Below, in pieces: positions 1-64,000 of a stretch of DNA of 64,000 nucleotides. The DNA comes from Flammeovirgaceae bacterium SG7u.111 (GTDB lineage: Bacteria > Bacteroidota > Bacteroidia > Cytophagales > Flammeovirgaceae), in NCBI GenBank assembly GCA_034044135.1, contig CP139021.1, positions 6,362,001-6,426,000 on the forward strand. The letters run 5' to 3'. The notes under the pieces are model-generated. The model saw only the letters and a program-made list of their open reading frames with translations. It did not search any database and was not told the origin of the DNA. The translations under genes were made by a program, and so were the position numbers. How positions within the stretch are numbered: the first letter of the stretch is position 1; each line of letters begins with the position of its first letter.

Positions 1-540
1 CAGGTCAGTGACTACTATAGAATAATAGAGCCTATATACCTCCCCAAATTTTAAAATATAAGGGGCCCAATACCCATAACTTGGATTTTCGATGGGCTCT
101 AACCCTATTCTAGCTCTTTTGTTGTTCAAAGAATCTTTTACCCAATCAGGTGCTTCTGACAGAGCTGCACCGAGGTACTCCCAGTTTATCAAGTCCTTCG
201 ATCTTCTGTAAGGGAAGTGACCGTGTCCTTCGTGAGCATTTCCATAAGAAGCATCGGTTTGGTACATGTAGTAATACTCACCATCTTTCGCTACGGAAGG
301 ATCATGCACATTGGCCAAGTTCCATTGCCCCCTGCTGGACCAACTTGCATAAGGAGTATAGTTATCAGAATATGTAGGCCCTGGAAATGTATCTACTGGT
401 TTTTCAACCTCTTCTTCTTCCTCCTCTTTGTCAGGTTGAGGATCATCTTCATTGCTACAGCTTTGAAGAGCTAAGAATAATCCCAAAAGAAATAACCATT
501 GGACTATAAAAAGGTTAACTCTACTTCTTTTCACCTTCAT
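1..540 (-). CDS. GH43 family arabinan-degrading lipoprotein (3' end outside window)
   Basis: Only the N-terminal 180 residues are in the window; the frame is open to base 1. The start is the ATG at 538-540. A hydrophobic signal segment ends in a lipobox with Cys28, followed by a strongly acidic stretch (several Asp and a run of Glu), which in Bacteroidota lipoproteins often marks export to the cell surface. The VHDPSVAKDG motif (Asp80) matches the first catalytic Asp (general base) of five-bladed-propeller GH43 enzymes, and YWAPYILKFG at about 158-166 matches the next conserved blade. Established knowledge: such GH43 proteins are mostly endo- or exo-arabinanases. It follows two GH51 arabinofuranosidases on the same strand, which supports arabinan as substrate. 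Family call is confident; endo versus exo action cannot be told without the C-terminus. Confidence 0.85.
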   Translation of the reverse strand, partial: MKVKRSRVNLFIVQWLFLLGLFLALQSCSNEDDPQPDKEEEEEEVEKPVDTFPGPTYSDNYTPYASWSSRGQWNLANVHDPSVAKDGEYYYMYQTDASYGNAHEGHGHFPYRRSKDLINWEYLGAALSEAPDWVKDSLNNKRARIGLEPIENPSYGYWAPYILKFGEVYRLYYSIVVTDL

Positions 541-618
541 AATTAGTTTAATAAATGGCGTCCATTGACTGGTGTTATATTCTACACTATCAATGACCTT
601 TAGGTATGTTAAAAATGT

Positions 619-2181
619 CTATTTCAATTCAAGAACCACGACAGAAAAAGGAGGTAGCTCAACTGTTACTATACCCTTCTTGTTCTTTGCCCCATCAAAC
701 TCCTTGGTCTTGATTTTTTCTGGGGTATCGAATGTATTGTGGTCCTGAAGGTTTTCGGCTGTTAAAATTTCTCCTATTACTTTTTTAAAGTCGGCATCGC
801 TGAGGTCAAGCTCTACTTTGTGGCTCTTTTTAGAATCAATATTCACCAAAGACACATGTGTAACTCCTTCTTTTTCTGAAGCGGAAATAGAAATTGCTGG
901 CAACTCTTCTTCACCAAACTTATACATTGGGCTTTCAAATTCTACTGGAAGCATTTTAGCATCTTGGTGAACCTTGTACATTCTCATTACATGGTAGGTA
1001 GGGGTCAAAAGCATTTTTTCTTCATCCGTTAGGATAACCGCCTGCAATACGTTCACTATCTGAGCCAAGTTGGCCATTCTTACCCTATCGCAGTGGTTGT
1101 TGAACGTGTTCAAGGTAGTTCCTGCAATCATGGCATCACGCATAGTGTTTTGCTGATAAAGGAAACCAGGGTTGGTTCCTTTTTCTACTTCGTACCATCC
1201 ACCCCACTCATCCACTACCAAGGCAATTCTCTTGCTAGGATCATACTTATCCATGATAGCCGTGTGCTTTTGCACCAATTCGTCCATTCTCAAAGCAGTC
1301 TGCATAGTAGAGAAATACTGTGCTTCATCATACCCCGACGCTGAACCTTTTTTGTTCCATTCTACAAAAGAATATGAGTGCAGGGCAATACCTTCGATTA
1401 TGTGATGAGGAACCTGTTTCATCAACGTTTCAGTCCAATGATAATCATCAACATTTGCCCCTGAAGCAATCCTGAACAAGCCATCACTATTGGTCCAGTC
1501 CGTCATAAATGTGCTGTACTTGCGCAATTCATCCGCATAATATTCAGGTCTCATATTTCCGCCACAGCCCCACATTTCATTTCCAACACCCCAATACTTC
1601 ACGCCCCAAGCTTCTTCTTGTCCATTTTTTTTTCTCAAATCGGCCATTGGGCTACCTTCATCATGGTTCACATAATACACCCAATCAATTAGCTCTTGAA
1701 CTGTACCGCTACCTACATTTCCTGCAAGGTATGGCTCTGCTCCTAACATTTGGCAAAGGTTCAAAAAATCATGTGTCCCAAAGCTATTGTCTTCAGTAAC
1801 ACCGCCCCACCAACGGTTCACGAATGAAGGACGCTGATCTTTTGGCCCTATTCCATCTTTCCAGTGATAGGTATCTGCAAAGCATCCTCCTGGCCATCTT
1901 AGGTTTGGTACTTCCAAGTCTTTTAACGCTTCAACCACGTCCAAACGAATACCATTTTTATTAGGAATAGCCTCATTGCCTTCGCCTACATAAATTCCGC
2001 CATAGATACAGCGACCGAGGTGTTCGGCAAAATGCCCATAGATATGCTTGTTGATGGTATGTTCTCCTTCACTTACTTTCACCTTTACTTGTACCGCCTC
2101 ATCGCCTTGGGCAAAAATGGGCGAGCTCATAAAAATGGGACAAGCCAAAAACAATGTAAATACTAGCTTATGCATATTCAT
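619..2181 (-). CDS. Alpha-L-arabinofuranosidase, GH51, short form
   Basis: A 520-residue exported enzyme expected to remove terminal alpha-L-arabinofuranosyl groups from arabinan or its oligosaccharides with retention. The reading frame extends to 2247, but the ATG at 2179-2181 (next ATG at 2173-2175) directly precedes a signal peptide ending near IFAQG, so that start was chosen. The GH51 (beta/alpha)8 hallmarks are present: LRWPGGCFADTYHWKDGIGP, the acid/base Glu202 in YWGVGNEMWG, and the nucleophile Glu325 in VVDEWGGWY, followed by the C-terminal beta domain. It lacks the N-terminal carbohydrate-binding-like domain of the neighbouring GH51, so the two enzymes probably differ in chain-length or branch preference. 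It lies 125 bases downstream of that gene and 78 bases upstream of the GH43 gene on the same strand. Confidence 0.93.
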   Translation of the reverse strand: MNMHKLVFTLFLACPIFMSSPIFAQGDEAVQVKVKVSEGEHTINKHIYGHFAEHLGRCIYGGIYVGEGNEAIPNKNGIRLDVVEALKDLEVPNLRWPGGCFADTYHWKDGIGPKDQRPSFVNRWWGGVTEDNSFGTHDFLNLCQMLGAEPYLAGNVGSGTVQELIDWVYYVNHDEGSPMADLRKKNGQEEAWGVKYWGVGNEMWGCGGNMRPEYYADELRKYSTFMTDWTNSDGLFRIASGANVDDYHWTETLMKQVPHHIIEGIALHSYSFVEWNKKGSASGYDEAQYFSTMQTALRMDELVQKHTAIMDKYDPSKRIALVVDEWGGWYEVEKGTNPGFLYQQNTMRDAMIAGTTLNTFNNHCDRVRMANLAQIVNVLQAVILTDEEKMLLTPTYHVMRMYKVHQDAKMLPVEFESPMYKFGEEELPAISISASEKEGVTHVSLVNIDSKKSHKVELDLSDADFKKVIGEILTAENLQDHNTFDTPEKIKTKEFDGAKNKKGIVTVELPPFSVVVLELK

Positions 2182-2253
2182 AATAATCAATAGTTTAATA
2201 GACCTCAACTTTTGGGAGAAGAGGTGATTGTTGATAATAAAAAACAATTTCAG

Positions 2254-2270
2254 TAGGCGTTTGCCGCCTA
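2254..2270 (-). other. Small hairpin between the two GH51 genes
   Basis: A 6-bp perfect stem (TAGGCG/CGCCTA) with a 5-base loop lies in the gap between the two GH51 genes. A T-rich run on the minus strand starts only about 5-10 bases after it, so it is a weak terminator at best; it may be an intercistronic processing or stabilising hairpin. Function is inferred. Confidence 0.3.
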
Positions 2271-2306
2271 GTAAGTTTGCAGAAAACAGAAGTGTTTGAA
2301 TACAAT

Positions 2307-4292
2307 TTAGCGTTTCTTCACTTTCAATACAGACAGTGAATATGGAGGTAAAGAAAGTGTTACTACCTTGCCTTTTACAGTAAAATCTTTTTCTTCTGGT
2401 ACAATATTATCTGGGTGCTCAATTGAGTTTTCCACCTCTAGGTTCTCGCTATTCAGCACTATTAGCTTTCCTGCTTTAGCCAGCCTAGCTCCATTTATTT
2501 TTACACTTACCGACATCTCGGTTTCCCCCGAGTTCACCACTTTTACTATTACCTCACCAGAGTTTTCATCCACCACAGAAGAAGCATAAATTCCTTCTTG
2601 GCCAATGAGGGGCTTACCGTCTTGGAGTACAGAAATCAACTGCGTTCCCTTGTTGGTAGAAAAAAGCTGCTGAACGTGGTAGTTCGGAGTTTTGTACGAG
2701 GCCAAATTATTGAACCAAATAAGATCTGGCGTCCATTGCCACCCATCTACATGGGCAAAAAGTGGAGCATAAGAAGTAAGGTAAACTACGTCGGCATTTC
2801 TTTCCAAACCTGTCATATATGCCGCTTCCGACATGGCACATTGCCAATTGTTTTTGTTCTTAGGGCTGGCAATTGCCACGCTCTGGCAAGCATATTCTCC
2901 TGCAAATATTTTGTAGCTGTCTCGGTCGTAACTGTCGTAGCGATCGGCATTTTCCAAAAACCATTCTGGTGAGTTATAATAGTGCTCATCTACTATTTCA
3001 GCATTCATTTTTTTCAATTCCTTTTCAGCATAATCAAACTGCTCGCCAGCTGGGAAAGGACCTGTTCCTGATACAATAATCATTTCAGGATATTTTTCTT
3101 TTATAGTCTTGGTAAAAACCTTCAGGCGGTCAAAATAGTCGGGACCCCATTGTTCATTACCAACACCTATGTATTTGAGGTTGAAAGGCTCTGGATGCCC
3201 CATATCTGCACGAAGTTTGCCCCACTTCGAACTTACTTCTCCATTGGCGAATTCGATAAGATCAATGGCATCTTGCACATACGGATCGAGCTCGTCGAGA
3301 GGAACAAGTTCACCCGTATTAAACTGGCAAGCTATTCCGCAACTCAAAATAGGTAGCGGCTCTGCACCAAAGTCCTCGGCAAGTTGGAAATACTCAAAAA
3401 ATCCAAGTCCAAATGTTTGGAAATAATCTGGCGTAGGGCGATGGTCAAATTCAGTGTTCCAACGGTTCACGATCATCTCGCGGTCTTCAATATCTCCTAC
3501 CGTTTTTTTCCACTGGTATCTTTTCTCGAGCGTCCTTCCTTCTACTATGCAGCCACCAGGAAAGCGTAGGAAGCCTGGGTTAAGATCGGCTAAGAGCTGT
3601 ACAAGGTCTTTTCTCATACCTTTTGGGCGTCCTTTCCATGTATCTTCCGGGAAAAGGGAAACCATGTCGAGGTCAATTTTGCCTGTGCCTTCAAATGTAA
3701 TCAGCAAATTAGCTTTAAGCTCCGTAGCTGTTGCCACAAAACTTGCCTTGTATTCTTTCCAGCTAGTAGCAGTTGGTTTCACTTCCGTGCCACCCAAAAC
3801 CTTCCCTGCTTCGTCTACAAATTGGAAAGTGATTTTTGTGATGTCACCAGCAACTTTTCTTGCATTCAGGGTCAAGAGGTACTTTGCGTCTTTTTTGATA
3901 CCCATTCCCCTGAAGCCTTCATTTATAAGCTTGTATCCTTTGGCATTTTTAATTTCTACTCGGGCAAAATGTTTTTTTACCTCCAGCCCCTCTTTTACTA
4001 TTGTGGCCATCCCCGATTTCTCGTTCATCGAATGCCGATCACTATTTGGTTGAAGCCAGCCCATAAGTGGATTATCAAACTCAAATGACCTGTTTTTGAC
4101 CATTTCGGCATAAATTCCGCCATCAGCAGCAAAGTTGATGTCTTCAAAAAAAACACCCCACATAGTTGGTTGGATATCGACCAATGGTTTGCTAGCATCT
4201 ACCTCAAGCTTCATTGCCTTTTGGGCAAAAGCTGCCGAGACAGAAAAAAATGCTAGGCAAATTGTAAGTACTGTTATTATTTTCTTTTTCAT
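2307..4292 (-). CDS. Alpha-L-arabinofuranosidase, GH51, long form with N-terminal binding-like domain
   Basis: A 661-residue exported enzyme with a signal peptide ending at about residue 23 (AFA-Q). After the first beta strand of the barrel (MWGVFFEDINFAADGGIYAE, 44-63) a beta-sandwich insertion resembling a carbohydrate-binding module covers about 85-215. The catalytic barrel then resumes with LRFPGGCIVEG. Catalytic residues are visible: acid/base Glu380 in YIGVGNEQWG and nucleophile Glu466 in FAGEYA. A C-terminal beta domain ends with the typical SLPPYSLSVLKV. This is the architecture of Bacteroidetes GH51 enzymes acting on arabinan, arabinoxylan or arabinogalactan side chains. It is the first enzyme gene after susCD, beyond a terminator-like hairpin at 4656-4702 and a gap of 415 bases, so it may be expressed by read-through or from its own promoter. 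Confidence 0.94.
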   Translation of the reverse strand: MKKKIITVLTICLAFFSVSAAFAQKAMKLEVDASKPLVDIQPTMWGVFFEDINFAADGGIYAEMVKNRSFEFDNPLMGWLQPNSDRHSMNEKSGMATIVKEGLEVKKHFARVEIKNAKGYKLINEGFRGMGIKKDAKYLLTLNARKVAGDITKITFQFVDEAGKVLGGTEVKPTATSWKEYKASFVATATELKANLLITFEGTGKIDLDMVSLFPEDTWKGRPKGMRKDLVQLLADLNPGFLRFPGGCIVEGRTLEKRYQWKKTVGDIEDREMIVNRWNTEFDHRPTPDYFQTFGLGFFEYFQLAEDFGAEPLPILSCGIACQFNTGELVPLDELDPYVQDAIDLIEFANGEVSSKWGKLRADMGHPEPFNLKYIGVGNEQWGPDYFDRLKVFTKTIKEKYPEMIIVSGTGPFPAGEQFDYAEKELKKMNAEIVDEHYYNSPEWFLENADRYDSYDRDSYKIFAGEYACQSVAIASPKNKNNWQCAMSEAAYMTGLERNADVVYLTSYAPLFAHVDGWQWTPDLIWFNNLASYKTPNYHVQQLFSTNKGTQLISVLQDGKPLIGQEGIYASSVVDENSGEVIVKVVNSGETEMSVSVKINGARLAKAGKLIVLNSENLEVENSIEHPDNIVPEEKDFTVKGKVVTLSLPPYSLSVLKVKKR

Positions 4293-4707
4293 AAGTATCT
4301 ACTAAAATTTCCACATAGTTATTAGACAAAAAAACAATCAAGGCATTCAGTTCTTTTTTCTTTCCCCAAATGGTAGGTAGTTCTTTTATTATTAAGTTCA
4401 GTAAGTATAAATGTGTATTATACAATTAAAATTCCATATATTCCTCTTACTCAAAAAATTTATCTTGTTAATGTTGCTCCTGTATAGTTATAGCCAAGAA
4501 GAAGTACACCTCCGTATATTGTTGGCATTGTTGCTGATATCCGACTTATCTAAAGAATCAAATGGTTTGCTATAAGAATAATATGAGTGCAAAAAAGGTC
4601 TATACCTATTAAAAGCAGATCACTTGAAAGGAGGTATTTTTAGAATACAAATTGTACTAAAAACACTAGCAAGATGTAAGACACCTACACCTCGCCAGTG
4701 TTCTGGA
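4293..4707. other. Intergenic gap between susD and GH51
   Basis: An A/T-rich gap of 415 bases. The susD-proximal end carries the hairpin listed separately. No convincing coding sequence is seen; a 73-codon frame across 4204-4425 overlaps the GH51 start and has no recognisable content. No TAnnTTTG box was found on the minus strand, so a separate promoter for the GH51 genes is possible but not visible. Confidence 0.5.
4656..4702 (-). terminator. Intrinsic terminator or attenuator directly after susD
   Basis: Starting six bases after the susD stop codon, the minus-strand RNA can form a long stem. It has an outer AACACT/AGTGTT, then GC/GC, then AGGTGTA/TACATCT with one G-U pair, separated by single mismatches and closed by a 7-base loop. 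The stem runs into UUUUUAG. The U-tract is short, so partial termination (attenuation) between susCD and the downstream enzymes is more likely than a full stop. Confidence 0.6.
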
Positions 4708-6276
4708 TTAGTTAGCTGAATTAGGGCTTATATTAGGGTTAGTGTCAAGATCTTCTTGAGGAATTGGCAAATACTCATGTCCTGGTCTCCAGCTTTCAAA
4801 ATCTCTATCATGAGCTTTCAACTCTGCAAGTTTTGCATCGTCGTATAACCAGCCCCACCTGATGATATCATGGATTCTGATAGTTTCAACCGAAAACTCA
4901 AGCGCTCTTTCGTGACCAAGTTGGCCCCTCATTTCTGCCTGGGTCATACCTGGCTTAACCGTTGCAAGATCGGGGAGATTTGCCCTGTCTCTCACTTGCT
5001 GAATAAATGGATATGCTTCTGCAGTACGGTTCAACTCATTAAGTGCTTCTGCGTACATCAAAAGAACATCGGCATATCGAATAATCCTATAATTGATACC
5101 TGAGTTTTCTACTCCATTGTTCTCATTCACAAAGCCCTCAATACCATCATGTGTATACTTTCTTGGATAAATTTTATCCTGTGGATTGAACCAAGGACCT
5201 CCGTAAGCCAATTCAGAAACACCTGGCTCATAAGAAGCAACGGTAGATAGCAAACGGGGGTCAAGCCCACCGTCTACTGTTGCTTCCTTTTTAAACTCCT
5301 CATAAATCCATGGGGTAGGCAAGAAATCTGAATAACCAAACCCTTCCATAGCATATGTATGACCAATAGAGTTGACTTGCTTCCAGTTTGAGTTAGGCTC
5401 GCCTCCATAGTTGTAATCAGTTCCACCTACCGTATTAGGATCAGCAAACTGAATTTCGAAAAGCGATTCAGCATTATTCTCATTGAAGGGTTTAAAGTTG
5501 TCTCTGTATTCGGGCATCAAGGAATAATTGTACTCAGAGCCATTTATAATTGCGGCAAACTCATCTGCAGCATTTTGCCATTGTTTTCTATACAAATATG
5601 CTTTTCCCAACATACCTGCTGCCGCACCTTTGGTTGCTCTACCAATTTGACCTTGGTCAAGACCAGTAACGCTAGCATAATTTACAGGAAGCATGCTTTT
5701 AGCAGCTTGAAAATCAGAGATAATTTGTTGCCACAAAACTTCTTCGGTAGCAGTTTCAGGATAGTAGTCACTTTCATCTTGTGGAAGGTCAACCATAACA
5801 GGTACCAAATGATAGGTATTAGCAAGGTTGAAATATGCCAGCCCTCTCAAAAAGTGAGCTTGACCTATCAAGCGCTTTTTTATACCCTCATCCATTTCTA
5901 CACTAGGAGCTTTATGAATCACCTGATTGGCACGAAATACTACTTGGTAATGTGCTTCCCACACCCACCTTACAGGCCCAGAAGTTGGCAAAATGGTAAA
6001 ATTTGCCACGTTACCTAAATCAGACCAAGGGCTATCACCGGTAAAATCATCCCCTCTTCCATCTGTTAAAGCAGGATACATTCTCATGTATCCGCCATCC
6101 GTAATAAACCCTGTATAGATTGCATCAGTAGCAGCTATTACTTGTTCTTCAGCCTGCCAGAATGTTCCAGTAGTCTGCTGATTAGGGTTTGTTATATCAA
6201 GCTTATTATCACAGCTGGTCATTACAGACAATGCGGCGAATGTTATTACTATATATTTTAATACCTTCATTTTCAT
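4708..6276 (-). CDS. susD: SusD/RagB-family glycan-binding lipoprotein of the arabinan locus
   Basis: A 522-residue outer-membrane lipoprotein with lipobox MTSC (Cys22). The sequence follows the SusD/RagB pattern: an N-terminal helical region (QQTTGTFWQAEEQVIAATDA), TPR-like helices with AHFLRGLAYFNLANTYHLVP, and the C-terminal FSVETIRIHDIIRWGW and LPIPQEDLDTNPNISPN, which ends in the usual asparagine- and proline-rich tail. SusD proteins form the lid of the SusC channel and capture oligosaccharides at the cell surface. It starts 22 bases after susC and is certainly co-transcribed with it. Arabinan-type specificity is inferred only from the neighbouring GH51 and GH43 genes. Confidence 0.95.
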   Translation of the reverse strand: MKMKVLKYIVITFAALSVMTSCDNKLDITNPNQQTTGTFWQAEEQVIAATDAIYTGFITDGGYMRMYPALTDGRGDDFTGDSPWSDLGNVANFTILPTSGPVRWVWEAHYQVVFRANQVIHKAPSVEMDEGIKKRLIGQAHFLRGLAYFNLANTYHLVPVMVDLPQDESDYYPETATEEVLWQQIISDFQAAKSMLPVNYASVTGLDQGQIGRATKGAAAGMLGKAYLYRKQWQNAADEFAAIINGSEYNYSLMPEYRDNFKPFNENNAESLFEIQFADPNTVGGTDYNYGGEPNSNWKQVNSIGHTYAMEGFGYSDFLPTPWIYEEFKKEATVDGGLDPRLLSTVASYEPGVSELAYGGPWFNPQDKIYPRKYTHDGIEGFVNENNGVENSGINYRIIRYADVLLMYAEALNELNRTAEAYPFIQQVRDRANLPDLATVKPGMTQAEMRGQLGHERALEFSVETIRIHDIIRWGWLYDDAKLAELKAHDRDFESWRPGHEYLPIPQEDLDTNPNISPNSAN

Positions 6277-6298
6277 TGAGTTTTTGTCTTAATAAGAA

Positions 6299-9200
6299 TT
6301 AAAAGCCTAACTGTACTCCAGCCAACATGGTACGAGGTCTAGGGAAAGAACCTGCGTTAAAACCTGGACTAAATACATCTGCATTAAAGTCAGGGTTATA
6401 CCCTTTGTATGCTTGGAAAGTGTATAGGTTTTGAACTGTAACATATACTCTAGCCCTATCAATTCCTCGAATAGTACCATCAGGTATTGTGTACCCTAGT
6501 GAAATAGTGTTCAACCTTAAATAATCACCTTTTTGTAGCCATCCTGCTCTGTCTGAGTCTCTACCATTGCCATTAGGGTCTCCATTAACCAACCTTGGAA
6601 TATCGGTATCTGTGTTTTCTGGTGTCCACCTGTTAAGTATGTCTTCATGGCGGTTGATATAATCAGTGGTGAGCATCAAATCCCTGTACAAACGGCTATT
6701 GATCAAATAACCCGCTGCACCTGAAGCAAATAAAGAGAAATCGAAGTTTTTGTAACCAGCAGTGATATTGAACCCAAAGTTATATTTTGGCAGACCGCTA
6801 CCTAGGTACACCCTATCCTCATCATTAATCACCCCATCTCCTGCATCTAGTATACCATCACCATCTGTATCTACTGTCAACTGGTCTTTAAATTTGATAT
6901 CACCAGGGCTTGTTAAAATATTTTGGAATGCATGGGCATCTACTTCATCTGAAGTTTGGAAGATTCCCTCAGTCTCATACCCAAAGTGGCGTCCTATCTC
7001 ACCTCCTACTTCTGTTTTAGCTCCTACACCATAAATGGGTTCATTATTTCCACCTAAGGCTAGTACCTCGTTTTTTAAGGTAGAGAAGTTTGCCGATGCA
7101 CTAAAGTTGAAATCGCCTTTTATTTTTCTATAAGTAGCCATAAACTCAAAACCTTGGTTGCGCATACTACCTGCATTTACAGTTGGCCTAAAGTTTACTG
7201 AACCCACAGTAAATGGAATTGGAACACCTACCAATAGATCTTCAGTTTTACTATTATAATACTCAGCTGAGAACTCAACAGCCCCTTCGAAAAGTTGTAC
7301 ATCAGCACCAATGTTTGAAGTTGTTTTCTCCTCCCATTTAATGTTTTCAGAAACTACACTCGTCTGTGTACCACCTATTACTTTCGTTCCATTAAAGTTA
7401 TAAGGGATGTTGTTGTTAATATATGCTGTATACAAGTAATCTGAAATTTCCTGACCACCTAATACACCATAACTTGCTCTCAATTTAAGATCTGAGATGA
7501 ATGATGGCATTGAAAGAAAGCTCTCATTTGAAATTCTCCAACCCACAGCAACTGATGGGAAAAAACCATAACGATTACTGGGGGCAAACTTAGAAGAACC
7601 GTCTCTCCTCGCAGTAGCCGTAAGCAAGTATTTATCATTATAATTGTAGTTAACCCTCATCAGATACGAAGAAAGAACAGCTTCTGATTTTGAGCCAGAA
7701 GCAGCCTTATTGGCACCACTTCCCAATGTAGGGAAATATGGTTTTGTAAGGTCTTCGGTATGGCCAAATGCATCATAAAAACTTACACTTTGGTACATCT
7801 GGCCCACTAACGCATCTACCGTATGGTTTCCACTTACAAATTGGTAGTTCAACGTATTTTCAACCAAGGAAGAAGTATAGGTCCGGTTACCCTCATCAAG
7901 TTGGGCACTAGCCAAGTTAAAGAAGTAGCCTAAATCAAATGCAGGAATGAAAGAGTAATCATGTGCGATGGTTTTGTCATAACTCAAATTCAACTTATAC
8001 TTCAAATTATGTTTTTCGCTTTCAACCAATGCATACTCACCCCACCCTGACATCAACGTTCTATCAACTTCTGCATAGCTATCAAACATATTGTTTATAC
8101 CTATTGCATTAAGAGAAATTGTATTATGGATTTCGGCCTCTGTTCCTCCATATCCACCTTCATTATTCTCATCGTAAATCATTTGAGTAGGAATTGCCTC
8201 TACTAAATCAATGATAAGCGGAGGACGGTTTCCTTTCAATACTGTAGAGTTATAGGTAAGCGTGTTTTCGAATGAATGTGTGTAATAAAAATTCTGACCA
8301 AAACGGAAACGTCCTTTTTCAGTAGTAGTATTGACTCTACCAGAATAACGGGTGTAGTCAGGACCATTTCCTTCGAAAGTACCTTGGTTGGCAAAGTAAT
8401 CTAAAGAAATGTTATAAGTAGTGTATTCACTGCCTCCTGTAAGGTTGATGTTGTGATTTTGCCTTGAACCATTTTTGATACCAGCCTCTTGCCAATCAGT
8501 ATCTACATTGTCAATATAAAACGAAGAGTTAGGGTCATTTCCTGGAATCAAAGTTTGTCCAGCATTTGACCTCACTTCATTTACTATTTCTTGATACTGC
8601 TCCCTACCTAACACAGGCATTCTTTGCCACAATTGGTCTACGCCGTAATATCCGTTATACTCAACTTTTAACGGAGCATTTTTCTTGCCTGACTTGGTGG
8701 TAATGATAATAACACCGTTCATTGCCCTTGATCCATAAATAGCTGCTGCCGATGCATCTTTCAGTACTTGAATAGACTCAATGTCATTAGGGTTAAAGTC
8801 CCTTGGGGAAGTGCCAATTGGCACACCGTCAATCACATAAAGAGGCTGATGGTTTCCAAATGTACCAACACCACGGATCATAACGTTAGGTGCTGCGCCT
8901 GGCTGACCATCGTTAGTCACCATTACACCTGCTGTTCTTCCTTGAAGAAGCTGTGACATATCACCCGTAGAATATTTTCTAGTCTCTTCTACATTTACTA
9001 CGCCTACCGCACCTGTAATATCAGCCTTACGCTGAGTACCATAACCAACTACAACTACTTCTTGCAGTTGAGCCATATCTATCTCCAAAGAAACATTGAT
9101 AATTGATTGACCATTAACTGGTATTTCTTGAGTAACAAAACCAATGTAACTCATCACTAAAACACCATCGCTAGGCAATGAAATAGAAAACTTGCCATCA

Positions 9201-9718
9201 ATATCGGTAGTGGTGCCCGATGCAGTTCCCTTTACCATAATACTGACACCAGGCAACGGTTCACCATCTTCTTCAGAAGTTACTGTACCGTTCACTACCA
9301 TATCTTGAAGAGCTATTACTTCCATTTCTTCTTCCTCTTCCTCCACCGATATGATATGATGGTCTTTCACCAAAATAGAGTTATTTACCCTTTTAAAAGA
9401 TAACCCGCTTTCTTTTGAGATAGACCTTAGTACATCGCCAAGTGAAGCATTTTCAAACGAAAAAGTAAAAACACCTACTTGGTCAACTACGTCTTTCTTA
9501 TAAGAGAAACGAAAGCTCGTCACCTTTTCTATATTGTTAAAAACCTTGGTTATTTTTGCATCTTTAACTTTGCAGTCCAGATAAATCTCGTCGATGCTTT
9601 TTTGGGCAGAACTCTCCCCAGCGATCAACATGCCGCAGAGAAAGGCTTGAATGACAATACCTAATGATACGTACTTCGTCATCATAAAAACTTTGAGTAA
9701 AACTTCCTTTTTTTTCAT
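6299..9718 (-). CDS. susC: SusC/RagA-family TonB-dependent receptor with N-terminal STN signalling domain
   Basis: A 1139-residue outer-membrane transporter. After the signal peptide (to about residue 38) come an STN domain (about 42-118), a carboxypeptidase-regulatory-like domain (about 140-222, VNGTVTSEEDGEPLPGVSIM), the TonB-box region QEVVVVGYGTQRK, a plug domain (LQGRTAGVMV to GVIIITTKSG) and a 22-strand-type barrel ending in aromatic Phe (VQLGF). STN-containing SusC proteins act as transducers: ligand binding is passed through the STN domain to a FecR-like anti-sigma factor in the periplasm. Exactly such a factor and its ECF sigma factor lie upstream, so the receptor likely both imports arabinan fragments and reports their presence. 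SusD follows after 22 bases. Confidence 0.95.
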   Translation of the reverse strand: MKKKEVLLKVFMMTKYVSLGIVIQAFLCGMLIAGESSAQKSIDEIYLDCKVKDAKITKVFNNIEKVTSFRFSYKKDVVDQVGVFTFSFENASLGDVLRSISKESGLSFKRVNNSILVKDHHIISVEEEEEEMEVIALQDMVVNGTVTSEEDGEPLPGVSIMVKGTASGTTTDIDGKFSISLPSDGVLVMSYIGFVTQEIPVNGQSIINVSLEIDMAQLQEVVVVGYGTQRKADITGAVGVVNVEETRKYSTGDMSQLLQGRTAGVMVTNDGQPGAAPNVMIRGVGTFGNHQPLYVIDGVPIGTSPRDFNPNDIESIQVLKDASAAAIYGSRAMNGVIIITTKSGKKNAPLKVEYNGYYGVDQLWQRMPVLGREQYQEIVNEVRSNAGQTLIPGNDPNSSFYIDNVDTDWQEAGIKNGSRQNHNINLTGGSEYTTYNISLDYFANQGTFEGNGPDYTRYSGRVNTTTEKGRFRFGQNFYYTHSFENTLTYNSTVLKGNRPPLIIDLVEAIPTQMIYDENNEGGYGGTEAEIHNTISLNAIGINNMFDSYAEVDRTLMSGWGEYALVESEKHNLKYKLNLSYDKTIAHDYSFIPAFDLGYFFNLASAQLDEGNRTYTSSLVENTLNYQFVSGNHTVDALVGQMYQSVSFYDAFGHTEDLTKPYFPTLGSGANKAASGSKSEAVLSSYLMRVNYNYNDKYLLTATARRDGSSKFAPSNRYGFFPSVAVGWRISNESFLSMPSFISDLKLRASYGVLGGQEISDYLYTAYINNNIPYNFNGTKVIGGTQTSVVSENIKWEEKTTSNIGADVQLFEGAVEFSAEYYNSKTEDLLVGVPIPFTVGSVNFRPTVNAGSMRNQGFEFMATYRKIKGDFNFSASANFSTLKNEVLALGGNNEPIYGVGAKTEVGGEIGRHFGYETEGIFQTSDEVDAHAFQNILTSPGDIKFKDQLTVDTDGDGILDAGDGVINDEDRVYLGSGLPKYNFGFNITAGYKNFDFSLFASGAAGYLINSRLYRDLMLTTDYINRHEDILNRWTPENTDTDIPRLVNGDPNGNGRDSDRAGWLQKGDYLRLNTISLGYTIPDGTIRGIDRARVYVTVQNLYTFQAYKGYNPDFNADVFSPGFNAGSFPRPRTMLAGVQLGF

Positions 9719-9745
9719 ATTTTTGAATTAAGGGTTAAAAAAGTA

Positions 9746-9796
9746 ATCCTAGTCCTAAGCTTTTCGAGTGGTTTGCCGACCTATGAAAGCTAGGAT
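9746..9796. other. Alternative inverted repeats in the susC leader
   Basis: ATCCTAG at 9746-9752 pairs with CTAGGAT at 9790-9796. A competing pairing exists between CCTAAGCTTTTC (9754-9765) and GAAAGCTAGG (9785-9794), allowing for bulges. The two foldings exclude each other and lie between the terminator-like hairpin and the susC start. Leader-RNA regulation is a guess from the geometry alone. Confidence 0.25.
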
Positions 9797-9801
9797 ATCA
9801 G

Positions 9802-9838
9802 CCCAGTGGCTTGTTGGTAGCAAGCAACTGGGTTTTTT
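9802..9838 (+). terminator. Terminator-like hairpin antisense to the susC leader
   Basis: CCCAGT-G-GCTTG (9802-9813) pairs with CAAGC-A-ACTGGG (9821-9832) around a 7-base loop, with one mismatch, and is followed on the plus strand by TTTTTT (9833-9838). On the minus strand, along which FecR and susC are read, there is no U-tract after the stem. The element therefore has the polarity of a terminator for a plus-strand transcript, although no plus-strand gene precedes it. Confidence 0.55.
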
Positions 9839-9894
9839 GTTAGTATTTTAGTTAATGAGTATTGTGTGTTCGGAATGAATTGATAGATAAAAGC

Positions 9895-10956
9895 CTACCA
9901 AATCAATACTTCTTTACTAGAAGGTTTGTATGTATATTCAATACTTAATGCATATTTCAAATTCTCAAGCACATTCTCTAAAGATTCATTCTCATAATGC
10001 CCTTTAAAACCTTTCCCTAAATCTACCTGCCTTTTAAGAATCACTTTCACTCCGTACCACTTCTCTATCTGCCTTTTTATTTCAGCAAAGTCATGCGTAT
10101 CAAAAAGTAATATATTGTCTTTCCATGCTAGGAGATCGGCATCATATTCTTGCAAAACAAGGCTATCCGCATCTAACACCATTTGACCTTTGGTTAGGAA
10201 AACCGCCTCTTCAACCTCCCTTCCTTGTGTTTTTCCAACTTTCACTTTGCCTTCTACTACCACAACCGAGCGGTCAGGCTGATCTTTGTATGCGCTCACG
10301 TTAAACGAAGTACCCAAAACCGTTACATCAAAGCCTTCTGTGCGGATCACGAAAGGTTTTGAAGAGTCTTTAGCCACATCAAAAAATGCCTCGCCTTCAA
10401 GCCGAATCTCTCTCTTATCCACCCCAAATTCTTCCGACACAAAAAGAGTGCTGCCCGAATTCAGTTTTATGGAGGTGCCGTCTGGTAGAGTAATCAACTT
10501 TTTCTCGCCCAACCCAGCATGCTTTTCAATAAATTTTGTCTCCAGGCCGACCGAGGCTATGGGGGTATCGTTACCTGAGCTGAAATAATTGGTAGAGGCA
10601 AAAATTGCCAATAACCCAAAGGCCACAACCAATACTGCCGCTACGGCTATTTTATAAAAATGTGAGACCGGTAGGGAAATATACTTGCCCTCTTTGGCCT
10701 GTGGCTTCCCTTCAAAGAAAAAAATGTCGTCGCCATCACCCATCTCGTGAATCTTCCCCAAGGTTTTCTCCCAACGCCTTTCAGCGGCATGGTTATCTTT
10801 TTGCTGATGAACACTCTCGGCAGTCCAATAATTTTTGAGGGTCTCAAAAAACTTTTGGTTTGCCTTGTCAGCTTTCAGCCACGAGTCGAGCACCGCCCTT
10901 TCGTCGTCATTTGCTTCTCCCTGCAATACTTTTCCTATGATTAATTCTATGTCCAT
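9895..10956 (-). CDS. FecR-family anti-sigma factor
   Basis: A 353-residue inner-membrane regulator. The cytoplasmic N-terminal part (1-95) has the helical anti-sigma look (DDERAVLDSWLKADKANQKFFETLKNYW). One transmembrane helix lies at about 101-122. The periplasmic FecR domain (about 145-265) includes IRLEGEAFFDVAKDSSKPFV and VTVLGTSFNVSAY, and a C-terminal DUF4974/STN-like module (about 280-353) ends with SIEYTYKPSSKEVLIW. Known role: it holds the cognate ECF sigma factor inactive until an STN-bearing SusC receptor senses substrate. It sits between the sigma gene (138-base gap) and susC (176-base gap), so the three form a classic trans-envelope signalling unit. Confidence 0.93.
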   Translation of the reverse strand: MDIELIIGKVLQGEANDDERAVLDSWLKADKANQKFFETLKNYWTAESVHQQKDNHAAERRWEKTLGKIHEMGDGDDIFFFEGKPQAKEGKYISLPVSHFYKIAVAAVLVVAFGLLAIFASTNYFSSGNDTPIASVGLETKFIEKHAGLGEKKLITLPDGTSIKLNSGSTLFVSEEFGVDKREIRLEGEAFFDVAKDSSKPFVIRTEGFDVTVLGTSFNVSAYKDQPDRSVVVVEGKVKVGKTQGREVEEAVFLTKGQMVLDADSLVLQEYDADLLAWKDNILLFDTHDFAEIKRQIEKWYGVKVILKRQVDLGKGFKGHYENESLENVLENLKYALSIEYTYKPSSKEVLIW

Positions 10957-11094
10957 CTAGTACAAAATTTGACAGAACTATGTATTTCCAATCAAGATTC
11001 GCTACTCAGCAAAACCTTACTCTTCTCAGCGGGTAACCCCTGTTTTAATAAGCCCTGTGATTATAAGAGTCCCAATTCAAAAAACACCACTATG

Positions 11095-11748
11095 CTATTG
11101 GAGAAAAAAATCAAGATAATTTTCAAACATTGTGAATACAACAACCAAAACCACTTTTACATCATGATTATTTTTTTGTTCTTCATCGGAAAGGTAAGGT
11201 TCGAGCGAATGGCGAATATGCTTTAGGGCTTTCACCATCTGGTTTTCTACCGTGTTTTTAGAAATTCCGAGCACATCGGCTACACCTTGGTATTTCATTC
11301 CACTGTACTTTGCCAGCATAAATACTTCCTTGCACTGCGCAGGAAGTTCATTTACAGCCGAATCTATCTTTGCCCTAAGCTCTTTGTTGGTAAGCTCTTC
11401 GAGCGGGTTAGCACCACTTTCAGCAAATTGGTTGGGCAAATCGGAAATATCTAGCCTAATAAGGTCTTTTCCTGATTCTTTTTTGAGGTACTTGAGAGAG
11501 GAATTGCGAACCGAGGTAAAAAGATAGGCGGGAAGGTTTTCTATTTTCAACAGGTTCTTACGACCAACCCATAGTTGGGCAAAAACATCAGACACAATTT
11601 CATCGACCAACATTGGACTTGACACATATCTTCCTGCAAACTCGCCCAAAGAACCAACATAATTATCAAATAGGCTTTTGAATGCAAGATGATCGTCCCC
11701 ATTTGCAATCCGTAAGACAAGTTGCTTCCAATCTTCAGTCATTTTCAT
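11095..11748 (-). CDS. ECF RNA polymerase sigma factor of the arabinan locus
   Basis: A 217-residue sigma-70 family protein of the extracytoplasmic-function type found in Bacteroidetes PULs. Region 2 covers about 25-90 (AFKSLFDNYVGSLGEFAGRY, VDEIVSDVFAQLW). Region 4 covers about 135-195, with the helix-turn-helix YSGMKYQGVADVLGISKNTV and then ALKHIRHSL. The last 25 residues (VVLVVVFTMFENYLDFFLQ) form a hydrophobic tail of unknown role. It is the first gene of the ECF-FecR-SusC-SusD series and presumably drives transcription of susCD when released by the anti-sigma factor. The promoter it recognises could not be identified from the sequence. Confidence 0.94.
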   Translation of the reverse strand: MKMTEDWKQLVLRIANGDDHLAFKSLFDNYVGSLGEFAGRYVSSPMLVDEIVSDVFAQLWVGRKNLLKIENLPAYLFTSVRNSSLKYLKKESGKDLIRLDISDLPNQFAESGANPLEELTNKELRAKIDSAVNELPAQCKEVFMLAKYSGMKYQGVADVLGISKNTVENQMVKALKHIRHSLEPYLSDEEQKNNHDVKVVLVVVFTMFENYLDFFLQ

Positions 11749-12343
11749 ACCGTGCCTTAATAGTCGCTGTTAAAAATATACAAAAAACGGTGACATAAAA
11801 CAACCTTTTGAGGCTCACATCTAGATACCTTAATATATAACAGCTATTCCTTTTATTTAAAACCAAAAAAACTACCTCTGCACAAAACCAGAGCTTTCCC
11901 TTTTTACTAACCTTAACTTTTACATTTTAATATTCCTGCAAAAATATTTACAATTGTACTAATTACATTTTTAAAAACATATCAGCGACCGTTAAACCTC
12001 TAAAAAATCATCAAAAACTTAAAATAAACAGCCAATTGGCATACTATCAAGGTCTTTACAGAAAAGTTAGCACGGAATTTAACCCATAAAGTTTATTCAA
12101 ATGAGCCAATAGGAAAGCTTTAAAATTTAACCAGTTGCTCAATTTTTTCTCCTTTAAACACTTGTCCTTTTCTCCAAATCCGCCGACCTTACAATTGAGT
12201 TCCTTCAATTCTCCGCTTGTAGGTATGGAAAGTATTTTTTAAACTTAGAGACAGTTTTGAAATTGGAACAATACCCTTGTCGATATCTAGGAGTCATTCC
12301 CCATTTTTTTGCAAAAACGTTTATTACCGCATTCAAAAAACAT
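11749..12343. other. Divergent intergenic region between the ECF sigma gene and acs
   Basis: About 600 A/T-rich bases hold the divergent promoters of the sigma gene (minus) and acs (plus). On the minus strand the box TATTTTTG (11939-11946) fits TAnnTTTG but has no TTG at the expected -33 distance and lies about 190 bases from the sigma start. No convincing box was found for acs. The acs frame is open from 12257, but this part has no acs homology and starts from TTG, so it was not counted as coding. Confidence 0.4.
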
Positions 12344-14260
12344 ATGAAAATGAGCAGAATAAAAACATTAGAAGATTATACGGTAGCCTACAGAAAAAGT
12401 GTAGAAAACCCTGAAAGCTTTTGGGAAGCCGAAGCTGAAGAATTTGTTTGGAAAAAGAAATGGAACAAAGTGTTGGAATGGGATTTTAAAGACTACCAAG
12501 CTAAGTGGTTTCAAGGTGGGCAGTTAAATATTACCGAGAATTGTCTCGATAGACATTTGGAAACTAGAGGAGATAAAACAGCCATCATTTGGCAACCCAA
12601 CGATCCAAAAGAGCCCCATAAAACATTTACGTATAAAGAAGTACACACCGAAGTGTGCAAAATGGCGAATGTACTGAAAGAGAATGGAGTAAAAAAAGGC
12701 GATAGGGTTTGTTTGTACATGCAAATGGTACCCGAATTGGCTTTTTCCGTACTTGCCTGTGCAAGAATAGGTGCTATACATTCGGTGATTTTTGCTGGTT
12801 TTTCAGCCCATGCCCTCGCAAGCAGAATTCAAGATGCCGATGCAAAAGTGGTAATAACAGCAGACACGGCTTATCGTGGGGCAAAGCAAATACCCCTAAA
12901 AACAGTAGTAGATGAGGCATTGGAAGAATGCCCTAATTTGGGAAAATGCTTGGTACTCCGCAGAACGGGCGAGGAAATCCCCATGAAAGAAGAGAGAGAT
13001 GTTTGGCTTAACGAAGCCCTAGAAAAAGCTTCAACAGAATGCGAAGCCGAGGTGATGGATAGCGAAGACCCTTTGTTTATCCTTTATACTTCAGGATCGA
13101 CCGGCAAGCCAAAAGGAGTAGTCCACACCTGTGGAGGTTATATGATCTATACCAAGTATTCTTTCGAAAATGTATTTCAATACGAAGAAGACGATATCTA
13201 TTGGTGCACCGCTGATATTGGCTGGATTACGGGGCATTCATACATAGTGTACGGTCCGTTGCTGAGCGGGGCTACTACACTAATGTTTGAAGGCGTGCCT
13301 ACTTGGCCCGATGCTGGCCGCTTCTGGAAAATAGTCCAAAAATTCAATGTAAATATCTTCTATACAGCCCCCACAGCAATTAGAGCTTTGCAAGCACACG
13401 GTCTGGAGTATGTAGAAGCATACGACCTAAGCTCACTCAAAGTACTCGGCACAGTAGGAGAACCTATCAACTCAGAAGCCTGGCACTGGTACCATGAACA
13501 TGTAGGCAAAAGAACATGTCCGATAGTAGATACTTGGTGGCAAACTGAAACCGGAGGTATTATGATTTCCCCTTTGGCGGGAATTACCCCAACCAAACCT
13601 ACTTATGCCACTTTACCTCTTCCCGGTATCCAACCCGTATTGCTAGATGCCGAGGGGAAGGAAATTGAAGGGAAAGGCGTGGAAGGAAACTTGTGTATAA
13701 AACACCCATGGCCTTCCATATTAAGGACTACTTGGGGCGACCACGAAAGATGTAAGCAAACCTATTTCTCCACTTACCAAGGATATTATTTTACAGGAGA
13801 TGGCTGTAGAAGAGATGAGGATGGCTATTACCGCATACTTGGTAGAGTAGATGATGTAATCAATGTCAGTGGGCATCGGATGGGAACTGCCGAGGTGGAA
13901 AATGCACTCAACCTCCATCCGGGTGTGATAGAATCAGCTGTGGTTGGTTACCCCCATAACATCAAGGGGCAAGGTATTTATGCATATGTTATTTGCGACT
14001 CGCAAGCCTTAGATGAAACAAGTATGGACGATCTGAAAAAAGACATATTGGCTGTTGTGGTAAAAGAAATAGGACCGATAGCCCGGCCAGATAAAATACA
14101 GATAGTAAGAGGTTTGCCCAAAACCCGATCGGGAAAAATTATGAGAAGGATCTTAAGAAAAGTAGCCGAGGGAGACACGTCTAATTTAGGGGATACATCG
14201 ACTCTACTTGACCCTACCGTGGTCGAAAGCATTAAAGAAGGAGCGATTAAATTAAAGTAA
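12344..14260 (+). CDS. acs: Acetyl-CoA synthetase (AMP-forming)
   Basis: A 638-residue cytoplasmic enzyme that activates acetate to acetyl-AMP and then acetyl-CoA. The ATG at 12344 was chosen because homology to the family (DYTVAYRKSVENPESFWEAE) begins just after it and the length then matches the usual 640-660. Visible motifs are the phosphate-binding YTSGSTGKPKGVVHT, TWWQTETGG, the adenylate/hinge region YFTGDGCRRDEDGYYRILGR with DVINVSGHRMG, and the catalytic, acetylation-controlled Lys598 in PKTRSGKIMRR. It is transcribed alone and ends in a perfect intrinsic terminator. The link to the flanking PUL is probably only positional, although acetate released from acetylated glycans could be used. 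Confidence 0.97.
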   Translation: MKMSRIKTLEDYTVAYRKSVENPESFWEAEAEEFVWKKKWNKVLEWDFKDYQAKWFQGGQLNITENCLDRHLETRGDKTAIIWQPNDPKEPHKTFTYKEVHTEVCKMANVLKENGVKKGDRVCLYMQMVPELAFSVLACARIGAIHSVIFAGFSAHALASRIQDADAKVVITADTAYRGAKQIPLKTVVDEALEECPNLGKCLVLRRTGEEIPMKEERDVWLNEALEKASTECEAEVMDSEDPLFILYTSGSTGKPKGVVHTCGGYMIYTKYSFENVFQYEEDDIYWCTADIGWITGHSYIVYGPLLSGATTLMFEGVPTWPDAGRFWKIVQKFNVNIFYTAPTAIRALQAHGLEYVEAYDLSSLKVLGTVGEPINSEAWHWYHEHVGKRTCPIVDTWWQTETGGIMISPLAGITPTKPTYATLPLPGIQPVLLDAEGKEIEGKGVEGNLCIKHPWPSILRTTWGDHERCKQTYFSTYQGYYFTGDGCRRDEDGYYRILGRVDDVINVSGHRMGTAEVENALNLHPGVIESAVVGYPHNIKGQGIYAYVICDSQALDETSMDDLKKDILAVVVKEIGPIARPDKIQIVRGLPKTRSGKIMRRILRKVAEGDTSNLGDTSTLLDPTVVESIKEGAIKLK

Positions 14261-14284
14261 AACACCTTCGATATTACACTCCAA

Positions 14285-14316
14285 AAGCAGTATCAGAAAT
14301 GATACTGCTTTTTTTA
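14285..14316 (+). terminator. Intrinsic terminator of acs
   Basis: A perfect 10-bp stem, AAGCAGTATC/GATACTGCTT, with a 6-base loop, is followed by TTTTTAT. It lies 24 bases after the acs stop codon. Confidence 0.92.
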
Positions 14317-14589
14317 TCTCTTATAAATCAACTTTTCATTATGAGTTTTAGAATGAAAGTGTATTAAATATGTTACTTTAAAACAAAGAACTTACATAAG
14401 GAAGGGAAGAACCTTTCGTTATGTATCCAACCCAAATAGCTTTGTCCTGCTCCTACATAATAACTGTAGATAAACACTCATTTCTCTCAAAAAATTACTT
14501 AGACGTAACTAGCCCAAAACCAAAGAAGAATAGTTTTTGGTTAAATAAATTCAATCTGAAAATAGACATAGTTTAACCCCTATATTGTG
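14317..14589. other. Upstream region of the beta-helix/T9SS protein pair
   Basis: About 270 non-coding bases. TAGCTTTG at 14437-14444 fits the Bacteroidota -7 consensus TAnnTTTG on the plus strand but lacks a TTG at -33 and is about 145 bases from the start codon. Otherwise nothing recognisable. Confidence 0.3.
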
Positions 14590-15678
14590 ATGACGAAAAA
14601 AAATCTTTTCATTAGCCTAGCCCTTCAATTTGTGGTTTCATTGAGCATTTTGGCCCAAGGAACAAAAACCGTAAGCATCAACCCTAATATTCCAGCCCAA
14701 TACACCGATATCCAATCGGCTCTTGATGCTGCCGATGCAGGAGATACATTATTTATCCACCCTGCCAGTGATAGGTATGATGGCGAAGATTCCATTTTCA
14801 TCACTAAACCACTAGTTCTGATTGGCGGAGGAATCTACAACGATTCATTAGAATATGGCGGTTTAGAAACAAAGTTCAATAGAATAGTACTTACTGGAGC
14901 TGCAGATAATTCTACTATAGCTAACATGATGATCGAGCGATTGGTCATACGAGACTCGGTTGTTGCAAACACTACTTTTGATGGTATAACTATTACCAGT
15001 AATTATATCAATAGAATTGATCTTTTCAGTACAGATAGTGTGTTTTCAAGCTCCGATTTTGTCATAAAAAACAATATCATAAAGCTGGTCTTTTTCAATG
15101 CTTGGGAAGCTATAGAAGGAGATGTAAAGCTCGCCATAGAAAACAATATCATCGGACAAATTGCCAATGGGAATGGTGATGAGTTCTCTATCAGAAACAA
15201 CATTTTCAACCCTGCTATTTTTGGGGGAACAGCCTTGTTTAATGTAAGCGGAGCTACTATTTTCAACAACATATTTTACGGTTATACCGAAAAGAGAGGC
15301 ATAGGTACCAAGTCGTGTAACAACAACATATTCGATTATAACCTAACCCAAGAAACAAATGATGACCTTTCGGGGGGAACAGACAATGTATTTGGCAGTA
15401 ATAATATTGAAAACACCAACCCGCTTTGGGTATCAAGGTATAGCTATTTTAGTAGTTTAGATAATATCATGCGTTCTAATTTCGAACTGCAAGAAGGCTC
15501 ACCTGCCAAAGACAGTGGAAGTGCTGGGACTAATATTGGACTTACAGGTGGGCGTTTTCCTTTTAACCCTCGAGTTCGTTTTGGGTATCCCCACGTTCGT
15601 TCTATTGAAATAAACAATCCTGTTTTGGGAGCTGACAATGTATTGAAATTCACCATTGAAGGCATTTTCCCTAACTAA
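14590..15678 (+). CDS. Exported right-handed beta-helix repeat protein, function unknown
   Basis: A 362-residue protein with a signal peptide ending near SILAQG. GTG at 14587 and ATG at 14590 are adjacent; the ATG is preferred. The opening (TVSINPNIPAQYTDIQSALDAADAGDTLFIHPA) is the typical first turn of right-handed beta-helix proteins. Repeating NNI segments (VIKNNIIKLVFF, AIENNIIGQIANG, SIRNNIFNPAIFG, TIFNNIFYGY) build the helix. The end resembles the beginning of a beta-sandwich domain (RSIEINNPVLGADNVLKFTI) but stops there. No catalytic motif is recognised. The next gene follows after 15 bases, so the two are an operon. It may be an adhesin or a polysaccharide-binding protein; this is unproven. 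Confidence 0.7.
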   Translation: MTKKNLFISLALQFVVSLSILAQGTKTVSINPNIPAQYTDIQSALDAADAGDTLFIHPASDRYDGEDSIFITKPLVLIGGGIYNDSLEYGGLETKFNRIVLTGAADNSTIANMMIERLVIRDSVVANTTFDGITITSNYINRIDLFSTDSVFSSSDFVIKNNIIKLVFFNAWEAIEGDVKLAIENNIIGQIANGNGDEFSIRNNIFNPAIFGGTALFNVSGATIFNNIFYGYTEKRGIGTKSCNNNIFDYNLTQETNDDLSGGTDNVFGSNNIENTNPLWVSRYSYFSSLDNIMRSNFELQEGSPAKDSGSAGTNIGLTGGRFPFNPRVRFGYPHVRSIEINNPVLGADNVLKFTIEGIFPN

Positions 15679-15693
15679 TTTTTTTGCTAACAA

Positions 15694-18405
15694 ATGAACA
15701 AACTTAGCATGGAAAAAATAGTGCAAACGAAACAAGGATTGATGAGGTACTTAATTATTTTACTTTTAATAGGGTTTTCAGGCTTTGCAACAGCGCAAGA
15801 AATTGTGGAAGCTGAGTATTTTATCGATACCGACCCTAGTGTCGGCAAAGGAACTTCTTTATCAATTCCTTCGCCTGCAGATACCGTGGAACAATCTTTT
15901 GACATCAACCTCAACGGACTTTCCAAAGGTTCTCACCTCTTGGTAGTGAGGGTAAAAGATGGAGAAGGGCATTGGAGCTTGAGTAAGCAATCTAGGTTTT
16001 ATGTAGAAGAGAGCTACGAAACTCCGAAATTGCCAACAATAATTGCTGCCGAGTATTTTATCGATACCGACCCTGGGGCAGGAAATGCTACGGCAGCTTC
16101 TGTAGGAACTACTTCAGATGATGTGCAAATAGATGTAGACTATGCGCTAAGTAGCCTTTCTGCGGGAAAGCACCATTTGTGCGTGAGGGTGCAAGACGAG
16201 AAGGGAAATTGGAGTATAGGGAAATGTGTCCAGTTTTATGTAGAACCTACTTACACCCCAACTACTCCAGATACTTCAACCATTGTGGCAGTGGAATATT
16301 TCATTAATTCGCCTGACCCCGGAGTTGGTAATGCTACTGCTATTGATGTACCTACTCCAAGTCAAAATATCTCTGTTGAAGGAGAGCTTGATCTAACTAC
16401 TACTAGCTTAGATATTGGCAGACATCAATTTTTAGTAAGGGTGAAAGACAGTAGGGACAGATGGAGCTTACTCAATGTTCGACCATTCGACTATTGCTCA
16501 CCAGAAGGAGTAATTGGCGGCTTTGAACATACCCTCGTCGACAATGTACTTTCCATTACCGATACTAGCCGAAATGCTGTTTCTTACATTTGGAATATGG
16601 GTGACGGTGAAGTAATCAAAGATACCTTAACTTCTTATACCTATTTATCGGGAGGTGTGTATGAAATGTCTCAAATAGCTTATAGCTTTTGTGGGTCGGA
16701 TACCACTTATAAAACAATCACTGTGAACACCCCTATGGTTGCTGATACAATCAAAAGTATGACCATAGATGAAGATGCCGGAAGAGTTGTAGTGAGCGAG
16801 GATTTAAACCTGAATTTCACCGATCCAGATGGTGACCCTTTTACATTTACTGCTATTGCAGGCAAGGAAGATAAACTCATAGCTACTGTAGAGGAAAACA
16901 AACGTCTGGTGTTGTCTACTATAGACAATCAGAATGGCAAAGTCTCTGTCAAAATCACTGCTGAAGCTGGAGGAATTTCGTATATACATGCTTTTACAGT
17001 CACTATAGATTCTATCAATGATATCCCATACTTGGTTACACCTATAGATGAAGTAATTTATGATGAAGATAGTGGACCTAGGATTGTAACTGACCGGTTG
17101 GAAAACCATTTCAAAGATTATGATAATAACGGACAGTATTTTGACTCTTTGGCAATGAGATACAGACGTAATCATTTAGACTTTACAGCCGAGTCAGATA
17201 TCCCTGAGCTAACTCCCGTTATTTTCAACAATGATAGTTTGATAATAGAAATGGCGGAGGATTTTAATGGAGAGGGTTATATTACTATTACCGCTACCGA
17301 TGATAGCCTCACCTCATTGAACTATACGTTTAAGGTGACCATTCTGCCTATTATGGATGCTCCAAGGTTATTACTTCCCATCAAATCAATAGTGGAGAAA
17401 GAAGATCCGGGTGTAGTAGAAATTGTTGAAAACCTAAATACAATGTTCATCGAACCTGATGGTGAGTCTATGGTCTTTACCATTTCAAGCGATAATCCTG
17501 ATATACAACTTACAAAATCGGCAAACACAGTTACCTTGAATGTTACCGAGAATTATCATGGCTCGGCAAATGCTGCTATTAGTGCCAATGATGGCACCTT
17601 TACCACTGTCGATTCATTTAGGGTAGAAATTCTTCCAGTCAACGACAAACCGCAATTTTCCAACTTAGGAGACTTAGCTATTTGCCCTGAATCCCCACTC
17701 CAGATAAATCTTATTGAAAAGGTAACAGATGAGGAAAGCCCTGTTAGCAGCTTGAGCCTTTCGGGAAGAATCCTTTCCTCCTCTTCGGCATCTGTAGGGA
17801 AAAATGAACTTACTATGGAAATTGATGAAGTAGGAACCCTTACTTTAAATAGTACAGCCATTACCCCAACGGATTTTCTGATAGAGTTAAGCGCCAAAGA
17901 TCCTCAAAATGCTACGGGGAAAGATACCATCACTGTTCAGAAATATGGATCAACCTTCACTCAATCAAATGATACACTAATTGCCAGTGAAGGGGAAAGT
18001 TACCAATGGTATTTGAGCGATGACCCGATAAGTGGTGCAACGAGGAAAACGTTGGTAACCAAAGGTCTTGGAGAATATAAAGTTGCTATCACTACCAACG
18101 GCTGTACGGTTATATCTGATACACAAGTACTAACAGGATTGGAAGACGACTTGCTAAAAGCCAATACGCTAGTTTACCCTAACCCTACAACTGGAGTCTT
18201 TTCTGTGCAATATTCCTCAAACTACCTTGGAAAAGTAAGTGTCAGGGTATTTGATACAGTGGGAAAAACCATCTTTTTAAACAGTTCTGTAAAAAGCCAC
18301 AGCCAATTCAATTTATCAGTAGAACTTCTTAATGATGCGGGGTTATACTTAGTGGAAATAACAACAGATAAAGCTAAGGCTATAAAAAGAATTATAGTGA
18401 ATTAG
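15694..18405 (+). CDS. Large T9SS-secreted repeat protein (FIDTDPG repeats, PKD, cadherin-like repeats, sorting domain)
   Basis: A 903-residue exported protein. The signal peptide ends near residue 35 (ATAQE); a second possible start is the ATG at 15709. Three repeats of about 80 residues follow (39-105, 118-184, 198-265). Each opens with EYFIDTDPG or a close variant and contains LVVRVKDGEGHWS-like text. Then come a PKD-like domain (about 285-350, WNMGDGE), several Asp-rich cadherin/tandem-Ig-like repeats (about 355-660, e.g. FTDPDGDPFTFTAI), an Ig-like segment, and a C-terminal type IX sorting domain (about 825-903, VYPNPTTGVFSVQY to AIKRIIVN). Known role of that domain: export by T9SS and surface attachment. 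No enzyme domain is seen, so an adhesive or cell-surface structural role is likely. Confidence 0.82.
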   Translation: MNKLSMEKIVQTKQGLMRYLIILLLIGFSGFATAQEIVEAEYFIDTDPSVGKGTSLSIPSPADTVEQSFDINLNGLSKGSHLLVVRVKDGEGHWSLSKQSRFYVEESYETPKLPTIIAAEYFIDTDPGAGNATAASVGTTSDDVQIDVDYALSSLSAGKHHLCVRVQDEKGNWSIGKCVQFYVEPTYTPTTPDTSTIVAVEYFINSPDPGVGNATAIDVPTPSQNISVEGELDLTTTSLDIGRHQFLVRVKDSRDRWSLLNVRPFDYCSPEGVIGGFEHTLVDNVLSITDTSRNAVSYIWNMGDGEVIKDTLTSYTYLSGGVYEMSQIAYSFCGSDTTYKTITVNTPMVADTIKSMTIDEDAGRVVVSEDLNLNFTDPDGDPFTFTAIAGKEDKLIATVEENKRLVLSTIDNQNGKVSVKITAEAGGISYIHAFTVTIDSINDIPYLVTPIDEVIYDEDSGPRIVTDRLENHFKDYDNNGQYFDSLAMRYRRNHLDFTAESDIPELTPVIFNNDSLIIEMAEDFNGEGYITITATDDSLTSLNYTFKVTILPIMDAPRLLLPIKSIVEKEDPGVVEIVENLNTMFIEPDGESMVFTISSDNPDIQLTKSANTVTLNVTENYHGSANAAISANDGTFTTVDSFRVEILPVNDKPQFSNLGDLAICPESPLQINLIEKVTDEESPVSSLSLSGRILSSSSASVGKNELTMEIDEVGTLTLNSTAITPTDFLIELSAKDPQNATGKDTITVQKYGSTFTQSNDTLIASEGESYQWYLSDDPISGATRKTLVTKGLGEYKVAITTNGCTVISDTQVLTGLEDDLLKANTLVYPNPTTGVFSVQYSSNYLGKVSVRVFDTVGKTIFLNSSVKSHSQFNLSVELLNDAGLYLVEITTDKAKAIKRIIVN

Positions 18406-18424
18406 GTTATTCTTACAACCAACT

Positions 18425-18463
18425 AAAAAGGGCAGACTGAATTTATCAGTCTGCCCTTTTTAG
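18425..18463 (+). terminator. Strong intrinsic terminator after the T9SS protein gene
   Basis: A perfect 16-bp stem (A-rich arm with GGGCAGACTGA pairing with TCAGTCTGCCC and a T-rich arm, 18425-18440 with 18446-18461) closes on a 5-base loop. The arms are A-rich and T-rich, so it can work in both directions and may also end the convergent siaC-like gene. Confidence 0.92.
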
Positions 18464-18494
18464 TTTCATCCGAGCCTAAACTCAAATTAAGTAT

Positions 18495-18911
18495 CTAGAT
18501 TTCAAAATCATTTTCTTCTTTATGTACTTTAGGATAAGGAATCAGGTTTATATCTGCACCGGAATCTTCGGCATAATCTTCTCCTATCTCCAACATGTCC
18601 AGGTCACCTTCCTCGTAATACCAGTTAATTGTGATATCACCATAACGGTGCTTCTTATAGTCTACCAAGGACTCAATAATTTCATAAAACGCCTTCGCTG
18701 ATGCAGTATTGAAGTAAGACATCCTGAAATCCATCACTATGGTTCTACCTGGTGTTGTCAAATATTCCTCTAACCATTTAAATATTGGTTCAAAAAACTC
18801 CCAAGTATACTCATGGTGAGACTCACCAGAAATTTCATGGTGGTTGGAAACTGGATTTAACTCTATTTTCGGAATAAATTCCTGTGTGCCATCAATATAA
18901 AATTTTTCCAT
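18495..18911 (-). CDS. SiaC-family regulatory phosphoprotein (DUF1987)
   Basis: A 138-residue cytoplasmic protein matching DUF1987, whose characterised member SiaC of Pseudomonas aeruginosa binds and stimulates a diguanylate cyclase and is switched by a PP2C phosphatase/kinase pair. The core is visible: FFEPIFKWLEEYLTTPGRTI, then MDFRMSYFNTASAKAFYEII. Thr69 and Ser71 lie in the segment holding the phosphorylated residue of SiaC. The C-terminal tail is acidic. No kinase, phosphatase or cyclase gene lies next to it, so its partner must be elsewhere and need not be a cyclase. It is transcribed alone, towards the terminator at 18425-18463. Confidence 0.8.
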   Translation of the reverse strand: MEKFYIDGTQEFIPKIELNPVSNHHEISGESHHEYTWEFFEPIFKWLEEYLTTPGRTIVMDFRMSYFNTASAKAFYEIIESLVDYKKHRYGDITINWYYEEGDLDMLEIGEDYAEDSGADINLIPYPKVHKEENDFEI

Positions 18912-18984
18912 ATCGGTTTAAAACTCAGTTTTAAAAATCAGGGGACTATCAATTTAGGTAATTCTAGTGGGAAAACCTTCTTGT

Positions 18985-19004
18985 ATATAGCCAACGGGCT
19001 ATAT
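18985..19004. other. Short palindromic hairpin between siaC-like and TerB-like genes
   Basis: ATATAGCC and GGCTATAT form a perfect 8-bp stem around the loop AACG. No U-tract follows on either strand. It could be part of an operator upstream of the siaC-like gene or a weak terminator of the gene at 19087. Confidence 0.3.
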
Positions 19005-19086
19005 TAATCTTCATTACCTTTAAACGTTATTATTCTCCGAAATTATTGACAGGAAGGTAAGATGGGAGGAAATTTAAGTAAAACAC

Positions 19087-19452
19087 CTATTTTTTTATCA
19101 TTTTGATCAAATCTGATTCGATATACCAATCCCTAGCAAGATTTAATAAAGCGGTTGCTTCCATTTCACTAATGTAACCTTTTCTATTATTGGCATCCCA
19201 AACCATACTCAGATAAGATAGCCTAGTCTCTTTGTCAAACTTGTTCATTTGAACACTAAGATATTCCCTCGCTCTTTCAAAAGCAGTGTAATAATCTTCC
19301 GCTATAAAATCATAAGCCCATTGTAACTCCTCATGGGCATGAAGATTTTCAGCAGTATCAACTAAAATTTTGCGCTCGTCCTCATCTAATCCATGATAGT
19401 GGAAAATAACCGATTTGAGTAGTAAATAAGCTTTTTTTTCGTCACTTGTCAT
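19087..19452 (-). CDS. Small all-helical protein, possibly TerB-like
   Basis: A 121-residue soluble protein without signal or membrane segment. It appears to be made of amphipathic helices. The second half (RLSYLSMVWDANNRKGYISE, then MEATALLNLARDWYIESDLI) resembles the second metal-binding-type helical pair of TerB-like proteins, and the first half (YHGLDEDERKILVDTAENLH) could be the matching first pair. The usual acidic metal-ligand signature is not clear. It is a single gene between the siaC-like gene and the UDP-sugar pair. The family call is weak; otherwise function unknown. Confidence 0.5.
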   Translation of the reverse strand: MTSDEKKAYLLLKSVIFHYHGLDEDERKILVDTAENLHAHEELQWAYDFIAEDYYTAFERAREYLSVQMNKFDKETRLSYLSMVWDANNRKGYISEMEATALLNLARDWYIESDLIKMIKK

Positions 19453-19548
19453 GGCAACAACTCTTGTTTACAGCGAGTAAATATACGATTATTTCAAATA
19501 AGGCATGATGTGAGAATGTTTTTTATTGAAATAGCCATCACATCAAAC

Positions 19549-19588
19549 TTCACCCAAAACGATTAGGCTTGTAACTATTTTGGGTGAA
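19549..19588 (-). terminator. Hairpin downstream of the UDP-xylose genes
   Basis: A perfect 11-bp inverted repeat, TTCACCCAAAA/TTTTGGGTGAA, with an 18-base loop lies 23 bases after the uxs stop. On the minus strand no proper U-tract follows, so termination there would be inefficient or of another kind. Confidence 0.4.
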
Positions 19589-19610
19589 AGGATTTAATTT
19601 ATATTCAGAA

Positions 19611-20543
19611 TTAAACTTTTTCCTTGAAATATGCTAATGTTTTTTCTAACCCTTCTGAACGACCTACCAACGGCTTCCAATCTAAAATACTTTTTGCCTT
19701 AGTAATATCTGGACAGCGCTGTTTCGGGTCGTCTTTAGGTAAATCTTGGAAAATCAGTTTACTCCCTGATCCTGTTAACCTCAATATCTCTTCAGCAAAA
19801 TCTTTTATAGTAATCTCACTTGGGTTTCCGATGTTAACCGGTAAATGATAATCACTCATAAGTAACCTGTAAATACCTTCTACCAAATCAGACACATAAC
19901 AGAAGGAACGGGTTTGACTACCATCACCAAAAACAGTAATATTTTCACCTCTAAGCGCTTGTCCCATAAAAGCAGGCAATGCCCTTCCATCATCAAGTCG
20001 CATACGTGGGCCATATGTATTGAAAATCCTTACCATTCTTGTCTCCAGACCGTGGAAACTGTGGTAGGCCATAGTGATCGCTTCTTGAAACCTTTTAGCT
20101 TCATCATAAACGCCACGAGGTCCTACAGAATTGACATTACCCCAATACTCTTCCTTCTGTGGATGAACTGTAGGATCACCATATACTTCAGATGTCGAGG
20201 CCACTATAATTCTCGCTTTTTTTGCCCTGGCCAACCCTAATAGGTTATGAGTTCCCAAAGAACCCACTTTTAGGGTTTGAATTGGCATTTTAAGATAATC
20301 TATTGGGCTTGCTGGAGAAGCAAAATGTAATATATAATCGAGTTCTCCTGGCACGTGCACAAACTTGCTCACGTCGTGGTGGTAAAATTCGAAATTTTTG
20401 AGTGGAAACAGGTGCTCAATATTGTCAAGGTTTCCTGTAATTAGGTTGTCCATACCAATTACATGAAATCCTTTATCGATAAACTTATCGCAAAGGTGTG
20501 AACCTAAAAAGCCGGCCGCACCGGTAATGAGAACTTTCTTCAT
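19611..20543 (-). CDS. UDP-glucuronate decarboxylase (UDP-xylose synthase)
   Basis: A 310-residue cytoplasmic short-chain dehydrogenase of the extended NAD-dependent epimerase type. It converts UDP-glucuronate to UDP-xylose. The Rossmann motif GAAGFLGSH lies at 8-16. The catalytic YxxxK is Tyr146-Lys150 within [15 protein letters not shown], the signature that separates UXS enzymes from epimerases. The segments [19 protein letters not shown] and [18 protein letters not shown] also match. It lies 42 bases downstream of the UDP-glucose dehydrogenase gene that supplies its substrate, so the pair forms a two-step pathway for xylose-containing surface glycans. Confidence 0.93.
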
Positions 20544-20585
20544 TTTAAAAGAATATATTAATAATAACTTAAAATATAGTTTAGG

Positions 20586-21899
20586 CTAACCTTCCACTAA
20601 GTTTCGACCAATTGATGCGTAATAAAACCCTAATTCTCTCATCTCTTCAAGATCATATAGATTTCTACCATCAAAAATTACTTTTTCCTTAAGCAACTCT
20701 GCTACTTTTGAAAAATCAGGAGTTCTAAAAAGAGACCACTCAGTGGCAACAATAAGTGCATCTGCATCTTTTAGAGTATCATAATGATCTTTTGAATAGA
20801 CAATTTTATCACCTAATACCTTTTGTACATTCTCCATCGCTTCTGGGTCGTGGGCAACTATCTCTGCACCAGCTTTGACCAACTCATCAATAATATAAAG
20901 AGCAGGCGCTTCCCTTATATCATCAGTATCAGGCTTAAATGCTAATCCCCACAATGCAAACTTTTTACCTTTCAAATCATCTCCAAAGTAGGACTTTATC
21001 TTGGGCACTAAAATAGTTTTCTGCTTATTATTAACATCCATAACAGATTCTAGAATCTGAAAGGCATTTCCATGTTCTATACCCGATTTGGCCAAGGCAG
21101 ATACGTCTTTGGGGAAACAGCTACCTCCATAACCAATACCTGGAAAAATGAACCTTTTCCCTATCCTTGCATCTGTACCAATCCCTATCCTAACTTTATC
21201 TACATCTGCCCCCACTTTCTCACAGAAATTGGCAATTTCATTCATAAATGTAATTTTGACAGCCAAGAATGAGTTTGCAGCATATTTAGTAAGCTCGGCA
21301 GATTTCTCATCCATAAAAATAATAGGATTTCCTTGGCGGACATATGGTTTATACAAAGCAGCCATAAGTGCCTGAGCTGTATCCGAAGAAGTACCAATAA
21401 CAATACGGTCAGGCTTCATAAAATCTGAAACGGCAAACCCTTCTCTCAAAAACTCGGGGTTTGATACTACATCAAATTTGTGCTTTGCATTTTTTGCAAT
21501 AGTAGCATGTACCTTGTCAGCTGTTCCTACTGGCACAGTACTTTTGTCCACAATCACCTTGTAGTCTTCCATAATGTGCCCAAGCTCATTGGCTACACCC
21601 AGTACATAAGACAGATCAGCCTCACCATCGCCTCCAGGAGGAGTCGGTAATGCCAAAAAGATAACCGATGCATGATCAACAGCTTCTTTCAGGTTTGTAG
21701 TAAATTTTAACCTTCCTGCCTTAAGGTTTCTTTCAAAAAAAACGTCGAGGTTTGGCTCATAAATCGGCACCTCTCCCGCTTTCATTTTTTCAACCTTTTC
21801 ATTGTCAATATCAACACAAATGACATTATTACCAGTTTCTGCAAGGCACGTTCCTGTTACCAATCCTACATAACCAGTACCTACTACTGCTATATTCAT
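20586..21899 (-). CDS. ugd: UDP-glucose 6-dehydrogenase
   Basis: A 437-residue cytoplasmic enzyme oxidising UDP-glucose to UDP-glucuronate with two NAD+. The N-terminal Rossmann motif is GTGYVGLVTGTC (7-18). The middle domain shows EFLREGFAVSDF, and the catalytic cysteine is Cys261 in GYGGSCFPKDV. The C-terminal UDP-binding domain has WGLAFKPDTDDIREAP. Length and motifs are standard for the family. It is the first gene of the ugd-uxs pair on the minus strand, and its product is directly used by the next gene. Confidence 0.96.
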   Translation of the reverse strand: MNIAVVGTGYVGLVTGTCLAETGNNVICVDIDNEKVEKMKAGEVPIYEPNLDVFFERNLKAGRLKFTTNLKEAVDHASVIFLALPTPPGGDGEADLSYVLGVANELGHIMEDYKVIVDKSTVPVGTADKVHATIAKNAKHKFDVVSNPEFLREGFAVSDFMKPDRIVIGTSSDTAQALMAALYKPYVRQGNPIIFMDEKSAELTKYAANSFLAVKITFMNEIANFCEKVGADVDKVRIGIGTDARIGKRFIFPGIGYGGSCFPKDVSALAKSGIEHGNAFQILESVMDVNNKQKTILVPKIKSYFGDDLKGKKFALWGLAFKPDTDDIREAPALYIIDELVKAGAEIVAHDPEAMENVQKVLGDKIVYSKDHYDTLKDADALIVATEWSLFRTPDFSKVAELLKEKVIFDGRNLYDLEEMRELGFYYASIGRNLVEG

Positions 21900-22079
21900 A
21901 CTATTAAAAATATATAATTAAATAAATTGGATGCTAAAATTGTTGCTAATATAGGGTAAGAAAATTACCTGATCCATCTATGGGCATGAAAGTTCAGAAA
22001 ATGTTATGCTTAAACATATTTTTTATTAGCTTATCACAACATGTTTTTTAGCTGTAGAAGAGATTATTATTCAAAAAGC

Positions 22080-23930
22080 TCATCGTGAAAGCACCATAAA
22101 TTTTCTCTTGATACTTTTTTTATCAGCAATATACTGACCCACAAGCCCATCAAGTACTTTTAGGGGAAGTGAGCCATTTCCTAAAATGAAAGAATGGAAT
22201 TCGAGGGGATCAAAATCTTGCTTTAGCTGAAGCTGAGTTTTTCTTTTCAGTTGCTGAAAAAATAAATAACCTCCTAAGCAAGAGGGGGCACGCCCAGGGG
22301 CTACAATACAAGCATCTACTTGCGCTTCCGCTTCCTTTAAGCCCACACCTGTTTCATTTTGGAAAAAAGCTATTGCTTCTTCCCTAGTCATTTGGTGAAA
22401 ATGAATCCTGATATCTACTACAGCTTTTGCCGCTTCTATCAATAGCTCTTGCAAACAAGCTATTTTCTCAAAATCATTTTTAGGTAGCCCTCTATCCATT
22501 GCAAGCTCTAGCCCATAGAGCGACCAACCATCCTGGTAAGCTCCAAATTCAATAGCTCGCCGGAAAGTAGGCAAAGTTTCCCGTGACTTTTGGACGGTCA
22601 ACTGAAAATGCCTTCCTGGATAAATCTCCCTGTACATAAGGGCAGGAAGCTTATACATCGCCCAACTAGTAGAATCATTTTTCAGATAAAAACTTGCTTC
22701 TCTATAGCTATCCAAACTACTTGGGTAATAATATCCCCCAGTTGGGTAGCTATCTAAATAAGACGGCATTTGATTAAACAATACTGTAGAAGTTCCCACT
22801 AAAGGCAGCATTTTACCAAATTTAGATTTGGCAATAGCGACCCTGTTCTTACAAAACTCTGTTACTTTTTCAAAACTCATCCCCTTCGCATTGGCACTCC
22901 CTATTTTCTTTTCTAACCTCTCAAATACCACTTTCATAGTAATTTCGGTTGTAAAAGCCTCATCGCACAACTCTTTTATAGCGAATTGCCTACTTTCCAT
23001 TTCCTCCAAAGCCATCAACTCAAGGTCTGGCACTAGGGTATCATAAGTCAATTTTTCATTCAAAAGGTGCATATAATACACATCACCATCCGTGTATTGC
23101 CATATTCCTACTTCCTCAGGAGCCTGTGTCCTCAGTGATTTCAACTTGTTTTTTAGCTCCTTAAAAGCCCGGTAGGTATTATCCTCTACTTCAATTTTCG
23201 CTTCCCACCTCAACTCTACCTTTGCCTCTTCAGGCATTTCTTCATTTTGGGCAAGCTTGAACATAAAGTCTTTAAAAAACAAACTTTCAGTTGGCTCTGG
23301 CGATATTATCGTATCAATTTGCGCAAGCATCAAGTCTATGATATGTTTTGGAGGCAACGCATCGTACACTTCCCGCACCATTAGTTGCTCTATTAGCTGG
23401 TCAATTTTAGTTGGAATCACCGAAAGCCTAGCCAAGTAATTCTCCGCATCTTCGAGATTGTTGATAATCTGAACTTCATGAAAAAATAAAGGAAGCTGTA
23501 CATGCAAACCTGTGAGATGATTGGTAGGAGTTTGATAGTGAGGAAATTGTTGTTGATAAAGCTTTTGTTTGATATAATGATCCAGCACTATGGTAGAAAG
23601 TAGCTGGGACTCATCCTGTTCATATCGCTTATAACTCCGTAGCATTTCAAAATTGCGGGTAAGAACCTTTAAGTCCCGACCAAACTGACTGGTAGAAATA
23701 TCATCGAGGTACTTTTCCGAATCACCCAAACCTAGCTCTGCAACATGTAACCGACTAACCAGCTCGGGTTTTTCCAAAGCATATTCCATGAACATCCTCT
23801 CAAAAAACAAGTCGATGGAAAATGGTTTGTACCAAACCAAATTTATCGCCCAAACCCCTAGGCATAAGATGCATGCTGCCAATATTCGAATAACTATTCG
23901 CCGAAGCTGTGCTTTGCGATAAATGAACAT
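22080..23930 (-). CDS. DUF885-family protein with degenerate active site
   Basis: A 616-residue protein with one N-terminal membrane helix (about 10-32, IRILAACILCLGVWAINLVW), probably anchored and facing the periplasm. The overall pattern is that of DUF885, a family of putative zinc peptidases. The family motif, normally HEGxPGHHxQ, reads REIYPGRHFQ here (Arg434, Arg440, His441). The usual EGWALYxE reads DGWSLYGLE, and the usual Asp-Thr-Gly-Leu-His reads DIRIH. Several expected metal ligands are thus missing, so it is probably not a working peptidase. The frame is intact, which argues for a retained non-catalytic role. Expressed alone, downstream of a terminator. Confidence 0.75.
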   Translation of the reverse strand: MFIYRKAQLRRIVIRILAACILCLGVWAINLVWYKPFSIDLFFERMFMEYALEKPELVSRLHVAELGLGDSEKYLDDISTSQFGRDLKVLTRNFEMLRSYKRYEQDESQLLSTIVLDHYIKQKLYQQQFPHYQTPTNHLTGLHVQLPLFFHEVQIINNLEDAENYLARLSVIPTKIDQLIEQLMVREVYDALPPKHIIDLMLAQIDTIISPEPTESLFFKDFMFKLAQNEEMPEEAKVELRWEAKIEVEDNTYRAFKELKNKLKSLRTQAPEEVGIWQYTDGDVYYMHLLNEKLTYDTLVPDLELMALEEMESRQFAIKELCDEAFTTEITMKVVFERLEKKIGSANAKGMSFEKVTEFCKNRVAIAKSKFGKMLPLVGTSTVLFNQMPSYLDSYPTGGYYYPSSLDSYREASFYLKNDSTSWAMYKLPALMYREIYPGRHFQLTVQKSRETLPTFRRAIEFGAYQDGWSLYGLELAMDRGLPKNDFEKIACLQELLIEAAKAVVDIRIHFHQMTREEAIAFFQNETGVGLKEAEAQVDACIVAPGRAPSCLGGYLFFQQLKRKTQLQLKQDFDPLEFHSFILGNGSLPLKVLDGLVGQYIADKKSIKRKFMVLSR

Positions 23931-24022
23931 AAAACTGATTTCTTCCTTTTTTAATGAATCAACTTAGGAACGAAAACGAAAACAGGAACGTATGGGGCAA
24001 ACCCTCCAAAGAAAAATTAGGC

Positions 24023-24052
24023 ATAAAAAAAGCCAGCTGAAGTGCTGGCTTT
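24023..24052 (-). terminator. Intrinsic terminator of the DUF350 gene
   Basis: On the minus strand, AAAGCCAGC and GCTGGCTTT form a perfect 9-bp stem around a 6-base loop, followed by TTTTATG. It begins 22 bases after the DUF350 stop codon. Confidence 0.88.
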
Positions 24053-24074
24053 CACATAATAATAAATATTTTTA

Positions 24075-24926
24075 TTATAAAAGGAAGTACAGTACAGCTG
24101 CAAAACTTATCGAAATCAACATTTCAAGTAAACCTGCTCCTACATTCCTATCCTCCGCTATTTCTTTGCTCAAATCAGATTTCGGTATAATAAACTTATC
24201 GAAGAAGAACCTTACAAAGAAAATATAAACTAAAATAAGGGCTACATCCCAACCAAGGGTTGACAAATGATCTGACCAGCTCTCGAAGTCACCAGAAATA
24301 GCTTTCATGATAATAATCCCTATGGCGATAAGCCCACCCGATAGTGACAGACCTGCCGCCAAGTTATCTTTTTCTATTTCATCGTGGAAAGAATAAGGCG
24401 TGAGCTTTTCGTAAATCCAAGCAAAGATTATCAAGATGACCTGCCCTATAAAATAAAACACTACTGCCGACAACACTCCTCCTCCTTCGCCATGAATAGC
24501 TCCAGCTATTACCAGCCCTGCTGATATATACGAAGCAGCTTGCACTACTCCCGTACCTGGGTTTTTATCTTCTATAATTTCCTTATTGGTGGAAAACTTG
24601 TATAAAACCAGTTTATCGTTAATAATCCGGGCTAAATTGAGCGCCACCATACCTCCTAAAGCGTAACCTCCTACAGCTATTACATCATTCACTACTCCAG
24701 TTCCCGGACCATCTACAGCACCTAAGAAAATGATGGTAATACCTAAAAAATACCCTGCAAGCACTACTGCAACAGCAACATTATCTTCTTCAGTTAGCTG
24801 ATGATTGAGGTTATAAGGCGTGGTAAGGTCAAAAACTAGTTTTGAGACCACAAAAACAACCACATATACAATGAGAAGACTGATAGCACTTAGGTATTCT
24901 TCTGGAATACTATTCAAAAAGTCCAT
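24075..24926 (-). CDS. Tandem DUF350 integral membrane protein
   Basis: A 283-residue protein with about eight predicted transmembrane helices in two homologous halves. Each half contains a TPY(N/S) element followed by an acidic stretch (LTTPYNLNHQLTEEDNVAVA; LTPYSFHDEIEKDNLAAG) and an AxGLxxxG-type helix, which is the DUF350 repeat. The function of DUF350 is not firmly known; members occur near stress and glutathionylspermidine-synthase-like genes in other bacteria, but no such partner is visible here. It is a single-gene unit with its own terminator. Confidence 0.8.
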   Translation of the reverse strand: MDFLNSIPEEYLSAISLLIVYVVVFVVSKLVFDLTTPYNLNHQLTEEDNVAVAVVLAGYFLGITIIFLGAVDGPGTGVVNDVIAVGGYALGGMVALNLARIINDKLVLYKFSTNKEIIEDKNPGTGVVQAASYISAGLVIAGAIHGEGGGVLSAVVFYFIGQVILIIFAWIYEKLTPYSFHDEIEKDNLAAGLSLSGGLIAIGIIIMKAISGDFESWSDHLSTLGWDVALILVYIFFVRFFFDKFIIPKSDLSKEIAEDRNVGAGLLEMLISISFAAVLYFLL

Positions 24927-25063
24927 TATTTTATAGTTAGAGGATGAATAAATTAAGCTTGAAAAAATTTAGGCATAAATTAAGGGAATAGTTCTACAGC
25001 CACAACTTTTGAGTGAGAAAAATAATAATTGAGAGGTAAAGTGGCTCCAGAGATAACTTTATC

Positions 25064-27235
25064 TTAGGCAGCATGCTTAGGTATTTTTACAAAAAAACGG
25101 CTTCCTTTATTTATTTCGCTTTCGCACCAAACCTCACCTTTCATTGCCTCTACATACTTTTTCACAATTGCTAGACCTAGCCCTGTAGAAGTCTCACCTC
25201 CTGTGGGCTTATTTGACAATTTGGCATAGCGGGTAAAAAGCAAGTTTTTTTCCTTTTCAGAAATCCCAGGTCCCTGATCTTCCACTTCAAACAAAACTGA
25301 ATCACCTTCTGCCTGTGCCTTCACCCTTATTTTCGACCTCACTGGTGAAAACTTGATTGCATTTGAGCAAAGGTTCTCGAGCACTTGTAAAAGGTAGTTC
25401 TCATCTGCAGCACATGCTAGCCCTTCTTGTACTCTCACTTCCAAATCCATTTCTTTTTTATGGACAGGCTCGTGGGTATTTTGCCTCAGGTATTTCAATA
25501 CCTCACTTACATCAACGTGATCAATATGCAAGTTTATCTTTCCTTCATTTATCGCTTCTACATCCAAAACACGGTTTATTCGCTTAGTCAAAATTTCTGT
25601 CGACTGCGTGGCTATGGTAAGTAATTGGTCGGTTGAAGCTTTGTCTTGTCCCATTTGGATCAGAGCCAATACACTTCTTATTTGGTTGAGGGGGCTTCGC
25701 AAGTCATGCGCCACCATCGCCATTATATCATCTTTTTCCTTATTCAGCTTCAGCAAATTCTCATTCTGAGTCAATATTTGGCTTTGGGCCGTCTCAATTT
25801 CCTCTTTCTGCTCTGTAAGCAATTCCTTTTGTTGGGAAAGCCTATCAGATATCGTTTTGTATTTTCTATACAAACGGAAAAGCACTGCTATAAGGATAGC
25901 GAACAAAACCACTCCTGACCCTAGAATATAATTCAGTTTCCTTTGCCCTTTCGCTAATTTAAGCTGGGATTTTTTTTCCATTTCAAGCACCTGAATCTCT
26001 TTGTCTTTCACTTCGAGCTCAAATTCCTTTCGCAACACATTCAACTGCTCCACAGACTGCTGTTTGAAAATACTATCCTCTATAGCATAATGCTCTTTCA
26101 AATATTTTAAAGCAGGCTCAATCTGACCAAGGCTTTCATAATTTTCAGAGATTATCTTTGTCAGGTCACTTAACCGTTCAAATTGAGACAGCTCACCTGC
26201 CATATTATACCCTCTCATCGCAAATACATTGGATACATTAAAATCTCCTGCCGACTTATAAAGTTTAGCTTTAGCCTGATAATTATTGGCCACCAATTCG
26301 TTGTTCTCAAACGATATAGCAATCTCCTGCGACTTATCTATAAAGTACAAGGCAGAGTCGAAATTATTAGCAGCCAAGTGTATTTCCCCCAAGTTATGCA
26401 TAGCAGCGCTAATACCATATGTGAAAGAAGTATTTTTAAATTGTTTGAGAGCATAATGCATATCATCAAAAGCCTCGTCATACTTTCCTAAATCTCTCTT
26501 TAACAACCCTCGATTAACTCTTGCTATAGCAACACCAATAGAATCACCCCTAGCTATAGATGATTCTATTGCCTTATCATAATACAACAGTGCTTTATTA
26601 TATTCACCTGATTTTTTAAAAACTACCGCAACATTATTGATCGTTTTCCCATACATATCTTCATCTCCCAACAACTTATAAATATCCATGGCCTCTAAGT
26701 ACAGTTCTAACGCATTAGTCTCTCTGCCCATATTATTATTAGCAGTACCCTTTTTATTCAAAATATCTGCATACAATAGTGAATCACTGTTTTGAAGGGC
26801 TGTATATGCAGCGGTATCTAAATACTTTATACTTTGAAAATAATGGCTTTTGGTAGCTAAATGGCTACCTAACGTATAATAAACCTTCGCTTTTGTATTG
26901 AGTTTGACTTCAATATTTGCAGATTCTTTTTCTAACAAATTAAAATAATAAATACTACTGTCGGCTTCTCCCGCATCTTGAAAAGCCACAGCTTTATCTT
27001 TTATCGAAAGGATATAAACATCCCCATTCCCTTCCATTTCAGCCGACGATTGAGCTAGTCGCAAATATGCAAGAGTGGAATCTAGATCTTTCCCCCAGTA
27101 TTCATCAACAAGCTTAAAATAAAGTTCACTTTTCAGCTCAGGATTTTTTGCCAACTCGCCATGTAGCGAATCTATTTGGCAAAGGGCAATTAGGCTACTA
27201 AAACTCAGTAGCATGAGGAGCAATATTTTTTTCAT
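25064..27235 (-). CDS. TPR-containing membrane sensor histidine kinase
   Basis: A 723-residue kinase. A signal peptide (1-19) is followed by about 380 residues of tetratricopeptide repeats predicted to be periplasmic, one membrane helix (about 432-455, YILGSGVVLFAILIAVLFRLY), a coiled coil, and the kinase core. His510 lies in MVAHDLRSPLNQ. The N-box is LENLCSNAIKFSP, the G1 box EDQGPGIS and the G2 box GLGLAIVKKYV. It has no receiver or DNA-binding domain, so it must act on a separate response regulator, and none lies beside it. The ligand is unknown; TPR sensors may recognise proteins or envelope state. Confidence 0.9.
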   Translation of the reverse strand: MKKILLLMLLSFSSLIALCQIDSLHGELAKNPELKSELYFKLVDEYWGKDLDSTLAYLRLAQSSAEMEGNGDVYILSIKDKAVAFQDAGEADSSIYYFNLLEKESANIEVKLNTKAKVYYTLGSHLATKSHYFQSIKYLDTAAYTALQNSDSLLYADILNKKGTANNNMGRETNALELYLEAMDIYKLLGDEDMYGKTINNVAVVFKKSGEYNKALLYYDKAIESSIARGDSIGVAIARVNRGLLKRDLGKYDEAFDDMHYALKQFKNTSFTYGISAAMHNLGEIHLAANNFDSALYFIDKSQEIAISFENNELVANNYQAKAKLYKSAGDFNVSNVFAMRGYNMAGELSQFERLSDLTKIISENYESLGQIEPALKYLKEHYAIEDSIFKQQSVEQLNVLRKEFELEVKDKEIQVLEMEKKSQLKLAKGQRKLNYILGSGVVLFAILIAVLFRLYRKYKTISDRLSQQKELLTEQKEEIETAQSQILTQNENLLKLNKEKDDIMAMVAHDLRSPLNQIRSVLALIQMGQDKASTDQLLTIATQSTEILTKRINRVLDVEAINEGKINLHIDHVDVSEVLKYLRQNTHEPVHKKEMDLEVRVQEGLACAADENYLLQVLENLCSNAIKFSPVRSKIRVKAQAEGDSVLFEVEDQGPGISEKEKNLLFTRYAKLSNKPTGGETSTGLGLAIVKKYVEAMKGEVWCESEINKGSRFFVKIPKHAA

Positions 27236-27710
27236 TGGTATGCTAGTAATATTAATTTCTGAATAGTAGAAGTAGCCATTACGTGTGGGCGGCGGCTAAA
27301 CTATTCCTATTCAAATAGAGTGACAATATCGTAGATAAATCTAAAAAAATCTTGATTATTTTAAATAAACAGGACAGAAACTCTTAATAAATCTTAAGAA
27401 AAGGCTTGTGTTCATTAGCTTAAGAGAAAAAGTCTGCATCTAGCGCACAATTAACTGCTACACGTCCATTCCAATAATAGAAACATAATCTTTGATTGAC
27501 TTTCTTCCATGTGGTTGAAAAGCTAAATTTACAACCGCTTAAAACATAAAGTCAATACAAAATTCTCATTTTCCAAACTTAGTTTGTACCAAGCGTGTCA
27601 TGAAAATACGTTAGTAATTATATTAATAACCATTAACATCCTGAGGTTTACCAATTGCGTAATTTCATGATCGATTACTTCTATTAGTATGTCGGATTTA
27701 ACAGGTCAAT
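27236..27710. other. Divergent intergenic region upstream of the TPR kinase and the unknown 746-residue gene
   Basis: About 475 A/T-rich bases without coding sequence, presumably holding two divergent promoters. Only near-matches to TAnnTTTG are present: TTAGTTTG on the plus strand near 27580, and TCTATTTG on the minus strand near 27315. Neither has a proper -33 element. Nothing else is recognised. Confidence 0.4.
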
Positions 27711-29951
27711 ATGCTCTTCTTACTTAGATCAGTTCTTTTTTCTTGGGTATTAGTTTGTTCTTTTTTCAGTGCTCAGGCACAAAAAAAAGCGGCATATAAA
27801 GAGCTGTGCACTAAATTTTCTAGCTCTGCTACTCTTGAAAAAAGTGTATTGGGTGACTTTAAGGCAATTAGAAAAAATGAGAGGTACTTTGTACACTCAA
27901 GGTTAATGTTAGGATTGGGCTATGCTAGGCTTGCCCAAACTACCGATATCCTACTCTTTCCTCAAGATTTTAAGCAATACCAAGATTCAGCCATTACTTT
28001 TTTTGAAATGGCTATTCCGCTTTTTAGCGAAGAGCTTATCAAAAAACAAGATTTCTTCTATGAAGAAGTCTTGCCTGCTCTCCGATCTACAGAGGAAAAG
28101 CTTTCTGTAAAAGACGTGGTAAGCTGGGTTGAGGAGCAAAAGAAAGAGATAACAAAACTATCAGAGCAAGCTAATGAACTCTTTTCAGAACTGTCAAAAA
28201 CTCAAACTGCAATTTCTGGTGCTTCAGCATATCATCAGTCAGTTCGGCAACGCTTCCCAGAGCTCATGGATATTTATATGCTGAGTGAAGATGGCTTTTC
28301 CATCTTAAAAGACAGCCTTATGCTGTTAGAAAAAACAGTGGGAAACAACGCTAAGAATTTTAATTTGCTCACAGATGTTTTTGTTGGAAACACCAGTCTT
28401 CTCCAACTTAAAACCTTCGAAATTGAAGACTACCCTTTTCCCAATAATTCAACTTTCATCACTGCCGATAGCCTCATCACACTCTACAGTTTCAATACTT
28501 GGCTAGATAGCATTGGTAATTATAGACAAGATAAAATCAAATTACTCAGAAGGGCTATTGTAGAGATCGAAAAATTGCTCGACCGAAAACTCGAAGAGGT
28601 TGAAAAAGATACATTAATTCTGAGCGAAGCATTTGAAATAGATAGCCTCTTGGCGCAGCCAATCTTAGCTAGTGAAGCTCAGTCTTTGCCTATGCTGCTC
28701 TTCAACTATAAAGTTGCCAAAGTCAACATGCTTTCCGACTATCTAGCTGAAAAGAGTTTTTTACCTTATGAGGAAGGCAGAGAAGGAATTCTCAACTATT
28801 ATTTCACCCTCAAATCCCACACAAAGCGCTGCCAAGATTTATTGGACAATGTCCGAATAGCGCTTAAAGAAGAAGCATTCCTCCACCATTCAGACTTTCT
28901 AGAAAAATATTATGCAGGAGAAAAAGGATTAAAAAGCTACCTTGACCACGAACAAAAAACAATTAATGAGAAAGGGTATTACTGCAACATCAAAATAAAA
29001 GACCAACTGGTATACAGCTACTTAGAGCAACGTTTCTTACCTAAATATGTAGAATATGAAGGTAAGAAAATTGCGCTTTTTGAGCAAAGCCCCAACTTGG
29101 TGGTGGAAAAGGATCACTTCATTACCACACGAGTAAGCAAGACCCAAAATGGTGAGATGTATGTGACGGGTTTTCAAAAATCTTCGGAAAAAACACCTTT
29201 TGTAGCCAAAGTAGTAAGTAGGCAAGTAGTCTGGTTAAAAACATTGGAAGAGGAGCAAACAGGGCGCAAAAAAAATCACTTTGGGACTGTCCTGACCCCA
29301 ACCTCAACTGGTTGCTTACTTATAGTAAGGGCGTTTCAAAAGAAAATTTACACTGACAGCAGTGCTGTCAACACTCTTTTTGAGCTTGACGCTGAAGGTA
29401 ATATTTTGACCAAAGTTCACTTGCAAGAACGAATGTTCCCAGAGCATTCCCTCAAAGTAGAAGAAGATTCCAGCTATATAGTGGCTTACCGAAGCAAACC
29501 TGGCGGAAGAGATTTCCTTCCAGAAATGTTAGTTGCCAGTATTGATATTGAGGGCAATACGCAATGGGAAAAGAAATTTCCTGTAGAAAGCAGAATCACT
29601 CGCTTGCATAAAGTGAAAGACCGGTATTTTATGGTAAGTAATATTGTAAACCTCCGGGACAGTAATGGAAACCTGATCAGTAGAAACTCAAAAAAAGCGG
29701 GAGATAGCAATGTATTTGCCGCAGTATTTGACATAAAAGGAACACTTGTGGCTAAAAAATTTGTAAGATCCCAGACTTCCCATTTTTCCACCTATGCCAT
29801 TCCTTATAATGAAACAGGGTTGCTGGTAATGGGCTTCAAAGGTCTCTTCAACCTAAATGCCCTCCCCGACAAGCCTGTGATGAATATTCTTTTTGACAAA
29901 GACTTAAATATTGTTTCCTCCAATCTTAATGCGGAAGAAACTTTACCCTAA
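27711..29951 (+). CDS. Large exported protein of unknown function
   Basis: A 746-residue protein with a signal peptide ending near residue 23 (FSAQAQK). The N-terminal two thirds are helical and charged, with coiled-coil-like stretches (VSWVEEQKKEITKLSEQANE; LRRAIVEIEKLLDRKLEEVE). The last 270 residues look like beta-propeller blades (FITTRVSKTQNGEMYVTGFQ; MLVASIDIEGNTQWEKKF). The family was not recognised. No lipobox, sorting domain or catalytic motif is seen, so it is probably periplasmic. Its stop is only 11 bases from that of the convergent tamB-like gene. Helical scaffold plus propeller suggests a binding or assembly role; this is inference only. Confidence 0.7.
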   Translation: MLFLLRSVLFSWVLVCSFFSAQAQKKAAYKELCTKFSSSATLEKSVLGDFKAIRKNERYFVHSRLMLGLGYARLAQTTDILLFPQDFKQYQDSAITFFEMAIPLFSEELIKKQDFFYEEVLPALRSTEEKLSVKDVVSWVEEQKKEITKLSEQANELFSELSKTQTAISGASAYHQSVRQRFPELMDIYMLSEDGFSILKDSLMLLEKTVGNNAKNFNLLTDVFVGNTSLLQLKTFEIEDYPFPNNSTFITADSLITLYSFNTWLDSIGNYRQDKIKLLRRAIVEIEKLLDRKLEEVEKDTLILSEAFEIDSLLAQPILASEAQSLPMLLFNYKVAKVNMLSDYLAEKSFLPYEEGREGILNYYFTLKSHTKRCQDLLDNVRIALKEEAFLHHSDFLEKYYAGEKGLKSYLDHEQKTINEKGYYCNIKIKDQLVYSYLEQRFLPKYVEYEGKKIALFEQSPNLVVEKDHFITTRVSKTQNGEMYVTGFQKSSEKTPFVAKVVSRQVVWLKTLEEEQTGRKKNHFGTVLTPTSTGCLLIVRAFQKKIYTDSSAVNTLFELDAEGNILTKVHLQERMFPEHSLKVEEDSSYIVAYRSKPGGRDFLPEMLVASIDIEGNTQWEKKFPVESRITRLHKVKDRYFMVSNIVNLRDSNGNLISRNSKKAGDSNVFAAVFDIKGTLVAKKFVRSQTSHFSTYAIPYNETGLLVMGFKGLFNLNALPDKPVMNILFDKDLNIVSSNLNAEETLP

Positions 29952-29962
29952 GCTTGCAAAAC

Positions 29963-32900
29963 CTACTCGTCTTCATTTTTACTCACCGCTTCAGCAGGAT
30001 CGGCCTCCTTGTCCTTCTTTTTCTTCTCCTTTTTCGGCTTGTCTTTTTTCTTTCTAAACCATTTGGGTATCAAACTATCAAAACTGGCTGTGTGCAATAA
30101 ACTAAAGCCCGCAGTTGAGTTATTGTTTTCCAAGCCCGTATTGAATGCATTCACATTACTTTTGTGGTACATTTTCATACGGAGCTGTCCCTCGGGAGTA
30201 AGTAAGTATTCTACTGTCACATCCCCAAACACACTTGCCAAATCAGTTTCATTTTGTTGGTTTGTAAAAGCACCTGCTCTGGTAACCTTCAACCTTCCAT
30301 CCAAGAAATTATACGACAACCGTAGTTGAAAAGTATTGAGCGCCTCGGCATTCAACCCGTTCAAATCCACATCTATTTCCAAGTTGTCATCCACTTGGGA
30401 AACCCAATAGCTCAGCTGGTTGGCCAACAGCTCACTCACACTGCTCCCAGCCGACTGCGACATTCCACTAAAGGTCGTTTCAGGAGAAAGTTTTTTAAGT
30501 ACGATCAGACTAAAAACTTGCCTGTTAAGCTCCTGTTCATCATTTTTTATTCGCTGCTCAAAATCTGCCACATAACTTTCCAAAGAAATAGGCGCGCCTT
30601 CTACTATTACTGTATTGGGATAATCTTGCACATCTATATAGAAATCTACATTTGGACTAAGCAATTGACCTTTTAGGTAAAGTAACACCTCCACAGGGTA
30701 GCGCCTTCTGAGTTCTGATTGGCTTGGAATACTGTCCAAATCCATGATGGGGGCAAGCGACGTCATTTGGGTATAAGTTGCCGTAATGTCGAGGGTTGCG
30801 CCATAAGGATCTCCTGTCCAGGTAATATGTGAGTTGGGTTCGATACCGAAACGTTTATCCACCACATTGAGCAAGGTGAAATTGTAAGCACCTTTCAAAA
30901 TACTCACATCTCCATACATTTTAAACTCGCCTTTGGTATCAATACTCATGCTCAGCTGCCCCTTACCATTTCCCCGAATGATATCCCCTGCCTTTTTATC
31001 AAAAATAATCTCGCAATAGGCATCAGGCGTAATCTCCAAGTCGAGGTTCATCCGAAGCCCACTCAAATCTACATCTGAGCTTTTCTTTTTCCGCTTAACC
31101 TGCACCGTATCTTGGCTGACAAACGTGATGTAATCTTGCTCCTGCACATCTTCGCTGCCTTCCAGCGGAATATAAATTTTCGTATTCCTCTCCGACTTCG
31201 CTGTTACATTAATGGATACGTTATCTGGAGGTCCATAAAAACGAACATTTCCCGTTCCATAAGCTTCCCCATAATATAGAGCTTCGGGCGACTCGGGCAG
31301 GTTTATCACTTGGAAGTTTTCAAAATCGCCTAACAAGTCAAAAATAAACTTGTTACTAGCATTTTGATAGATCGACCCGTTTAGGTAAGCCGTTCTCCCC
31401 CGCACATCTTGCACCCTAAACTTTTTAATGCGGAGCGTATCGTAACTAAAATCCACTTTATCGCTAAACCGGTAAGTCGTGTTGGTAGCATTGATATTTA
31501 CCTGACCATCTTCAATGAAAAGAGTGCCTTTCACAAAAGGATTAATGGGCGAACCTTTGATATCTAACATCCCAATAGCCACACCGTCGAGGTCGGAAAC
31601 TACCCCTTCTAAAAACGGACCGGCAAGCTCCAAGGGAGCCGCATTGAGATACGCCGTCATCCCAAACCTTTCTTTTTTATCAGCATAAGGAGCATAATGC
31701 CCACCTATCGAAATCAAATCATACCCTTGCCAATCGAGCTGTGCATCTATATCCAACTGCTGGCTTTCATCGTCCCAACTGGTTCGGGCATCGAGATTCC
31801 CTATATTAAATTGGCTCACCACTATGCTGTCTACATACATATCGCTCTCAATCTTGAGCGCACTATACATATCTGCAATATTTGCCTTTACATCTGCCTT
31901 CCCCGATATTTTTTTACCTATATACGCACTCAAATTATTGAGGTCAAAGTCTTTTATATCTATGTTCAATGTTTGGCTTGTATCAGAAGAAACCGTCCCC
32001 TCTAGGGCAAATTCTTGCACTCCACTCACAAACTTTACATCGTTAAACATAATTTCATTTCCCTTAATATCTATTTTGTTTATACCCGCAGCAGACCACG
32101 GCTTATTGAGCAAAAGGAAATTACTATTCACCAAATTGACTTCGAAATGTTCTTTGTAAAAACCAAGATTCCCATTGAAAGCCGCCATGTCATCTGACCA
32201 AGCATGAAACACTTGGCTTTCGAGCAAAACCCTATTCTCCAACTTGCTTGCGTTCACCACAAAATTTTCCGTTTCAAAACCATTGAGCGATTGATCACTC
32301 GACGAAAGGAACGCTTCAAAGTCATACTCCCAGTCTTGATCTACACTATCGGGCTGCTGCCCTGCCAGATAAACAGCCAGCGTATCGTGATAGAAGTTAT
32401 ATCCTTTGATAAAAACAGAATCGGAATAAGCCTTGTAGATCATTTCCGTATGCTCACCAAAATGTAAGTCGCCGGAAAAAGTAGACTTTGGAGCAATGAA
32501 ATACCCATCGTCCAGCAAATAAAGAATTCTATTCACATCCTTCATATCTAGATAGAAGCTAAACCCGTACTCTGGTAATACCTTCAACTCCTTTTTCTTA
32601 GCTTTCAATTTCGCTTCTTCTTTCTCCTTTGCAACGGTTATTTTATCAGAAATATCATCTAGCTGAATGTTATTAGTAAACCCTTCCATAAACTTCAGGA
32701 AGTCATTGTAGATCAAACGAACATCTATTTGCCCTTTCGCTTTTGCATCAAACAGCTCCGAAACTATCACTATATCCCGCTCTTTTTCCAATTCATATTT
32801 CTCGGTGCTAAAAAGCAAGGTATCGAGCTCTAGCAACCTGCCTTTGTGGTGTACCCTGCTGTCCGAAAGGGCGATGCCGCCGCTAAAACTATCCCAGCTC

Positions 32901-34582
32901 AAACCATTGAACTTGGCATCTACGGTAGTGTGAATCTGAAAAGAATCTTTGGCTAGGTTGAGTGGCAAAAGATTGGCAGAATCGATGACCAGCACAAAAT
33001 TGAAACTTTCGTCCTTAAAATTCACATCTCCGTTCATTGCCATTTTTATGTTCGGATCTTGTACCAAAAGCTCCCCATTAAAAAGCTCTTCTTCAAAATG
33101 GCCATCTGTACGGATATTTGCATAATCGTAATTCAATATACCAATTCGGTTGATCGCCCCGTCCAAATCAAATTTGGCATTTTCCAAGGCAAGCCCCGTA
33201 CCCCGTATTTGCCCATTCATGTCTATTTGCTGTATATACTCCTCCTGCCCTATCAGCTGACCCAATTTGAAGCCCTCCGTTTTGAGCTTTCCAACATAAA
33301 AATTGGTAGGCACCTTCAAGTTGATATCCGTTTCCACATACCCAAGCCCCGTTCTAAATTGCCCATCAGTGACAAAGTCGTTATAAAACCCAAAGAAGTT
33401 GGCATTAAAGTCGACCTTCCCAAACTTCTCGAGTACGTTATATTGCTTTTCAGGAAAATACTGTTTCAAATCTTGGGGGGTAACCTCCGCACTGTAAAAT
33501 TTCAGGTTCATCAATGTTTCGGTAAAATTTGGCAAACCTTTAAAAACCACCCGACCTTTCAAATTACTCTCCTTCCCAAAGTCTGCATCGAGGTTGATCA
33601 CCCTAAAATCCTTTACCGTACCCCTAAAATTCCCATTGAGCGTATAGACATCCGAAACACCTTGCATACTCGTGGCAAAGAGGCTCAAAAACTCTGTAGT
33701 CACCACAGAGCTATCTAGCGTAGCCACCATTTCCACTTCATTGTTGAAATTGCTAAATGCATCCTGATCATCGTAATGCATTACCAACGAGTCCCTCAAT
33801 ATATTTTCTTCGATTTTGGCATAGAGGTTGTTAAAGATCATATCCTCGCTGGTGTAGCGAAATTGGGTCGTAATCCTCTCTACTTCCACTCCTGTTCTTT
33901 GCTCTACTCCCCCAATCTTATGCATATCAAATTCAATAGTATCATAATGAATTCTGAAATCTTCCAGATAACCGTTGATGCTATCAAACCCAAAGTGGAA
34001 ATGATCGAACCTCCTCGGTTCTTCAAAAACCTCTTCTCCCTCATGGAAATAAGTAAAAATCATATTATCAATGTGTCCCGTACTTATCAAGACCTCTGGC
34101 TTTTTCCTTTTCGAACCCTCTCCTGTTGATAGCTCATTTATATTTTTAACAAAATCGGTAAAATTCAAGCTACTGCTATCGCCTTTTATCAGGTTGAACT
34201 CCCCATCTTTTATCATTACTTTGTCCAAGAAAATATTTCCTTGGTTGTAAATGCTTTTGATGCTGAAATCGACCAGAATTTCATCTACCTGCACCATTTT
34301 CCGCCCTTCCAAATCGTCTATTTGCACATGCTCCAGCCTTACCAAATCAAACCAATTTATATGGACATTTTCTATGACCACTTTGTGGCCTGTTTTTTCG
34401 GAAAGGGCTTGAGTGAGGAAATGGGCAAGCTGGGTTTGGATGAAGGGATATTGTAACACCATAATGGTGGCCATAAATAGGATAAGCACGAACATAGCAG
34501 CGCTACTGACCAGCCTAGAAACATAGCGCAGTCGTTTTAACTCTTTTACTTTTAACTTTCTATGTGTGAAACTTAGTTTCAA
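29963..34582 (-). CDS. TamB-like translocation and assembly module protein
   Basis: A 1539-residue envelope protein with a basic N-terminus, one membrane helix (about 22-45), and an AsmA-like start (KTGHKVVIENVHINWFDLVR). A very long run of beta strands follows, as expected for a periplasm-spanning lipid-transfer or assembly bridge, and the C-terminal TamB domain (DUF490) covers about 1090-1500 (e.g. ATLDITATYTQMTSLAPIMD; FQLRLSYNFLDGRLKVTRAG). The end is a Lys/Glu-rich tail. The frame has no ATG before the membrane helix; TTG at 34580-34582 is the best start. Bacteroidota TamB works with BamA/TamA-like proteins in outer-membrane protein insertion or lipid transport. Confidence 0.88.
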   Translation of the reverse strand: MKLSFTHRKLKVKELKRLRYVSRLVSSAAMFVLILFMATIMVLQYPFIQTQLAHFLTQALSEKTGHKVVIENVHINWFDLVRLEHVQIDDLEGRKMVQVDEILVDFSIKSIYNQGNIFLDKVMIKDGEFNLIKGDSSSLNFTDFVKNINELSTGEGSKRKKPEVLISTGHIDNMIFTYFHEGEEVFEEPRRFDHFHFGFDSINGYLEDFRIHYDTIEFDMHKIGGVEQRTGVEVERITTQFRYTSEDMIFNNLYAKIEENILRDSLVMHYDDQDAFSNFNNEVEMVATLDSSVVTTEFLSLFATSMQGVSDVYTLNGNFRGTVKDFRVINLDADFGKESNLKGRVVFKGLPNFTETLMNLKFYSAEVTPQDLKQYFPEKQYNVLEKFGKVDFNANFFGFYNDFVTDGQFRTGLGYVETDINLKVPTNFYVGKLKTEGFKLGQLIGQEEYIQQIDMNGQIRGTGLALENAKFDLDGAINRIGILNYDYANIRTDGHFEEELFNGELLVQDPNIKMAMNGDVNFKDESFNFVLVIDSANLLPLNLAKDSFQIHTTVDAKFNGLSWDSFSGGIALSDSRVHHKGRLLELDTLLFSTEKYELEKERDIVIVSELFDAKAKGQIDVRLIYNDFLKFMEGFTNNIQLDDISDKITVAKEKEEAKLKAKKKELKVLPEYGFSFYLDMKDVNRILYLLDDGYFIAPKSTFSGDLHFGEHTEMIYKAYSDSVFIKGYNFYHDTLAVYLAGQQPDSVDQDWEYDFEAFLSSSDQSLNGFETENFVVNASKLENRVLLESQVFHAWSDDMAAFNGNLGFYKEHFEVNLVNSNFLLLNKPWSAAGINKIDIKGNEIMFNDVKFVSGVQEFALEGTVSSDTSQTLNIDIKDFDLNNLSAYIGKKISGKADVKANIADMYSALKIESDMYVDSIVVSQFNIGNLDARTSWDDESQQLDIDAQLDWQGYDLISIGGHYAPYADKKERFGMTAYLNAAPLELAGPFLEGVVSDLDGVAIGMLDIKGSPINPFVKGTLFIEDGQVNINATNTTYRFSDKVDFSYDTLRIKKFRVQDVRGRTAYLNGSIYQNASNKFIFDLLGDFENFQVINLPESPEALYYGEAYGTGNVRFYGPPDNVSINVTAKSERNTKIYIPLEGSEDVQEQDYITFVSQDTVQVKRKKKSSDVDLSGLRMNLDLEITPDAYCEIIFDKKAGDIIRGNGKGQLSMSIDTKGEFKMYGDVSILKGAYNFTLLNVVDKRFGIEPNSHITWTGDPYGATLDITATYTQMTSLAPIMDLDSIPSQSELRRRYPVEVLLYLKGQLLSPNVDFYIDVQDYPNTVIVEGAPISLESYVADFEQRIKNDEQELNRQVFSLIVLKKLSPETTFSGMSQSAGSSVSELLANQLSYWVSQVDDNLEIDVDLNGLNAEALNTFQLRLSYNFLDGRLKVTRAGAFTNQQNETDLASVFGDVTVEYLLTPEGQLRMKMYHKSNVNAFNTGLENNNSTAGFSLLHTASFDSLIPKWFRKKKDKPKKEKKKKDKEADPAEAVSKNEDE

Positions 34583-34965
34583 ATATTTGTTCGTGTTAAA
34601 ATGTGATGAGAGTATGTTAAAGATTAGGTATTCATGCGAAAATGCTCAGGCTGGGGATCTCAATATGGGCATTTGCAGCGAAATAGATAAAATTTATACA
34701 TACTCTTAGTTAGTCCGGTCGATTTCTTTTGCGCCAATGAGCTTACCCTAAACAGCTTGCCTACCTCCATAGACACGTAAAAGCTTACAAATGTATGAAT
34801 TAGTGGTGTCTACGCCCAAGGGAGGCTCATTTAATCTAGGGAGAAGTGGCGGTCCATTTCTCTTTTTGAGGCTTAGAAACAAGAAACCCTTCAAAGTTTA
34901 AACCAAAGCTTCAAATAATGAAAGCCTAGCCAAACATTGAAGGGCATCGAGTCTTTGGATAAGCC
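34583..34965. other. Gap between porX and the tamB-like gene
   Basis: About 380 bases without coding sequence. The porX side holds the long hairpin at 34887-34944. The tamB side contains no recognisable promoter box. Nothing else is seen. Confidence 0.4.
34887..34944 (-). terminator. Probable terminator of porX
   Basis: CCCTTCAA/TTGAAGGG, one mismatch, then GTTT/AAAC, an internal loop, and GCTT/AAGC form a long nested hairpin starting about 21 bases after the porX stop. On the minus strand it is followed by the T-rich stretch TTTCTTGTTTCT. The interrupted U-tract makes it a moderate candidate. Confidence 0.5.
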
Positions 34966-36525
34966 CTACCTAGGCACAAGCTTTACAAAAGGGATAATCA
35001 CCTCTTCCAACGAAACCCCACCATGCTGGAACGTATTTTTATAATACTTCACATAGTGATTGTAGTTGTTGGGATAAGCGAAAAAATGATCTTCCGTTGC
35101 AAAAACATAGGCTGTAGAAACATTGAGCTTAGGCAAGAAGAACCTATCTGGCTTATCGGCCACAAAGACATTTTTCTTATCGAAACTCAAGTTTTTACCC
35201 TGCTTGTAGCGCAGGTTCGTATTGGTATTCCTATCACCCACTATTTTGTAAGGCCTCTTACAACGGATAGTGCCGTGGTCGGTAGTCAGCAATACTTTTA
35301 TTTTCTTTTCAGCAAGAATTTTGAGCACATCGAGCAAAGATGAGTGCTGGAACCACGACTTTGTGAGCGAGCGGTAAGCAGGCTCATCTGGCGCTAGTTC
35401 CCTAATCACTTCCGTATCGGTTCGTGCATGCGAAAGCATATCCACAAAATTGTAAACCAACACATTCAGTTTGTTGGCAAAAAGATTATGCAAATTATCC
35501 AGCACATTTTTGCCTTGGTTCACATGGATTACCTTGTGGTACGATGTCCTGATATCTATTCGATGGCGCTGCAATTGCGCTTCCAAAAACTCTGCTTCCT
35601 TGTTGTTTTTCCCCCCTTCCTCATCATCGTTAAGCCAAAGATCAGGATAATTCTTTTCCATCTCGGATGGCATCATCCCCGAGAAAATAGCATTTCGGGC
35701 ATAAGCGGTGGTGGTAGGCAAAATAGAAAAATAAGGTTCTTCCTCTTCGGTGTTGAAGTACTCGGAAATCACTGGTTCTAGTATTTTCCACTGGTCGTAG
35801 CGAAGGTTATCCACCACTATGAAAAACACAGGATCGTCCCCACTATCTTTCAATTCTGGGAAAACTCTCTCTTTCATTATCTCATGAGAAAGCATCGGCT
35901 TATCCTCATCCGGATTGTTGAGCCAGTCTGCGTAATTATCTTTTATGAACTTGGTGAAGGTGCCGTTGGCTTCTGCTTTTTGCATCTCCAGCACGTCCAT
36001 CATACTCTTGTTGTCCGTCTCGTTAATTTCAATATCCCAATACACCAGCTTTTTGTAGATCTCAGCCCAGTCCTTATGGTCCATGTCGTCGAAAAACGCC
36101 ATGCTGATCTTTTGGAAATCTTGCTGATAATTAGAGTTTGTTTTTTCGCTTACTATTCGTTTCTGATCCAGTATCTTTTTAACCGAAAGCAAAATCTGGT
36201 TGGGGTTGATCGGCTTAATCAGGTAGTCGGCTATTTTAGACCCAATCGCCTCCTCCATTATGTACTCTTCCTCGTTTTTGGTTATCATCACCACAGGAAT
36301 ATTCGGGCGCTCTGCCTTGATGTGGGAAAGCACCTCCAAGCCACTCATGCCAGGCATATTTTCATCCAAAAAAATCACGTCAAAGCTCTCCTCTTCTATT
36401 TTTTCCAATGCATCAGCACCACTGTTCACCCCTGTAACTTCGTATCCTTTGTTTTCTAAAAATAAGATATGAGGCTTCAAGAGTTCAATCTCGTCATCCA
36501 CCCACAAAATTTTATATTGTTGCAT
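34966..36525 (-). CDS. porX: PorX: response regulator with PglZ domain, T9SS regulator
   Basis: A 519-residue cytoplasmic protein with an N-terminal receiver domain (1-125; Asp10, Asp11, phospho-acceptor Asp54 in FLDENMPG, Lys in LIKPINP), a helical linker (about 130-210) and a C-terminal PglZ domain of the alkaline-phosphatase superfamily. Candidate metal/catalytic sites are VVDNLRYDQW, the Thr cluster in LPTTTAYARNAIFSG at about 270, and TTDHGTIRCKRP. This architecture is that of PorX, which with the kinase PorY controls type IX secretion genes in Porphyromonas and Flavobacterium; its PglZ domain has been reported to act on oligonucleotides. porY is not in the window. A T9SS cargo protein is encoded at 15694-18405, so the system is evidently present. 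Confidence 0.94.
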   Translation of the reverse strand: MQQYKILWVDDEIELLKPHILFLENKGYEVTGVNSGADALEKIEEESFDVIFLDENMPGMSGLEVLSHIKAERPNIPVVMITKNEEEYIMEEAIGSKIADYLIKPINPNQILLSVKKILDQKRIVSEKTNSNYQQDFQKISMAFFDDMDHKDWAEIYKKLVYWDIEINETDNKSMMDVLEMQKAEANGTFTKFIKDNYADWLNNPDEDKPMLSHEIMKERVFPELKDSGDDPVFFIVVDNLRYDQWKILEPVISEYFNTEEEEPYFSILPTTTAYARNAIFSGMMPSEMEKNYPDLWLNDDEEGGKNNKEAEFLEAQLQRHRIDIRTSYHKVIHVNQGKNVLDNLHNLFANKLNVLVYNFVDMLSHARTDTEVIRELAPDEPAYRSLTKSWFQHSSLLDVLKILAEKKIKVLLTTDHGTIRCKRPYKIVGDRNTNTNLRYKQGKNLSFDKKNVFVADKPDRFFLPKLNVSTAYVFATEDHFFAYPNNYNHYVKYYKNTFQHGGVSLEEVIIPFVKLVPR

Positions 36526-36832
36526 AGGTTAATTGTTTTGTTTAATGTAAAAACTCTAGCCCGAGTCGATAGTTTCGTTTTAAGTTTTTTTAACTTCTAA
36601 AAAGATTCTTTTTAAGAAAATACGGTAAAAATGAGGTTGGAGTAATAAAAAAATGAATATAACAGAAAAAAATGGGAGCTGCTTGGGCTTTCGAGTATTC
36701 ATTCAAATGAAAATTCATTTCAGGTAAAAAAGTGTAAGTGGGTGAATACCTCGGCAAAACCGTAAAGGCACAGATCAACTATATTTGAGAAATTCACCTC
36801 ATTCAACTTGAACTCGACCTTATCATATCGGA
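36526..36832. other. Divergent intergenic region between porX and the GntP permease gene
   Basis: About 300 A/T-rich bases, non-coding on both strands. It contains the candidate plus-strand promoter box listed separately. No clear box was found for porX. Confidence 0.4.
36780..36787 (+). promoter_or_regulatory. Candidate -7 promoter box of the permease gene
   Basis: TATATTTG exactly fits the Bacteroidota -7 consensus TAnnTTTG, 46 bases before the start codon. No TTG occurs at the expected -33 position, so support is only partial. Confidence 0.4.
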
Positions 36833-38131
36833 ATGGAAAGTATCTTGATCCTCGTTTTCTGTATTGCCTTGCTCATTGTCAGCATTACCGTAGTAAAAGT
36901 GCATCCTATCCCCGCCTTGCTGGTAGCTGGGCTAATCTTGGGGCTAGCCGTTGGCAACGATGTTTCCGCCACTACTGAAAGCCTGCTCAGTGGATTTGGC
37001 AACACCCTCAAATGGATAGGGCTGGTAATCCTGTTCGGAACTTTGCTGGGGGAAATCCTAGCCGTTTCGGGAGGAGCGGATGTGATAGCCGATACTATCA
37101 TAAAAACGTTTGGGTTGAAACGCTTGCCCCTTAGCATGGCCATTATCGGTTTCCTCATCGGAATCCCTGTTTTTGTAGATGTCGCTTACCTTACCTTGCT
37201 CCCGACCATCCTTGCCCTTTCACGCAAATCGGGGCATTCGGTGTTGGTACTCGGGCTTTCACTTTCCATGAGCCTGACCGTTGCCCATGCCATGATCCCA
37301 CCCACACCAGGGCCATTGGCAGTCCCAGCTATCCTCGAACTAGAAGTGGGGGAAATCATCCTTCCAAATGTGCTCACCGCAATTTTTGCCATAACCGGAG
37401 GCTTTCTTTTTATCCGGTTTAACAAAAAAAAACTTCAGCTAAAAGCTAACTCAGAAGCAGTAGCCGAGGAGGCAACGGGCAGCAACTTAGAAGGAATTTA
37501 CAGAGTTCTTCCCTTTGCCGCTTTGCTACTTCCGCTGGCACTTATGGCTGCTGGGAATTTTGCCAGTGAGGAAAGCCAATTTATTAGTTTCATAAAAAAT
37601 CCGATTTGGGCACTGATGATCGGCGTAGCCATTTCCCTACCCCTTTTGCAGAAAAAAAACTTTTCGGAAAACCTCAACAACTTGATAAATGAAGCAGCAA
37701 AAAAATCTGCCATCGTGATTTTGATAACTGGGGCTGGCGGTGCTTTTGGGCAGGTAATCAAAGACACGAAAATTGTCAATTCGCTCTTTACTGATGCTGG
37801 AAACCTGACCACCATAAGCATCCTCGTTCCTTTCTTTTTGAGTATGTTATTCACTACAGTTACTGGCTCTATCACCGTGGCACTTATCACCACTTCTTCC
37901 ATTATGGCACCCTTGGTGTTCGATGGTATGCTCGATGCCCGGCTCGCCGCTTCCGCCATCTGCGCCGGCTCTTTGGGAATGATCCATGTAAACAGTAGTT
38001 TTTTCTGGCTCTTCAAAGAAGTCCACCAACTTTCGGTGGGTAAAGTACTCAAATCATTTAGCATACTTTCCGCAATAGTAGCGCTGAGCGGCGGGTTGTT
38101 TGTATTTATTTATTCGTTGATTGGGCAGTAA
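36833..38131 (+). CDS. GntP-family permease (gluconate/organic acid:H+ symporter)
   Basis: A 432-residue inner-membrane protein with about twelve hydrophobic segments. Characteristic GntP stretches are PALLVAGLILGLAVG, ILFGTLLGEILAVSGGADVI, GFLIGIPVFVDVAYLTLLP, AHAMIPPTPGPLA and ITGAGGAFGQVIKDT. Known members import gluconate, idonate, glycerate or related hydroxy-acids with protons. It is a lone gene, convergent with the PQQ sugar dehydrogenase gene. As such dehydrogenases can yield aldonic acids outside the cell, import of those products is conceivable, but the sequence does not prove a link. Exact substrate unknown. Confidence 0.9.
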   Translation: MESILILVFCIALLIVSITVVKVHPIPALLVAGLILGLAVGNDVSATTESLLSGFGNTLKWIGLVILFGTLLGEILAVSGGADVIADTIIKTFGLKRLPLSMAIIGFLIGIPVFVDVAYLTLLPTILALSRKSGHSVLVLGLSLSMSLTVAHAMIPPTPGPLAVPAILELEVGEIILPNVLTAIFAITGGFLFIRFNKKKLQLKANSEAVAEEATGSNLEGIYRVLPFAALLLPLALMAAGNFASEESQFISFIKNPIWALMIGVAISLPLLQKKNFSENLNNLINEAAKKSAIVILITGAGGAFGQVIKDTKIVNSLFTDAGNLTTISILVPFFLSMLFTTVTGSITVALITTSSIMAPLVFDGMLDARLAASAICAGSLGMIHVNSSFFWLFKEVHQLSVGKVLKSFSILSAIVALSGGLFVFIYSLIGQ

Positions 38132-38138
38132 GAACAAA

Positions 38139-38167
38139 CGTCCGGATTGCTTTAAGCGATCCGGACG
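38139..38167 (+). terminator. GC-rich hairpin after the permease gene
   Basis: A 12-bp stem with one G-T pair, CGTCCGGATTGC/GCGATCCGGACG, around TTTAA lies 7 bases after the stop. It is followed by a C-run, not a T-run, so it is probably a 3'-end stabilising hairpin or a weak terminator working together with the next hairpin. Confidence 0.5.
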
Positions 38168-38182
38168 CCCCCCTACTTCTAA

Positions 38183-38214
38183 CCCAAAAAAGCTCCGCCG
38201 TTTGGTGGAGCTTT
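38183..38214 (-). terminator. Intrinsic terminator of the PQQ dehydrogenase gene
   Basis: On the minus strand, AAAGCTCCACC and GGCGGAGCTTT form an 11-bp stem with one wobble pair and a 4-base loop, followed by TTTGGG, so the T-run reaches six. It begins about 30 bases after the stop codon at 38245. Confidence 0.85.
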
Positions 38215-38244
38215 CTGATATTTCTAGTCCCTATCCTGAACTCA

Positions 38245-39711
38245 TTACATGCTAGGAATTGGCATCAACCTAAATACATACCCTGGGTTTTCTACAGAAA
38301 CATATATGTAACCATCAGGACCTTGCTCTACATTTCTGAGCCTTCCTATTCCCTTCAGTATATTTTCTTCTTTCACTACTTTACCGTTTTCAATCTCACA
38401 CCTATCTAAGTATTTGAATCTTAGCGAGCCCACGAGTAAATTCCCTTTCCAGTTGCCATACTTATCGGAAGCGACCCAATCCATACCACAAGGAGCGATG
38501 GACGGCACCCAATAAAGAACAGGAGACTCCATCCCTTCTCTTTCTAGCTCACTGGTGAAAATAGTAGCGTCATAGTTGATTCCATACGAAACAACCGGCC
38601 AGCCATAGTTGAGACCACGTTTCACAATATTGATCTCATCGCCTCCCCGTGGGCCATGCTCATGCGACCAAAGCTCGTCCGTGCCAGGGCGCAAAGTAAG
38701 TCCCTGAGGGTTTCGGTGACCGTATGACCAAATAGACTTAATAGCATCGGCTTGGTTGTAAAATGGATTGTCTTCGGGGATACTGCCATCAAGGTTGAAC
38801 CTATGGATTTTTCCACCTGCCAAGCTGAGATCTTGAGGGTTCACATCCCTATCGCCTCGGTCTCCTACGGTTACAAAAAGGAAATTATCCTTTATCACTA
38901 TTCGCCCACCAAAATGGTGGTTTCTTTTGGTATATGGCCTTGCTTCAAAAAATATTTTTTCGTTAGACAGCTTATCATCTGCAAAGTCAAATTGACTGAC
39001 AACAGTAGTTCCCAAAGAATCTCCATCAGTCACTTTAAGTCCCGTATAAACCAAATATACTTTTCCATTCGCCTCAAAATCGGGATGTAGCTGAATCTCA
39101 AACAAGCCCCCTTGCCCTTTGCTCTTTATCACTGGCAAGCCTGTTATTTGGACACTCTGTCCATCTTGCCCCACTCGGTGCAATTCGCCCTCTTTGGCGG
39201 CCACCAGCATATCGCCATTTGGCAGCCAGTTCATGTGCCAAGGACTTTTTATCCCAGAAAAAACAGTATCGAGATGTACGGTAATGTCTTCTAGTTCAAA
39301 AGTATCAGAATCCAGTGTTTCCTCCGTAAACCCATAACGCTCCACATTTTCAATCCCGGTTCGGATATACTGAGCTAGCTCGCCAATCTGCTGCGAGTCA
39401 AGCAGGGCACTCCAGGCAGGCATACCCGCTTCTGCATAGCCTTCGGTGATGGATACTTTTATGCTATCGAGTTCTTTTCCATGCAACCACTTACGGTCGG
39501 CAAAGGCTTCCATTTGCTGCCCGTGGCAACTCGAACAGTGCTGAGCAAAAATAGCCGCTGAGCGTATTGTCGCAGAGTCTACTACTTGCTCCTGCTCCTC
39601 CATTCCTACTTCTTCATTACTTTCACCTTTTTGGCAATTACTTAGCCCAATGGCTATCAAAAAGCATCCTATCAGTATACTGAATTTCATTTTCCTTGTA
39701 GCATTCATCAT
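38245..39711 (-). CDS. Cytochrome c / PQQ-dependent sugar dehydrogenase fusion lipoprotein
   Basis: A 488-residue exported lipoprotein (lipobox LSNC, Cys26; ATG at 39690 is an alternative start). An N-terminal c-type haem domain has the CSSCH site (Cys59, Cys62, His63), with a probable axial Met in AGMPAWSALL. The rest (about 145-488) is a six-bladed propeller of the glucose/sorbosone dehydrogenase family: SPWHMNWLPNGDMLVAAKEG, GGLFEIQLHPDFEANGKVYL, SYGHRNPQGLTLRP, and HEHGPRGGDEIN. Such enzymes oxidise sugars with PQQ. Here electrons could pass directly to the fused haem and then to the respiratory chain. No PQQ synthesis genes are present in the window. Confidence 0.9.
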   Translation of the reverse strand: MMNATRKMKFSILIGCFLIAIGLSNCQKGESNEEVGMEEQEQVVDSATIRSAAIFAQHCSSCHGQQMEAFADRKWLHGKELDSIKVSITEGYAEAGMPAWSALLDSQQIGELAQYIRTGIENVERYGFTEETLDSDTFELEDITVHLDTVFSGIKSPWHMNWLPNGDMLVAAKEGELHRVGQDGQSVQITGLPVIKSKGQGGLFEIQLHPDFEANGKVYLVYTGLKVTDGDSLGTTVVSQFDFADDKLSNEKIFFEARPYTKRNHHFGGRIVIKDNFLFVTVGDRGDRDVNPQDLSLAGGKIHRFNLDGSIPEDNPFYNQADAIKSIWSYGHRNPQGLTLRPGTDELWSHEHGPRGGDEINIVKRGLNYGWPVVSYGINYDATIFTSELEREGMESPVLYWVPSIAPCGMDWVASDKYGNWKGNLLVGSLRFKYLDRCEIENGKVVKEENILKGIGRLRNVEQGPDGYIYVSVENPGYVFRLMPIPSM

Positions 39712-40002
39712 AATGTGTATTTGTGATTTGATAAAATTTGGTAACGTTTGCGGTTTATTGCACTAAAGATATGACTTTGATCTTAAAACTTGGATACAGC
39801 CCACATAAGAGCCTAAAAAAACTTTTTTTTTGAAGTTATTGAGAGGGTTTCTCCATCATAGTAGTAAAGGGCTCAAATAGTTTGATATATTTATTGAGCA
39901 CTTCGCACATTAAATTCTCATCCGGAAAAGGTGAGATTTAAACACGCTATTAGTTTAAGTTCTAATATTATAGTTTGAAACATTTTACCCTTCTATTCTT
40001 AA

Positions 40003-41616
40003 ATGAAAATGAAACACAAATACCTACTCACAGCATTTATTGCCTTTTCTATATTGACCAGCTGCAAAAAAGAAAAGGCAGAAGAAGTTGCCGAAGCTTC
40101 ACCAAAACCCAATTTTATTTTCATCCTTGCCGATGATTTTGGCTACCACGACATGAGCGTGATGGGCAGCAAGTACTACGAAACGCCCAACATAGACCGA
40201 ATAGCCACTGAGGGCATGACCTTCACCGATGGCTACGCCACCTGCCAAGTATGTAGCCCATCAAGAGCAAGCATTATGCTGGGAACATTCCCTGCACGCC
40301 ACGGCATCACCGACTGGATAGGAGCAAAAACGGGTGAAAATTGGCGAAAAGCTGGTCGGTTCAACAAATTGCTCCCTCCTGAATATATACACAAGCTGCC
40401 CACAGAGGCAACCACTCTTCCCGAAGCTATGAGGGAAGGGGGCTACAAAACTTTTTTTGCTGGAAAATGGCATTTGGGAGACTCAACTTCTTGGCCTGAA
40501 CAACATGGCTTTGACATTAACAAAGGAGGATGGGACAGCGGTGGACCAAAAGGAGGATATTTCTCCCCGTTTGTTAACCCCAAACTTGAAAACAGAAAGG
40601 ATGGGGAAAACCTTTCGATGCGCTTGGCCGCCGAAACGGTGGAGTTCATGAAGCAAAACAACCCGAAAATTACAGGGCAGCCATTTTTTGCCTATCTCGC
40701 TTTTTATGCCGTGCACGGGCCTATCCAAACTACCCAAGAAAAATGGGCAAAATACCGCAAAAAAGCAGAGGAACAGGGCATAGCTGAAACTGGTTTTGAA
40801 ATGGGACATTTCTTGCCCATCCGCCAGACACAAGACAATCCTGTATACGCTGGCTTGGTGGAACAAATGGACGATGCCGTTGGGGAAGTGCTGAAGGCAG
40901 TGGACGAACTTGGACTTGGCGACAACACCGTGATCGTGTTCACTTCGGACAACGGGGGCGTGGCGGCCGGCGATGCTTTTGCTACATCCAACCTTCCGCT
41001 GAGGGCTGGAAAAGGATACCAGTTTGAAGGGGGAATCCGAGAACCTTATTTTATAAAAGCACCAGGACTAACCAAAGCGGGGGCAAAAAACACTAGCCCA
41101 GCTTCGGGTACAGACTTTTACCCCACTATTTTGGAGCTTGCCGGGCTTGAGTTGAAGCCAACCGAACATATAGATGGAGTGAGCCTAGTACCTGCATTGA
41201 AAGGAGGAAAAATAGCCACCCGCCCGCTTATTTGGCACTACCCGCATTACGGCAACCAAGGCGGCGAACCTTCGTCTATCATCAGAGAAGGGGAATGGAA
41301 ACTGGTCCATTATTATGAAGACGGAAGGGAAGAGCTCTACAACTTGGAAAACGACCTTTCGGAAACTACCGATGTAGCAAGTGAAAACAGTGAAATAGTG
41401 AGCCTAATGAGCAAGAAGCTTTTTGCCATGCTGGACGAAATGGGAGCTCGCTACCCGACCAAAGACCCTGAATGGACTGCGGAAAAAGAGCAAAAACACC
41501 TTGAAAAAATAATGACAAAAAGGTGGTCCCAGCTTGAAAAGCAGCGCATGGAATTCCTATCCCCAGATTTTGACCCTAAAAATGATTGGTGGGGAAGCAA
41601 GGTGACTGTGGATTAA
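40003..41616 (+). CDS. Family S1 sulfatase lipoprotein, plus strand
   Basis: A 537-residue exported enzyme (lipobox LTSC, Cys21) that hydrolyses sulfate esters, probably from a polysaccharide. The metal-binding start NFIFILADDFGYHD and the formylglycine site Cys84 in CSPSRAS are intact. GKWHLG, HGPI and the later metal site FTSDNGG follow, and the C-terminal region contains GEWKLVHYYEDGREELYNLE. Cys must be converted to formylglycine; no maturation enzyme gene is in the window. It is the only gene of the second locus on the plus strand, and its terminator abuts the stop of the convergent GH2 gene, so it marks the edge of the locus and is regulated separately. Confidence 0.93.
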   Translation: MKMKHKYLLTAFIAFSILTSCKKEKAEEVAEASPKPNFIFILADDFGYHDMSVMGSKYYETPNIDRIATEGMTFTDGYATCQVCSPSRASIMLGTFPARHGITDWIGAKTGENWRKAGRFNKLLPPEYIHKLPTEATTLPEAMREGGYKTFFAGKWHLGDSTSWPEQHGFDINKGGWDSGGPKGGYFSPFVNPKLENRKDGENLSMRLAAETVEFMKQNNPKITGQPFFAYLAFYAVHGPIQTTQEKWAKYRKKAEEQGIAETGFEMGHFLPIRQTQDNPVYAGLVEQMDDAVGEVLKAVDELGLGDNTVIVFTSDNGGVAAGDAFATSNLPLRAGKGYQFEGGIREPYFIKAPGLTKAGAKNTSPASGTDFYPTILELAGLELKPTEHIDGVSLVPALKGGKIATRPLIWHYPHYGNQGGEPSSIIREGEWKLVHYYEDGREELYNLENDLSETTDVASENSEIVSLMSKKLFAMLDEMGARYPTKDPEWTAEKEQKHLEKIMTKRWSQLEKQRMEFLSPDFDPKNDWWGSKVTVD

Positions 41617-41712
41617 GTTGAAATAGCCCCAAGGCTTAATCTGATACTTTGAGTACATCAGAATTGACTATTCTAATAGCTTAAACAAGACCAATAACTA
41701 GTTTAAATAAGT

Positions 41713-41770
41713 CTACTCGGTAGTGCAAGGTAAAGACTAAAACACTACCGAGTAGGCTTTTTATTTCTTC
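41713..41770 (+). terminator. Intrinsic terminator between the plus-strand sulfatase and the GH2 gene
   Basis: A perfect 13-bp stem, CTACTCGGTAGTG/CACTACCGAGTAG, with a 17-base loop is followed by GGCTTTTTATTTC on the plus strand. The T-run overlaps the end of the convergent GH2 coding sequence. Confidence 0.85.
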
Positions 41771-43533
41771 AAATAATAGTCCTTCAGCACAAAGAATGCT
41801 TTCTTCTTTTTCCCTTCGCTTGAGATCAACCCTTTGCGGTTAAACCCGTCCTGATACCCTGTCAACCTTCTTCGGGGAGATTGGAAATCAATCAGAATCC
41901 AAGGGCTGATTCCCCTAAGCTGATCAATTCTCTCGCACATTTCAATATTTTCCTTATAGTACCACTCTTGGTATTCTTCGCTCCATCGAGTTAAAGAATC
42001 GGCATGAAAACCACCAAGTGCCCCTGCCCCAAACTCACTGAACACAAATGGCTTATCAAATTTAACATCCCATTTAATTTTTCTTAGTGTACTTGGCTTA
42101 CCGCCATACCAACCTATGTATTGGTTCACAGAAATGATGTCGGCATAGTTTCCAAACGGGTCATCAATTACTTTCACATCCTTATCTTCATCGGCAGCAT
42201 GTGTCAATAATGCAGCACTGATTAAACGTGTACCATCTTGCTCACGGGCAAAGTCGATCAAGCCTTTCAAAAATTTGTTCCTGCTTTCCGAAATATCTGT
42301 TTCATTGGCTACTGACCAAATGATAACAGATGCCCTGTTCTTGTCTCGGGTAATTACATCGCCCAGCATTTGTTTGGCAAGGCGAAATGTCTCCTCATTT
42401 TCCCAATCAATATCCCAATACACAGGTATTTCCTCCCAAAGCAACAAGCCCTTTTGGTCTGCCAGCTTTACAATATGCTCGTTGTGAGGATAGTGAGAAA
42501 GACGCACATAGTTAGCTCCCAGCTCCTTCGCCCAGTCGAGGAACGTACATGCCTCTTCTTTAGAATAAGCCCTGCCTCCAGTGAAGGGGCTTTCTTCGTG
42601 CATACTGATCCCTTTTAGGAAAATACTTTCACCGTTCAACAGAATGTCATGTCCTTTCACTTCAATCGTCCTAAAGCCTATTTCATCTTTCAGAACTTTC
42701 CCATTCAGCTCAAAATTCACCGAATAAAGCTTTGGATTTTCAGGAGACCAATTTGTGATGCGTTTTACTTTAATCGATTTTGAACCAATACCATCCGCAA
42801 CTCCAATTTTTTCTTCGATACCTAACTCTGGAATTTTTAAAACTACTTCTTGCCCTTCGGCACTGCCATCAACCCAAACACTGCATTCTATCTCATTTTT
42901 TGCGTCTTTTTTCAGGCGAACACTAAAGTCACGAATAAAAGCACTGTTTTCTTCGATGATCAATACATCGCGAGTAATGCCTCCAAAATTTTTCCAATCG
43001 CACTCTAGGGTAGGAATTTGTTCTTTTTCCCGAGTATTATCAACCGAAACAACCAAAGAATTTTCTCCTTTCATCAAGTCGGTCACTTCAAAAGTGAAAG
43101 GATTGAAGCCTCCTTTGTGCACCCCAAGCTTTTCCCCATTCAAATACACCTCTGCTTGGTAATTAGCCGCTCCAAAATAGAGAAAGTATCTTTTCCCCTC
43201 TTTCTTTTCGAAAGGAAAGCTTTTCTGGTACCAGATTTTCCCTTCATAATAAAGCAGTTCACTTTGCTGGGAGTTCCAGTCACCGGGCACATTGATTTGC
43301 GTTGCTGTTTCAAAGTTGTATTCGAGCAGCTCTGTTTTGTTCTTTACGTGTTTATCTTCCCAAAACTTCCTCTTTTTGCCAATTTCCGCTTGGTCTATTA
43401 TGAACTTCCATTTTCCATTTAGCGAGGTAGTTTTCCTATTATACACATTAGTGATCTGTGGAAATTCCTTTGCAGAAACTTTTATACTACTTAAAAAAAG
43501 AAGTATAAAAAGATAGTTTATATAATTTTTCAT
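41761..43533 (-). CDS. GH2 glycoside hydrolase, beta-glucuronidase-like
   Basis: A 590-residue exported enzyme with a signal peptide ending near VSAKE. The usual GH2 order is seen: jelly-roll domain (about 35-200, SLNGKWKFIIDQ, GAANYQAEVYLNGEKLGVHK), Ig-like domain (about 200-290, GFRTIEVKGHDILLNG) and TIM barrel (about 300-590). The acid/base is Glu411 in WSVANETDI and the nucleophile Glu500 in FVFSEFGAGA. Short length and the IWSVANE text fit beta-glucuronidases better than LacZ-type enzymes, but galactosidase or other exo-activity is possible. It is the last gene of a minus-strand run of sulfatases and esterase, suggesting late-stage trimming of desulfated oligosaccharides. Confidence 0.9.
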   Translation of the reverse strand: MKNYINYLFILLFLSSIKVSAKEFPQITNVYNRKTTSLNGKWKFIIDQAEIGKKRKFWEDKHVKNKTELLEYNFETATQINVPGDWNSQQSELLYYEGKIWYQKSFPFEKKEGKRYFLYFGAANYQAEVYLNGEKLGVHKGGFNPFTFEVTDLMKGENSLVVSVDNTREKEQIPTLECDWKNFGGITRDVLIIEENSAFIRDFSVRLKKDAKNEIECSVWVDGSAEGQEVVLKIPELGIEEKIGVADGIGSKSIKVKRITNWSPENPKLYSVNFELNGKVLKDEIGFRTIEVKGHDILLNGESIFLKGISMHEESPFTGGRAYSKEEACTFLDWAKELGANYVRLSHYPHNEHIVKLADQKGLLLWEEIPVYWDIDWENEETFRLAKQMLGDVITRDKNRASVIIWSVANETDISESRNKFLKGLIDFAREQDGTRLISAALLTHAADEDKDVKVIDDPFGNYADIISVNQYIGWYGGKPSTLRKIKWDVKFDKPFVFSEFGAGALGGFHADSLTRWSEEYQEWYYKENIEMCERIDQLRGISPWILIDFQSPRRRLTGYQDGFNRKGLISSEGKKKKAFFVLKDYYLKK

Positions 43534-43561
43534 CTTTCTTTATTCGAATAAAAACCATTTG

Positions 43562-45061
43562 TTAAAATGCTCCAATATTAGGAGTTGCCGATACCGCCCC
43601 CCCAGCAAAGTCCTTCCCCCCCTTGTCCTCTATTTTTTTCCCTGTAAATAGTGCAGGTGACCCTTCCTTCAATTTATATCCAGCCAAGCGGTTTGGGTCG
43701 GTCATATCAATGTCAGTCCCACCAGTTCCAGGGTTTACAAACAGCGGGTTTCCTGTAAAAGGATTAGCCCCTTTCGGACTTACATTGAAATAAAGATTGT
43801 TTTCAAGAACACATGTTTCATCAGGCTCGAAGCCCCAAGTTGCTTCGTCTTCAAAGTAAAAAATGTTGTTCCAAAATGAAGTTTCAATTGGGATACGGTC
43901 TTTTTTTCCAGCATTAACAAACACACGTTTTCCCTTCCCTTTTCCAAAGTAAAGAGTGTTGTTATAAATCTTCACATCCTCTACCCCTTTTAGGCTCGGG
44001 AAGCCGTATAAAAACCCTCCTAAAAGTTCATTTTGACTAACATTATACCTGATAGTAATATCCGAATTGTAGCCTTTACGCATTATTCCACAAAACCAGT
44101 TATTATCATGGCTGTAGTTATACTGGATAACTGTTCCTTTCGATTGGTAGTCCGCATCAAACCCTCCATGATCGATATCGTCGGGGTTGTCGCTGGTGTT
44201 TCCGTAGGCCTCGTTGTATTGCACTATGCAGCCAGTCGTATTAAAATTGAACACACTATGACCCGTATCGAAGCGGCTATTGTAGGCAAGCACGTTGTAC
44301 TCCACCAACGGATTCAGTGCATACCTGATTATGATACCGTTGCGGCCTGTGTGCTCTACTCGGTTCTTTCTAATCACAAAATTGGTCCAAGGATGGTATT
44401 CGTCGGTATTGATGCCCCCCCAACTGGATTGGTTAGAAATTCCTACGCCTCCCGTATTAGCAATAGTGTTGTTTTCAATTGTTAGGTTGTGAAACTTAGT
44501 CTTGATGCTATCCCCCAAAACAAGTACATGAATCCCACCAGTTTGCTTTCCCCCAACATCTCCATTTACACGATGGACAAAGCAGTTTTTAATAGTGATA
44601 TTCTCAACCGTCCCAACATCCTCGGCAATGGCATTTATTCCTAGCAATTTGCCCTGCTGCTCTTTTGTCCCATTGGTATTAGTCACTTCAATATTGTTGA
44701 TCTCCCAGTTCGATCCGCATTTTAGCAGAAGTGCCGAAATGACCTTTCCCTCTCCGTTAATCTTGGGTTTATTGTCAATCCAATCCGTCTGGGGCTCTTT
44801 TGTTTCCTTGTTATAGGCTGATGCAATATTGGGGGAATCGACAGTGCCAGCTCCTTGAAGGATAAACTGCCCTTTAAACGTTTCCCCTTCGGCAAATAAA
44901 ACCTTACTTCCCGCTGGAAACTGATGGTTACTCCATTTGTCAAAATCTTCTTGGGTATCTATGTAAAAAACATTTGCATCCTCATCTGGAGTAAGCTGCC
45001 CACAAGAAGACAGGATAAAAATGGGGAATAAGGTTAAAAATATAAGGTTTAAGTTCTTCAT
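43562..45061 (-). CDS. Right-handed beta-helix lipoprotein, candidate polysaccharide-active enzyme
   Basis: A 499-residue surface or periplasmic lipoprotein (lipobox LSSC, Cys20). A cap region with GSKVLFAEGETFKGQFILQG leads into about ten beta-helix turns marked by NNT, KNR and YNV asparagine ladders (ENNTIANTGGVGIS, RKNRVEHTGRNGIIIRY, QYNYSHDNNWFCGIMRKGY). The conserved acidic cluster DIDHGGFDADYQSKG in mid-helix is a plausible active or metal site. Folds of this kind include polysaccharide lyases and several glycoside hydrolase families, but it matches none that I can name. It is 28 bases upstream of the GH2 gene and 38 bases downstream of a sulfatase gene, so it almost surely acts on the same glycan. 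Confidence 0.75.
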   Translation of the reverse strand: MKNLNLIFLTLFPIFILSSCGQLTPDEDANVFYIDTQEDFDKWSNHQFPAGSKVLFAEGETFKGQFILQGAGTVDSPNIASAYNKETKEPQTDWIDNKPKINGEGKVISALLLKCGSNWEINNIEVTNTNGTKEQQGKLLGINAIAEDVGTVENITIKNCFVHRVNGDVGGKQTGGIHVLVLGDSIKTKFHNLTIENNTIANTGGVGISNQSSWGGINTDEYHPWTNFVIRKNRVEHTGRNGIIIRYALNPLVEYNVLAYNSRFDTGHSVFNFNTTGCIVQYNEAYGNTSDNPDDIDHGGFDADYQSKGTVIQYNYSHDNNWFCGIMRKGYNSDITIRYNVSQNELLGGFLYGFPSLKGVEDVKIYNNTLYFGKGKGKRVFVNAGKKDRIPIETSFWNNIFYFEDEATWGFEPDETCVLENNLYFNVSPKGANPFTGNPLFVNPGTGGTDIDMTDPNRLAGYKLKEGSPALFTGKKIEDKGGKDFAGGAVSATPNIGAF

Positions 45062-45099
45062 GGTTGTTCTTTTACGTATTTCTTAGTCTGGTTTTCTCC

Positions 45100-46668
45100 T
45101 CATTTCCTTAGCCAAACAGGAATTGAATCCTTTTCGACCCAGCTCTCTATTCTTCTATCAAGATTGTCTCCTGTCCATTCAGTTTTACCTGCGGGCAAAG
45201 CATCTGTAGTGGGTAGCCATTTTTTGTGCTCGGCTATCACTTCAGCATATTGAGGATCCTCCGCCAAGTTGGTGTGCTCTCCAGGGTCATTGCGATGATC
45301 GTACAGTTCCTCGCTTCCATCTCTGTATCGGATATACCGCCAGTCATTACTTCTGATAGAATGGTTTTTATAATACCATGTATTTAACACAGGCATTTCC
45401 CTAGTTGCATCGGGTTGCTCAATCAGCGGAGTGAGGCTATGCCCTTCCAACTTTGGAGCATCGGGAAGACCACATAGCTCTGAAAGTGTTGGGTAGATAT
45501 CCAACAAGCTCACCACCTGCTTGCTTGTTTCACCGGCAGTTTTCATACCCGGCACTTTGAAAAACAAGGGAACTTTAGTCGATTCTTCCCACAAGGCTTG
45601 CTTTCTCCAGTGCTTTTTCTCCCCAAGGTGCTGCCCATGGTCCGACCAGAATACTACAATAGTATTTTCAGCATATTTGCTGTTTTCTAAGGCGGTCAAT
45701 ACTTTACCAAGTTCGTGATCAACAAACGAAATACAAGCCAAATAACCATAGACCATTTCTTTCCAATAAGTGTCGCTCAAGTTCACTACTGCATAATGGT
45801 CACCGTTTTTGATTGTTCCATAGGCTATGGATTTGCCCATCATTGGAATATCAGCCATCTCATCTTCCGGTATTTCGGGAATCTTGATTTTATTGAGATC
45901 GTACAAATCAAAAAACTCCTTGGGTGCGGTATAAGGAACATGTGGTCGTACAAACCCAACAGCCATAAAAAATGGCTTTTCATGCTCTTCTTCCAATTTG
46001 TCAACCGCCCAGTCGGCTATCAACTCATCAAACATTTTGCCCCCAGGCATATCCTCTCTATCCAAAGCACCATAACACAACGAATGCCCTTTGGCAAAGT
46101 CTTCTCCATAATGATTTACAATTTGGCTTCCTTCTTTTGGAAAAGGATAAAATTTCATGCCTTTGTACCCATCTCCGCGATCTCTGAGGTCTTTGGGTAC
46201 TTTATAGTTTGGGGCAGTTTCATCCCAAAAATCATCTACCTTGTCTTTATAATCCGATACTCCTTGATGGAATATTTTACCAACAGCCAGTGTCTTATAG
46301 CCGTTATCTTTAAAATATTGGGGAAGCATTTTATGCTCACCCATCACTTGGTCATAGGTTTTTCGCATATCGGTGGTTGATGCATACCAGCCTGAAGTAC
46401 TAGGATGAATACCACTCAAAAGAGAGTTTCTTGATGCTGTACAGACGGCTTGTGAACAATGGGCATTGGTAAACAATACGCCCTGCCCAAACAATTTGTC
46501 CATATTAGGCGTGATGGCCTGCGGATTTCCATTCAAGCCACCTACCCAATCGTTCAGATCATCTATGGAAATAAAAAGGACATTGGGCTTTTTCTGACTG
46601 ACTTTTTCCGTCTTTGCGGAACAACTAGCCATTAGCAAACCCAAAAAGAGTAAGTATATCTTTGTCAT
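45100..46668 (-). CDS. Family S1 sulfatase lipoprotein, iduronate-2-sulfatase-like, CxASR type
   Basis: A 522-residue exported lipoprotein (lipobox MASC, Cys16). It starts with NVLFISIDDLNDWVGG, typical of the iduronate-2-sulfatase-like branch. The formylglycine site is Cys76 in VCTASRNSLLSG, where Ala replaces the usual Pro of CxPSR; this variant is accepted in the known C-x-P/A-x-R consensus. Other family marks are VGKIFHQG, FVRPHVPYTAP, the metal site FWSDHGQHLGEKKHW and SIRSNDWRYIRYRDGSEELY. The resemblance to iduronate sulfatases points to desulfation of a sugar ring position, not necessarily iduronate. It is 21 bases downstream of the esterase gene in one operon. Confidence 0.93.
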   Translation of the reverse strand: MTKIYLLFLGLLMASCSAKTEKVSQKKPNVLFISIDDLNDWVGGLNGNPQAITPNMDKLFGQGVLFTNAHCSQAVCTASRNSLLSGIHPSTSGWYASTTDMRKTYDQVMGEHKMLPQYFKDNGYKTLAVGKIFHQGVSDYKDKVDDFWDETAPNYKVPKDLRDRGDGYKGMKFYPFPKEGSQIVNHYGEDFAKGHSLCYGALDREDMPGGKMFDELIADWAVDKLEEEHEKPFFMAVGFVRPHVPYTAPKEFFDLYDLNKIKIPEIPEDEMADIPMMGKSIAYGTIKNGDHYAVVNLSDTYWKEMVYGYLACISFVDHELGKVLTALENSKYAENTIVVFWSDHGQHLGEKKHWRKQALWEESTKVPLFFKVPGMKTAGETSKQVVSLLDIYPTLSELCGLPDAPKLEGHSLTPLIEQPDATREMPVLNTWYYKNHSIRSNDWRYIRYRDGSEELYDHRNDPGEHTNLAEDPQYAEVIAEHKKWLPTTDALPAGKTEWTGDNLDRRIESWVEKDSIPVWLRK

Positions 46669-46689
46669 GATTAAGATGAATTCAGAAGA

Positions 46690-47472
46690 TTAGTTTTTCA
46701 AAAGTTTAAGCATTTCTTCGGCATATCGCTCTCCCATTAGCCGCTGGCTTTGCGAATCAAAATGAGTGCTGTCTATCGTACTTGTATTTTCGGAAGTTGC
46801 TACCGCTACCCTGTCAATTTTTTTTGGAAGCTGAATGATCATCTGGTTAAAATCAATTCGCACTTCTTTATCTTCCGATAATTGCCCTACTACCACCGGA
46901 AGATCTGGATTGTTGAACTCCTCCCGAAAAGCCTCAATGAGGGCAATGACCTTTGGAGTGTACGATTCATACTTTGAAGCATCCCCTTCCCCTTGATGCC
47001 ATGCAATTCCTTTCAGAGTGCCGAATTTCAAAGCTGCCTTGGTTTGTTTCACCGCTTCATTGTAATAATCCGTTCCTTTAGCCCAAGAAGATATATTTGT
47101 CCCCCCTTTGGCATTCACCACCAAGCCAATTTGCTTTCCAGCATTGTTTTCGATCATTTTTTGGGCAAAAGAATACCCAGGTCCCAACTTTTGCATCGAA
47201 AGCTTTTTGCGGATAGTAGAATATTTGTTCAACGGATTTGCTGCTTTTTCCCATTCTTTTCCTTCTATTCCCGTAAAAAGGAAAACACCCTTGAGGGAAT
47301 CCTGGTCCTGCATTTCAATTTCCGCCCTTCCAGCCATATTCGACTGACCGATTAGCAGGTAAATATCCAAGCCCACTTGCCCCACTTCTGGGCCAGAATT
47401 TGGAATTACGACCGCACTTTTACAGCCAATAAGAAAAAATAGTAAAAGGACGAGCCTAAAACTTCTATTCAT
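46690..47472 (-). CDS. SASA-domain carbohydrate acetylesterase (CE6 / sialate O-acetylesterase-like)
   Basis: A 260-residue lipoprotein (lipobox LIGC, Cys17) of the SGNH-type SASA family. The nucleophile is Ser44 in IGQSNMAGRA. AWHQGEGD at 157-164 is the conserved block III, and Asp234-His237 in DSTHFDS complete the triad. Family members remove O-acetyl groups from xylan, sialic acid or other glycans. In this operon, between two sulfatases, it most likely deacetylates the sulfated polysaccharide so the glycosidases can act. Gaps to the neighbours are 60 and 21 bases. Confidence 0.88.
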   Translation of the reverse strand: MNRSFRLVLLLFFLIGCKSAVVIPNSGPEVGQVGLDIYLLIGQSNMAGRAEIEMQDQDSLKGVFLFTGIEGKEWEKAANPLNKYSTIRKKLSMQKLGPGYSFAQKMIENNAGKQIGLVVNAKGGTNISSWAKGTDYYNEAVKQTKAALKFGTLKGIAWHQGEGDASKYESYTPKVIALIEAFREEFNNPDLPVVVGQLSEDKEVRIDFNQMIIQLPKKIDRVAVATSENTSTIDSTHFDSQSQRLMGERYAEEMLKLLKN

Positions 47473-47532
47473 TTTAAAAAATATGTTACATGGTGAACAA
47501 AAAACAAGGAGCTATTTTCTCTTATGCAGTTT

Positions 47533-48951
47533 TTACCACGTATAGTCCTTTCCTTCACGGCTTTCCCTCCAAGACTTTTTAACCTCTTCAAGCTTCGCCT
47601 TCATTTCCTCAAATAACTCTGGTTTTTCACTGGAAATATCCTTTGTTTCACCGGGATCGGCTTTCAAATCAAAAAGCATCATTTTTTCCCCTTTTTCAGG
47701 AATGCATATTTTGTATTGATTTTCGATGTAGGCATACAATTCCGTGTCTTTGTAAAGACGCTGAAATCCTGAGGCTATAGGCACTTCTCTCTGGCCTGAT
47801 TTTCCTGAAAAAACAGGAACAAGGCTGACACCGTCCAAAGGAATCTTTTTAGTAGGTTTTACATCAATGATATCAAGGATTGTCGGTAAATAATCGACAG
47901 TACCAGATTGGAAACTACTGGTTTGCCCGGCCTTCACCTGACCTGGCCACTCAACAACTGAAGGCACACGAAGCCCTCCTTCCCACATCTGGTGCTTGTG
48001 CCCACGGTACGGCCCAGCTGAAGCAATTCCCCACTTAGCCTGCGGATCGGAAGGACCATTGTCACTACAGAAAAACAAGATCGTATTTTCCTCTATCCCC
48101 TTGTCTCTCAGCAACTTTCTCAAACGACCAATTTGGTCATCCATCGCAGTGATGCACCCGTACAAATGTTTTTGTTCCTCTGCCAAATCAGGGTATTTGG
48201 CAAGGTATTCAGGTCCTGCCGCTATTGGCTCGTGAGGGGTGTGAAACCAAATAGTTGCAAAAAATGGCTTTCCTTCATCAATCGATTTTTCTATAAACGG
48301 AACTGCCCTGTCCATAATGACGCGGCTGTCGTCCCCTTCTAGGTTTTCTGTAACGGGTACGCCATTATGAATGTAAATCGATCCTCCCCAAGAACCATCT
48401 TCCCTAGACCCGAACCCAGTCCAGCCCTCAGGTGTTTTTGTTGGGTTCCACGTAGGCACAGCACTTTTTGTGGCAAATACTTCATCGTAACCATGATGCC
48501 AAGGTGGGGAATAAAACCCACGTGTTTCTACTTTGTCGGGCTCTATCCACCCCAAGTGCCATTTTCCAAAGAAACCAGTTGCATACCCTTCTTTTTTAAG
48601 GTATTCGGCAATCGTTTTTTCAGCGGGGCGCATCCCCCCAGTGTGAGCTGCCAAAACCCCTTGTCGGAATGGGGCTCTACCCGTCAAAACACTGGCACGA
48701 GTTGGTGAACATAAGGGTGCAGCTGCATAAAAGTCTGTAAACCGAATCCCAGACTCCGCCATATCGTCCAGTTGAGGCGTGATTATTTTCTCATTTCCAT
48801 TAAAGCCTACATCTCCCCAGCCGAGGTCATCTGCCATTATCAAGATGATATTTGTTGGTTTAGCAGCTTCTTGGGAACGACTTTGCAAATGCAAGCCAAG
48901 AGTAAGTACGATTGCTAAAATCGATGTGAAAAATGTCCTCTCTAAATTCAT
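47533..48951 (-). CDS. Family S1 sulfatase, N-acetylgalactosamine-6-sulfatase-like
   Basis: A 472-residue exported enzyme. A signal peptide ends near residue 27 (SRSQEA), with no lipobox, so it is probably periplasmic. NIILIMADDLGWGDVGFNG starts the alkaline-phosphatase-like fold, and the formylglycine precursor is Cys81 in LCSPTRASVLTG. FGKWHLGW, TPHEPIAAG and FFCSDNGPSDPQ are the further active-site blocks, and the end is YKICIPEKGEKMMLFDLKAD with WRESREGKDYTW. The sequence style is that of GalNAc-6-sulfatase-like bacterial enzymes. It is the first gene after the terminator that follows susD, and so heads the downstream enzyme operon. Confidence 0.93.
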   Translation of the reverse strand: MNLERTFFTSILAIVLTLGLHLQSRSQEAAKPTNIILIMADDLGWGDVGFNGNEKIITPQLDDMAESGIRFTDFYAAAPLCSPTRASVLTGRAPFRQGVLAAHTGGMRPAEKTIAEYLKKEGYATGFFGKWHLGWIEPDKVETRGFYSPPWHHGYDEVFATKSAVPTWNPTKTPEGWTGFGSREDGSWGGSIYIHNGVPVTENLEGDDSRVIMDRAVPFIEKSIDEGKPFFATIWFHTPHEPIAAGPEYLAKYPDLAEEQKHLYGCITAMDDQIGRLRKLLRDKGIEENTILFFCSDNGPSDPQAKWGIASAGPYRGHKHQMWEGGLRVPSVVEWPGQVKAGQTSSFQSGTVDYLPTILDIIDVKPTKKIPLDGVSLVPVFSGKSGQREVPIASGFQRLYKDTELYAYIENQYKICIPEKGEKMMLFDLKADPGETKDISSEKPELFEEMKAKLEEVKKSWRESREGKDYTW

Positions 48952-48995
48952 TGTTTTGTTTGTTAACCTTAGGTATCAATTCAATCTGTTCTCAG

Positions 48996-49034
48996 AAAAA
49001 AAATCCTCCCCCCCGAACAAGCGGGGGAAAGGAT
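48996..49034 (-). terminator. Intrinsic terminator directly after susD of the second locus
   Basis: On the minus strand a 13-bp stem forms from ATCCTTTCCCCCG (49034-49022) and CGGGGGGGAGGAT (49015-49003), with two U-G pairs and a 6-base loop. It is followed by a run of eight T. It begins 13 bases after the susD stop codon and should separate susCD from the sulfatase/esterase genes, at least partly. Confidence 0.88.
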
Positions 49035-49047
49035 CGGAAACCGCCTA

Positions 49048-50676
49048 CTAATTATAACCTGGGTTTTGCCCCATCTCTAAATCCGTATTTGAATCTATGA
49101 TAGACAACGGAATTGGAAGCAACGCATTCTCTGGGCTTACTGTGCTCGCATCTAGTCTTGGGTTGTATTTTACTGCCCACTCATAGAATTTGCCAGTTCT
49201 CACCAACGTATGCCTGCGGTACTCTTCCGTAACCAATTCTCTTGAACGCTCTTTGAGGATAAAATCAAGAGTGACATCTCCAGCAGTAATTGCCGAGGCA
49301 TTAGAACGCCCTCTTAATTCATTAAGCAAATCTGCTGCTTGCCCTCCTTTCCCATTTTTCATCAGTGCTTCGGCTGCCAACAAATATGTTTCTGCTAATC
49401 TCATGAACATCTGATCGTCGTATTGTCCTGCACGTGACGCATTTTCAAACACATAGGGGTCGTTATATTCCCACTTTCTTACCCATGGCCACAAAAAATG
49501 ATCTTCCAAATCGCTAGGTTCATCATAATCCATATCAGAATACCTTAAGGTATCAAAGGTAGTTCCATCATCATCTGCAGGATAGATGTAGTACTTTTTC
49601 ACCATATACTCAGAGTACCTGTCATCAAACGGCTCGTACCAATTGAAAGCAGAGTCAGAAACAGAAATACGACCAGCACCTTTTCCTCCATTGTATGTGT
49701 ACAAAATATCTAGGTCCGTCTTCTTTAACTTACTATCTTTTGCATAATAAGAGAACCAAGTATTTTTCATGTATAGATATGCATTTCCTACCACATCCAT
49801 GTAGGCATTATTCAATACCCAAAGGACTTCTTTGTTTTCAGTGTGAGTTGGGTTTTTGAACAAATCTGAAAAAACAGTACCAGGCTCTCCAGCAGTCTCC
49901 CCAAACCTAGTGGTCATCAAGTTATACTCACCACTATTGATCACACGCAACGCTTCTGTTTCTGCCTTGTCATTTTCCTCCATTGCAAGATATAGCTCTG
50001 CTAGCATTGTTCCTGCCACAGCACTATTAACCATCCCTGCATCTTCCTTCATGGCAAGGTTGTCGCGGGCAAATATCAGATCAATTTCCATTTGATCATA
50101 AATCTCATCAACAGACGCTCTCTCCCAATCGCTCCTATACGTAGTACCTGAAATCTCTTCAAGGCTCAAAGGGACTTCGCCCCAACCGAATCGCAAGTGT
50201 CGATAAGCCCATGCACGGATTAACCTAGCTTGAGCAATCGCTTTGTTCTTATTTGCTAAATCTTCTTCATCTGACAGGCCAAGCCAATCTACATCACCCT
50301 CTGCCCTTTCAATGATCATATTGGCTGAGTTGACAATTCGATAAAGCCAGTTAAAATTATTCTCAACCAAACCGTTCGATGAATTCAAATTTGAATAATC
50401 ATTGAATGGGTCGGTCGCTCCTGCCCCATTATTTACAAAGGCGTTATCTGTGCCCATTTGCCATAAAGCAGCCCTAGTAACATTGTTAGATGATTCTCTA
50501 TCTTGGCGAACCAAGCTATAAAGAGCGTTTAATCCGTTGTTGAACCCATCGTAATTCACAAACAGGTTATCGGAAAAAATATCATCCTTTGGGCTCTCCT
50601 CCAAAAATTCCGTCTCGTTACACCCAACCATGGTGAATGCGAAACACATTGTGAGTATTATTAATATTCTTTTCAT
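49048..50676 (-). CDS. susD: SusD/RagB-family glycan-binding lipoprotein of the sulfated-glycan locus
   Basis: A 542-residue outer-membrane lipoprotein (lipobox MVGC, Cys19). SusD signatures are FNNGLNALYSLVRQ near the N-terminus, AQARLIRAWAYRHLRFGWGEV in the TPR region, MRLAETYLLAAEALMKNGKG, and the C-terminal RSRELVTEEYRRHTLVRTGKF and LLPIPLSIIDSNTDLEMGQN. It ends in NPGYN as usual. It should bind the target polysaccharide at the surface together with the SusC channel, whose gene lies 21 bases upstream. A strong terminator follows it. Confidence 0.95.
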   Translation of the reverse strand: MKRILIILTMCFAFTMVGCNETEFLEESPKDDIFSDNLFVNYDGFNNGLNALYSLVRQDRESSNNVTRAALWQMGTDNAFVNNGAGATDPFNDYSNLNSSNGLVENNFNWLYRIVNSANMIIERAEGDVDWLGLSDEEDLANKNKAIAQARLIRAWAYRHLRFGWGEVPLSLEEISGTTYRSDWERASVDEIYDQMEIDLIFARDNLAMKEDAGMVNSAVAGTMLAELYLAMEENDKAETEALRVINSGEYNLMTTRFGETAGEPGTVFSDLFKNPTHTENKEVLWVLNNAYMDVVGNAYLYMKNTWFSYYAKDSKLKKTDLDILYTYNGGKGAGRISVSDSAFNWYEPFDDRYSEYMVKKYYIYPADDDGTTFDTLRYSDMDYDEPSDLEDHFLWPWVRKWEYNDPYVFENASRAGQYDDQMFMRLAETYLLAAEALMKNGKGGQAADLLNELRGRSNASAITAGDVTLDFILKERSRELVTEEYRRHTLVRTGKFYEWAVKYNPRLDASTVSPENALLPIPLSIIDSNTDLEMGQNPGYN

Positions 50677-50697
50677 ATTTCAATATCTTTTAAAAGC

Positions 50698-53631
50698 TTA
50701 AAAACCTAATTTCACACCCAACAAATATGTAGCTTGCTGAGGCACTGCATCCTGATTCTCAAACTGTGGGTCTAAGCCTTCCCAGCTCGTCCAAGTAGCC
50801 AAGTTTGTTATATTGCCATACACTTCGAAATTTTGCAGCCTCATCTTATCCAAAACTGATTGTGGGAGAGAGTAGCCGAGAGAAATATCTTGCAACCTCA
50901 GGAAGTCAGCATTTCTGTAAAATGGCATACTGAACTCGTTTACAATAGAACTTTTGTCGTTTCGAGGGTATTCATTACTTCCATTTTCTTCCGTCCAAAA
51001 CTCTACATTGTAGCGGTTTTGTCTCATGTCAAGGTCATTCGTACCTAGGAGGTCATTAGCTTTGGTAATGCCTGTAACTCCGTAAAGGAAAAAGCTAAAT
51101 CTCCAGTTTTTATATGAAAAAGTATTTGTTAAGCCTAGTACCACATCTGGAATTCTACGTCCGATAACTTGCCTGTCATCAGCAGATATGAGTGAGTCGC
51201 CAGTAGTATCAAAGTACCTAATATCTCCAGCACTCACATCGCCTCTCGGAGTACCCTCTTCATCTTCTTGGTAGATTCCATCGAAAACATATCCGTAATT
51301 CACAACAACTGGCTCGCCGATAAACCATTTGTTGCCAACATCGTCAATGTAGTTTCCATTATCATCTGTCAAGCCTACATGCACAATTTTTGAGTTGTAA
51401 TGAGAGACATTTAAGTTAGTTGTCCATTTGAAATCATTGTTATCGATATTGATAGATGACAGTTGTAGCTCGATACCATTGTTTTTAGTTTCTCCAATGT
51501 TTTGGGTAATGTAAGTGGTTCCATTTACCGATGAAATAGCCCTCTCTAAAAGAAGATCAGTTGTATTTGACCAATACGCATCAATAGAACCAGTGAGGCG
51601 ATTACCAAAGTATCCAAAATCAAGCCCTGCATTGAATGAAGTGGTTGTTTCCCAACCTAGCGACGGATCTCCTAGTCTGCTTGGATAAAAACCAAACAGC
51701 GTATTGTCATCGCCGTCTACATAGTCAATAGATGAAAGCCTAGGCAATGTAGAATAAGCTGAAACTGCTTCATTACCATTTTTACCATAAGACACTCTCA
51801 ATTTCAATGCTCCGAGCTGTTCCGAATTGGCAAGGAACTGCTCATTGGCAATATTCCAACCAAGAGCTACTGATGGGAAAATACCAAACTTGCTATCTTC
51901 TCCAAATGCTGAAAATCCATCTCTCCTTGCGGTTAGAGTTAGCAAGTAACGGCTATCAAACCCATAGTTCACACGCAACATTTGAGAAATATGTGTCCTT
52001 AAACTATAGGAAGAACTTGGCTCAACCAAACTCGCTTTGCTAGCCTGATAATAAGTCATTACGTCATTAGGAAACCCTTGGGCATCGATGTCATGATCTT
52101 CAGCCCATTCGCTTTGCGCACTGTAAAGCCCTGTAAAAAACAAAGAATGAACACCAAAATCACGCTTATAATTGATAATATTCTCAACTAGCCAATCTTC
52201 GTCATGTCCATTATCAACAGAAAGAGATCCATTTACACGTGCACCTGTCAGTGTGTTTCTACCCCTATAGGTCTGATTAAGACTTGATCGGTAATCATAA
52301 CCAGTATTTAACTTATATGACAATCCTTCTACACCAGGGATTTCAAAAAGAAGGCTATTGTTCGTTGTGAACCTTCTGGTTATATTATTATTACTATTTA
52401 AAAGTGGAGTAAGTGGGTTTTCCGCATACACACCATCTTCCCAAGTCTCTAGTCTAATGCTTCCATCTTCGTTATATGGTATGCCCAGCGGGTTCATAGT
52501 AAATGCCCTTGAAAAACTGGCATTGTTTCCACTTCGGTCATAATACCCATATTGTGTGTTTGTATTAAAGGTAATCCAGTTGCCAAGCTTGTGCCCTAGG
52601 TTAAGCCTAAAAGTGTATCGGTTAAATTTATCTCCAACAGCAATACCTTTGTTGTCAACATAAGCCATTGATATGAAATAATTGGTCTTTGCCGTTCCTC
52701 CAGAAAAAGACAAATTATGCTGTTGATTGCTGCCCGTTTGGGTCGCCAAATCAATCCAGTCAGTGTTTCGTCCACTGTCGTACCCCTCGTCTTCTATCGC
52801 AGTAGTAGCTAGTCCTCTTTCTACTTTTGTTTCATAAAAGGTTTTCCCATCCATCATATCTGGAATGTTGATAACCTTGTTCCAAGAATAGAACCCATCG
52901 TAATTCACTTTCAACTCTCCTTCTTTTCCTTTTACAGTAGTGATAAGGATTACGCCATTCGAACCACGAGCTCCATAAATTGCTGCTGAAGAGGCATCTT
53001 TCAATACTTCTATAGAACCGATATCTCGAGGGTTCAACTCTGACAAATTCCCCGCATAGGGAACTCCGTCCAAAATAATGAGAGGTTCGTTAGAAGCAGA
53101 GATTGAGTTTGAGCCTCTGATCAACATCGAGTTGGAAGAACCTTCTGCATTTGAAGCATCTTGATTAATAGTTAAACCTGCCATCGTACCTTGTAGCAAA
53201 TTTTCAAGGCTAGCCCGTGGCCGCGATTCCAACACGTCTTTATCGATAGAAGCTACCGAACCAGTAACATCACTTTTCTTTTGTGTACCATACCCTACAA
53301 TCACCACCTCATTTAAAGACTGGATATCTAAAATCAGAGAAACATCAATTACATTTTGGCTACCTACCTGAATTTCTTCTGATAAATATCCAATGTAACT
53401 AAAAACTAAAATGTCTTCTGGGTTAGCTTTGATGGAGAACTCTCCATCTATGTTGGTTGTAGTACCACCTGTCGTACCCTTAATTATAATATTCACGCCC
53501 GGTAAGAGACCACCGTCATCTGAGCTTGTAACCACACCCGTGATCGAGCTTTGAGCTTGCAAAGCAACCATAGCCATCAAAACAAAAAATAAGGTTAAGC
53601 CTGGCCTAATTTTCCAGTAATTCATTTTCAT
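50698..53631 (-). CDS. susC: SusC/RagA-family TonB-dependent receptor of the sulfated-glycan locus
   Basis: A 977-residue outer-membrane transporter. Signal peptide 1-26, then the carboxypeptidase-regulatory-like domain (about 28-105, ITGVVTSSDDGGLLPGVNII), TonB-box region NEVVIVGYGTQKKSDVTGSV, plug domain (LQGTMAGLTINQ to GVILITTVKG) and barrel ending in LLGVKLGF. Unlike the first SusC it has no STN domain, which fits control by the adjacent HTCS regulator instead of an ECF/FecR pair. It would import sulfated oligosaccharides with SusD. A 33-codon ORF ends 17 bases before its start. Confidence 0.95.
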   Translation of the reverse strand: MKMNYWKIRPGLTLFFVLMAMVALQAQSSITGVVTSSDDGGLLPGVNIIIKGTTGGTTTNIDGEFSIKANPEDILVFSYIGYLSEEIQVGSQNVIDVSLILDIQSLNEVVIVGYGTQKKSDVTGSVASIDKDVLESRPRASLENLLQGTMAGLTINQDASNAEGSSNSMLIRGSNSISASNEPLIILDGVPYAGNLSELNPRDIGSIEVLKDASSAAIYGARGSNGVILITTVKGKEGELKVNYDGFYSWNKVINIPDMMDGKTFYETKVERGLATTAIEDEGYDSGRNTDWIDLATQTGSNQQHNLSFSGGTAKTNYFISMAYVDNKGIAVGDKFNRYTFRLNLGHKLGNWITFNTNTQYGYYDRSGNNASFSRAFTMNPLGIPYNEDGSIRLETWEDGVYAENPLTPLLNSNNNITRRFTTNNSLLFEIPGVEGLSYKLNTGYDYRSSLNQTYRGRNTLTGARVNGSLSVDNGHDEDWLVENIINYKRDFGVHSLFFTGLYSAQSEWAEDHDIDAQGFPNDVMTYYQASKASLVEPSSSYSLRTHISQMLRVNYGFDSRYLLTLTARRDGFSAFGEDSKFGIFPSVALGWNIANEQFLANSEQLGALKLRVSYGKNGNEAVSAYSTLPRLSSIDYVDGDDNTLFGFYPSRLGDPSLGWETTTSFNAGLDFGYFGNRLTGSIDAYWSNTTDLLLERAISSVNGTTYITQNIGETKNNGIELQLSSINIDNNDFKWTTNLNVSHYNSKIVHVGLTDDNGNYIDDVGNKWFIGEPVVVNYGYVFDGIYQEDEEGTPRGDVSAGDIRYFDTTGDSLISADDRQVIGRRIPDVVLGLTNTFSYKNWRFSFFLYGVTGITKANDLLGTNDLDMRQNRYNVEFWTEENGSNEYPRNDKSSIVNEFSMPFYRNADFLRLQDISLGYSLPQSVLDKMRLQNFEVYGNITNLATWTSWEGLDPQFENQDAVPQQATYLLGVKLGF

Positions 53632-53648
53632 ATATTTACTTTTAGTAG

Positions 53649-53750
53649 TTAAGAAATAATTAGTATTGTCAAAATCAGTCCGATGATCAGCATTGCTAAA
53701 ATCATCATCCTTCGAACTAATTTTCTTTGATATAATTTAACCTGATTCAT
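53649..53750 (-). CDS. Candidate 33-residue membrane protein leading the susCD operon
   Basis: A short ORF with an ATG at 53748-53750: a basic head (MNQVKLYQRKLVRR) followed by one hydrophobic helix (MMILAMLIIGLILTILIIS) that ends the protein. A TAnnTTTG box (53771-53778) lies 20 bases upstream, so it would be the first gene on the susCD transcript, with susC starting 17 bases after its stop. A longer frame to 53867 exists but starts with GTG, upstream of the promoter box. No family is recognised. Composition and placement look real, but expression is unproven; chance cannot be excluded for so short an ORF. Confidence 0.45.
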   Translation of the reverse strand: MNQVKLYQRKLVRRMMILAMLIIGLILTILIIS

Positions 53751-53770
53751 ACCAGAATACTCTTTTGAAT

Positions 53771-53778
53771 CAAATGTA
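53771..53778 (-). promoter_or_regulatory. Candidate -7 box of the susCD operon
   Basis: On the minus strand this reads TACATTTG, an exact TAnnTTTG and identical to the box upstream of the HTCS gene. No TTG lies at -33, as is common for promoters needing an activator; the HTCS would be that activator. The predicted transcript would start about 15-18 bases before the 33-codon ORF. Confidence 0.5.
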
Positions 53779-53875
53779 GGGGGGAATAAAAAAAGAAGAA
53801 CCACTCCAATGTAACCAAGCAGCCTCGGTAATGATACCAAGGTTGCTTTTGTGTTACAAATGAACACGGTATTTG

Positions 53876-56800
53876 TTACTTATTGGAAGAAGAAGAGTCG
53901 GGAGATTCCGAAAAAGAAGCCATATACTTTGTTGGTGTTTGTCCAAAATACTCCTTGAATTGTTCTCTGAAATAGTCTGCATGCTGGTATCCTACGGAAT
54001 ACCTGACCTCTGAAATACTCAACTTACCAGTCTTGAGCAACTGCGCTGCGTATTCTAACCGGATTTTTTTAATAAACCCAACAGGAGTTAGGTTTGTTAA
54101 TGCTTTTATCTTTCGATAAAGGTGCACTCTGCTCATCCCTACCTCGTTGGCTATTGACTCAACAGATAGATCCGATTCTGAAATATTCTTGTTTATATAG
54201 TCAATCGTCTTATTCAGAAAAGCTTCATCTACAGAAGTCACCGACACGTCCTCTGGAACCAGTTTAAATGTATTTCCTGTTTGTTCTCGAAGAGCAATTC
54301 TTTGGTCGATTAAATTCCTTGTTCTTGCCTTAAGCAAATTGCTGCTAAAAGGCTTCGTCACATAATCGTCTGCCCCCGTTTCAAACCCTTTTATCTGAAA
54401 AGTAACCGCAGTTCGGGCAGTAAGCAAAATTACAGGAATATGGCTAGTTCTTTGGTCAGTCTTAATTTTTCTACATAATTCCATTCCATCCATCTCAGGC
54501 ATCATCACATCGCTAATGATGAGCTCAGGTGTGCCCTCAAGAGCTTTTTCAAAACCGACCTTCCCGTTTGGCGCCTCAACCACCTCATATTCTGATGAAA
54601 ACAGCTCTACCAAAAGGCTTCTAACCTGTTCGTTATCTTCTACAATCAGAACCGTATATTTTTCATTTCCTCCCTCTACCTCTGTATTTTGTCCACTTTG
54701 CGCAGGCTCTCTATGGCTCGGTTGGCTTTTGTCGTCAACATCAAAACTTTTGGTATACAAAGAAATATCCTCGCTACTTTGAAAATCGTGGATAATTTGG
54801 GTATCGGTCAAATGCTCTTTTCCTCTTGGAATCCTAATTGTGAACTTTGTGTTTCCTGGTTTTCCTTCTTGAGCTTCCACGCTATCCACCTGAATAACCC
54901 CTGAGTGCAGCTCCACAAATTTTTTGGTGATTTCCAGCCCGACCCCCAACCCAAGTCTCCTTCGTTTAGTATCTTTTTCAGTTTGATAAAACCGATCAAA
55001 AATATTTTCCAATTGATCTGCCGGAATCCCCACACCGCTGTCTGCCACTACAATTTCCACATACCCATTTTTGTAACGCTTTTGCTCTTCCTCTTGCAAA
55101 GCTTCTTTGGCAAACTCTGCTACGCACAACTCTATTTTTCCTCCTTCAGGAGTAAATTTTAGTGCATTAGAAAGAAGGTTATACATCACAATCTCCATTT
55201 TGTCACGATCAAACCATAACTGCGTCTGTTCATTGTTGAATATTACTTCAAAATCAATTTTTTTCTGGGATGCCGGTTCCCGAAAGGCCAAAGAAATTTC
55301 TTTGACAAAAGAGCTTATATTTCCTTCTGCTGCCTCCAAAGCCAAATGTCCTTTTTCTAGCTTTCTCAAATCGAGCAGCTGATTAATAAGCTGAAGCATC
55401 CGCTCTCCATTTCGTTGGATGATTCCCAGTTGGTTTTTAAGTCGAGGGCTTCCAGAAGTATTGGTTATTAAATTCTCCAATGGAGCCAAAATGAGCGTTA
55501 GAGGAGTTCTCAGTTCATGGGATATATCAGTAAAAAATATTATCCTTTGCTGGTGCAATTCGTTTTCTTTTTCCCGCTGCATGTGCTCCCACTCCAAATT
55601 GCTTTTTAACCTTCCCCATTTCGAAGCAAAAACGAAAAACAAGTACAACAGACCCAACAATACCACAGCGTACATAATATATGCCCAAACCGTCCTCCAC
55701 AATGGAGGTGAAACAATGATGTGTAATATATTCTCGTTTGTCCCCCAATCACCTACATCATTCGTTGCTTTTACCTTTAGCGTATAATCGCCTGGTTGTA
55801 GCTTTGAAAAGCTAATTCTTCTTTGGTTACCAATTACATTCCATTCTTTGTCAATAGGATCTAACTTATAGGCATAGTTTATTTCATTGGGCTCAAAGAA
55901 GTTCAAACCCGCAAATTCGATTGAAAAATCTGAATACGAGTACGCTAAAGATATTTTAGTATTTCTCTTGAGAACTAGGGAATCAAAAGAGCTCCTTACC
56001 GATGAGTCGGAAACGAGAAGGGTTTTGAAAACGACGTCAGGATGGTTTACGGTTGTTGTTACGTCCTCAGGAAAAAAAGTGGTGAACCCATAAGACCCTC
56101 CAAAAAACAGTTGCCCACTTTTTGCTTTGTACGCACTATTGGGGTAGTGTTGGTATCCTTGAACTCCATCAGATTTATTAAAATTCATGATTTTGTTTAC
56201 GACCAACGACTCCTTTTCTGGATCACGAATTAAATCTAGCGTCGAAATACCTTTGTTGGTACTAACCCATAGTTTTCCATTGTCATCTTCCAAAATTCCA
56301 TTAATGGTATTGTCAGCCAAACCATCGCCAATGCTGATATTTATTATTTCTCCAGACTGGGTATCATAAGCTAAAAGTCCCCTCCCTAAAGTCCCTATCA
56401 TCAACACGTCTTCTTTTGACAGCAGCATGCTAAGCACCTCAAGATTTCGGGTTTTTTCAAAAACGGCATCGGTTTTTAGTTTCTCTCTAGTAAAAAGCCC
56501 CTTTTCGGTATCAAAATACTCCAGCCCCCTTTCCGTACCAACCCATAAATTTCCTTTTCTATCTTCGGAAATAGCCCAAACATGGGAGTCTACATATTTA
56601 TCTGTCTCATTTTCAAGCTCAAAGTAGGTAATAAATGACTTATTAATTTTATCATATTTCTTCAGCCCTCCTCCTTGAGTCCCAATCCAAATTTGCTTTT
56701 TAGCATCTTGGTAGATAACCTGGATGTGATGATTTCCAATAGAACTTTTACTATCAGGTTTATCTCTAAAACTAAAAGAATTACCAGATTTTGTATTCCA

Positions 56801-58129
56801 AATACTTAAACCAACAAACCCTCCGGCCCAGAGGTTACCGCTTTCATCCAGTAAAATAGATTTGATTGTATTTTCAATCAACCCAGCATGCTCTTCATAA
56901 TAATGTTCAAAAACACCCGTAGACACATTGAAAAAGTTCAAACCGTTTTCAGTTCCTATCCAGATATTCCCCGACGTATCTTCACAGAATGAAGAGACGA
57001 GGTTGTCACTAAGCCCTTCATTAGAAATTATTTCTTCTTTGTAATGCTTGAACCTGCTAAGGGCAGAATGCGTGTAATTCACGCCTCCGTTATAAGTTGC
57101 TATCCATATTCCTCCTTCTCTATCTTCGTATATATCTCGAACAGAGTTCTGGCTTAGCGATTTATCGTCATATTTGTTATGAGTATAAATAAAAAATTCC
57201 TCATTCAAAGGATCATAAATACTCAAGCCACTGAATGCGCCTATCCAAACAGACCCATTGGAAAGTTGTTTCAAAACCCGAACCCTATTACCAGGCAGGG
57301 TATTTTGGTCATCCGAATCACTAGTAAAAACCTCAACAGAATCTTTACCACTGCCCAATACAAAAACCCCAACATCTTCTGATTCAGTTGCAAACCAATG
57401 ATTCCCCTGCTTATCAATAAGCAAATCTCTAAAAGGCTCACCGCTCTCAAATACTGGGAGGTTTCGAGGGCTGAACTGTTCTATTTCCAAACCATTTTCC
57501 AGCCTATAAACGCCTTTATTAGTACAAAACCACAAAATACCATCGTGCCCTTCTACTATCTTATAAACACTCACATCAGAAACTAAACTAAAACTATCTC
57601 CTCGTTCATCTAGCTTGATGAACTCTTGAGAGGAGGGGTTGAAACAGTAAACCCCTGAAGATGTACCAAGCCACAAATTATCATGTCCATCTTGGATAAT
57701 AGAATGAACAAACAGTTCTTGAGTATTGGTGTTGGGGGGCTGGAATCTATGGAAGCCTTTATTCTCATTTACATACAAATTCAACCCTTTAGATGTGCCA
57801 ACCCAAAGCTGCCCATTGTTCGACCTATACAATTCTGTTATTCTACTACTGCTCAGGGAAAGAGAATCAGCCCCATCATTCCTAAAAACAGTTAAGTCAT
57901 ATCCATCGTACCTATTTAGCCCATCATTTGTTCCAAACCACATGTACCCTTCATCATCCTGAATTATGCTCCAAACAGTATTATTTGAAAGCCCTTCTTC
58001 AATACTGAGATGGCGAAACTTGAGATCTTGGCAATAAGCTACAGTATCCCAAATACCAAAACTTAAAATGATGGCGATAAAAGATAGTTTTATGTAATGT
58101 TGAATCACAACAATAAGATGTTTTATCAA
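53876..58129 (-). CDS. Hybrid two-component system (HTCS) regulator of the sulfated-glycan locus
   Basis: A 1417-residue one-protein signalling system. A signal/anchor segment is followed by a periplasmic sensor of two seven-bladed Reg_prop propellers (e.g. DDEGYMWFGTNDGLNRYDG, DSSGNIWIGTENGLNFF) and a Y_Y_Y domain (about 715-810, RISFSKLQPGDYTLKVKATN). After a membrane helix (about 813-836) come HisKA (His871 in TDISHELRTPL), HATPase (NLLSNALKFTPEGG), a receiver (Asp1207 in IISDVMMPEMDG) and an AraC-type helix-turn-helix end (SIANEVGMSRVHLYRKIKAL). HTCS proteins bind oligosaccharides in the periplasm and activate their PUL. No ATG exists in frame: TTG at 58127-58129 or GTG at 58106-58108 must be the start. 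Confidence 0.95.
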   Translation of the reverse strand: MIKHLIVVIQHYIKLSFIAIILSFGIWDTVAYCQDLKFRHLSIEEGLSNNTVWSIIQDDEGYMWFGTNDGLNRYDGYDLTVFRNDGADSLSLSSSRITELYRSNNGQLWVGTSKGLNLYVNENKGFHRFQPPNTNTQELFVHSIIQDGHDNLWLGTSSGVYCFNPSSQEFIKLDERGDSFSLVSDVSVYKIVEGHDGILWFCTNKGVYRLENGLEIEQFSPRNLPVFESGEPFRDLLIDKQGNHWFATESEDVGVFVLGSGKDSVEVFTSDSDDQNTLPGNRVRVLKQLSNGSVWIGAFSGLSIYDPLNEEFFIYTHNKYDDKSLSQNSVRDIYEDREGGIWIATYNGGVNYTHSALSRFKHYKEEIISNEGLSDNLVSSFCEDTSGNIWIGTENGLNFFNVSTGVFEHYYEEHAGLIENTIKSILLDESGNLWAGGFVGLSIWNTKSGNSFSFRDKPDSKSSIGNHHIQVIYQDAKKQIWIGTQGGGLKKYDKINKSFITYFELENETDKYVDSHVWAISEDRKGNLWVGTERGLEYFDTEKGLFTREKLKTDAVFEKTRNLEVLSMLLSKEDVLMIGTLGRGLLAYDTQSGEIINISIGDGLADNTINGILEDDNGKLWVSTNKGISTLDLIRDPEKESLVVNKIMNFNKSDGVQGYQHYPNSAYKAKSGQLFFGGSYGFTTFFPEDVTTTVNHPDVVFKTLLVSDSSVRSSFDSLVLKRNTKISLAYSYSDFSIEFAGLNFFEPNEINYAYKLDPIDKEWNVIGNQRRISFSKLQPGDYTLKVKATNDVGDWGTNENILHIIVSPPLWRTVWAYIMYAVVLLGLLYLFFVFASKWGRLKSNLEWEHMQREKENELHQQRIIFFTDISHELRTPLTLILAPLENLITNTSGSPRLKNQLGIIQRNGERMLQLINQLLDLRKLEKGHLALEAAEGNISSFVKEISLAFREPASQKKIDFEVIFNNEQTQLWFDRDKMEIVMYNLLSNALKFTPEGGKIELCVAEFAKEALQEEEQKRYKNGYVEIVVADSGVGIPADQLENIFDRFYQTEKDTKRRRLGLGVGLEITKKFVELHSGVIQVDSVEAQEGKPGNTKFTIRIPRGKEHLTDTQIIHDFQSSEDISLYTKSFDVDDKSQPSHREPAQSGQNTEVEGGNEKYTVLIVEDNEQVRSLLVELFSSEYEVVEAPNGKVGFEKALEGTPELIISDVMMPEMDGMELCRKIKTDQRTSHIPVILLTARTAVTFQIKGFETGADDYVTKPFSSNLLKARTRNLIDQRIALREQTGNTFKLVPEDVSVTSVDEAFLNKTIDYINKNISESDLSVESIANEVGMSRVHLYRKIKALTNLTPVGFIKKIRLEYAAQLLKTGKLSISEVRYSVGYQHADYFREQFKEYFGQTPTKYMASFSESPDSSSSNK

Positions 58130-58148
58130 AAACTAGTGACATGCAGTT

Positions 58149-58180
58149 CAAATGTAGTATTTCGGGCATGATATGACAAA
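58149..58180 (-). promoter_or_regulatory. Promoter of the HTCS gene
   Basis: On the minus strand TTTG (58180-58177), a 20-base spacer and TACATTTG (58156-58149) match the -33 TTTG / -7 TAnnTTTG promoter of Bacteroidota. The start would be about 15 bases before the TTG or 35 before the GTG start codon. Confidence 0.6.
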
Positions 58181-58622
58181 CTGTTCTTGGTATCAATTAA
58201 TCCCCAACAAATTAACAAGCCCCATTTTAATAAAACAACTCTTTGTTATAAGATCCATAATTAACTTTACCCTATTCTACTCACACTTTTTAGCAACAGT
58301 TTTTATGTCCAAAAAAATAGGAAACAGATATTTTCCCATCATTACCCGATACACACTCGACAGCAAGTACATTTATGTGTAACTACCTTAGCTCGACTTT
58401 AGGCTTTTTGAAAACCCAACTATTGCCTAGAAAGCAAATTGACTGGATTTTCACATTTAATTATCAACTTCGTTCTTAAAAGAGTGGAAAAAACGAAGTT
58501 GATAATTATAAAACATGTCTTATTTTGCTTTAAACAAAGCTTTTTGACCGTTGGCAAATGGCTAAAGTCGAGCTTAGAAGCTGTTTTGAAATATACCGTT
58601 ATAATTCTCAAACAGTTCTTTA
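58181..58622. other. Gap between the HTCS promoter and the sulfatase gene
   Basis: About 440 A/T-rich bases without a supported gene. It is dominated by the mosaic palindrome at 58387-58577. Short frames here (60-80 codons) have no recognisable content. Confidence 0.45.
58387..58577. repeat. Mosaic imperfect palindrome of about 190 bp
   Basis: Three pairs of complementary segments are nested in register. AGCTCGACTTTAG (58390-58402) pairs with CTAAAGTCGAGCT (58562-58574). AAAGCAAA (58431-58438) pairs with TTTGCTTT (58524-58531). TAATTATCAACTTCGTT (58458-58474) pairs with AACGAAGTTGATAATTA (58492-58508) around a 17-base loop. The parts between are of nearly equal length on both arms but not complementary. 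It lacks a proper U-tract. It could be a decayed small inverted-repeat element, a double operator, or a transcript-end structure for the sulfatase gene. Confidence 0.65.
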
Positions 58623-60074
58623 TCATTTCTTCCTCCTTTTTATTGCCAGTTCCCTTGTTTCCAGCGGAAATTCATCGTGGTCTGTCCTAATATCTTTTAG
58701 CAAACCGAGCATCTCCTTTAGCTTTTTTGGCTCTTTTAGAGCCAAATCATCCGTTTCTCCAATATCACTTGATAGGTTATATAGCTCAGGATCGCCATCC
58801 AGTTTCCATACAAGTTTGAAGTTATCTTTGCGTATGGCCTGAATAGGACCTTTGCTCTCATTAAACTCCCAATATAAATACTCGTGCTTTTGCTGATTCT
58901 TTTTGTCCCCCATCAGCTCAGGCATAAAGGAGATTCCATTAATATCCGTATTCAAAGGCTCAACACCAGCCAAATCGCAAGCAGTAGGTAAAAAGTCCCA
59001 AAAAGCTGAAATATGTTCACTTTGAGTACCCGGCTCAATATGTCCTGGGTATCGGACAATAAACGGGATGCGTATTCCCCCTTCGTACAGTTCACGTTTC
59101 CCGCCCCTCAACTGTCCGTTACTGTTAAAGAATTTGTCTTTCTTCTCGTATTCTGGTCCATTGTCACTAGTAAAGAAAACGATCGTATTCTCATCAATCC
59201 CTAGCTCTTTCAGCTTGCCGAATAAGTTGCCTATATCCCTATCCATACGAGAAACCATTCCGGCGTAGGTAGTATTTCCCTCCTCATCATTTTTATAATG
59301 CCCTTTGGTATTCATCTTCCGCTTGGGCCAACCAAGCTCCATATAGGGTGTTTTTGACTCTTCGGGTACGGTTAATTCCAAATGTGGAATAGTCAATGCC
59401 AGATAAAGGAAAAATGGATTATCCTTTTCCTTCTCTATATAATTTAGCGCCTCTTCAACAAATAAATCGTGTGTGTACTTGCCTTGTTTCAGTGCAAAAT
59501 TATTTTCTTCCAAAATATATGGGTCATTGTTCTGATATAGCGTATCCCAATAGTAATGGTGGGCATGGCCATGTTTTTTGTACCCTAAGAAATAATCGAA
59601 ACCATGTTCAGAAGGCATATTCCCTTTGGTATTTCCTTCCGAAAGCCCCCATTTCCCAATAACAGCAGTTTTATATCCAGCTTTTTTGAGCTCAGTAGCA
59701 ACAGTGGATTCATTTGGCTTTAAATTGACCGGGCTACCGCTATGCGTCCAAACCGGATTTCCCCTTACCGAAGCATGTCCTTGGTCGTAGCCTGTAAGCA
59801 GGCTTGCTCTTGAGGGCATACAAACAGTAGAGCCAGAATAATGATTCGTGAAGGTTACTCCTTCGGCTGCCATTTTATCCAGATAGGGTGTTTTGATTTT
59901 TTCCTGCCCATAACAGCCCAAGTCTGCATAGCCCAGGTCATCAGCCATGATGAAAATAATATTTGGCTTGGATGGGCTTTCAGCTTTTTTGTTCTTTGTG
60001 CATGAGCCGAACAAGAAAACAGAAAATACCAACCAACTAAAAACCAGTAATAAAGACCTTTTTTTTGTATTCAT
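58623..60074 (-). CDS. Family S1 sulfatase lipoprotein
   Basis: A 483-residue exported lipoprotein (lipobox FGSC, Cys25). [20 protein letters not shown] opens the fold, and the formylglycine precursor is Cys85 in [32 protein letters not shown] and [16 protein letters not shown] are the other active-site blocks. The resemblance is to arylsulfatase A/GalNAc-sulfatase-like bacterial enzymes; the substrate position is unknown. It begins 3 bases after the stop of the LacZ-type GH2 gene, so the two are translationally close and probably act on the same residue, desulfation preceding removal of the sugar. Confidence 0.94.
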
Positions 60075-60077
60075 ATT

Positions 60078-63221
<3,144 letters not shown>

Positions 63222-63252
63222 TTACTAGGTTAAACTATTTTTTACCTGCAAA

Positions 63253-63274
63253 CCCGACCCTGTTTTTGTTCGGG
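63253..63274 (-). terminator. Weak hairpin between the CBM-like protein gene and the GH2 gene
   Basis: CCCGA (63253-63257) and TCGGG (63270-63274) form a 5-bp stem with a 12-base loop. On the minus strand only TTTG follows. A transcript end here is possible but poorly supported. Confidence 0.25.
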
Positions 63275-63332
63275 ATGCCTAATCCTCCTTATTCCAATGT
63301 ACTTAGTAGCACTTGCCAAGGTTGAACGAATC

Positions 63333-64000
63333 CTACTCTACTAAAAGCAGCTGTAGATTCGGTCCGCTTTGCCCTGTAGTTCGCAATTCTATATGGTTGG
63401 CCCCAGCCACCAAAGCCTGAACAGTAACTACTTGTTTCCAGTTTGAACTCCACGAACCACTTGGTTCGAAAGTAAGAGTTGCCACTTTTCTATCATTAAT
63501 AACAAGATCCATCGGGCGCAACGATTTTTTATCATTACTGGCATAACTTATTTTTAAAGTAAATTGTCCAGCACTCCCATCATTCTCCTGGTACCAAGTT
63601 ACCTTTCCTTCTTTCCCCTTAAAATCGAGGTATTTTATATCCTTGTTGGCCTGAGCAGAAGCTCCAGAGAAATCGGCATCAACGGCTCTCATTCCGCTAA
63701 CATGTTTTTCGGTTTTACGAATTGGCTTTTCCCAACTAAGCCCCAAGTCTTTGTCAAAACGTTCTTCCATGGTTAAAATAACTTTCCCATTTCTTACTAC
63801 TATGGCTTTAACCAAAGTTCCCAATTGGACAGAAAAAGGTTCTTTGTACAAATCACTGTTTTCTGTAGGTTGGCTGCCGTTGGTGGTATAAAATACTTTA
63901 TAGGTTTCGGGCGAGCTCTTTCCATTCAAACTAATAGACTGAATATCTATACTTACCCTATTGGAAGTTAGCAGTTGTTTTTCGCCAAGTATGGCACCCG
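63333..64000 (-). CDS. C-terminal part of a secreted carbohydrate-binding protein (5' end outside window)
   Basis: The last 221 residues of a larger protein; the frame stays open to base 64000, and the internal TTG at 63927-63929 is not a likely start. Residues from about 20 to 75 (YKVFYTTNGSQPTENSDLYK, VKAIVVRNGK) match the small chitobiase/FN3-associated domain often found at the end of sulfatases and glycosidases. The last 125 residues (VDADFSGASAQANKD, VTWYQENDGSAGQFTLKISY, NHIELRTTGQSGPNLQLLLV) look like a CBM6-type beta-sandwich. The catalytic part is missing, so the enzyme class is unknown. It lies upstream of the GH2 gene on the same strand and belongs to the sulfated-glycan locus. 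Confidence 0.8.
   Translation of the reverse strand, partial: GAILGEKQLLTSNRVSIDIQSISLNGKSSPETYKVFYTTNGSQPTENSDLYKEPFSVQLGTLVKAIVVRNGKVILTMEERFDKDLGLSWEKPIRKTEKHVSGMRAVDADFSGASAQANKDIKYLDFKGKEGKVTWYQENDGSAGQFTLKISYASNDKKSLRPMDLVINDRKVATLTFEPSGSWSSNWKQVVTVQALVAGANHIELRTTGQSGPNLQLLLVE

Follow-up and report, generated by a model that had tools for sequence, protein, structure and literature searches.

The GH136 enzymes characterised in the papers that we found have human-milk and mucin-type sugars as substrates. LnbX is described as a retaining beta-helix enzyme with a pocket, for which a second gene is required, and its evolutionary origin is termed enigmatic in a review (PMC8106489). A study of ErLnb136 gives D568 as the acid/base and D575 as the nucleophile, has Trp548 of a WPW motif stacking on galactose, and relates the open active site seen in one enzyme that tolerates fucose to loops 1 and 2 being shorter there (PMC7335108). 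Annotated GH136-plus-sulfatase loci without a known substrate have already been published. A paper on Winogradskyella forsetii describes an "otherwise enigmatic" locus with GH136 enzymes and sulfatases and no obvious substrate (PMC9723794), and one on Flammeovirga MY04 lists GH136 as enriched on chromosome II (PMC8653839). The protein analysed here, GHx, is a distinct GH136 variant. It has the GH136 annotation in common with both of these systems (PMC9723794, PMC8653839), a likeness known from the descriptions and covering annotation rather than clade placement, and with the W. forsetii locus it shares the presence of sulfatases beside GH136 (PMC9723794). Our literature search, which left subscription journals mostly uncovered, brought up no characterised GH136 enzyme that has a sulfated glycan as its substrate, and no paper on GH136 with ulvan or on the beta-galacturonidase AqGalA (see below).

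GHx is encoded at 43562..45061 on the minus strand of the window (the whole stretch of DNA analysed, 64,000 nucleotides) by an ORF of 499 aa with an ATG start. It is co-directional with its close neighbours, lying 38 bp from the upstream sulfatase and 28 bp from the downstream GH2 gene. The N-terminus, read directly, is a signal sequence with an LSSC end, and MKNLNLIFLTLFPIFILSSC-G contains a lipobox-like Cys20; judged from its sequence the protein is a probable lipoprotein. An AlphaFold2 model computed from an alignment of GHx and 10 homologues (mean pLDDT 83.4, pTM 0.86) is a beta-helix from about residue 28 onward. The ORF, Cys20 and the model together bear out the preliminary description, which had called this gene a beta-helix lipoprotein; the label "unassigned" that it also used is less apt, as GHx is recognisably related to GH136. 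No Pfam family was found at E 0.1. The single NCBIfam match is to the LnbX lacto-N-biosidase model (E 6.6e-10, 37.5 bits), far below the equivalog cut-off of 2500 bits for a model that is 1498 positions long and fits LnbX itself. A PDB sequence search to E 10 matched five chains, GH136 only (7v6m, 5.8e-29; 6kqs, 1e-13; 5gqc, 5.4e-13; 24mr, 2.5e-12; 7v6i, 4.2e-10), of which four are named lacto-N-biosidase; 7v6m is titled lacto-N-biosidase TnX.

The predicted fold gives the same answer. With the GHx model as query, GH136 chains take Foldseek ranks 1-6 (5.8e-20 to 4.0e-12), followed by a PL6 lyase at 3.2e-7. VIA-align places TnX, LnbX and BsaX at the top (Z 37.9, 37.4 and 36.5; 450-452 residues, 2.3-2.4 A), with structural-alignment identities of a low 28-30%; the next family is mannuronan epimerase at Z 30.9, and mannuronan epimerases and PL6 lyases occupy Z 28-31. 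ErLnb136, the enzyme whose residues were mapped onto GHx, ranks only 34th in this list (Z 26.0, 348 residues, 2.2 A), with several other beta-helix families above it. The nearest solved relatives of GHx by sequence and by predicted fold are therefore GH136 lacto-N-biosidases, and similarity at the level of the GH136 superfamily is present in both; the structure comparison that the preliminary description had called for thus came out in favour of catalytic beta-helices, not non-catalytic ones. With TnX (7V6M), BsaX (7V6I), LnbX (5GQC) and ErLnb136 (6KQS) GHx shares a right-handed beta-helix across nearly the whole chain, but only about 30% identity or less. A plasmid search with GHx matched 41 records, each below 60% identity, which shows only that the superfamily is wide. 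A phage tailspike-type protein was also considered and rejected; the PHROGs scan gave one weak match, at E 0.066.

An acidic cluster that had been picked out by eye as conserved-looking lies in the motif DIDHGGFDADYQSKG (GHx residues 295-309, window 44135-44179), and it is now the predicted active site because it aligns with the catalytic pair of ErLnb136 and is conserved. D568 and D575 of that enzyme (PDB chain numbers run two higher) align with Asp297, the predicted acid/base (codon 44171..44173, minus strand), and Asp304, the predicted nucleophile (codon 44150..44152, minus strand), so that GHx and the four GH136 enzymes have both Asp residues at the same seven-residue spacing. Conservation was read from a 50-row alignment of the GHx query, three lacto-N-biosidase pieces and 46 homologues. 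Asp stands at position 297 in 49 of the 50 rows (Glu in the other) and at position 304 also in 49 (Gly in the other), and both positions belong to the 11 best conserved query columns, a set with no other charged column; position 302 is more variable (Asp 38, His 11, Ser 1). In the GHx clade described below, all 12 rows have Asp at position 304, and all but one, which has Glu, have it at position 297 too. By sequence alignment chain 24mr has Ser at the second catalytic position, and we take it to be a nucleophile variant. The homologue rows derive from 50 matching fragments at 48 of 49 loci; removing nine with a short matched span and 11 from duplicate loci left 30, and the nine short-span rows were restored for the Asp count and are absent from the trees. 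Locus L012, which the genome search matched but the fragment matching did not, carries the same GQGYD motif and lies outside this count. A deep branch (rows among L010, L014-L016 and L019-L025) consists of larger GH136-like proteins, several per genome, that have His for Asp302 and keep the catalytic pair.

In a maximum-likelihood tree of 41 rows GHx falls within a 12-row branch supported at 100/100, and the three lacto-N-biosidases form another with an Enterococcus plasmid protein, likewise at 100/100. Named members of the GHx clade come from Bacteroidota, Verrucomicrobiota, Planctomycetota and Kiritimatiellota. In contrast to TnX, BsaX, LnbX and ErLnb136, GHx has FNF for WPW (Phe273 replaces Trp548), shorter loops 1 and 2, and added basic residues, most of which lie on the catalytic sheet or next to it. 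In the Er and TnX pieces loop 1 is 12 residues long, and GHx has no residue there; loop 2 counts 24 residues in Er and LnbX and 10 in GHx. Loop 2 is not part of the TnX piece used for this comparison, nor loop 1 of the LnbX piece. Across 10 clade rows R240, R246, R263 and H268 are invariant and positions 298, 328 and 329 are always basic; at 240, 246, 263, 268, 298 and 328-329 the lacto-N-biosidases have G, M, A/G, A, G/S and gaps, respectively. R240 and R246 are not exclusive to the clade, since they or their like are found in some rows outside it (R246 also in sister rows, and Arg at both 240 and 246 in the distant row L009). Clade-specific invariant residues occupy 13 of 55 positions on the catalytic-side sheet, against 6 of the 90 that make up the two remaining sheets (Fisher test, one-sided, p 0.004), a pointer rather than proof because neighbouring columns are non-independent and sheets were assigned by strand order rather than distances; 16 more such residues occur among 160 positions outside strands. 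GHx also differs from the four enzymes in having no recognisable GH136I (LnbY) partner, which the known enzymes require, and in sitting in a sulfatase operon with SusC/D: the adjoining operon genes were all assigned to other Pfam families, in a scan that used no GH136I profile, and no fused GH136I domain is apparent in the model, where the chain is all beta-helix from residue 28. The Enterococcus protein that groups with the lacto-N-biosidases keeps WPW and is encoded on E. faecalis plasmid Efsorialis-p1 (NZ_CP015884.1; L072:5839-7584), typed conjugative, where it adjoins an annotated beta-galactosidase, PTS genes, an arylsulfatase and a SPASM-domain protein.

The operon runs on the minus strand, in order of transcription, from a hybrid two-component regulator (53876..58129, Pfam), the probable regulator of the locus, through a SusC-type TonB-dependent receptor (50698..53631; Plug and carboxypeptidase-regulatory domains), a SusD-type binding protein (49048..50676; PF07980), the sulfatase sulf3 (47533..48951; family match, CSPTR site), a SASA-family acetylesterase with a lipoprotein-like N-terminus (46690..47472; PF03629) and the sulfatase sulf2 (45100..46668; PF00884, CTASR site) to GHx and a GH2 enzyme (41761..43533). 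The nearest solved relative of sulf2 is 6HHM (241.5 bits, vs 167.8 bits for human iduronate-2-sulfatase). The GH2 is uronidase-like, being nearest to 6D89 and to AqGalA, and has an NRKG motif, presumably the carboxylate-reading motif of glucuronidases. 6HHM is P18_S1_7, an ulvan 2-sulfo-xylose sulfatase (PMC9096561). Two further sulfatases possibly belong to the GHx locus, both recognised as sulfatases by Pfam and sequence match: sulf1, which is divergent (40003..41616, plus strand), and sulf4 in a neighbouring gene group (58623..60074, minus strand). The CxPxR or CxAxR site is kept in all four sulfatases. Upstream of the regulator come sulf4, a LacZ-type GH2 (60078..63206, minus strand; Pfam, sequence match), a further GH2 that runs from 63333 past 64000, a GH29 and a second regulator. 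Sulf4 is nearest to 7ANA/7AN1, which we take to be gut mucin-type sulfatases.

The gene types in this operon (sulfatases, an acetylesterase, GH2) are as the preliminary description gave them, except that its one "GH2 enzyme" becomes two complete GH2 genes in the window and a third that continues past 64000. It had also seen no clear endo-acting enzyme in the window, and this stands for the ORFs scanned with Pfam, none of which is a known endo-acting CAZyme; three larger ORFs had no informative family (14587-15678, 27711-29951 and 15694-18405, the last with a secretion tail only), and a new kind of enzyme may be among them. Just beyond 64000, where an endo-enzyme was looked for, there are instead the GH2, a GH29 fucosidase and a hybrid two-component regulator. 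By family, none of sulf4, the LacZ-type GH2, the GH2 from 63333 and the GH29 is known to be endo-acting.

Three genomes of the Prolixibacteraceae group contain the operon in whole or in part. A Draconibacterium MAG (L033, L054) has it in the same order, with identities to the window genes of 73% (SusC), 71% (SusD), 71% (sulf3), 63% (SASA), 62% (sulf2) and 66% (GHx). Interspersed are a family-less 495-aa protein, GH39-like and epimerase-like proteins, three more sulfatases, a protein with a weak likeness to PL25 ulvan lyase (3.3e-8) and a family-less 771-aa protein; the locus has ulvan-like traits. A second genome, G488, keeps sulf3, SASA, sulf2 and GHx together with relatives of the GH39-like, epimerase-like, 495-aa and 771-aa proteins, and its SusC and SusD reach only 47% and 40% identity with those of the window. 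The third, G483, keeps SASA, the GH39-like protein and GHx (SusC 44%, SusD 38%) and has no sulf2 or sulf3 in the stretch read. Because the locus is 62-73% identical in a distant family, its sequence suggests horizontal transfer; G+C content (0.39-0.42, vs 0.403 for the window) is uninformative on this point. The families of the 771-aa protein (L033:5968-8283, L064:14020-16356) and the 495-aa protein (L054:4363-5850, L064:9220-10650) recur in syntenic loci and may be pathway enzymes that still lack an assignment. Pfam, NCBIfam and PDB sequence searches returned nothing for the 771-aa protein of L033:5968-8283, and an alignment-free structure prediction was uninformative (mean pLDDT 33.5). The window's own genome gave no match to it and two weak ones to the Draconibacterium GH39-like protein (E 3.1e-4 and 4.2e-4).

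Close GHx orthologues appear to be rare in the sequenced genomes searched. At E 1e-60 a match was found in four of 140 genomes of the family of genome G412, two of them already known from an earlier search, and among 395 genomes drawn from the window's class only the window's own genome matched. At E 1e-10, 10 of 18 genomes of the window's own family match GHx (the window genome included), the best other match having 34% identity. Of 42 superfamily loci, 17 have a sulfatase-like match no more than 1.5 kb away in either direction, several of them being near-copies of each other; the random-gene expectation of about 5%, derived from the sulfatase density of the window's genome given below, is rough arithmetic, not a test, and ignores clustering and other genomes. 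At L036 a sulfatase lies about 2.7 kb from the GHx relative, and L031 has an 80% identical sulf2 relative about 8 kb upstream of its GHx, the adjoining sulfatase being a different one. No sulfatase match was found in the examined stretches of L029, L030, L032, L035 and L037, some of which end at contig ends. In the window's own family, L006, L007, L008, L013, L017 and L018 encode single-domain GH136-like proteins of about 490-520 aa that keep WPW; five adjoin a sulf2-like sulfatase and one a sulf4-like one.

We consider it fairly likely that GHx belongs to the GH136 superfamily as a retaining glycoside hydrolase, exported and probably anchored by a lipid, with a rebuilt cleft that suits an anionic glycan, and that it makes the main cut in the operon. 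Its homology and predicted fold, the conserved catalytic pair, the separate clade and the recurrence of the operon are computed results. For its activity, retaining mechanism, anionic substrate, step order and cut site we infer the following. Asp297 would first donate a proton to the leaving group and afterwards activate water, and Asp304 would attack the anomeric carbon to give a covalent intermediate. The FNF in place of WPW, the shorter loops and the added conserved Arg, His and Lys suggest that the rebuilt cleft would bind an anionic glycan (sulfated and/or uronic-acid-bearing), not neutral Gal-beta1,3-GlcNAc, and this groove and its setting among sulfate-removing enzymes mean that GHx probably cuts a sulfated glycan. 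Its task would be the main cut, in the backbone or at a branch, yielding short pieces for import by SusC/D, and the sulfatases, the esterase and the uronidase-like GH2 would strip substituents and end sugars. The gene content of the operon indicates a glycan that is both sulfated and acetylated and carries uronic acid in beta linkage. The second gene group hints at galactose and fucose, although its target may be another glycan. GHx perhaps acts within the chain, the shorter loops being the one pointer to this. It remains the best candidate for the depolymerising or side-chain-cleaving step that had been proposed for it; the sulfated-galactan substrate and the depolymerising action proposed at the same time gain no direct support.

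Could GHx simply be a usual lacto-N-biosidase? It would then free Gal-beta1,3-GlcNAc, which might carry sulfate or fucose, from the mucin-like glycans of animals in the sea, with sulf4, the LacZ-type GH2 and GH29 as the rest of the pathway. Its nearest solved relatives are such enzymes, the neighbouring group has a LacZ-type GH2, a GH29 and a sulfatase nearest 7ANA/7AN1, and at L028 a GH136-like protein that keeps WPW adjoins a sulfatase 42% identical to sulf4. However, WPW, loop 1 and most of loop 2 are missing from GHx, its clade is set apart at 100/100, and the syntenic Draconibacterium genes are GH39-like and weakly PL25-like, not mucin-type. We find this reading unlikely: with its own clade, FNF, shorter loops, no recognisable partner and added basic residues, GHx is probably not a lacto-N-biosidase.

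That GHx might be a non-catalytic, glycan-binding surface beta-helix of the SusC/D complex is suggested by its being a probable lipoprotein encoded in a SusC/D operon, and NosD and other non-catalytic beta-helices do occur lower in the fold list, but binding alone would not demand a catalytic pair conserved as it is in the 12 clade rows across four phyla, and we regard this as improbable. The same pair, that of a retaining glycoside hydrolase, argues against reading GHx as a polysaccharide lyase or an epimerase from the broader set of beta-helix enzymes, such as PL6 or mannuronan epimerase, with a uronate glycan as its substrate. PL6 lyases and mannuronan C5-epimerases share the beta-helix fold with GHx and have anionic substrates, they come next in the fold list at Z 28-31, and the operon does contain a uronidase-like GH2; yet the GH136 fold match is clearly higher, and no sequence match of GHx to either was seen (Pfam E 0.1; PDB to E 10), and we regard this too as improbable.

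More tentatively, the GHx clade might represent a new specificity, that of a single-subunit, open-cleft GH136-type enzyme cutting a glycan that bears sulfate and uronic acid, perhaps at internal sites. In that case the lacto-N-biosidases of the gut would be one host-adapted offshoot of a far broader environmental superfamily with many members beside sulfatases, and the question of where LnbX came from would be closer to an answer. A clade with the same catalytic pair, a rebuilt and more basic cleft, members in four phyla and frequent proximity to sulfatases offers a defined protein, residues and operon for tracing the substrate of GH136-plus-sulfatase loci in marine bacteria.

Elsewhere in the window, another SusC/D locus lies at 619-11748 and encodes two arabinofuranosidase-type proteins along with a FecR-type protein and a sigma factor. 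Pfam matches to sulfatases number 63 in the 7.7 Mb of the window's genome (some genes counted twice), many of them clustered, which marks it as that of a heavy degrader of sulfated glycans.
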